Source: Lophium mytilinum (Eukaryota > Ascomycota > Dothideomycetes > Mytilinidiales > Mytilinidiaceae). From it: 42,714 bases of DNA. A model generated the notes under the pieces. The model saw only the letters and a list, made by a program, of their open reading frames with translations, ran no database searches and was not told the DNA's origin. Each line of letters begins with the position of its first letter. Position 1 is the stretch's first letter. The stretch lies in contig MU004192.1 in assembly GCA_010093605.1 (NCBI GenBank), positions 1,467,920 to 1,510,633 of the forward strand, in the 5' to 3' direction. Below, one piece after another: positions 1 to 42,714 of this stretch. The position numbers and the translations under genes were made by a program.

Positions 1-3000
1 TATCTTATAAAGCTTATAGAGATAAATATAAATCTACTATATCTAGAGTCTATAAAAACTATAGATTTAACTATTCTAGTTAAAGTCTTAATTCTATAGT
101 TAAAGTCTATCTATTTACTTAATTATAGAGTAAGTCTAATAGCGTAAGCTAAGAGTTTAATATTAGAGGGCTTTAGAGGAGGTAGCTTAAGCTCTTAAAT
201 ATATATAAGAGCTTAAGCTAGTATATCTTCTAACTATCTCTAATAATAACTTTTATTAGAGATTAAGCATTTTCTAACCTATTAGAATAAACTTCTTAGT
301 TATTATTATTTTATTCTTATTTATTCTTATATTTATATTTATACTAATACTTCTAGTTACTACTATAGTTAAAGGCGTTAAGTTCTATACTATTAATACT
401 AGCGGCGGTAAGATACTTATTACGCTAAGTCTCTATTATAGTCTTTCTAGCTATAGTATATTTAGGGTTGCTAGTATAGTAGTTTTTCTTAAAGTAACTA
501 AAGTAGTATTCTTTTTTACTTAGGCGCAAGTAAATATATAGTAGAATACTTAGTAATAAAACTATAGTAGTCTTTTTAACTATAATATAGTTATTAGTCT
601 TAGTAGTAGATACTTTATACTAGGCCCGGTTAGAGTTATAATAAGCTTAGTTAAAGTTGCAATAGCTATTCTATGCGTACGCGTTATTTAAGTAATAAGC
701 TAAAATTTATATAGTAAGAAGTTCTTTATTAGCTTACTTTTTATATTAAATATAGTAATAGTTCTTATATAGAATATTATCTTTTACTTAGTACTAGGTT
801 AATAAGCTAAAGTTAATATATTTAGTAAGATCTATGCGTAGTATTTCCTTAAGGTAATAGTATTAAGTTATAAGACTATTATTAATTTTACTATACTTAA
901 GCCTATTAAGAATAATATTAAGGCGTTATAGAAAGTTAGACGTCTTTTTATTATAGCGCTATTTTATACCTTTACTATTAAGTTAGTTAAGAAGGTAATT
1001 ATAATAAATAGTATTACTCTCTTAGAATATAGTATCTAGGTTTTAAATAAGTTTTTTAAGTAATTAATATAGGTTAGTAGATATAAAAAGACTATAGTCT
1101 TCTATAACCTTATATACACGCCCTTTATAGTAGCTAATAGTAAGCTATATCTAGGTTATAGCTATAAAGTAGATCTACTAGTCTATTTAGACTAAGTAAA
1201 TTAGATAGTTCTTCTAGGCTATATATATTAAAGCTTCTAATTTAAAGTTCTATAAGTAGGTATACTTAGATTAAAAGCCTTATTTAAATTAAGAATAGAT
1301 AGGTCTATAGACCTATAGCTAGGTAAAACCGCCTAGTTAGCTTAAATTTAGGTTACCCCCTCCTTCTCTAGCTATAGTAAAGTATTAACCTAGAATATAG
1401 TTATATTAGAAGTTATCTAGGTTAAGAGTATATAGTTCTACTAGTAGTAGAGAAGAAGTATTATTAGTAGAATTATAATTAGAGTAGTTATATAGGTCCG
1501 CGTATAGATTATTAGGTTATCCCGCTAATATATTCTATTAGGCTTAAGCTTTAAGCTAGGTAATTTATATTAAGGCCTATTAGTATCTAGCTTAGAGGTT
1601 ATTAAGCTAATAGGTTTAGGCTTAGAAGTTAGCGTACTTTTTATTATATAGGCAACGTATACAGGCTAACTCTATCTATTTAGACTTAAGTTTATAGTTA
1701 AGGGTATAGACTTAGGTCTAGAGCTTAGTAAGTTTACTATTAGTAAGTAAATACTTTTTATTTAGCTCTTTAATATTAGTATTAGTAGCATTCTATTTTT
1801 AGATAGTAATATTTATTCTATACTTATAATTACTACTATTTTAGTAAGCTAGTATAATATAGTTCTACTACTATTCTAGTATAAGTTAGATATCTTTAAT
1901 AAGGTTCTATAGATCTTATAATTTATATTATTAATAGATGCTATCTCTATAGCGCATTTTAAAGATAGAGCTATTAGTGCGCTATATAATTATAAGATAT
2001 AACTACTATTAGTCCTCTACGCGTATTATAATATAGTATCTATTACTCTATTCTATACCTACTACTTACTAGGCTAGATTAAGAGTATTAAGTCTAGTAA
2101 TAAATTTAATATAGGTAAATTAGTATTATAATAGAAATATATTAGGTAAGAAAATACTATAAATAGGTAGTATTCTTAGATACTTAGAATTGCGGGACTA
2201 ATATAGCTTAGAAATAGTATTATAGTATACTATAGCTTCTAGAGTATTAATAGTAATACTTTAATAGGCTATTTTAAGCTTATTAACTTTATTATCCGCG
2301 TTATTACTAAACTAACGTTTCTTCTTCTAATAGTTGTGTTTATTAGCGGAATTAAAGTTAGAGAAGAAGTTCTTATTATAGGCGGCTATTATATTATTAA
2401 GGCCGGTAGTTATATTATTAAGAATAGGTAAATTAAAGTTACCTAGTATATAGCTACTAATATAGAAGAGTAGAAGTATAGTTTCCTCTACTATAGTTAC
2501 TACTAGAGGGGCTAGAGTAATTAGTAGAGGTTTATCTATAGTACTAAACTTAGTCTAATAATATTATAAGTCTATAGGTATTACTAGAGAAACTAGTCTA
2601 ATAGATAGAGTTAGTTAAGAAGTAGTAGCTAGTATTTATAACTAGAATTAAGTTACGCCTTAAAAGAGTTAGTTTACTAGCTAAATAAGAGAAAGCTATA
2701 GCCTATAATTAATCTATATTATATTATTATTATTATCTTCTATAAGTAGATAGTATAAGTTTAGAGCGCCTTTCTATTATAATATAATGCGGCGGGGGTT
2801 AATAGAAATACTATTAGTATTACTAAGTAGGCGTCTAGTAGTAGAGCGTCTACTAGAGATAGAGTTACTAAACTATAGGGCTTTAGCGCGGTTAAAAGTA
2901 TAGTAATTAGGGTTTACTATATAATAAGGTAGAAGAATTAATATAGTAGAGAGAAAATCTATAGAGGCGGGCTACTATATTTATATATAAGCTATTAATA

Positions 3001-3230
3001 AATTTAGGTTATTTACTATACGCACTAGATGCGTAGAAGGCTTAAGAAACTAGTACCTACTATAGTTAGTTATAGAGTTATCTTAGAAGACTATACTAGT
3101 TACGCTTAATAGTAGAGGTTAAATATAGTAAATAATTAGATTAGTTAGTTTATTTATAAATAGGTAGTATATAGAAAATAGATAGTTTATAGATTTTTAT
3201 TCTATAATACTAAGTATATATATAGACTTA

Positions 3231-3364
3231 CTATTATTAATACTAAGCTTTCTAGGCGTTAGTCTCTATATAGTAATAGTAATTAAATAGTAATACTAGG
3301 CGCGCGCACACGCTATTATTAATACTAAGCTTTCCGGGCGTTAGTCTCTATATAGTAATAGTAA
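3231..3364. repeat. 52-base direct repeat, copies differing by transitions only
   Basis: Copy 1 lies at 3231-3282 and copy 2 at 3313-3364, both starting CTATTATTAATACTAAGC. They differ at two adjacent-but-one positions (TCTAGG against TCCGGG), one T/C and one A/G, which are the changes RIP makes. The 30 bases between include a CG-rich tract (GGCGCGCGCACACGC, about 3299-3312). The repeat may be a remnant of element ends or a local duplication. Confidence 0.8.
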
Positions 3365-3649
3365 GATAGATAAAAAAGAAAGTTATAGAGCTATTAAAGT
3401 AATTAATAAATTAGTAGAAACTTTCTAGAGTACTACTACTACTTTTTTATTATAGAGGCTTATTATAGAGCGTCTACTATAGTTATAAAGTCTATTACCT
3501 AATATCGCGTATAATAGTTAGATTACTTTATTAGAGGCCTATAGTACTACTAATAGAATACTATATTAATATAGTCTTTATTAGGGGTCTATAATACTAC
3601 TAATAGTTACTATTTAAATATAGGTATACTAAAGCTTATTATAAGAGCG

Positions 3650-4445
3650 CACTCTATTATAGAAAATTTCTAGGAGTGCTTCCGTTACTTCTAGAAGCTA
3701 GAAGGGTATTTATCTTATATTAGGGCTTAAGGTTAGAATATTAGAATTATTAAATTAAATAGTATTAATATTAATAAAAGATAAATATAAGAAAGAAAGA
3801 GGTTTCTAGAATAGATATTATAATAATCTAAAGGGTAGAGTAACGTTTACCTATTCTATAGAGCCTCTATTATATAACCTCTAGTTATATATTATACGTA
3901 ATTATATAGCTATAATAGTATAATATTAACTACTTAAGGCTATACTTTACTAAGGTACTATATATAATAATTTAGGGCTATTTTACTAGTAATAAAAAGA
4001 GGCCTCTTATTATCTAGAATAAGTAGGTATATAGAAATATTAACTCTAAGAGCTTTCTTAAGTATATCTATTTAATACTATTTATCTTTTAGCGCTAGTT
4101 TAATAATATATACGCCTATAATTTATTAGAAGTAATAATAGATAGTATTCTACTATACTAATTAAAGCGCTTAAAGGCCTAATTTAAAGCTAATAATATA
4201 CTAATAATATTATAGCTAGTAAGTAGCCCTAATCTAAACTCTATTAAAAATATCTAGAAGCTTCTTAAGAAATAGATTAATACTTAAGCTATATAGCCTT
4301 AAACTTATAAATAAATAGCTAAGATAGCTTAGAAGAAATAGATAAAGATTATAGAGAAAGAGCTTAAGAAGCTTATTAAATCTATATCTAAGAGAATCTA
4401 GGCTATAATTACTATACGCGGCGGGCCTATAAAGTAGTAAATATA
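3650..4445 (+). pseudogene. Tc1/mariner-type transposase relic
   Basis: On the + strand a degraded frame resembles the C-terminal half of a Tc1/mariner (IS630-type) DDE transposase. Readable blocks are GYFTSNKKRPLII (about 3975-4015), a motif matching the family's SPNLNPIENIW block (here SPNLNSIKNI, about 4218-4250), and a tail ending RGGPIK before stops near 4440. The stops fall where Gln or Trp is expected, consistent with RIP. The N-terminal DNA-binding half is too decayed to read, and I found no convincing inverted repeats, so the element boundaries are unknown. It is an inactive remnant. Confidence 0.7.
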
Positions 4446-4812
4446 TATTCTATATAGCTTTAATTTATACTTAGAATAGATAGATTTAGATAGAATTTAG
4501 TAGAGATATACTTATTAATTTAGAGAGAATTCTAGTAGTTTATATTTATTTATACGCTTATTTATATACTTATTTATATACTTAATACCTAGCTAGCCTA
4601 TAGTAATATATAATAGTTATTTCTATAGAGCTTTATAATCTAATATCTAATATTAGAAGGGGTATACTAAGAAGTAGAGGATTCTTATACTAAACTATAT
4701 ATAGCTCCCCTATTTATTAGCTATAGAATTATACGCTAAGCTACCGAACGCATATAGGTGCTGTAGAGAGAGACGCGACGGCAATTAAGAGTTAGAATAA
4801 TTAAGTAGAATA

Positions 4813-6884
4813 TAGTAAAACCTAAGTATAGTAATATACTTAGTTAGTAGAGGTTATATTACTATATAGAGGGCATTACTATATTTAAGTTTATTAGTAA
4901 TCTACCTAGTAAATTATAATTAGTTAATAATATCTTATATTCTTGTATGTAAAGCTAAACTATAAGTATCTAACCGCCGGAAATAGTTAGAAATTAAGGT
5001 TTATATAGAGAATTAAATTTTCCTTCCTCTTAGAAGTTATTTATAATAATAGAGAGAGGAAATTAGTACTAATTTACTTAATTTCTGCTGCTCCTTATAT
5101 AGCCTAAGTGTTGCTAAGGCATTAATTACATTCTAAAGCTTTATAGTTAGATTCTCTACTACTACCTTAGTATCTAACTCTTTATCTTCTAGCCTAGAAT
5201 ATAGGCTAGCTATAAAGGTAATAATATTCTCTAGGGCCTTCTAGATCTCCTCTCTATCTAGGTAAATAAAATTTAATATTTCTATATATTACTAGATCCT
5301 TTCTACTATTTCTAAGGTATTTAGCGCCTTCTATATATTATCTAATAGCGGGGGGTTTATATAGTTCTTTAGACGGTGTATAGGGCCCTCTCTACTACTA
5401 AAAATAGTAGATTTAATATAGTAATTTAATATAGTAGTAGCCTTAACCTAATTCTATATATTAATAGCCTATTAAATTGCCTATAATATATAGATTTCCT
5501 TAAGAGAATCTTATTTTTCTATAGTTAGATTAACTATAAAGTGCAGCTAGGAACACTAATAATAGGCCTTAAAATTATAAATAATGCCCTAATCTATAGG
5601 CTAATAGACTAACGTGTAATTAAAGGGTAAAAATACTATCTTAGTATTCTTTAATATATTATTATTATTTACTATTTCTATAGCACTATAGTGTAAGCTA
5701 AAGCCGTCTAGAATAAGTAGTACCTTTCTTCTAGTTATTCTCTTATTAAACTATGCTAGGTATTTAAGTATAATACTTCTAGTTATCTATACCTTTTTAT
5801 TATACTTCTAGATAAAGTCTATCCCTCTTATATTTACTAATTTGTAGCTAAAATACTATAGATTTTTAGCTAATCTAATAATCTAGAGAGGGAGCTTATT
5901 ACTACTACTACTATTTAAGTAATTTATAATAGTAATACATGCTTTCTATTTCTTTAAACTAGGTAGTTACTTAGTAGCTAAGGTAATATTAGGTGTAGCC
6001 TTCTAAAAGAGACTATATTTATCTATATTATATATGTTATCTAGGTAATAGAGTTCTACTTTATTATATACTAGCTGCGTCTTTTTCTTAGTATTCTTAA
6101 TTTAAATAGATCTAGCTTCTCTATACTGCTTTCTCTTTTGCACGCTATTTCTTATCTTCTAGCCGTCTAGCTAGCTATTAGAAAAGGAGGGTATAGGTAT
6201 ATAATTTAATGCCGGAATAGATAGCTAGAGACTCTAAGTAGCCTCTTTTAGTAGGTCTCTAGTAATTAGAATGCGTGCAGCCTGCATATATTAATGCCAT
6301 TTAAATAGGGCCTTATCTAAAAGAGGGTGCTTGCCGGCCCTTCTTCTTTCTCTTCTAGCGTGTCTATTTTATAGCCTTATTCCATCTAGATACTTATATT
6401 TTTTACTAAGGTAGTAGAAGATTAAGGACTATCTAATAGTGCGTTAAAATCTATTAGAAGCCTAGGTAGCAAGGTGGTTTTAGTGTAATTCTAGGTATTT
6501 AGTAGTATAGTTATAAATAGCCTTACGCTTAAGGTTTAAGATACTATAGTAACGCTATTAGTCTAGATTCTTAGCCTTAGGCATTATAGAATTAAGATTT
6601 AGGTGTAAAAACAATAGAAATTAATAGCGTTTTAATAGATATATAACGTTATTTAGATAGAGGATATAAAAAGCTATATAGCCGGCGCGGAAAAACCGCC
6701 TCCGGATGCCCTTAAAATAGCGGTAAGCCTTCTTAGTTAGAGTAATATTAGTAAGCGGGGCCTTGTAATACTCTACTAAGCAGGATATTACTAATTCTTA
6801 TATAAATTTATACGGTTAGCTAAATTATATTACTCTACAGGGTATATTACTATAACCTCGTATTACTATACTTAGGTTTTACTG
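4813..6884 (-). mobile_element. Fot1/pogo-type DNA transposon, complete ends, RIP-damaged
   Basis: The left end reads TAGTAAAACCTAAGTATAGT from 4813. The right end, reverse-complemented from 6884, reads CAGTAAAACCTAAGTATAGT. The inverted repeats match over about 24 bases apart from one C to T change at the outermost base, then continue in a diverged form. Each end is flanked by TA (4811-4812 and 6885-6886), the target duplication of the Tc1/mariner/pogo superfamily. The 2,072-base length suits a Fot1-like element. The interior still holds some CpA and TpG, so it is less mutated than the block to its left and probably younger. Normal-composition DNA starts directly beyond 6886. Confidence 0.88.
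5090..6584 (-). pseudogene. Fot1/pogo-like transposase, RIP nonsense mutations
   Basis: The minus strand reads from an ATG at 6584 (MPKAKNLD, then stops). Three acidic catalytic blocks of the pogo DDE domain are legible: YNIDKYSLF (about 6006-6033), LILDGFSLHYSAI (about 5675-5715) and a PID-GIIYNFK block (about 5565-5610). About 37 residues separate the second and third Asp. Stops lie at positions where Gln or Trp is expected, such as LF*KATP and the codons flanking PID. It would have encoded the cut-and-paste transposase of the surrounding element, but many nonsense changes make it non-functional. The 3' limit is approximate. Confidence 0.85.
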
Positions 6885-6886
6885 TA

Positions 6887-8544
6887 TTAGGTGCAGCCCC
6901 GGTGCTTGGGTCAGGACAGGGAAACCAAGCAACCTGTCGCGAATATCAGTGCTTCTAGTATCTTAATGTGTTTGCAACTGCTCTTGTAAGTCGAGCCTTT
7001 TGTTGAGATATGGCAAGACGGCCCACTAATCCCTTTGAGCGCGTGTGGTGATGGCTAGCGTGATGCGCATCCCTTACCGCGTCACGTTACTTTCCTCAGA
7101 ACCCCTTACAAAGGTATATTGGCCTTCCTAGATGAATAATATACCAGAGTTAGTCCCAACATTCCATCAGCACTTATGTAGTCTTAACACTCACTAGCTT
7201 GTATAGTACCAGCTGATAGGTGATGGTGTGTGCACATCTCATTGGTTGAGCGATACGCAGTGGCTTTGGACCCATATTGGTGAAGCTCTGTCATGCGGTC
7301 GCGACAAAGGTGAGCATATGACGTCGTAAGTGTCGGATTCTTGAGCTCCATCTCGTGTTCTGCTGTGCTTGTCGTCTTCGTTACTGACCGAAAATGCGCT
7401 CAGAGATGTCGAGCGCAGTAGATATGGCTTTTCCAGTGACGATGAGCAAGAGGTCTCACCACCTGCGCCTACTCCTACAGAGGCGGAACACTTTAAATAC
7501 TTATATTTCTCAAGATACGGTTGGTCTACAGCACATTAAGCTACAAATATTTATTTTAGCCCATGGTTTCTATCTTCCTTATCGAGCCGAACGGTAACTT
7601 GTTTCTTAATGTTCGCAACGACAACGGGAGGAAGCCAAATATGGGAATTCCTCATTATCTAAACGGAGGTTGTCATAAACAGAAGGTTCGCCTGTCCAGT
7701 TCAAAATAGCGGGCAATCTTTAGCGTTACTGGTAATAAGCTACATAGGATCCGTCTGACCTCGGTTCGGTAGCCTCGTTTTTAGTTAAGAAATGAAGGTC
7801 ATGTTGCAGTGCCTGCATCGAAACCGCAAAACTATCAACCGGCGCGGTGATTGTTGAAAACAGGCCATAGATTGGGTTGACCTACCTTTGTAAAATACTT
7901 AGGGACCAAAATGATAGACTTTACCAGCAGCTGCTGCAAGTAATGCGGGAATCACATTCTCTTACAGGGAGTGCGGGGTTCTGAACAGGGTATACAGATC
8001 AGCAAATCTCCTGTCACCAGGTGATCCTTCTGGAGCTACCACACGTGCGGGGTCCCGCCGGATGCTGGTGGTCCATATGCACGAGCATTGAGCGAACGGA
8101 TCCGACGCTGAAACTTGTGTATCCGTTGCCGAACAGTGCAATATTACGCTCTTTCATGAATTCGAGGATTAGGTACTATAATCTAAACTCCAACATCGCT
8201 GTTGTCTGACTGGAAGTCGCCTAGCTCATGTAATTATCCCCGGGTCCCGTTGAGTCCGTTCGGGCAGACCCGCAGATCATGTACTTTTGTAGCCATTCTG
8301 GAGCTATGACCAGATAAATTTCCAGTTTCAACAGCTCCGCAAGGAGAAGAAACATTCTGACCTCCGGCTCCGGACCATTGGAAGAACCGAATGATGCTGA
8401 GGAAGAGTGCACCAATTCTGTACTAGCTTCGAAGGTTGAGCGCTATGTCACGAAGAAAATCTTGAACTATATAAATGAAAAGGAAAGATTTGTTCTTATT
8501 ATACCGACGCCTGTCACTTCCTATACAACAGTTTGATTGAGATA
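6887..8544. other. Gene-free spacer next to the RIP block
   Basis: Composition returns to normal abruptly at the pogo edge. The only open frames are short (under 70 codons) and match nothing I know. No tRNA-like or repeat structure was seen. The last 100 bases contain the promoter of the following gene. Confidence 0.6.
8468..8476 (+). promoter_or_regulatory. TATA-like box
   Basis: TATATAAAT lies 69 bases upstream of the ATG at 8545, the only strong TATA-like element near that start. It supports the first-exon model for the secreted lipocalin-fold protein. Confidence 0.5.
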
Positions 8545-9649
8545 ATGAGGCTCGGAAAAGTTGTCGGAGCCCTTGCGGCGCTTTGTTTGGCTACAACATC
8601 GGCGTTTAAACGGACTGTCCCTAATATTAGCCCTTTCGAATACTCATACACTGTTAGTGCCCACTACCGACGTCTATGCTACGACTGATCCTGTGCTGAC
8701 CTGATCTCCGCAGAAATATGCCGGCGGTCCAACCATAGACAAGTTCATCAACTACACTGACGACGGCATCAAGAGCTTTTGGTTCGTCGCCTTCGTCAAT
8801 GGGGACAATAAACACCAGTACTGCGTCGTCGGCGCGCTGGCCAGCATCGGGAATGGGACAGTCCAGACATACTCTAGCATTATGGACATAACAGAGAAGA
8901 CGTACTATGGCGAGACGTTCCACACGAAAGGCGAGATGTCCAATAACGCCACCGCCGGCGACTCTGGCCTGATGCACATTTGGGCAACGACGCCGGACCA
9001 AATCTCAGGACTCAGGGCTGTTAGCAAGATTCCCAAAAACTCTTTCGACTTGACCTTCAAGCCTACAGGCCCTCTGCTCTACCAAGCCGGTGGTGGAGAT
9101 TACCATTGGGGCCTTGGAACAGCGTGGGAGTTCGACGCGCCAGAGAATCAACTGGCCGGCTCACTCACAATCGGCAACAAGAAAGTAAACGTCCTCCCCG
9201 AAAACTCGCTGGCCTGGTTCGATTGGCAATGGGGTCCTGGCTTCGCGCCTGACGGCTGGCATGGGGGCGCCATCTTCCTCGACAACGGCGTCAAGATCCT
9301 CCCCATGATCACGAACCCCTCGAAGCTGTACTCCCAAGTCTCGATCTCGACGATGGTGTTCCCAGACGGCCATCACGAGGTCTACCCCATAGACCCAAAC
9401 CTCCATCCGAGGAACCCGTGGGTGTCGAAGACTTCGGGCCTGACGTACTACAATGACTACGAGATCAACATCCCGTTGAAGAAGACGTGTCTACATTCGC
9501 ATCTGTGGATGGAAGGGGGCGAGGCGACGATTTTGGCGGATCCTTCGGCCGCTAATTCGATTAATGATGCATATGCGATATTTACGGGCACCTTTGACGG
9601 TAAGCCAGTGACTGGATGGGGGATTCAGGAGCGGAGGGTTGGTAACTAG
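8545..9649 (+). CDS. Secreted lipocalin-fold protein, kievitone hydratase/CrtC/AttH-like
   Basis: Two exons are inferred: 8545-8652 and 8714-9649, with a 61-base phase-0 intron (GTTAGT donor, CTGAC branch site at 8696-8700, CAG acceptor), giving 347 residues. Exon 1 encodes a clear signal peptide (MRLGKVVGALAALCLATTSA). Several N-glycosylation sequons (NIS, NYT, NGT, NAT) agree with secretion. The core has the layout of the AttH/CrtC two-lipocalin family: a GDYHWGLGTAWEFDAP block, WFDWQWG at residues 204-210, and GWHGGAIFLDNG after it. Relatives include fungal kievitone hydratase (phytoalexin detoxification), bacterial hydroxyneurosporene synthase and fungal Diels-Alderases, so the substrate cannot be named. 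The gene stands alone 1.7 kb from the RIP block. Exon 1 is a model from splice signals and the signal peptide. Confidence 0.75.
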
Positions 9650-10572
9650 TGAGTTGGGGGAGTGGAAGTAGAAGGCCATCTGTGGGCCGTTTGGGGGATA
9701 AAGGAGGGTTAAAAGCTGTTCATGTAGTTGAGAAAAAAAGCATCCTTGGCCGGTCCTAGAGCAACGCTCGGACTGAGTATATTGGAACACCTGAACGTTT
9801 CCTCCAAATTGATGCATGTCAGTTCCGTGCTGAGGTGCACCCAACAGATGAACTTCGCAGCAGTGCCCGTCACTCAGATGGTGTATGGTCGCGTTCTTAT
9901 CGATAACATACAACCACATGCGGCAGGCCGAGGGTCTACTACCTACACTGACAAGAATAAGAGTGAAAAGGACTTCTTAGAAATTGGCTTAAGCTAATAA
10001 AATTTGTAATTTAGTATGAAGCTATAAACTATAAACCTAGATGAGGCATCTTGCTGACACTTAAGTTACAAAGCCCCCTTGGCGTTGACTCAGCTCACGT
10101 GACAGCGTATCGCTGACGTCAATTGTTCTGACTTTTCCCCGCGACGAGCTTCATCCGCGGAACGACCAGGAAACCCATACCAAAATGAGTATTTTCACGA
10201 GGCGGCAGCGCCGGCAGATGGCATTCGAAAAGTCCCATCCACAGGCCATTGGCAAATCAGTGGGGTCTCCGTGTCCCATCTAGCCAGTCATGACATCAGA
10301 GAACATGGTTGCGCGAGTGACGGAGGGATGATGGCGACGCGTTTTCGGGGTAACTTCCTTTATCAAAGATGCATGAATGGGCTGATGGGGCTTTGTGCAT
10401 CTGATCGATCATCTTTTTCCCTGCAAATCTTCCGCGATATCTGAGTAACAAATTCTACATAACCTCAGCTGCTCACTCTCCTCGCTTGCTGAAGACATAC
10501 TCTCATCTCAACACTCCTACACTTCTACTCTACTCGTATAACTTTCAACTCTCTCATCCTCCAACCGCAAAA
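9650..10572. other. Intergenic region upstream of the zinc dehydrogenase
   Basis: No gene recognised. It holds the 3' flank of the secreted-protein gene and the presumed promoter of the dehydrogenase, including the motif cluster at 10086-10121 and a pyrimidine-rich leader just before the ATG at 10573. Confidence 0.6.
10086..10121. promoter_or_regulatory. Cluster of bZIP and bHLH type motifs
   Basis: Within 36 bases lie TGACTCA (10086-10092, the Gcn4/AP-1 consensus), CACGTG (10096-10101, E-box) and the palindrome TGACGTCA (10114-10121, CRE/ATF consensus). The cluster is about 450 bases upstream of the dehydrogenase start. The motifs are seen directly; their use by amino-acid, sulfur or stress regulators is inference. 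Confidence 0.5.
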
Positions 10573-12047
10573 ATGGCAATGTCCCAAGCCGCCTACAAGG
10601 TCGAGCAAGCCATCGGCCACGACACCAACGCTACCACCGCGCAAGATGTCACCAACCCAGCCAATTCCCCCGCCTACGCCGACCCCTCGGGCGAGACGAT
10701 GAAAGCCCTCGTCTGGCTCGGCAAGAACTCCGTCTCCGTCGTCGAAACCAACAAGCCGCGCCTCATCGAGCCCACCGACGTGATCCTCAAAGTCACCGGC
10801 AGCACCGTGTGCGGGTCGGACCTGCACCTGCTTCACGGCACCGTCGTCGAGCTGCAGAAGGGCGACATCCTCGGCCACGAGTTCTGCGGCGTGGTCGACA
10901 GCGTTGGCAGCGCTGTGAGCAAAGTGTCGGCGGGCGAGCGCGTGGTGGCGAGTTTCCAGATCGCGTGTGGAGAGTGCTACTACTGTAAGAAGAAGCTGAG
11001 CTCGCAATGCGAGAGGACGAACGCGAATACGCTCGAGAACGCCATGTACGGAGGCCGGACGGCGGGGATGTTTGGGTACTCGCATTTCACCGGGGGTTTC
11101 GCGGGAGGCCAGGCAGAATATGTGCGTGTGCCGTTTGGAGAGGTGAATTTGTTGAAGATTCCCGATGCGGTGCCGGATGAGAAGGCGCTGTATCTGTCGG
11201 ATGTGCTGGCGACGAGTTGGAATTGTGTTGTGGATACAGGTGTTGAGAAGGGTGATGTGGTCGCGATTTGGGGTGGTGGGCCGATTGGGCAGATGTGTGC
11301 GGATTTTGCGTTCTACCATGGGGCTGCGAGAGTCATTGTGGTAGACCAAAATTGGCGGTTGGAGTTCATTCAGAAGCACAACCCGAAGGTTGAGGTGCTG
11401 GACTACTCGGCGTTGAAGAAGGGTGAGAGTGTCACGAGCAAGTTGAAGGAGATGTGCGATGGTAGGGGCCCGGACGTGGCGCTGGAGTGTGTAGCTGGAG
11501 AATACGCCAAAGGGTGGGCGCATTACTTCGAGCTCATGCTGGGTATGGAGACGGATACGAGCGAGATTGTGAACGAGATGATTACGAGTGTGAGGAATTT
11601 TGGAAGGTGTGGTATTACGGGTGTCTACGTCGGCTTCGTGAGTTTGCTCTCTCTCTTCAACCCTCACTTTCATAACTATTACATTCAGTGTACTTACATT
11701 TGCATACTTAGACCAACCACTTCAACATCGGTTCCTTGATGGAGCGCGGCATCCGCCTCATAGGCAACGGACAGGCGCCCGTCCAACTATACTGGGAGCA
11801 GCTTCTTGAGCTCATCCAGTCCGGCGACATCGACCCAATGAAGATGCTGTCACATCGCGTAAGGCTCGAGGAGATTGATACCATCTACTATAAGTTCGAG
11901 AAGAAGGAGGATGGAATGCAGAAGGTGTTTGTGGAGACCAAGTTCTCACAGCCAGCCTGCGCAGGTAGTCCGGAGCTGAAAATCTACGAGAAGGGAGGCA
12001 TGGCTGCCTTGGAGAACAAGGCGAAAAGGATGGCAATTGATGTGTAA
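10573..12047 (+). CDS. Zinc-dependent alcohol dehydrogenase, formaldehyde-dehydrogenase-like class
   Basis: Exons 10573-11637 and 11712-12047 are joined by a 74-base phase-0 intron (GTGAGT donor, CTTAC branch site, TTAG acceptor), giving 466 residues. The join restores the family block GF/TNHFNIGSLMERG. An in-frame ATG at 10486 exists, but the one at 10573 (AAAAATGGC) has the better context and the extra residues look like leader. Catalytic-zinc ligands are C80 (CGSD) and H102-E103 (GHE). Structural zinc is C132, C135, C138 and C146 (CGECYYCKKKLSSQC). The Rossmann motif GGGPIG is at 234-239, with D258 ending strand 2, indicating NAD rather than NADP. It is a cytosolic medium-chain oxidoreductase, probably oxidising alcohols or formaldehyde adducts; the substrate is not known. 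About 40 N-terminal residues are a non-conserved extension. Confidence 0.9.
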
Positions 12048-13784
12048 GGGGTGTAGTCGAGCATACGGGAAAGTCGCATGTACGATAGTTTAGGAGAACA
12101 ATGAATGACTAGCTGTTGAGAATGAACTAGCTTTCCGGGCTGCATCAGCGAAGCAACTCATCAACATGAACCATCAAGCTAGTCCTGTTTACGAAGATGT
12201 ATGGAGGATCTGTATTCAGTACCTTTGACTATAATTAACGCTTGTCGCACTGCAGGGGCTCCTGCTGCTGTCAGCTTGTCAAACGTGTGAAGGTGGTACA
12301 AAATTCGGCTGACAGACCATGTTCTACTAAATTAATTAAACAGCAACTTGACCAAGTAGCACTACATGAGCGATCTTGATCTTTCGCCCGTATATAGACA
12401 TGTTCACAGAAGACTTACATGTATGGCCCTGCGGCTTGACGAGGTGTGCTGCGATTCCTCCGGAGATTTGCAGTGCCCTGGAGCCACCGTGCATGCATAA
12501 TCTGATGAACGAAGGCCCCCTAGCGTAATGTCACCTAGGAGCCTCTTACGAAATAGCAGCGGAGCTGAAGTGAGACTGGGAGGACTGGATATATAACCAC
12601 TCGGGGGCAAATGCGATGCACCCCGCAGATTGGCCAGCGTGCAGCCCTCGTGCAGGCTTCATCGTTACCGGATGACCCGCATTAGGGCCCGCGACGCGCA
12701 GACCGTGTGGCAGGCGTTTGTGGGCGGGCTCTGCTTCTGCCAACTGGTTCGACGTGGCCGTTCAGGCCTCCAAATGGCAGAAGTGCGTATGGAGTGCTGA
12801 TTGGCAGGCGGGAATGGCGTGGCAAGGGGCGCTCGGTCGCGTTTTCAACTCTCAACCACCCACGTCCCGCTGTGTCTGCTCACCGCGACCGACGCTCAAG
12901 GGCACTGAGGGCCACGGTCCGCGCTGCGCAGATGGAGGGCAAGAGCGGGCGGCGGCGTGGCCGGCGAGTGGTACTGTACTTAGCTGATGGCCTGCGGCTC
13001 GTGTGTGTGTGCTGGTCACTACTGCTGCGGTTTGTGCTTCCCAGGACTTTCTCCCTCACTGAAGGCGCGCTGGAGGGGCTTTCACTTCCGTCTTCTTCAG
13101 CTGTGGATGCCGTCCGTGATGTAATAATCTCTCTCTTAATCATAATACTCTCGTTTCCCCATCTCCCGTTTCCACGTCTCCGGGGCGTTTTTCCCAAGTC
13201 GTCAACGGCAGCATCCATCGTGCTTTCCCCATTCGTATCGCCGAGATTCCAACGACACACCATCGCTCGCTCCCCCAAATCGCTCCCTGCTGGACAGACT
13301 GAGGAGTGTTGACAGGCAATGCAAAGGCCGGACGAGAAAGAGGAGAATGCAAGTTTGTGAGAGCAATAAGAAAAGGACAAAGTACCCGGGGTTGGTTCCT
13401 TTCGATCATCGCCAATTGCAGAAGAAGCCACATAAGAGACTGGTTCTAGAAAAAGAAAGACAGAGGACAAGAGCTAGGAGAAGAAGAAAGTTTGGTCTGG
13501 GATGAATTGAGGGCTGATTACTTGTCTGGCACAGCTACTGCGTTTGGGATTCGCCGTCCGTCCAGATTGAGAGGCGTCACCACCAAGCCGCACGAAAACG
13601 AGATGCCCCCGTCGCAATCCAAGTGTCCAACCTCTTTTACGAGCAGTCTTGCAGAGGGACGTTAGCGGTGTAGACCGAAGAGTGGGCGCTGTGTACGGAA
13701 GAGGCCTCGGAGGACGACCGGCGACGGCGGTAGAGACGAAGTGCAGGCGAAGGCACATAGGGCATCAGAGGGTTCCTCGCAGCC
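12048..13784. other. Long intergenic region before the Ser/Pro-rich membrane protein gene
   Basis: No gene is supported. Overlapping open frames of about 200 codons on both strands (12707-13312 and 12880-13470) have low-complexity, arginine-rich translations and no family resemblance, so I read them as chance. A TATA-like GGATATATAAC lies near 12586. The stretch from about 13000 is pyrimidine-rich on the + strand, as in fungal promoters and long 5' leaders. An upstream untranslated exon is possible. Confidence 0.5.
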
Positions 13785-16700
13785 ATGGCGACGTATCATG
13801 CATATACGCCTGTTCACATGCAGGCGTTCCATCGCGTCTCGTCGCCGATTACGCCGGTTCATTCCCCCCATCAGTCACTCTCCTCAACCCCCTCGCGCAC
13901 TCCCGTGCACACCCTCACCCTCCACGAGTACCGCAAGCAGCAATCCACGCCCAGTCCGCACACGGCGAGCCCTGCAAGGAGTTTGAAGCGTAAAGCTGCG
14001 ACTTCGAGGCTCGGCTCCCTCGAACGAGTGCCGTTGGTGCAGTCTTCGCCGTCGTTGAGCTCAACGAGTCTCGTCACGCGCTCGCCGCCCGGCCACCGTC
14101 ACCCTCAAAGTGAGTTTCTAACCTTCCGCCCCACCTCTTCCGTCTGTCGCTCCTCCACCTCCACCTCCTACCTACCTCCACCTCCACGTTCACCCCGCAC
14201 TCACAACACCAATCTTTGTAGCCCTCTCGTCTACATTCACGCGAGGTCAAGGTTAGTCTCTACGCAGTACAACTGCTACCGTCTTCCTCTCCTCCACCTC
14301 CGCCTCCTCTAACACCTCCGACTTCGCCATGCGCATGTACTAACAACGCTTCCTCCGCAGCCATCTCATCGGCTTCGGCGAATCACGCCCAAGGTTAGTT
14401 TCTACGCGGTTCATCTCCGCCTCTCCTCCCCTCTCTCCCATGTCCGCTTCAACTTCGCGTCAAATTTGTGAATCTGCTGTTGACACCAGCTCGCCGCAGC
14501 GGACTCTCCCGCTTCAGCGAACTACAGTCAAGGTTTGTGATTTCTTTTCCTTCCACCTCCCTCTCCCCATCTCCCCCACCCCCCTCTGCGTAAACTTGGC
14601 CTCGAAGATGTGAGCTGGCTATTGACGCCATCTCTCCGCAGCGGCTTCGCCCGCTTCACCACACTACAGTCCAGGTTTGCTATCTCCGCCCCATCGCTTT
14701 CCGTACTCCTCCTCTCCACCTTCACCCCCAGCCCTCATCTTGCTGACAGCGCAGATTCCGGAGTGCTCTCGTCTGCTTCGGCATATCAAGGTCCAGGTTA
14801 GTTTCGCTCCACCCCGTCCGCTTCCATCATGCTCTTATCTGCCTCCATCTCGACTGCTCTCAACAATCTTGCACGCTGACAACATCAATTTTCGGTAGAC
14901 CCCTCGCCTTCATCAACGCACCACGCCTACAGGGCACTGCCATCATACAATCCATCGACAAGCGAAGCTGGAGATGCTGATGGATCTTTGACGACACAGC
15001 AGCATCCTCAAAAGGTACTGTACTTCAAAGCAATTAAGCGCCTCCCAAAGCCTCTGCCCTTGCCCGCGTCCTACTCTTCCCGCACATATCCTGCGACCTA
15101 CCCATCCTTTCCCCCCAACTCTGCTCCCTCACCCCCATTCGACAACTCTCCGCCTCGCCTGTGGGCAGAGAGATCTTCAGAAAACCCAACGACTTCGACG
15201 GGTCAGCTGCGCTTCAGCGCAGGACAGACGACTGCTTCTACTGTGTCGTTGTCGAGGTTCCCGTACCCACCGCCTTCTCCCTACGCTTTCTCTGCTCAGC
15301 AGCCCTTGGATTCGTTCTCTGCGCCTACGCACATCAAAATTACGACGACTGCTCCCGCAACGCCTCCTGCGACACCTGCGATCTTGCACTATCGAGGTGC
15401 TTCCTTCGATTTGATCAATCCGCACAACTCTCTAGGCCTCCATGATATTGTAACGCCTGGAGGTGACGTAGAGCCTGACGACGGTGACTATTTTCCCGAC
15501 CGACAATCCGACGAGTATTCCCGAGACCATAACACCGAGCTTACAATCCGACCAAACCCGCATTTGGAGATCAAGATGGCCCCTCCGCGTCGGGTCTACA
15601 CCGACCTGAAGTCTGCTCACCTACAAATCGCCCGTCCCTCTCCCTTCCCAGCAAATGGCAGTCCGAACGTCAACGCTCCGCTGCCCCCCGAGCCTGTCAC
15701 CCTGAGGAATCCGATCAGACCGGATTCGCCTTTCTTTCCTGATCTAGCTCCACGCCCACTCAATATCCACAAACCCACCATGGCCTCTCGATCGGAAAAG
15801 GCGTTCAAGCGTCTTTCAAGCACATTCTCGAAGAGAAATTCGCGAACTAAGAAAGAGTTACTGGGGGTAGACTTGGAGGCAGCATCACGGAGTCGCGCTT
15901 CTCGCACATCCGGTGTATATGCCAGACCACTCAGCCGTGGCAACCGATCAGCATCCGCGATCCCAGCCGTCGATATTCAGGGGACTGAGGATACCCGTGG
16001 AGGGGTCACATCAGAGACAGCTTTGGTGTATTCCCAGCAAGCTGAAGATCATGTCTCGGTCTACTCTGACGAAAATGATACTTACCAGCACTCCCTATGG
16101 GACGGAAGCAACCAGGATCGCCGTAGCCTTCCACACGGCTATCGCACCAAGGCGATTGACTACTCCGGCGAGGTGAATCCCGATTCCTACCTGTATGAGA
16201 ACGACAGATCGGCGCGTACGAGCGCGCGCTTGTCACGCGGGAGAGTCCCCTCAGAGTTCCCGAGCGAGCAGACAGAGCAGACTGATACCCTCGGGAGGAT
16301 CGTCGATGGATACAACTATCCCGTCACATCGAATGAGACACGCCTAGTCAGTCTTGAAGGCAGCTCTCTCCCAAGCCCGCTCCCAAGACTTAGCTCTAGC
16401 TTGGCAAAACTGGACTTTGATCTGCGAACTAGCCAGTATAGCAACATGTCTGACGCTAATGGCCCAGCGGTCGGAAACATGTACAGTCGGAGGCAGACCA
16501 TGTTCAAGAGCCCAGGGTCCCCGCCAGGATCACCTCTTCCCCTAGGACCTCCAATCAAGCTTGGACAACCACGACCTTCCTTTGATAACCGGACGCCGTC
16601 ATCGGAAGTGCTCTCCACCGAGACTTCGTATGGGGATACCCGTCATCTACTTGGAATGTCCCGAGCTTTCGAGGTCCCAAATGTTCCTCGAATCCCGGAT

Positions 16701-18707
16701 CGCTTTCTCAGCCATAGTGTGCCGATTGTCCCTTTCAGCAAACCCGAGCCGAGTGACACAGACGCTAGACGTTATAGCACGAATCCTTTCATTCCCGGAG
16801 CTTTGGAGCCTTCTTCATCTTACTCCCAAGAGCTAGCCACCACTCCACCAGAAGCGCTAGCTACGGCTGATCGTATCTTCGAGCACACTCGCAATGAGGC
16901 TAAGAAGCCCTCTATACCCACCCTCTGGAAGTCTGATTCGTTGTCTGGCATCTCCTTCCCGCAGCCCGAAGAGCCAGTTGAGCGAACGTCTCCCGGAAGA
17001 AATTCGTTAGAAGACTTTGTCGACGAAGACAATGAGCGGGATTGGATCACGATCAACGAGCGACGAGATGTTCATAGAGATTCTGGTGACAGTATCGCTG
17101 ATTATTCAAGTCGAGACCCCAGCTACGACGAAGATCGGCAAGTCGTTGTGCATCCCGGAGTACCATCCATTCCTCATGAGTACAAGAAGACCCAACTGGA
17201 GTCGGGCGAGACCGTGTTGCTCCCTGTTTATGGAGGAACGCGACTGCCCACAATGAATGCGCTTCCCAGGAACTTTTCGGCACCATACAGACACCCAAGC
17301 CCACTGGATGACCACGAACATCCATTCGACTCTTCTCCGCCTACCATGAACACTGGAAGAGCACGAGAAAGCTATGGACCATTCGCACTCGACGACCTCA
17401 ACCTCAGCCCCACTCCGAAGGCAGGCGAACTCAGCGATGACAGCGATGACAGCGAGGTACCTCGCCCACCAGCACGAATGGGAAAGCGTCGCGACGATGT
17501 AGGGAACGGTGGCGTGCAATACGAATTCACTGAAAAGGAGATGTTAGATGCTGGGCCCAATGACGATATCATCTATGGTAGTCAAGCTCTCCCCTCGTCG
17601 AGCCACTACGGTGATAGTAGGTCTTTCTCGTCAGGTCGCGCCGAACCTGCGACTATGAGCACGCTTGCACAAGAGCGCGATAATTCTTTCGCGAAACTGA
17701 CCATTCTCGGTCCCAAAGGCAACTTGACTGGAACGCCTCTTGGTACCGGCATGCGAGAGGTTGGCAGCAGCCTAGCCGACTCTAGTAGTCCTGGAGCCGC
17801 ATTCTATTCGACTCCCATTCGCGACCACAGGACCAATATCTTAGGATCTTCGCCTTTCTCCGGAATGACTTCCCCTCGCGCATATGCGTCCAGCCCGTAC
17901 TCTCCTTTTCCAACACCTGATCGGAATTCTCGGAACTCCAGCTTGGCTCGAGGTGCTAGCTATTCGTCGAACCATGTCCCGGTATCTCCCACGGAGTCCG
18001 TGTACTCTACCTACGAAAATCAGCCTAGGTTTCATGTGAAGCCGTTGAATCTCGGGCAGGATCCGAACGAAATCGAGCTCCAGGATATCAGCCGCAACGG
18101 CTCGATTGGTCGCGGGAATTACACACCAGCCCATGATGGATCGAAGTCCAAGCGGTCTTCAGTGGCTAATCAGACGGGATTACGCGAGCTTCGCCTTGCC
18201 AGCACTCCAGTCCGACTAGCCAGTGCTCCGCTCCAGGCTGTCACTGTCTTGCCACGCCTCGCTCCCGATACGGCTACAATCTCCTCGAATAGGTCTAGGA
18301 TGACCCGAATGAGCGACCTTATGCACATTAGGGCCTTTGCTACCTCCCAGCAACCTCTCCGCGAGTACCGACAGCCTGTTGCGCCTCTTGCACAGGAACA
18401 TAGCCCGCACTTGCTAGCTAACCCGCATCTCGTCACACCAGTGGTCATCAAGCGCCTCAACCGGGTCTCGTGGATCTATTTCGCTGCATGCTGCGTCGTT
18501 CCGCTGGCTCTTTTCCTATACCCCTACGGCTTTGGCGACCTCCTCGTCACCCTCCACAGCAAGTGCTTCTACCAGGAGTCCGGAGATGTGTTTCGGAAGG
18601 CTGGATATAGGCAGAAGGCTATTGCTGTCTGGGCTGGACCTGTTTGGACCATCGCCCAGATTCTGATCATTGTGTTCGTCACTTTGGCCTGCTACAAGGT
18701 CATCTGA
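13785..18707 (+). CDS. Large Ser/Pro-rich disordered protein with two C-terminal membrane segments; microexon-rich 5' end
   Basis: Seven exons are inferred: 13785-14109, 14222-14251, 14361-14393, 14500-14532, 14642-14674, 14755-14796 and 14899-18707. All introns are phase 1 with GT/AG ends (GTGAGT, GTTAGT or GTTTGT donors), and the frame stays open throughout, giving 1,434 residues. The start ATG (GCAGCCATGGCG) has good context. Microexons 2-6 encode short repeats of the kind A-S-P-A-S-A-N-Y-S-Q. The long last exon encodes a Ser/Pro/Arg-rich, largely disordered region with acidic patches (for example around SDDSDDSE). Two hydrophobic helices lie at about 1357-1377 and 1405-1431, separated by a Cys-containing loop, and the chain ends CYKVI. 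I infer a membrane-anchored protein with a large cytoplasmic tail. I recognise no enzyme domain and assign no function. The microexon model rests on splice signals, not transcripts. Confidence 0.75.
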
Positions 18708-18906
18708 GGAACCCCAGGTACCTCTTTGGACTTGGACTATGGTGATTTTTCTACTAATTCTGACTTTACGGTGATTTTGAATGGCGTTGGAATGGGGTTT
18801 TGCATAGGCAGGCTGCCTCGACAGAGGATTAACTAGGTAGTTGATGAATAGCCGAGCCAATAGGATGCAAATCAAAATAAAACTAGTATATCTTATACTC
18901 TCTCTT
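18708..18906 (+). other. 3' flank of the membrane-protein gene, partly duplicated downstream
   Basis: This stretch, probably 3' UTR, shares order and short identical blocks with 19215-19379. Shared features are GACTTTACGGTGATTTTG against GACCTTACTTCGCGATGATTTTG, GGCAGGCTG, and a final tract leading into CTTGCCACxGTCTGAGG. The second copy interrupts the repeat array between its second and third cores. Confidence 0.5.
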
Positions 18907-21125
18907 GCCACCGTCTGAGGTGCCTTGTGAAGCTTCTATAGACCCGGAAACCGTGCTTTTGGAATATCGGTAAGCTCGCGAGGCCACCTCAGACGGTGCT
19001 GAAAAGGTGTATACAAAACGGTCGTATACGGTTGAGGTGTTTGTTTTTCGTTCCTTTTGCCACTATCTGAGGTGCCTTATAATGTTTTTGTAGAGCTGGA
19101 AACCGTACTTTTGGAATATCGGTAAGTTCGCTAGGCCACCTCAGCCGGTGCTGAAAAGGTGTATACAGACCGGTCGTACGCAGTTGAGATGTTTGTTTGT
19201 TGCTCTTATTTCTCACTTTGACCTTACTTCGCGATGATTTTGGTTGGAGTTTGCTTGGGCAGGCTGGATTCAATGGGGTTCATCATGCGCCAACCTATGG
19301 AAGATTAAAGGGCGATTAGTCAATGGATGGTAAGTGAGATGCTAGTGGTATAAAGTTCGTGTATGTTGTACCCTTTCTTGCCACTGTCTGAGGTGGCTCA
19401 GGATGCTTCTACAAATCCGGAAATCATGCTTTGTAGCAGTCAGAAAGCTTGTCAGGCCACCTCAGACGGTGTCGGAAAGGTGCATATAAACCGGAGACGC
19501 TATGTCGGATGTGAGTGTTTTGAGAAATGATCGTACGCAGTTGAGATTATACAATCCTCTTTTCCTCATTTTTACAATTCCCTACCGCTGTCTGAGGTGG
19601 CTCAAGATGCTTCTACGAAACTGAAAGTCGTGCGTTTATATTGTCCGTTAAATCGCTAGGCCACCTCAGACGGCGCTGGAAAGGTGTACGTACACACACC
19701 GGAGACGCTATTTTGGGTGTATGTTTGAAAGATGATTGCACATAGTTAAGATTGTACACGCCTCTGATCTTTATCTTTACAAACCTTTGACGCTGTCTGA
19801 GGTGGCTCAGGATGCTTCCACGACTTTGAAAATCATGCTTTTCAACGGTCAGGAAGCCTGCCAGGCCACCTCAGACGGTGTTAGGAAGGTATACACAGAC
19901 CGAGGATGCTATATCGCGATGTGCAGATCGTCTTATACAGTTGAGATTGCACGCTTCTCTCTTCCCTATCCTTGCAAACCTTTGACACTGTCTGAGGTGG
20001 TTCAGGGTGCTTCTACGAATCCGAAAATCTTGCTTTTCAATGGTTAGGAAGCTCGTCAAGCCACCTCAGACGGTGTTGGAAAGGTGTATGCAGGCCGAGG
20101 AGGTTATCCTCGAGACGTGCAGGTGTGAATGGGCGAGAGGTGAACGGTTGAAATTGCACACTTCTATCTTCCTATCCTTGTAATCTTTTGCCACTGTCTG
20201 AAGTGGCTTAGGGTGCTTCTTCGAATCCAGATCTAATGCTTTTGGACGGTCAGGCAGCTGGCCAGGCCAACTCAGGCAGCGCCGAACGATTGTACGTGCG
20301 ACTGGAATTGCTAATACGCAACGTCGCAAACATCAAAATGGTCTATGGCTTTACACACTCGATGCTAAACCTTCCTCCTTTCTCTCTTTCATCTCATCGA
20401 TAACCAAGATACGTACACTGTTCTGACACCGTTTGTGGTGCCTCAAAGAGCTTTCAATTTTATAAAAGAGGCTGGTTTGAACAGCCAGTAAGCTTGCCAG
20501 GACACCTCAGACAGCACTGAAAGGATGTACACGGACTGTAGATGCTGGAATACTACCTCTCAAGTATCACTGCTTACGAGATTTACACATCTAAGATTAC
20601 GCGCTTCTCTCTTCTCTCGCCTTCTACAATCAATGTCTGTACCCTCTTTTGACACCGTTTGTGGTGCCCTGAGGAGCTGTCAAGAACCTAAAGAAGATGG
20701 TTTTGGACAACTGTTCGGCTCCCAAGGCCACCTCAGACAGCGTTGAACATGTGTACACGGGGTGGAAGTGCTAATATACAAGGCCTATAAACTAAATATC
20801 GCACGCCTCTCTCGCCTCGCCTCTTCCTCCTTTTTCATCTAACGTACGTACATACGTTTGATACCGTTTGGGGTACCTCAAAGAGTATTCATGAACCTTG
20901 ATAGTCTCACTTGGAACAAGCGGTCGGCTCGCAAGGCCACCTCAGGCAGCGCTGAACATGTGTGCACGCGTTGGAAGTGCGCACTTATCCCATCTCTCTT
21001 CCTTGTCTGCAATCGAATATGTACCGTTGTTTGAAACCGCCTGTAGCGCCTCGAACATCATCCGAGGACCCGAAAAAAGGTCGATTTGAACGGTCAGGAA
21101 GCCCGTTGGGCCACCTCAGACAGTG
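18907..21125. repeat. Tandem array of eleven foldback-arm cores of 92-93 bases
   Basis: Cores lie at 18907-18998, 19059-19150, 19380-19471, 19584-19675, 19789-19880, 19984-20075, 20190-20281, 20425-20516, 20651-20742, 20860-20951 and 21033-21125. Each begins with a left arm (consensus GCCACTGTCTGAGGTGGC) and ends with a right arm (GGCCACCTCAGACGGTG) that is nearly its reverse complement. Ten cores are exactly 92 bases and the last is 93. The inner part is also related between copies (GGATGCTTCTACGAATCC and GGTCAGGAAGCTCG-like blocks). Spacers are 60-229 bases, mostly 103-143, and share AAAGGTGTATAC and GTTGAGATTGCACGC-like segments, so the basic period is about 205 bases. In cores 8-11 the left arm drifts to GTTTGTGGTG while the right arm stays, so pairing weakens. 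No coding frame runs through it and RIP is not evident. Family unknown. Confidence 0.9.
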
Positions 21126-21239
21126 CCGAAGATGTGTACGCAGACTAGAATGATACAGTTACGACATCCGAGTACGGCTGTTCGAAAGATCAATGTAAAC
21201 GTATATGATTGAAATTGCTGCTAGAAAAGCAGCAAACTA

Positions 21240-22960
21240 TTGCGATGTCTAGGCTTGTAGATCAGAACGCACTTTTTCAAGTCATCGATTCATCTAAGGA
21301 CTCTCATGCATATATAACATCTGAAGTTTGCTGATGTCATTCCCAAAGGCCACAGACCGGAATCTCTCTTTTCTAGACGTTTTCAACCTTCTGAGCGCTC
21401 TCATGCCTATCCAACATTTGAATTCTCAGGATGTCATTTCCGGAGCCTGCAGATTATGATGACTCTTTTCTTCACGCATTCGGTCGTCTGAGGACTCTCA
21501 TGCCTATTCAACACCCAAGGTCTTAGAATGTCATTTCCACGGGCGACAGATTAGATTGCATCTTTCTGGGCATGTCTAATCATCTGAGGACTCTCGCGCC
21601 CAATCAACGCCCAACTCCTTAGGATGTCAATTCCGGGAGCTACAGAGTGAAGTCATCTTCTTGAGAACCTAATCCTCTCATGTAGATGATGCAGCATCAC
21701 TATCTACAGGTATAAGGCTACCGTTCCGACGACGCAAATAACCTCCTGTAGCCTCTCAAGCCTACTCATCTTTTCAGATCTTAGATGACATTTCTGCGTG
21801 CTGGAGATTGGAGACTGCTCTTTGAAGACCCGATATCCCGTCTCTATAGCGCTGCATCATCATCTGAAGGCGTAAGATTGTCGTTTTGAAACCGTAGGCA
21901 ACGGTCCCTGGCCTTCCAGGCCTATTCATCTTCCGAAATCGTAAATGCTATTTTCGCGGAGGTCCAAATCGGAACTCCTCTTTCTAGGGGTGGTTCGCGA
22001 TCTGAAGGCTCTTTCATCTATCCACCTTTTGAATTGGCATGATAGTATTCTTGGGGGCTGCAGATTAGAAGCTATTATTTGATGGCCTATTTCTCATCTC
22101 CATGGCGCTGTATCTTCATTGGGACGTGCAGCACTCTTATTTGGATAACATAGGTAATCATCCATGGTCTTCTAGGCCTATTCATATTACGAAAATTTGA
22201 TTGATATCTCCACAAAGGTGTATATTGTAACACTGCTTTTCTGGGCATTTTTAGCCATCTGAGGACTGTTCGACTTATTGGTCTGTCGAAACCTCATTAT
22301 GTCATTCTTTCAAGACTGTCCATCGGACGTACGCTAATTACATCACGAAACCCTATCTCTTTGGCCGAGCAACACGATACAGAGGCGTCATTTCGTTGTT
22401 CTACCAACGTATAAAACCATTTGAAGAGTTTGTGGCCTTTCTAGATTCAAATTTGCATAATGTCACGTTTTCAAGCCTGTGAATCTACCTAGTCTCCGTC
22501 TGCTACATATAGATACTCTATCTCTCTTTCTAGGTATTACGTTTTGCAGGCGTTCATTAGTTGCTTTAATAGTTTGAAAAAGTATTTGAAGACTCTCTAG
22601 ACCAGTTCGTTCTTGATTACACACGATGTTATATTCATGAGCCTGTGGATTAGGGCTCCTTCCCGTGTATCGCTATCTCCTATAGATTTGGTCGAGCAAC
22701 ACGAGTTATATTAGACCGCTCGAAGCTTTGAAAACATATAGGAAAGTCTGAAGATCTGGCCTATGTAAGTTCGAATATGTATCATGTCATGCTCTTTTAC
22801 CCGTGATCTAGGTTTCTGTCTTTCACATGACAACATTATATTTCTTTCACCGAGCGAAACAAGTTGAACATGAGCCATCCTTTTTTTTGATAACGTACCG
22901 AACATCTGAAGACTCTCTGGTCCATCAGGTTTGAAATCCAGACGAAGTCATACTCTCAAA
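21240..22960. repeat. Second tandem repeat family, period about 97 bases at first
   Basis: Units are anchored by CTGAGGACTCTCATGCCT-like sequence at about 21294, 21391, 21488 and 21594 (spacings 97, 97, 106). Each is followed by a GGATGTCATTTCCGGGAGC-like block and a TCTTTCTGGGCAT-like block. Further right the units become irregular and longer; anchors can still be seen near 22002, 22259, 22740 and 22895. No gene is present. Its CATCTGAGGA anchor recalls the TCTGAGGTG arm of the preceding array, but I cannot show common origin. Confidence 0.75.
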
Positions 22961-23252
22961 CCGTTGAATTGCGTCTCTGACCCTTGCAAACCAATGTGCC
23001 AATATCATGTCCTTTCAGGTCAGCATGTTCTACCTTTCTGGCACTGTTAGAGGTCCTCTATCGACCTAAAAATATTCCAGACGGAAGCCAGGATTCTTTC
23101 CCTTCGAATCTGACCTCGCAGTTCCAAGCCGTTTTGATTACTTCTCACCAACGTCTAGAGGCCTTTGCTACCTTGAAAATCTCCCGCAAGAATGTGAAAA
23201 CTTTCCCTTTTAGATCTTAACGCGCAAGTTTACGCCGTTTCAGTCACTGTTT

Positions 23253-23510
23253 GGCGCCGTTTGTGGTGGTCTAGCAACATCTTATCAACCAGGATAGGAT
23301 ATAAGAAATCTCACTCTACGATTCAAGCCTATGGAGAAACGGTGACTCGACACACTCAGTCTTTGCTCGTGTCTTGAATCTGATAGATTGCATTGCGGCT
23401 CTGAAGCTTTGATCATGCCGTTTGTGGTGCTCCAGTATACCAATAGAAACGCGGAGCAACGGGTTTCAGATTTGGGGGGTGTAGACTTTTCTATCGCTGC
23501 CTGAGGTGGC
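23253..23510. repeat. Decayed copies of the 92-base core
   Basis: A left arm GGCGCCGTTTGTGGTGGT starts at 23253, and exactly 92 bases on the segment ends ACGGTG (23344) where a right arm should end, though CACCTCAG is lost. Further left arms without clear right arms begin at about 23414 (GCCGTTTGTGGTGC) and 23493 (GCTGCCTGAGGTGGC). They lie within 480 bases of the utp11 start, in its likely promoter region. Confidence 0.6.
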
Positions 23511-23610
23511 CCAGCAAGCTTTCTGCGACGCGAAACTGCTCGTATCCTAGGTGCAATATTTACAGCGTCCTAAAACACCGAACTGAGCATTTCGGGGACT
23601 CTGCAATCTG

Positions 23611-23615
23611 ATTGG
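23611..23615 (-). promoter_or_regulatory. CCAAT box upstream of utp11
   Basis: ATTGG on the + strand (CCAAT on the minus strand), about 111 bases before the utp11 ATG. CCAAT boxes at this distance are common in fungal housekeeping promoters; use here is inferred. Confidence 0.35.
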
Positions 23616-23725
23616 TCGACATTTTCCGAAATCTTGGCGGCGAAATTTATGTCTTGGCCGCTGCGAACTTCATCCCACCACCAACCTTGCTCTCCGCAGT
23701 ACTCAACCCACCCTCGCAGTTCGCC

Positions 23726-24613
23726 ATGTCGTCCATGAGAAATGCGGTCCAGCGCCGCAACCATAGAGAGCGCGCTCAGCCTGAGGAGCGGGCGAAATGG
23801 GGTCTTCTCGAGAAGTCAAAAGGTAGGATCCTGCAGGGAACATACTCAATCTCAAATGCAGCAGAATACTAACGCTCTCCAGACTACAAACTACGTGCTC
23901 AGGATTTCCGTACGAAGAAGCAAAAACTCAGAGCCCTGAAGTCCAAAGCTGCGGACCGCAACCCGGACGAATTCTCCTTCAAGATGCTGAGCTCGAAAGC
24001 CGATAACGGGCGCAAGCTCGGCGATCGGGGCAATAAAGCGTTGAGCATGGATGTGGTCAAGCTGCTCAAGACTCAAGATATTGGATATGTGCGGACAATG
24101 CTGCAGGCGACGCGGAAGGAGAGGGAGAAGCTGGAGCAGGAGGTTGTGATGGGCAAGACTGGCGTTAGGACGTTCAATGAGGCCGAGGCGGGGAAGAAGG
24201 GCAGCCATATGGTGTTTGTGGAGAGTGCCGAGGAGCAGAAGGCCTTTAAGCCTGAAGAGTGGTTTGGGACATCTGCAGAGGGGCTGGATAAGGCATGGAA
24301 CCGGCCGCGGAACTCCGCGGTGGATCAAGAGCAGGGAGACGGCGACGAACTTGGGACCACTTCTACGGCGAAACTGCCCAAAAAACAGCAAGAAATCGAG
24401 GCCGCCAAACGCAAGGAAGAACGCTCGTTGAAGAAGAAGCGTGAGGGGGCTCAACTGTCACGCATGTCCCGGCTGGAAGCTTTGAAAGCCAGAGAGCGAG
24501 ATCTGAAGAGCGTCGAGGATGAGCTGGAGACACAAAGAGCCAAGATGGCTGGCACCATTGGCGGTGTCAACAAAAACGGGGTCAAATATAAGGTCAGGGA
24601 ACGAAAACGCTGA
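23726..24613 (+). CDS. utp11: U3 snoRNA-associated protein Utp11
   Basis: Exons 23726-23822 and 23883-24613 are joined by a 60-base intron (GTAGG donor, TACTAAC branch site, CCAG acceptor), giving 275 residues. The N-terminus MSSMRNAVQRRNHRERAQPE is the family signature. It is followed by LLEKSK/DYKLRAQDF across the splice, then KSKAADRNPDEFSFKML and NKALSMDVVKLLKTQDIGYV, all diagnostic of Utp11. The C-terminal half is charged and probably coiled coil (KKQQEIEAAKRKEERSLKKK), ending in a basic tail (YKVRERKR). Utp11 is a nucleolar part of the small-subunit processome, needed for early 18S rRNA processing. It converges with the SDR gene, with 181 bases between the two stops. The length fits the family. 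Confidence 0.95.
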
Positions 24614-24794
24614 TGGAGATGTCTGGTGGCACAATTGCGCAATGCTCGGTATATGGCATTCGACCAGAGACTTTCACAGCACTCTGCGAGTCAATTTGCA
24701 GTATGTCCACAATGTTTCGTATCTATTGGACATACGTTGACTATATTACAGCTTTACACTCTTCGAGCGAACCCGGTGTCAAGAGCATAGACAC

Positions 24795-25645
24795 CTATAA
24801 CTTGCTCGGCATCCTCATTGCGCCATCCAACCTCAACACCGTTCCGTTCAGCATCTGATTCTCAACACACTCCATAACCAGCCTCGCAAATTCCTCTGGC
24901 TGTCCTGCCCTCTTTGGGAATTCCATCACTCGCTCCAATCCTTGCCGCACCTTTGCTCCCATCACCTTGGTCATGTTGCTCTCGAACAGACTGGGTGCGA
25001 TTGTCACTGCCCGAATACCATATTTCGACAAGTCTCGCGCGAGGGGCAATGTGAGCGACGCAACCGCGCCTTTCGAAGCGGCATACGCTACCTGTCCCAT
25101 CTGGCCCTCAAAAGCCGCGGAAGAGGCTATCATTATCAGGACGCCGCGCTCGCCGTCGGGACTCGTGGCGGTGTTTGTGGTTATGTATGGGAGGGTTTGG
25201 CGGATTAGGTCGAGTGTGCCGCGCAAATTTATGTTGAGAACGAAGTCGATAGAGGAGAGCGCCAGAGGGGTGTTTGTCTTGTCTATAATCTGCGAATGGT
25301 ATTCGAATTAGAGACAGCCTTCGCATAATATAGCAACGGGGTATAGCTCACCAATCCAGGCAATCCGACACCTGCACCTGCGACCACTCCCCCTATGCTT
25401 TTCCCTGTGCTTTTGACCCACGCTACCGTCCCTTCTACTGCTGCAGCTATCGAGTCGGTCTCCGATACGTCTGTCTCGAAGAACTTTGCCCTTTCGCCTA
25501 GCTCTCGAACGACCTCGGCCCCTGAGTCTGCGTTTAGATCGAGGAGAGAGACGTATGCGCCTGCGGAGTGAAGGGAGCGGGCGGTTGCGAGACCGAGGCC
25601 GGATACGCCTCCAGAAATGAGAAATGTGCGGTCCTGGGGCTTCAT
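24795..25645 (-). CDS. Short-chain dehydrogenase/reductase, HSD10-like
   Basis: On the minus strand the exons are 25645-25352 and 25289-24795, with a 62-base phase-0 intron (GTGAGC donor, GCAG acceptor), giving 262 residues, typical for a classical SDR. The cofactor motif SGGVSGLG is at residues 11-18 and D36 follows strand 2, favouring NAD(H). AGAGVG replaces the usual NAG motif. The catalytic residues are S154, Y167 and K171 (YAASK). The C-terminal part (PSLFESNM, FPKRAGQPEEFARLV, NGTVLRLDGAMRM) resembles 3-hydroxyacyl-CoA dehydrogenase type 2 and related fungal SDRs. The substrate is not determined; fatty-acid, branched-chain or steroid-like hydroxyacyl substrates are possible. Confidence 0.88.
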
Positions 25646-26087
25646 CGTTGGTTTGGGGGGGAGAAGGCGTTTGTGGGGAGCTGTTGTGGACTATATGGGC
25701 AGTCTATTTAGGACAAGGTCTAGATATGTATACAGTAGCTGGATTATCGTGGTCGTAGTGTGAAAGACGACGTGGTAGGTTTGGTGTTGAGAGTTCGTGA
25801 CGCGGGCGTGGGTTCGCATGTGAATGTTCCCGAGGTTCCCCACACTCTTAGCGGCGTTCTGCTTTGGGCTAGTGGGTTTTTAGTTGGAAAGCTGCTTAGT
25901 ATAAGAAATGCGTATTGCGCAGATTCAGATACAATTCTGTATTATGCGGTTGCGCTCGTTCTCTAAAAATGGGCTCGGGACACTCTATGGCGAAAGACGG
26001 AAGGCATTGTAAATGGTAAAATGCGCTAGAGGGAATCTCCCAACCTGATATACAGTAATACTGAGAGTGATCCTGTTTGTATATTAT
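25646..26087. other. Spacer between the SDR and uba4 genes
   Basis: It contains the promoter of the SDR gene (read leftward) and the 3' end of uba4. A 68-codon + strand frame at 25760-25966 has no recognisable similarity. Nothing else seen. Confidence 0.5.
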
Positions 26088-27883
26088 TCAATACTCCGGG
26101 AAGTCGGGGTCTATCCTCTTTCTCCAAGCTCTCAAACCATCTCTAATATCCCCTATCCAACGCGTGCCGCCGCCATCAAGACCCAACTCTTTCATTTTAC
26201 CAACCGCGAGTTGAGAATCGTTTCCGAGTCTACAAACAACATATATTGGCCTGTCCTCCGCCAAGTTGCGCAGCTGCGCAACCCAACCATCTTCCGAAGG
26301 AGGTTGTGACAAAGGGTCGGTCGATGCGGTTGCAGAACTACGGCATATCGCGGAGTATGGTATATTGATGCTCCCCTCTAAATTGCCTAGTTCGAATTGA
26401 ACTTTTTCGCGGACATCTACAAGTATGTGTTCCTTAATGCTAGGCTGCGTGTTCATGGCGGCGTCTGAGCTATTATACAGTCGAGAGTATTCCACTACAG
26501 ACACTCGCTCCGTAGCAGCAAGGGCATCTATAGGGCTTACAGCTCCACAGAACTGTACGTAGTCGAGAGATCCGGACTCAAGCGCTTCTCGTGTCACAGT
26601 AGCCTGTGCGGAGCAGGCGCTACATTTTGCTTTCCTGGTCCGAAGGCGTATTGAGCGGAAGGGCGGATTGGAGAAGGCAGAAAATAGTAGTAAAGACGGT
26701 GGCTCAGATGACCTTGAGGGATTAGAGACATCGTCTCCGGACGGAGAACCCTGTTGAGAAGATTTCGAATCGGAGTCTGAATACCGCTGGATGCCTTTTG
26801 TAATGATTTTAATCGTCTCAAGGGCTTGCAGGACCCCCATAGTTCCCACAACAGGCCCTAGAATGCCGCCGTCACCACAACTCACCACGCTTGCTGCGGG
26901 GGGCGGCTTTGGAAAGACACATCTATAACAAGGCCCGCCTTGTGCGTTTCCGGCTGGTAGTGGAGGGTTGTTCAAAACCATGAGTTGGCCTTCGGTGCGA
27001 AGTGCGGAAGCTGAAACTAGAGGCTTTTCTAGCAGCACACAGGAATCCGATATCAAGTATCGAGATGCTGGTGTGTCTGTACAGTCGAGAATGACATCGT
27101 ATTGGTCGAAGATATCGAGCGCAATCTCTGCGGTCAAACGTTTATGGTAGGGGACATACTTGACCGTCGGATTCAGTCTATGGAAAATGTTAGTCTGTAT
27201 AGAAGTAAAGCACAATAAGAACGAGACTCTGCTCCTCCTTCAGAATTGAAAATGCTAGGGAAAGATTACCTACGATTTCAGCGAAGCTATAGCACTATCA
27301 ACCTTCGCCATATCGACGCGCTCGGTGCTATGCAGAATTTGTCGGTGGAGATTAGACTCCTCTACAGTATCGCCATCTATCAATCCTATCGTACCTACAC
27401 CAGCCCCCGCAAGGTAGGCTGCCGCAGGGCATCCCAAGCCGCCCACACCAACCACTAATACCGCTGAGGATCTCAGGCGTAATTGACCTGTTTTCCAGCA
27501 TTAGATCGTCAGACTCGACAACGTCGAAAAAGCCCGACGGGCAGTAGTTGAAGTGCATTTGTATAGGCGAAGGTACCTGTCAATCCGATTTCAGACATTA
27601 TGAGCTGTCGCCCATACCGTCTGTATTCGTGCTTGTCTAGTGGCCATATTTTTGCGACCTTTTGTCCTTTCTCCTGGTGCGAGAAACCTTCCGAGGTTTC
27701 CGTTGGATGTGAACTGGGAGCTACATTAACTAGACTTAGTGGAGTCTGCCCAGTTGCGGCCCCGGATGAGATGTCACGGTGGCTCTCGGCTTCGAAAAGC
27801 TGGTCCCGCAACCGTTGAAGCTGAGTTTCACAGGAAGCAATCTGGGCATGCAAGGCCACAATCTGCGCGTCGACAGATGACAT
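26088..27883 (-). CDS. uba4: Uba4/MOCS3: sulfur-carrier adenylyltransferase and sulfurtransferase
   Basis: On the minus strand the exons are 27883-27577, 27487-27274 and 27177-26088. The introns are 89 bases (phase 1) and 96 bases (phase 2), giving 536 residues. Residues about 1-50 look coiled coil ([20 protein letters not shown]). The ThiF/E1 domain follows: [18 protein letters not shown], nucleotide loop GVGGLG at 116-121, then [16 protein letters not shown] and [12 protein letters not shown]. Zinc CxxC pairs are CYRC and CSAC. A C-terminal rhodanese domain has its persulfide cysteine in CRLGNDSQ (C489). Uba4 activates Urm1 and the MoaD-type subunit by adenylation and sulfur transfer, for tRNA wobble-uridine thiolation and molybdopterin synthesis; the Aspergillus counterpart is CnxF. 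An in-frame ATG at 28006 exists but overlaps a promoter-like motif, so 27883 is preferred. Confidence 0.93.
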
Positions 27884-28271
27884 GGCGTGTAGTGTTGGAT
27901 CGCTTCCTACAGCGATTTGTTTTCTTCGTTGACTGGAGTGTGTCTGGAGATGGATTGAAGCGAAACGTTTGATAAGAAGTATTTGGCCGCCGCGCACGTG
28001 ACTCATCGATTACTACCATGTACTAATCAAAATAGATTCTTCACAGCGAGGTTTCTACGTGCTTGCAAACTAATGAAGCATGATAGTTCCTCTATATAGT
28101 TCATACCAACTCGAATAAAACAGTGCTTTCAGGCAGCCGGAGCTAGACTAGAGTAGTAGAGCTTGCTACGGGGCTATAAAGTAGTTTTTCGATAGACAGA
28201 ACCGGCGATTTCTTTGGTAGTAATTCGTTTTCATGAGCTCAGAGATCTCATATTTAGCTTGCGTTACTGAG
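27884..28271. other. uba4 promoter region and 3' flank of the monooxygenase gene
   Basis: No gene. The uba4-proximal part carries the CACGTGACTCA composite motif, and the remainder is AT-richer sequence without recognised structure. Confidence 0.5.
27995..28005. promoter_or_regulatory. Composite CACGTG/TGACTCA site upstream of uba4
   Basis: CACGTGACTCA fuses an E-box (CACGTG) with a Gcn4/AP-1 site (TGACTCA) sharing bases. It lies 112-122 bases before the preferred uba4 start. In the uba4 direction it reads TGAGTCACGTG, and the alternative ATG at 28006 is part of it (ATGAGTCACGTG), which argues against that ATG being the start. Cbf1-like bHLH and bZIP factors bind such halves; a link to sulfur or amino-acid control is inference. 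Confidence 0.55.
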
Positions 28272-29537
28272 TTAATCTCGCATCTCTTCATATTCCGGGA
28301 GGTCCCATCCCTTTACATTCTCCTTGAGCATCCACTTCCCAACATTCACCTTGAAGAGAGAGGCCACTCCCAGGATACAGTGCATGATGGCAATACCGAA
28401 TGCCGTCGATGGGATCATGTCTGGCCCTGTGTCTTCCAAGACCCCTTTCTGTACTTGTTTCATGAATGGCTGGAATTTTTGTTCGTAAGCCATGAGCGCA
28501 GTCGCAAGGCCGTCCTTTGCACCGTCAACCCTAGGGCCCTCTCTACTAGGGCGCCCACAGTGTCTCCCTATCTCCCCTGCTAATATATAAGCACCCACAA
28601 TAGCAGAGGTCGTACCCATTCCTGTATTTGCCGACGGGCAATAGGCGGCGTCTCCAACGAGTGCCACGCGGCCCCGGTACCAAGACTCCAGCTTGACAAG
28701 GCCCAAGCGCTCACAGTAGAAGTCGTTGGCGTCCTTCATAGACTTTATGATCTCGTCTGTTTGCCATCCGGCACCTTGGAAGATCTCTGACAAAGCTTCC
28801 TTTTCCTCCCTGACATCACCCCGACGAGCGTTTTTGAGTCGCTCCGAATCCGTCGTGCCGCCAAGATATACCTGAATCTCGTTTGGGCTGTGTCTTCGAG
28901 TCATCACTCCCCGTCTTCCAGGAGCCATGTATTGTGTGGCAATGTATCCTTCCCCTTCCTGTATCGGCCGCGGAATGGTGAAGTATGCAACGCAGACACC
29001 ATTAAGCGGATAAAATCCGTCGGCAGTGTCAGATCCCAGCATCATCTTGCGCGTGCGCGACCCCTGGCCGTCGGCGCCGACCAAGAGATCAAAGCAGTTG
29101 GTGCTCCCGTCCGTGAACCGAACCTCAACGGAGCCATCTTTGTCGTCGAAGCTCTCGATGGACGTCCCAAAGATATAGGCCGTCCGATCCTTGGTGGCGT
29201 CGTGTATAATGCGACAGAGATCCCCTCTCATAATCTCATATTCGGTAGTGAAGTTCTGCGGTCCTTTGCCAGTTGTGTTCGCGGGGAAGTAAGCCCGCCG
29301 GCTGCCCGACTTGTCGACTATCTGCAGGCCCTGCTCGGGGGCTAACTTGGAGTGATAAGCCTCTTCAAGGCCCATACGCTTCATGACCTCGATTCCGTGC
29401 CCACGTAGGTCTATCTGGAGCCCCGTTGCTCGCAGGCTAGGGAATCGCTCGGCTACGGTGACGTCGTGTCCTAGTTTCGAGAGCCAGAAGGCGAGGGCAT
29501 TGCCAGCAATACCCCCACCGTTGATGAGGACCTTCAT
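28272..29537 (-). CDS. FAD-dependent monooxygenase (PHBH/TetX/UbiH-like)
   Basis: A single exon of 421 residues on the minus strand, starting at the ATG at 29537. The dinucleotide-binding motif GGGIAG is at residues 7-12 directly after the start, with an acidic residue after strand 2 (VAERF), so the N-terminus is complete. The DG motif lies at 156-157 (LLVGADGQGSRTR). The GD motif lies at 295-296 (VALVGDAAYCPSANTGMGTTSA), which contacts the FAD ribityl chain. This is the class A flavoprotein hydroxylase layout, close to TetX-type and fungal secondary-metabolite monooxygenases. It hydroxylates or epoxidises an unidentified small molecule using NAD(P)H and oxygen. No signal peptide or membrane helix is evident. 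The Zn2Cys6 regulator directly upstream on the same strand may control it. Confidence 0.92.
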   Translation of the reverse strand: MKVLINGGGIAGNALAFWLSKLGHDVTVAERFPSLRATGLQIDLRGHGIEVMKRMGLEEAYHSKLAPEQGLQIVDKSGSRRAYFPANTTGKGPQNFTTEYEIMRGDLCRIIHDATKDRTAYIFGTSIESFDDKDGSVEVRFTDGSTNCFDLLVGADGQGSRTRKMMLGSDTADGFYPLNGVCVAYFTIPRPIQEGEGYIATQYMAPGRRGVMTRRHSPNEIQVYLGGTTDSERLKNARRGDVREEKEALSEIFQGAGWQTDEIIKSMKDANDFYCERLGLVKLESWYRGRVALVGDAAYCPSANTGMGTTSAIVGAYILAGEIGRHCGRPSREGPRVDGAKDGLATALMAYEQKFQPFMKQVQKGVLEDTGPDMIPSTAFGIAIMHCILGVASLFKVNVGKWMLKENVKGWDLPEYEEMRD

Positions 29538-30050
29538 TCGTGCTGGAACCTATTTGATGCCGTGCGCACTCGGAATGGAATGAAAAGAAGATATCAGAGG
29601 CTTTGGATCGATCACAAGGGTACTGAGGGTGTTACCTAGCGAGATCTTTAGGTATAAGGCAATTTTCGAGTGTTCCGACTGATGGACGAAAACAGGCAGT
29701 GCTAATACCTGGGGAATGTTAAGTAGTGGTCGTAGATCATCTCCTCGGTATTTTGTCTCAGCTGCGACGAATTATCTCCGGGAGGCCGTCACATTCCCCG
29801 TCTCGGTCGTAAGAATGAGGTAGGCCGCTAAATGACCGAAGCAGCTCTAGCTACTGCATCCCGCTTGTAGACATGTGTTTCTTTGCTGCCATTGCTTCAA
29901 GTCCTTCGGTGCAGCGTTAGAGCTCTGGAATTTTCCGTTTTGAAAAATCGGTGAACTGGCCGGGCAACCTCAGACGATGGCTGGAAGACTGGAAATGTAA
30001 GCCAACCATCTCTTGAGTTTTCTGAACACATACCCAAGTATCGCGGTATA
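29538..30050. other. Monooxygenase promoter region with a solo 92-base repeat
   Basis: This 513-base spacer lies between two minus-strand genes. It holds the monooxygenase promoter and the 3' flank of the regulator. The only structure recognised is the dispersed repeat core at 29888-29979. Confidence 0.55.
29888..29979. repeat. Dispersed single copy of the 92-base core
   Basis: The right arm GGCAACCTCAGACGATG (29963-29979) differs from the array consensus GGCCACCTCAGACGGTG at two positions. The inner blocks TTAGAGCTCTGGAA and TTTTGAAAAATCGGTGAACT match core 2 of the array (TAGAGCTGGAA, TTTTGGAATATCGGTAAGTT). Counting 92 bases back gives a decayed left arm, GCCATTGCTTCAAGTCCT, with 11 of 18 matches to the consensus. 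It is about 9 kb from the main array and has no tandem neighbour. Confidence 0.75.
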
Positions 30051-32261
30051 CTAATAAGAAAAGCTTTCATCTGGAAAGAAAAATTCCATGTCTAAGTCAA
30101 ACTCATCATAGCCCTCTTGCCCGCTTCCAAGACCTATTGATGGGAGGCCCGTATCGATAGCAGCACCAACTCGTGTCTGTAGTAGATTATGGCATAGCTC
30201 AAGGCTATTGGTTGCGCTCTGTGCAATATGGAGTTCGGACGAAGCACCTGCTTCTATCGCTTCGGTCTGTGCCAAAATCATAGTCAGAAACATATAACTT
30301 TTGATGTTAGTTTCACCTTGCCGAATACGCTCCAAAGACAATGAAGCCATGTCTTTTACGGCTTGCTTGAGAACCTGTCTGTACTGGGAGTTGTGACACA
30401 ATGTCCCGTCCAGGCACTGCGACTCGGCTTGGGCAATAAGCTCAAGACTGATAACTGTGGTTGCCAGCCTGATTCCCTCTCTGAAAATGCCTCCATCGAC
30501 AGCCATCAGGTGGGAGAAGCTTTCGTCTTGCTCGGGCGAGATGATGGCCATGGCAGCATCCAGGCTTGTGGTGAGCGAATAGGAGAATAGTGGGTTCGTC
30601 CGCGCTTTGCTAGCAAACGGGCAGTGCAGAGGGATCAAGAACCGACGCACTAGATAATGAAGCATGTTACGGTGAAAAGGCGTCACGCCATAGCCCTCGT
30701 TCGCTTTCATGAAGCTACTACACGCCCGATATGCGTCGGTTATCTCTGAGCTCAGGGCTAGGACATCCATGTAAGAAAGTTCGGAGTGCAAGCCGTTCAG
30801 AAGGTGGAGGATCCGGAGGCGGGTTGGCAGTGACTCGAATAGAGTAAGCTGGATCGAAGTTGCGGTGTAGGTGCTCTTGGGGTGAGGCAGGAGTGTCGTG
30901 GTCGAATCGTCCATCTCTTCGTCGTTGATGTTGCAAGGCGCCCCCGTATCAAACTCTTCGAAAGAGATCCTGGGCGGCATTGCTGAGTCTAGAGACGACT
31001 GTACAACCATCTCGAGTATAGTTACCCAAAGCCTTCTACGGAGCTCGGCTTGCAACACAGGCATAGCTGGGAGATATTTTGGATCACGATGTAAGCCTAT
31101 CTGCATACCTCTGTGTATGAGCGAACCCATTGACATCCAGACCAGGTCGCCGCCAATTGAGAAGATTTGTCGCGCCAACACCGTTAGGCAGTGGATTTGT
31201 AGCCCGGTGATGTCTAGGCGGTCCTTTTTCAACGGTCCGGAAAGCCATGTCTGAGCAGCATATATCCATCTGCGAACCATGTCACGAAAACTAGCATCCG
31301 TATCTCCATGATTGGATAGACTAGACCCTATCCCAATGACGAGAAGAATCTTAAGGCGTAAGTCGATCGTAACACTTTCTGGATGTGTCCAATATCTCTC
31401 GTACTGGGTCCGGAAGGTAGGGCCGTGGAGTATCCGATGTATCGACTCAAACGATTGGAAATACAGGGTTACCATGATGTCTGCCACTTCGCGGGACGGG
31501 GGTGTGAGGCCGAAGCCAGCACATGAGAGACACTTGCTGGGCCGCCCTATCTTGATCATCCTTGCGAGATTCTTGCACTTCTGAAGTAGATCACCAATTT
31601 GGATAACTAGGGCTCTGGTTTCAGCGCCTTGGAATAAGGTCCCGCTGCCGTCGCCGCCAGCCTCAGCATAGCAGGCAATGATGAGTGCGAATTCTTGAGC
31701 CATGCCCATCCAGTGGCTCCATGTGAAGATCCTTGTCTTGTTGAGGATTATCTGCGAGTCTTGCAGGCCGGACTGACGCGTGAGTATGTTTCGACCAGTC
31801 TCGGCCAGTCCGTGAATGGGGCTTGAAGCCGAAGATTGCTCGAGGATCTGTACCCGCTGCAAAAGATCCCGGAGATTTGGTCCTTCGTCTTGGGCTCGGT
31901 TTCGAATGCCCTGCTTGAGACCATAGGTATCTGGGGTGTCATTCTGCCTAGCTGCCGCTGCCGCTGTTGCTGTGGCCTGGAGCTCAGGTGGAAAATCACC
32001 ATGCACTGTGGTCGGTCTGTTGGTGCTGTTTCGTTGGACCCGGGCTACAGACGAAGTAGCGTAGATCGACGGGCTCGGAGACGAGCCCAATGAGCCGCCT
32101 GGCTGGACGACGGGCTTATTGCTACGAATAGTGTAGGCACATTGCGTTTCAGTAGAGACACAATGGGCGCATGGGTCGCTTCTGTCACACTTGATCTTGC
32201 GGCGCCGGCATTCAATGCATGACAGGGCCGGTCTTCGTCGTCGGCGAAGTTCTCGGTCCAT
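30051..32261 (-). CDS. Zn2Cys6 transcription factor with fungal-specific regulatory domain
   Basis: One open frame of 736 residues on the minus strand, starting at 32261. The binuclear zinc cluster has C15, C18, C25, C31, C34 and C41 (CIECRRRKIKCDRSDPCAHC, then C41) with spacing C-x2-C-x6-C-x5-C-x2-C-x6-C, preceded by a basic stretch. A Gln/Ala-rich linker follows. The middle-homology (fungal_trans) region then contains YFQSFESIHRILHGPTF, GMQIGLHRDP and RRRLWVTILEMV. The tail is acidic (EEGYDEFDLDMEFFFPDESF-like, ending SFSY), a plausible activation domain. It is a nuclear DNA-binding regulator. It lies just upstream of the FAD monooxygenase on the same strand, a common arrangement for pathway-specific regulators. 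No intron is needed to keep the frame. Confidence 0.93.
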   Translation of the reverse strand: MDRELRRRRRPALSCIECRRRKIKCDRSDPCAHCVSTETQCAYTIRSNKPVVQPGGSLGSSPSPSIYATSSVARVQRNSTNRPTTVHGDFPPELQATATAAAAARQNDTPDTYGLKQGIRNRAQDEGPNLRDLLQRVQILEQSSASSPIHGLAETGRNILTRQSGLQDSQIILNKTRIFTWSHWMGMAQEFALIIACYAEAGGDGSGTLFQGAETRALVIQIGDLLQKCKNLARMIKIGRPSKCLSCAGFGLTPPSREVADIMVTLYFQSFESIHRILHGPTFRTQYERYWTHPESVTIDLRLKILLVIGIGSSLSNHGDTDASFRDMVRRWIYAAQTWLSGPLKKDRLDITGLQIHCLTVLARQIFSIGGDLVWMSMGSLIHRGMQIGLHRDPKYLPAMPVLQAELRRRLWVTILEMVVQSSLDSAMPPRISFEEFDTGAPCNINDEEMDDSTTTLLPHPKSTYTATSIQLTLFESLPTRLRILHLLNGLHSELSYMDVLALSSEITDAYRACSSFMKANEGYGVTPFHRNMLHYLVRRFLIPLHCPFASKARTNPLFSYSLTTSLDAAMAIISPEQDESFSHLMAVDGGIFREGIRLATTVISLELIAQAESQCLDGTLCHNSQYRQVLKQAVKDMASLSLERIRQGETNIKSYMFLTMILAQTEAIEAGASSELHIAQSATNSLELCHNLLQTRVGAAIDTGLPSIGLGSGQEGYDEFDLDMEFFFPDESFSY

Positions 32262-34287
32262 GAAGATGGTCCTGGAGTCCGTCGGCTGTGTTGTGGAAAG
32301 TTACCTCCGTAGTTAGGAACATGGGGAATTCGCGCGAGGCCGCGCAGACGGTTGTAAGTAATTTGCCGAAAAGCACGTCCTCGCTCAATCTTAACTCCGT
32401 TTAGCCCGTTCGTCGACCTAACTCATTTAGTGATACATATATAGACTGGACAAAAGCAGCTCGACGATTGCACACAGGCATAATGTCACTTCCCCGATTT
32501 GTCTGGAGTGAGCAGAGATCAATGATAGACGGAACGAGAACGAGCCTGGACGATTTGGGGTTTGTGTTGAGCCAAAGGACATGGTGCCTAAGGAAGTTTT
32601 GTATCAGAATACGTGCCACCTTATCAATATTAGCTTAATGGTGGGCTTGTGACGCTGTTTGATGCCCTCTTAGACCACATAGAAGATTACCACGCTGTCA
32701 TTCAGGTTACCAAGGTCTAGAAAGCGCCGGGATTCCCCAAGGGGCCCCCTAATAGCTTAACCTTGACTTCAATAAGCGTAATTGTTTGCGAGATTCCGCA
32801 CAGTCGCAGAAAAGTCTATTGTGGCTGGTTTCGGGATGAGAAAAGATTCTTCTAAGCATGTTGCAATCCAGATCAAGGTCCGGCCGCCACAGTATGCGAC
32901 GACTTCAAGGAAAGTCCCAAATCCCACCTCAACGACCACAGAATCTTATTGTGACGCGGGCATGCCAGCTCGTGAAGTTAGCAGCTGATTAGTTAGCTTC
33001 TGCATGCCGACTGCGATCCACCTTTGATAATGATTTGCGTCCGTAGCGGAAATATCCACAGTGACTCCATCGTAAGAGGGACTCCCTCGTCTATAATTCG
33101 GTATATAGAGAGGCCCTGTCGAGCGCCACGATGCGCAAAACTTGAATGATCCGGTGAATTGCTGAGGCTTGAGAAAACAGAGAAGAAGCGCATGAGTCGT
33201 GAGTCTAGTTCAAGGCGACAAAGGTTAGAGCAGCTTACAGGTGTCAGTCCACACAACCTGTCCGTTCTTCACTCATCATTCGAGGAGCACGATGGTCACT
33301 AATGAACTCTGCGTGACTATTCTTGAGGGGTTGAACGGCCCTTCGACGTGCTGCGATGACTGATGATAGCCGTGCTGACACGGGGTGAGATATGTAGACC
33401 TCTTTCCACCGTTGAATGGTGACTGCCCTCACCACCAGTAGGACTTGTGGAGGGATTATTCTATGGGGCTACTGAAGACCCCAACATTGCGCAGCCGGGC
33501 AGGTGGTCGGCGATGATAGATGCGTATCGAGCGGTTCTCGACTCCCAAGCCGTGAGATTGCGTCAACGGCGGTCAGACACATGACACGAAGGGGCGTTAG
33601 AAAAAGGGCAGTGTGGCCAGACGGACGCATCGCCTAGGAGCTCGAGGCGGAAGGACTAATTCAAAAGACATGAAGACGGCGAGAAAGTCCTGTGGAAGGA
33701 GAGGTGCTCGACAGGGGTGAACGCCCGCACCGAGACTCGGGCCGGTGAAACGAAGCAGGGGACCTCGAGACGTGCCCGACCGACCCACATCAGCCGCAAC
33801 GGGCTTCCAACGTTCCTCCAGCGTGCGCGTGGTGTTTACGCACTGCCGGCCCGGGCATCTCGGCTTCATTCCAACGATGCAGGTGCCAGTCGGCCCCCCT
33901 GCTCGAGCGAGTCACCGAGTCACGCTGACGGCGACAGGGCTGAGCGCGATGAGCACATCATGCAGGCTACTCATCGGCGACTGGCGGCTGGCTGGAGCGC
34001 TTGCTCTAGAACCTCAGGCAAGGCTATCGAGTTGACTGCCACACCGAGTCCAGCTGTCTTGCTTGTGTAAGTAAGTATCTATATCAGTCCGGGGCGACGC
34101 CGCGGTGCTGTTCCCTGAGCTTCCTCGCTGTTTTTCCTGCCGCATTTTCCCCTCCGCCAGCGCCTCTGGCATTTGAGACACCATCAGTCCGTGCGCCAGG
34201 CTGGATACAGATACACACTGACAGAGCCGCTCAAAACGACCCCGCAAGGCGGAGGAGCACCGTCACCCCACCGCCGCACCACCGACC
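32262..34287. other. Two-kilobase region between the regulator and HET genes
   Basis: This spacer holds the diverging promoters of the regulator (leftward) and the HET gene (rightward). Short open frames on both strands, the longest 117 codons at 33717-34070, are low-complexity and overlap each other, so none is supported. The part from about 33600 is GC-rich and may be the HET 5' leader. No repeat or RNA gene recognised. Confidence 0.5.
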
Positions 34288-36602
34288 ATGGTGTCCATCT
34301 GCAACACCTGTCAGAATCTGCAGAGACCGTCAAAGGCCCCCGATGGCGCCACCCACGAGCCGTTCCGCTGGCTCAAGACCACGCTGCCGGCCCTACGCCG
34401 ATCTGCCACTGCCGGGTGCCGCGGGTGCGCTCTAGTCCTGCAGGGCATACTTCTGCATCACGACCGTCTTGTGGGCGTAAACGAGGACGCCGTGCGCATC
34501 GCTGCCGAGTCCTTCACCGCCGTATCCGGCAAGCAGGTGCAGGACCATCTCTCGCTCGAGTTGCGGTGGACGGCTAGCGAGGACGACTGCGGTGAGGTAT
34601 CCGATGATGACCATCACCACCACGAACACGAACTCACGTATCCGGACTTGAAGCTAGAGTTCTATACCGACCAAGGTAAGAGTCATGTATTTCATTCCAT
34701 AGTTTTGATTTCATGTTTTTCTATCAATTTTCTTCCCAACTTTGGCTTCTCGGCTGGGGCCAGCTTCCGAGACACTGTTCCCGGCTGACTCGAGCAGATG
34801 GCCAATCCCCTTTCCCTGCCATTGGGCGTGGTCGGCGCATTTCAGACAACTTTTTCCAGGACGGTGGGCTGGAGCGTGCCAAAGCCATTATTGAAACATG
34901 TGTTTCGCATCACTCAAAATGCCAGAGGCGAACCCCGCCCTCCTTGCCACGCAGAGTCTTGGACGTCCATCACCACGACGGTTCTAACAGTATCAAGCTC
35001 TATGAAACTGCCACTTGTGCCAACGGAAGGTTCTCTGAGTCCGGGAATTACATAACTTTGTCTCATTGTTGGGGCATCGGTCAGAACATCCTGAGAACGA
35101 CCACGTCGAACCTTAAAGCACACCAAAACAGCATTCCTTGGTCTTCCTTGCCGAAGACTTTCCAAGAAGCAGTCGCCATTACTAGGGCTCTAGGCCTCCG
35201 TTACCTATGGGTGGATGCGCTGTGCATAGTCCAAGACGATGCCATAGAGTACGCGGAGCAGTCTCTCCAGATGGCCGAAATATACAGCAACTCCTTCCTG
35301 ACCGTGGCGGCCACTTCATCCCCTGACAGCACTTACGGCTGCATTCTGCCCAAGAAACAGCCCTTCAAGGTCCAGGCCACGGATAGCAAAGGATCGCTTT
35401 ACAAGATATATGTCCGCGAACAACCTTCTCACTACAGCTTCAAGGGTCAGTTTAACGAAGATGACCACATGAATGACTGGGTCATTCCATTCAACTGCTC
35501 GGATGAAGCCAACAGGGAGACGCCTCTCCTGAAAAGAGCTTGGGCATTTCAGGAGCGTTTGCTTTCGCCAAGAGTCCTGCATTTTACTTGGAGCGAGATG
35601 ATTCTCGAGTGCAGGGAGGCTATTCAGTGTGAGTGCGGTAGAGTCGATGATCCAATATACGATCCCCGGACTACCGACACTATCAAACGTGAATTTGCCG
35701 ATTTCACAGAACATCGCGTCCCGGAGCTGCTCGCCGCCAAGGACTCTTCGGATGCTATGGAGGGTGTAGTGCACCAGCTAGCCAATGCAGGTTTGGAAGA
35801 CTCCATTCCCAGTAGTACCCCGTCGAAGGAGGAGGCCATACAGCTCTGGAGCTACGTTGTCACTGAGTACTCATCTCGAAACCTGACTTTCGATCGAGAT
35901 AGGTTACTGGCAATTGCCGGAGTCGCGAAACAATTTGCGCCAGTATTAGGCGGCTACATTGCTGGACAATGGACATCGAGCACACTAAACCTTCTATGGT
36001 ATCCCAGTAATCCATCCATTTGTAGGAGACCGCACCCTAGTTCGACGCCTGTTCCATCTTGGTCTTGGGCGGCTATTGAAGGATCGTCAATTGAGTTCGA
36101 CAACTCCACTGCGATGGATCTCGGCTGTAGAGCTATATTTCCCGCAAACAGCGATCGAAACACTTCCAGTCCAGAAGCCTGGTCTCCAACGTCTGGCCAG
36201 GCTATAGAACTTAGTGCAGCTATGCTCACAGAGGTCGTCTTGAAAATCGATGACGAAAGCAATTTTACCCTCATGAAGCACAACGTTGGTGTTGAGTTCA
36301 CACCAGACGTCGGCGTGCCTCGAGGTGACGATGCGTTAGCATCAGGAGACACTCTGGTCTGCGTCTTGGCCAGCATGACATGGCGGTCATCCATCATTGG
36401 GCTAGTTCTCAAAGCTACGAAGTTGCAGCCACAGGCATACCGTCGTGTAGGCCGTTTTGAATGCTATGAATGCGAGCAGGAAGGACAAACGGACGACAGC
36501 GAGTCTCAAGATGCCGAAGCTTTGCTCACCCTGTGGTTTCCTGAGATCGAGGACATGACACAGCTTGACGAAGGCCCATTAACGACCATCTCTGTGGTGT
36601 AG
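34288..36602 (+). CDS. HET-domain protein
   Basis: Exons 34288-34675 and 34798-36602 are joined by a 122-base phase-1 intron (GTAAGA donor, CTGAC branch site, GAGCAG acceptor), giving 730 residues. An upstream CAG at 34761-34763 would break the frame. The start ATG (CGACCATGGTG) has good context. The N-terminus has two CxxC pairs (CNTC, CRGC), possibly binding metal. The HET domain begins near residue 214 with YITLSHCWG and continues with LPKTFQEAVAITRALGLRYLWVDALCIVQDD (in parts) and AEIYSNSFLTVAA. HET proteins mediate cell death in heterokaryon incompatibility and are usually expanded families in Pezizomycotina; this one has no NACHT or repeat domain. The gene is intact although it ends about 250 bases from the RIP-mutated block. 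Confidence 0.92.
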
Positions 36603-37130
36603 CATTTTCTGGATTTTCAGGGCTGTTAGATAGGTCTGCCATGGTACCTTGGGGTCTTCTTGGATACCGCTTTCTCCACACGCTAGACGTGTGACATAGG
36701 CTAGGGGCACTCCGCTTTTTGAAGCACTTCACCGCGATATTTACGGACGTCTTCTCACGTCACCACCAATACCCAAGTAGTTGTCGTAGCGCTTGATAGT
36801 GAGAAATGCAATTTCGTTCATGTACCATAGTAAACGAGAGCACAGTAAGGTTCTTAAAATAGTAGTCTAAGAATTAACTGTAGAAGCTTATAATTTAGAA
36901 CAGCATTAGGTATAAACTATATATAGAGTAGATTAAAGAGTCCCTTAAATATAATCTATTTAATTTAGCCCTATAGTAAGCTTAAAGTATTAGATACTAC
37001 TAAGTAGAAGCCTATATAGTATTAAAGGTATAGAGTTAGTATAAGAATATATAGGTAGATAGATTAATAGAAATTATATTACTTAAGTTCTATTCTATAC
37101 TAATAGTAATAGAGTTATATATATATACTA
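36603..37130. other. HET 3' flank and entry into the right AT-rich block
   Basis: Normal composition continues to about 36850, after which CpA and TpG nearly vanish. From 37021 the sequence is one half of a repeat whose undisturbed copy is at 40636-40801. No gene. Confidence 0.7.
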
Positions 37131-37418
37131 TTTAATATAGGTATAAGTATTTCTATACCCTTCTATTATATATTAATACCCCCTAATATTAGTAGATATA
37201 TACTCTTTCCACCCCTATTATTTTACCACCTTCTAATTAGCTTAGATAGGTGCTCCGGAGCCTTTAATTTACTTACTTAATTTCCTTACTAAATTTAAAT
37301 ACTCTCTCTAAATCTAGTAGCGTATAAACCTTATTCTCTACCTCTATACTATACTCTCTTTACCTCTTACTATAGCTCTATAGCCTCTATAGCTAGCCTA
37401 TTATTCTATAGCTAAGGA

Positions 37419-39480
37419 TGCATATACGGCGCTTTAGGCGCACGCCTTAGTGCAAGGCTACGGCTTAGTAAAGTTCTATACTAAATCTAATAAAGAGAAA
37501 GTAACCTAAAAAGTATAGTACTAGTATACTTTTATAGGCTTCTATCTATCTATAAATTATATTTATAATATAGCTACTATAAAGAGCGGCTATTCTATAT
37601 ATAGAACTCTTACCTGCTAGCTAGAGAGCACCTAGATATAATAAATAGTAGAGGCCTCTTACTACGGGCATAAATCTATACTTAAAGCGTTAGCTTTACT
37701 AGAACTACGGCGCCTTAAGCGCATAGATAAGGTAAAGAAGCTTATTTATAATAACCTCTCTAGTAGTAGTACGCTATAGGCTATATATATTAAGCTACTT
37801 AAGAAGAGGGTAAATATTACTAAGAATAATATTATAAATAAGCGGAAATTATATAGGAAAGAACTTCTTAATAGCCTTACGCCTATCTAGGTACTACTCT
37901 ACACGTTAGAAATATATGGCAGCAATAGAGAGGCGGGTAAGTTCTTCTATAGCTATTCTCTAGATAGTAATAAGCGTGTAGATTACCTCTTCTTTATGCA
38001 TTCTTAGTCTATTAAGCTTCTTTAGTCTAACTATAACGTTATTCTCCTTAATTATATATATAAAACTAACTAGTTTAGTATACTATTACTCTATATAATG
38101 GGTATTATATATATAGAAACTAGCTTTAAGATTATATATTATTTTATTCTAAGAGAGAAGAATCTAAACTATAACTAGGTAGTATAATAGCTTTATAAGC
38201 TCTTCTAAATATATTTACTACGCCCACGCGTTTTTCTAATAGATAAGGAAGCCGCGTTAAAGAAGGCCCTAAGAGCTAAGTAGCTAATAGTCCCGCAGCT
38301 ACTCTATATATAGCATATTAATAAGAACTTTATTACTAAGCTAGCTAAGGTATATAAAGAGAAGCCTATATATAAGCTAGGTAGCGCACTACCTGCGCCT
38401 ATATTAGATAAAGAGAAAGTAGCTATATAGAAGAAGAAATAAAAGAAAAAAAATATATTTCTAGCCTGCTAGAACGCTCTAGTTAAGAAGGTTAATAAGG
38501 ATAAGTTTAAGAGTATATAGAAGAAGCTATAAGAGAACTATAAGAAGAGGCTAGAGCTAGTTAAGTATATAAATAAGAAGTAGTAGTTATATAGGTAGTA
38601 GTAGGCGTACTACTATATAAAGAGTACTTAGTACTTTAATACTATATAAGTAATTTTTCTTAATATTAAGATATCTAAATTTAATACTTAAACTTTATAT
38701 AGGGTCTATATATATGCTAAATAAGCAGCGCTAAAGAGAATAAGAGTATAGCTTAAAGAATAACTAAGAAATAAAGAAGTAGTAGAGGTATATAATGCTA
38801 ACTTAATTTCTTATAGTATTATATTACGGAATAAGGGCGGCTATAGCACGCTTAAAAAGTACCTCTAGGTCTCTACTAGCTACCTATTTAATGTTCTCCT
38901 TAATATACTTAACCTTATACTTAATAGTAAGGCTCTCTACCTAGATAAAAAGGCCGCGTAGCATATCTAATGGCCTTATAACGTTAATATACCTAAATTC
39001 TATAACCTAAAGTTTAAGATAGCACTATATATACTATACTTTCTTGCGCCTTAAGTATGTAAAGTAAAGGTAGCTAAGTACTAACTATAGGGCTATACTT
39101 ATATATTTAAGAGAATCTATAGCCTCTCTTATGTATATATACTATATAATCGCCTTTACTAAGCGCTTAGCGTTATTAAGAATAGTATTCTATATATTTA
39201 ACCTTAAGAGATTAATTACTATTAGTAGTTTAATTGGCCTAATATTCTATAGCTAGTAATAGAGCTTCCTTTTATAAATATATAAGATCTAGAGGTTATT
39301 ATAGTTTATAAGGGCCGCCTAAAGAAGTAGAGAAGAGGCTACTATATAGATAATAGTATGTAGAGAGATCTATTAAGATTTAAGCTTACTATAAGTATAA
39401 GTATATAGAGTAAATCTATAGGCATGCCTCTAGAATATATACTAATAGCTTAGCCGCTAGAATAGCCTATTTCTATAGCC
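37419..39480 (+). pseudogene. MULE transposase, many RIP stops
   Basis: One + strand frame can be followed through TAG/TAA stops at expected Gln or Trp positions. It has an N-terminal zinc-binding-like region (YSIYRTLTC, about 37590-37615), then the catalytic part. VDYLFFMHS precedes NVILLNYIYKTN (family form DVILLDCTYKTN; the Asp codons have become Asn), followed by FLIDKEAALKKALRA with the second Asp and HINKNF of the conserved W-H-I-N-K-N block. Loss of catalytic Asp and many stops make it non-functional. The end is approximate. Confidence 0.8.
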
Positions 39481-39755
39481 TTCTATCTAGCTTCTATTAC
39501 TTAGAGTACTTCTTAGTCGGCCGCTATACTAGCTATTATAGAATTTAATAATTTACTTACTAATCCGCCCGAGTTTAAGTATATAGTTATAGCTAGGCCC
39601 CCCCCTATTACTATACCTACGTCCGCACCTACTACTGCATCTACTGCTGCACCTAAGAAGCGTAGCCAGCCGGCTAGTATAAAGAATAAAGTACCTAGAA
39701 AAAAGATAGTACTATAGAAAGGGGCTATATAGCGTTATAATAGCGCTTATTTTAA

Positions 39756-39799
39756 GCCTTAGCTAGCTTCTTAGCCTTAGCTAGCTTCTTAGCCTTAGG
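39756..39799 (+). repeat. Short tandem repeat, unit AGCCTTAGCTAGCTTCTT
   Basis: About 2.5 copies of an 18-base unit lie in the 3' part of the MULE. Confidence 0.7.
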
Positions 39800-40070
39800 C
39801 AGCGCCTGCGCTACTTTCTATTAAGGAGCTCTAACGTTAAATAATATTATATAATTAGCATATAGAGGCGTTAATAGATTAGAATAGCTAAGGAGGCGCG
39901 GCGGCGATATAGGGGGGCTAGGTTTAATGCGGAGAGGCTATAATAAAGTAAGGATTTAACTATTTTAGTATACTTATAGGCATATAGGTATATAGGTAGT
40001 AATATAACGGCCTATATATACTATAGAAAATGGAAAGTATATATAGTAAAATAGGTATACTATATAGCCT

Positions 40071-40190
40071 TACTATAACTATAGCCTTATATATAGCCTT
40101 ACGTACTCTATAGCCTTATATAAGGCCTTATATAAGGCTAGCCTATATATATAGCCTTATCTATAGCCTTAATAGGCTACTAGAAATAGT
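40071..40190. repeat. Low-complexity TATAGCCTTA repeat
   Basis: Many imperfect copies of TATAGCCTTA and its complement TAAGGCTATA, inside the right part of the MULE. Short local inverted repeats result (CCTTATATAAGG). Confidence 0.65.
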
Positions 40191-40489
40191 AAGAATATAT
40201 AATAAAATAGTAAGGCTATATAGCCTTTCTATTTTAAGCGCCGGAGTAGTAATCTAAGCCCTCTAGACTAATTAGAAGATTAGACGGGAGAAGGGTATAT
40301 ATCTACTAATGTCGGGGGGTGTTAATATATAATAGAAGGGTGTAGAAATACTCGTACCCTTTAATATCTTATAAAATATTTCTCTAGTATTCTTATAATA
40401 TTATCTAATATTTATTATAGAGCGCTACTAAATATATACTCTATATTTACTTAGTATATACCCCTTTTCTACTCTATATATACCCTTCT

Positions 40490-40610
40490 TACGTCTAATC
40501 TTCTAATTAGTCTAGAGGGCTTGGAGGAAGCTCTAATTTGCTTGCTTACGTTTCTTACTAATTCTAAATACTCTCTCTAAGTGCGGCGTAGCTATAAGTA
40601 ATTATAACCT
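40490..40610 (+). repeat. Fragment of a MULE end outside the element
   Basis: CGTCTAATCTTCTAATTAGT and the following bases match the inner part of the MULE inverted repeats. TTACTAATTCTAAATACTCT resembles 37289-37310 in direct orientation. It lies outside the target duplication, so it belongs to another, truncated element copy. Confidence 0.6.
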
Positions 40611-40635
40611 TATTTTTAATCTCTGCCTTTATAAT

Positions 40636-40801
40636 ATTAAAGGTATAGAGTTAATAGAAGAATAGATAGATAGATAGATAGATAGGAATTATATTACTTA
40701 AGTTCTATTCTAAATTAATAGTAATAGAGTATATATATAGTATTTAATGTATTATAAAATATTTCTCTAATATTCTTATAATATTATCTAATATTTATTA
40801 T
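40636..40801. repeat. Uninterrupted copy of the MULE insertion site
   Basis: From 40636 (ATTAAAGGTATAGAGTTA) to TTTAATGT (40743-40750) this matches the left flank 37021-37138. From 40751 to 40801 it matches the right flank 40368-40418. It is therefore the same repeat without the MULE, and carries one copy of the 8-base target with a single A/G change. A GATA microsatellite (40662-40686) expands it. Confidence 0.82.
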
Positions 40802-40959
40802 ATTATATTTAAATGCTTATAGTTTCATCCTGTTTAAAGGCTTTTAAGCCTATTATATATAAGGATATAACGCTTATACTATTATAATTCTTATATACTC
40901 TCTTAAGCGTTATATACTTATTTTATATATTCTTTTTTTTATATATTCTTTTTTTTTTA

Positions 40960-40980
40960 AATAGATAGAGAGATAGATAA

Positions 40981-41014
<34 letters not shown>

Positions 41015-41042
41015 TTTTTTCTTTATATAGATAGATAGATAG
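40960..41042. repeat. GATA microsatellite
   Basis: Runs of (GATA)n at 40960-41013 and 41028-41042, separated by a T-rich tract. Confidence 0.9.
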
Positions 41043-41134
41043 AATCTATATATCTATATATTTATGTAATAGAGTTATATCTATATATCTATATATCTAT
41101 ATATCTATTTAGTGTCTAATCTTATATAGTCTAC

Positions 41135-42714
41135 TATTTTAGTAAAACTACTTTCTACTAATAGTTTAGTAAATATATTAGCTATTTACTTCTTAGTATT
41201 AAGGTAGGCTAGCTTTATTAATCTATTTTAAACGTTTTCTCTTATAAAATAATTTTATATATCTATATATTTAGTTTTTAAGTAGTATTTAGAATTATTA
41301 GCTAATTCTATAGCTAATTAACTATCTATAAATAGATAGAAGTCTTCTATATTTTTAATATTAAGTTATTTTAATATACTTATTAAGTATATATATTCTT
41401 TTATAGTTTCTTTTAAAGCTATATATTTAGCTTTGCAACTAGATAGTACTATAGATTTCTATAGTTTACTATTCTAGCTAATAGGGGTTTTTCCATAGAA
41501 GAAGTAGTAGCTAGTTATTAATTTTCTTCCTATTATATTACCCCTATAATCTATATTAGAATATCCTAATAAATAGGGTGCTAGATTACTAGGAGAAAAT
41601 TTAATGCTAATTCTATATATAGGCTTATATAATAAGTATTTCTAGATTCTTTCTAAGGCTTTAAAGTAAATAGAACTAGAATTAGATATAAAATAAGCGC
41701 ATAGATTTACGCTATAGGCTATATCTAGTCTTGTTTTTATAGATAGATAAATAAGACTTCTAACTTATTACTAGTATAGTTTTATATCTTCTTTTAATGC
41801 CTGTTTATCGTTTTTCTCTAGTTTTATACCTATTTCTCCTAGTATAGAAACGGGATTTAGTTTCTCTTTATTAAATCTTTTTAATAGACTTTTTATATAC
41901 TTTTTCTAGCTTAGTAATAAGGTTCTTTCCTTTCTATTACATATTATTTCCATGCCTAGAAAATAAGATATTAGGCCTAGATTTATTAATTCTAAGTCTT
42001 TGCTTAGTTTTAGTTATAGATTTTCTATATCTTTTATATTTAGGCTAAATACTAATAAATTATCTATGTAGCAGACTATTATTATATTTAATTACATATT
42101 TTTAAATACTGCTTAGTCTATAATAGTACTTTTAAAACTATACTTTTCTAGATAAATAGCTAGATATATATACTACTATCTAGGTAATTATTTTAGGCTA
42201 TATAAGGCTTTATTTAGTTTATAGACTTTACTATTATTTTTATTAAAACTATGTAGTTATTCTATATATAGTTCTTTATCTAAATCTGCATGCATAAATA
42301 CATTTTTAAAGTCCTATTATATTATTTCCTAGTTATAATAAGTAGCTATTATAAGTAATAGCCTATATATTTCTAGGCGGCAGGTATTTATAAAGGTTTC
42401 TTTATAATCTATGCCGTAAGTTTAGCTAAAACCTTTTACTACCTATCTTACCTTATATTTAGATATATTATTATCTATATTAGTTTTAATTTTATAGACC
42501 CAGCGTCCTTTTAACGCATTTCTATTTACTAGTAAGTCTACTAACTTCTAGGTATTTTACTTATTAAGCTGGTCTATTTCTATTTACATAGCTTCTTTCT
42601 ATTTATTATTATATGGGGATTCTATAGCTTATTTATATATATTTAGCTTGTTATTATTATTAATAATAAAGGCTAATTTATCTTTAGATAGATTATCTAT
42701 ATATATATTTATAG
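41135..42714 (-). pseudogene. Ty1/Copia retrotransposon pol relic (reverse transcriptase, RNase H), runs off the window
   Basis: On the minus strand a frame with RIP stops carries the Copia order. It begins with the block preceding RVT_2 (KGRWVYKIKTN), then VVKGFS, DFKNVFMHADL, the catalytic CYIDNLLVF (about 42050-42075, equal to YVDD), RLDIAYSVNLCAYF, LGYSNIDYRGN and RNase H blocks (LSSCKAKYIALKE at about 41408-41445; YLNTKK). Integrase and gag should lie beyond position 42714. No LTR was identified; the sequence beyond the RNase H end (40802-41134) is microsatellite and AT-rich DNA. It is inactive. Confidence 0.85.

What the first reader, a model, noticed from the sequence alone, without database searches (positions are those of the whole stretch)
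18907..21125. Tandem array whose 92-base core resists indels while spacers do not
Eleven cores with near-complementary arms sit in a row, ten of exactly 92 bases and one of 93, although their sequences have diverged and spacers range from 60 to 229 bases. Neutral tandem repeats should gain and lose bases in core and spacer alike. The pattern suggests the core length is constrained (a folded RNA, paired protein sites at fixed distance) or that the core is copied as a unit. I know no described fungal element of this form.
Basis: partly seen in the sequence, partly recalled or inferred. Interest (0 to 1): 0.85.

Follow-up and report, generated by a model that had tools for sequence, protein, structure and literature searches.

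The report
Fixed-length palindromic modules of fungal repeat
The array is one of several stretches in this fungal genome built from a dispersed repeat whose 90-base module carries two mirror-image boxes usually 74 bases apart, which looks like a paired protein-binding site in a transposon-derived repeat rather than an RNA gene.

Summary
In detail: eleven modules, arm-to-arm distance 74 in ten and 75 in one. In the ten equal-length units, cores have 0 indels against 217 substitutions; spacers 18 against 341 (p 2.5e-4).

The locus is not unique. The right arm has 544 near-matches in this 43-Mb genome against 32 for a control. The module is the palindrome inside a TIR-bounded, MITE-like repeat of about 0.4 kb with apparent 5-bp target duplications, and recurs in other tandem arrays whose spacers do not resemble these. 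Dispersed copies show the same pattern: 65 substitutions per distinct indel in the core, 14 in the adjacent spacer (p 5e-6). Searches with a free gap peak at distance 74 (49 of 81 sites), with a minor 84-85 class.

A folded RNA is not supported: halves pair no better with their own partner than with swapped ones.

Most likely: an old satellite-like expansion of a MITE module whose length is set by two inverted DNA boxes about seven helical turns apart. The binding protein is unknown, phasing only suggestive, and neutral decay beside indel-prone spacers is not excluded.

The parts
18907..19000 (+). module 1 (left box 18909-18924, right box 18983-18998)
19059..19152 (+). module 2
19380..19473 (+). 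module 3
19584..19677 (+). module 4
19789..19882 (+). module 5, best hairpin of the eleven (fold z -8.7)
19984..20077 (+). module 6
20190..20283 (+). module 7
20425..20518 (+). module 8, left box of the CACCGTTTGTGGTG type
20651..20744 (+). module 9
20860..20953 (+). module 10
21033..21127 (+). module 11 (one base longer)
18758..18906 (+). upstream stretch that by eye resembles the extra ~120 bases of the spacer between modules 2 and 3
   Evidence: read; not tested separately
23040..23579 (.). decayed module traces: 23040-23081 +, 23418-23460 +, 23495-23579 -
29890..29979 (+). isolated single module of the same length, between the genes at 28272-29537 and 30051-32261

Best explanation
The array is an old, satellite-like tandem expansion (start-to-start steps 195-235 bases in seven cases, and 152, 173 and 321) of the palindromic module of a dispersed, TIR-bounded, non-coding repeat family (MITE-like). 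Each module is a pair of inverted 16-base boxes (GCCACCTCAGACGGTG and its imperfect reverse complement) held at 74 bases. Shown: dispersal, TIRs with apparent 5-bp target duplications, recurrence in other arrays, and indel depletion in the module relative to neighbouring spacer in this array and in dispersed copies. Inferred: the length is fixed because both boxes are contacted together, on one face of the DNA, by a protein complex (a transposase or a host factor) that needs about seven helical turns between them, so substitutions between the boxes are tolerated but most length changes are not. Arrays then form by ordinary local duplication and lose the TIRs.
For: Dispersed family: 544 versus 32 control sites; 49 versus 1; 42 matches of one whole element, one of them the query itself, the others at 68-87% identity (40 of 146 candidates scored). 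TIRs and boundaries; 5-bp duplications exact in 3 and 4 of 5 in 3 of the 9 copies with both ends. Fixed distance: 49 of 81 sites of free-gap searches at exactly 74 and 8 at 73 (reversed-pattern controls 8 and 13 sites); arrays: window 10 of 11, L057 8 of 9 strong modules, L024 4 of 6 at 74. Indels: core 9 distinct / 587 substitutions against inter-module 39 / 548 (p 5e-6) and right end 11 / 141 (p 5e-4), in 37 of 50 loci that aligned. Middles of modules from different arrays are only 40-46% identical, arms 71-80%. Length classes about one turn apart: core module 72-74 and 84-85; the other module of the element 76-78 and 87-89. None of 51 anchored cores lies in an ORF of at least 150 aa; such ORFs cover 18% of those loci.
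Against: The 84-85 class shares one insertion, so phasing rests on two or three independent events; one-base-shorter modules (73) are fairly common (10 of 79 pairs), which strict phasing would not favour; one strong L057 module (1178-1273) is about 7 bases longer. No binding protein or transposase was identified. The array itself carries no recognisable TIR (best 17 of 28, shuffle maximum 19). By gapped identity spacers within arrays are not less alike than module middles (window 0.78 against 0.70, L024 0.72 against 0.66, L057 0.84 against 0.72). The spacers may simply be indel-prone, and no neutral baseline for this species was measured. Dispersed copies were chosen by an exact right arm. Module 1 of the element is not significantly different from the core (33 against 65 substitutions per indel, p 0.16).
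Confidence: 0.55

Rival explanations
1. Neutral decay of an old MITE-derived satellite. The module looks length-locked only because the spacers, rich in short palindromes and short repeats, suffer more slippage and deletion; nothing selects the module length today.
For: Inter-module indels are broad in size, 1 to 41 bases, and MITE bodies are expected to be non-functional. 65 substitutions per indel is not extreme in itself (a neutral ratio of about 33 in yeast mutation lines is recalled, from no call). Other diverged long-period arrays without this box occur (L070, L073). Within arrays spacers are as alike as module middles by gapped identity.
Against: The right end of the element is also indel-rich relative to the core (p 5e-4). 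The distance peak is sharp even among modules whose middles are only about 40-46% identical between arrays. Boxes are more conserved than middles in three arrays pooled (1.36 and 1.54 against 0.75 bits, 23 modules).
Confidence: 0.3
2. A structured hairpin RNA locus (milRNA-like or long-hairpin siRNA precursors): + strand transcripts fold into 90-nt hairpins of fixed length.
For: Copies 1 and 3-6 fold far better than shuffles (z -4.2 to -8.7) and copy 9 fairly well (z -3.7); in 8 of 11 copies the + strand z-score is better than that of the - strand.
Against: No compensatory maintenance in half-swap tests (lowest p 0.09, copies 1-7); copies 10 and 11 fold like random sequence (z -0.07 and -0.51); copies 8-11 changed the left arm without matching changes on the right; no Rfam match.
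Confidence: 0.07
3. The array is the primary, host-maintained structure (for example a binding platform that organises chromatin, in the manner of boxes shared by unrelated satellites), and the TIR elements are mobile fragments of it. Not exclusive of the best explanation's paired-site step.
For: The box occurs in arrays of very different unit length and sequence: 65, 66, 97, 119, about 151, about 195 and about 205 bases; spacers of the window array have no convincing match in loci L007-L067 (one 19-base hit, E 0.09); TIR ends lie about 220 or about 400 bases apart, which fits elements with one or two modules (by eye).
Against: The arrays examined were fetched because they carry the box; 2 of 2 long-period arrays in 99 kb of unselected DNA lack it. 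No functional data.
Confidence: 0.12

Closest known systems
MITE-derived tandem repeats / satellites (Xstir and miDNA4 in Xenopus), as reviewed in PMC12628747 (abstract start and passages seen)
   Same: Same internal sequence found in a TIR element and as tandem arrays without the ends; arrays thought to grow from internal sequence and then lose the TIRs.
   Different: Here the shared part is a palindromic module with a nearly constant distance between its boxes, found in arrays whose spacers are not alike; fungal, old and diverged rather than homogenised.
Fungal MITE families, e.g. two of thirteen in Mycosphaerella graminicola with 5-6 bp target duplications (PMC4522978, passages seen)
   Same: Short, TIR-bounded; apparent 5-bp target duplications.
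   Different: One or two ~90-base palindromic modules inside the element and further arrays without TIRs; no such module or fixed spacing was mentioned in the passages seen.
Satellites sharing a protein box, the CENP-B box type (recalled)
   Same: A short box kept in otherwise unlike tandem repeats.
   Different: Box sequence not compared; boxes come as inverted pairs 74 apart; no binding protein known.
En/Spm-type subterminal transposase-binding repeats (recalled)
   Same: Several copies of a short motif, in both orientations, inside a TIR element.
   Different: Here the pairs keep one main distance and also occur in long arrays outside the element.

Membership tests
MITE (dispersed relatives, not the array itself) | terminal inverted repeats | tested here: met
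   About 30-bp TIRs, 84% over 31 columns of the profile consensus; both ends found in 9 of 50 loci
MITE (dispersed relatives, not the array itself) | target site duplication of constant length | tested here: met
   5 bp: 3 exact, 3 with 4 of 5, the other 3 with 3, 2 and 0 of 5, of 9 copies
MITE (dispersed relatives, not the array itself) | short, non-coding, many copies | tested here: met
   392-424 bp in 9 copies; 0 of 51 cores in ORFs of 150 aa or more; 544 arm sites against 32 control
MITE (dispersed relatives, not the array itself) | autonomous partner with the same ends | not tested
   Only about 100 of 221 TIR sites were listed; no transposase search made
MITE (the window array itself) | TIRs at its ends | tested here: not met
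   Best TIR match 17 of 28 in 18601-23800, shuffle maximum 19
satellite / minisatellite array | tandem head-to-tail units | tested here: met
satellite / minisatellite array | recent homogenisation of units | tested here: not met
   Mean pairwise identity after gapped alignment: middle 0.70, spacer 0.78
pre-miRNA-like / structured RNA | pairing kept by compensatory change | tested here: not met
pre-miRNA-like / structured RNA | expressed, processed small RNA | not testable with these tools
   no RNA data
Helitron | no TIRs or target duplication, hairpin just before a 3' CTRR end | tested here: not met
   TIRs and apparent 5-bp duplications present, element ends CTAGCGTG
paired protein sites with helical phasing | permitted lengths differ by whole turns (10-11 bp) | tested here: inconclusive
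   Classes 72-74/84-85 and 76-78/87-89, but few independent events and ten 73s among 79 pairs

The most novel reading that the evidence does not exclude
A host or transposon protein complex binds hundreds of inverted box pairs across this genome and tolerates only whole-turn spacings (about 74 or 84 bp). Array formation has repeatedly been built around these pairs, giving a fungal paired-box satellite system with a length-locked module.
Probability: 0.2. Interest if true: 0.75.

Novelty: new variant of a known kind. Interest (0 to 1): 0.5.

Why it matters
TE-derived repeats are expected to gain and lose bases freely. Here a module mostly keeps its length while its interior diverges to 40-46% identity between arrays, in dispersed copies and in separate arrays alike. 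That separates spacing constraint from sequence constraint, points to a DNA-binding complex rather than an RNA, and gives a testable prediction (whole-turn changes tolerated, half-turn changes not).

Tried and rejected
Folded or small RNA: folds on both strands, RNAalifold, half-swap tests and Rfam; rejected for lack of covariation. A covariance model was built but not used, because this genome is not searched by models. tRNA genes: none found. The second tandem family at 21272-22930 (97-base unit) as decayed modules: not significant (12 to 161 of 200 shuffles as good). A TIR at the array's ends: none. An autonomous element with the same TIRs: among the roughly 100 of 221 TIR sites listed, inverted pairs looked at by eye are mostly 0.2-0.4 kb apart; one pair at C1:2084541-2086885 is 2.3 kb apart but fits two separate elements better, because inner motifs lie beside each end; inconclusive. 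Copying of the core alone inside this array: rejected, spacers are homologous between units. Literature: seven searches showed, in titles and abstract starts, no description of a fungal repeat of this form; two papers were seen in passages; the library is partial.

Full report
Observation. The window lies in a genome held as G000 (C12:1467920-1510633; 43.18 Mb, 24 contigs). That it is a fungus follows from its genes (Utp11, HET, Zn_clus and Fungal_trans domains). Between the 1239-aa ORF ending at 18707 (no Pfam match) and UTP11 (its ORF starts at 23984; the first exon seems to lie near 23.7 kb, by eye) lie eleven modules with arm-to-arm distance 74 (ten) or 75 (one) and spacers of 62-231 bases. 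Arm matches exceed shuffles by far (20 against 0.12, 18 of the 20 in the array). In an alignment of ten units the core has no gap against 217 substitutions, and the spacers have 18 distinct gap intervals against 341 substitutions (p 2.5e-4; module 11 left out). Gap intervals are treated as independent, which is generous; subsets of 4-5 units give p 0.03-0.16.

The module is a near full-length palindrome: a profile of the eleven cores matches its own reverse strand (best E 6e-13). The same profile found an isolated module in the window, 29890-29979 and of the same length, and a decayed one at 23495-23579.

Not a unique element. With at most two mismatches the right arm occurs 544 times in the genome, this window included, against 32 for the reversed control. 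Other 16-mers of the family gave 175 (control 8), 429 (control 16; this one lies on both arms of a palindrome, so copies can count twice) and 255 (control 22). I took 50 loci with an exact arm (30, 20). Of 51 anchors, 46 had a left arm with at least 9 of 13 matches, 36 of them at 74; the others lay at 73 (3), 76, 78, 80, 84 (2) and 85 (2). Five anchors had no such left arm.

The element. Sixteen copies align over about 0.4 kb with sharp ends: CACGC-type TIRs (84% over 31 columns) and target duplications of 5 bp, exact in 3 of 9 copies with both ends, 4 of 5 matching in 3, and 3, 2 and 0 of 5 in the others. Inside are two palindromes: module 1 (consensus positions about 52-160) and the core module (281-371). 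TIR sites also pair at about 220 bp, which suggests one-module elements (four pairs read by eye). Matches to one whole element are at most 87% identical apart from the query itself (40 of 146 candidates scored), so I infer that the family is old.

Length constraint outside the array. Of 50 loci, 37 aligned to the element profile at E up to 1e-10. Counted with shared events merged, the core without its right arm has 9 distinct indels for 587 substitutions. The stretch between the modules has 39 for 548 (p 5e-6), the right end 11 for 141 (p 5e-4), and module 1 has 11 for 363 (not different from the core, p 0.16). Substitution density is the same in core and inter-module stretch (0.215 and 0.218). 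The right arm was left out because the search fixed it. Only copies with an exact right arm were used.

Free-gap distance test. CTGAGGT or TTGAGGT, a gap of 52-82, then ACCTCAG gave 29 plus 52 distinct sites; reversed-pattern controls gave 8 (palindromic, counted once) and 13. Of the 81, 49 have distance 74, 8 have 73, 4 have 84, 1 has 85, and 19 are scattered (tallied by hand from the printed coordinates; six of the 49 are in this window, and one or two of the four at 84 may be chance). In one search, 37 of 49 sites are at 74, 6 at 73, and 6 at other lengths. Module 1: 9 of 15 sites have one length (distance 88), one has 78. In fetched loci the core module falls at 72-74 (67 of 79 pairs, ten of them at 73) and 84-85 (7), with five others; module 1 in 16 loci falls at 76-78 (8) and 87-89 (6), with 82 and 92 as outliers (which lists some pairs on both strands). 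The seven 84-85 copies aligned share a 10-base insertion at the centre, so they are probably one event.

Other arrays. L057 (C10) has nine strong modules: eight are at 74 (five by an independent arm scan; three taken at 74 and checked on the printed arms and the profile lengths), and one, 1178-1273, is about 7 bases longer. Three of its spacers measured 25-56 bases. L024 (C5) has six units of about 205: four at 74, one at 73, one with a base missing in the left box. Middles of modules from different arrays are 40-46% identical without gaps, arms 71-80% (window 10, L024 5, L057 8 modules). Spacers of the window array have no match in loci L007-L067 beyond one 19-base hit at E 0.09. Within arrays, gapped identity of spacers is not lower than that of middles. 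Some arrays carry a single box per unit (L060, L064, L011). In 99 kb of unselected DNA there were two long-period arrays, neither matched by the module profile, and one weak module hit elsewhere.

Not an RNA. Five of eleven copies fold very well on the + strand (z -4.2 to -8.7), but this follows from the palindrome. If pairing were selected, a copy's own halves should pair better than halves taken from other copies. They do not: window p 0.43, copies 1-7 p 0.09, copies 8-11 p 0.17, dispersed p 0.87 on the + strand, and 0.83, 0.12 (copies 1-7) and 0.69 on the - strand; simple pair counts agree for arms and whole modules (lowest fraction 0.22). Power is limited at n = 11, and the p of 0.09 is noted. 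Copies 8-11 changed the left arm without matching change on the right.

Mechanism. What is kept is the two boxes and their distance, rather than the pairing or most of the sequence between them. Two inverted protein sites contacted together explain this most simply; 74 bases is close to seven turns and 84-85 to eight. The frequent 73s, the one longer L057 module and the few independent length changes keep this at suggestive. The ordinary rival, neutral decay next to indel-prone spacers, cannot be excluded without a neutral baseline or orthologues, which I did not have here.

Relation to the known. A TIR element, arrays of its inner part, and mixtures of both are described for MITE-derived satellites (PMC12628747, passages seen), and fungal MITEs with 5-6 bp duplications exist (PMC4522978, passages seen). 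The length-locked paired-box module shared by arrays with unlike spacers is the part for which seven searches listed no precedent.

Noticed in passing
window 21272-22930: A second tandem family: four clear units of about 97 bases, then degenerate ones. Homology to the modules is not significant.
   Followed up: partly
window 29890-29979: A single module of the same length in the space between a FAD-binding monooxygenase-like gene and a Zn2Cys6 regulator gene.
   Followed up: partly
window 1-7000 and 37001-42000: Very AT-rich ends (22-34% G+C) around a gene-rich middle, as expected of RIP-affected blocks (RIP not tested).
   Followed up: no
L060 485-1108: A 66-base-unit array, about 9.5 copies, with one box per unit and no evident partner box.
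   Followed up: no
L070 6655-7452 and L073 5196-5720: Other diverged long-period arrays (109/219 and 227 bases) without this box; by eye each consensus has its own short palindrome (CACCACGGGTG; CCACGTGTGG).
   Followed up: no
G000 C1:2070917-2071134, C4:1164275-1164491, C5:245958-246184, C7:1504857-1505074: TIR pairs about 217-227 bases apart, suggesting one-module versions of the element.
   Followed up: no
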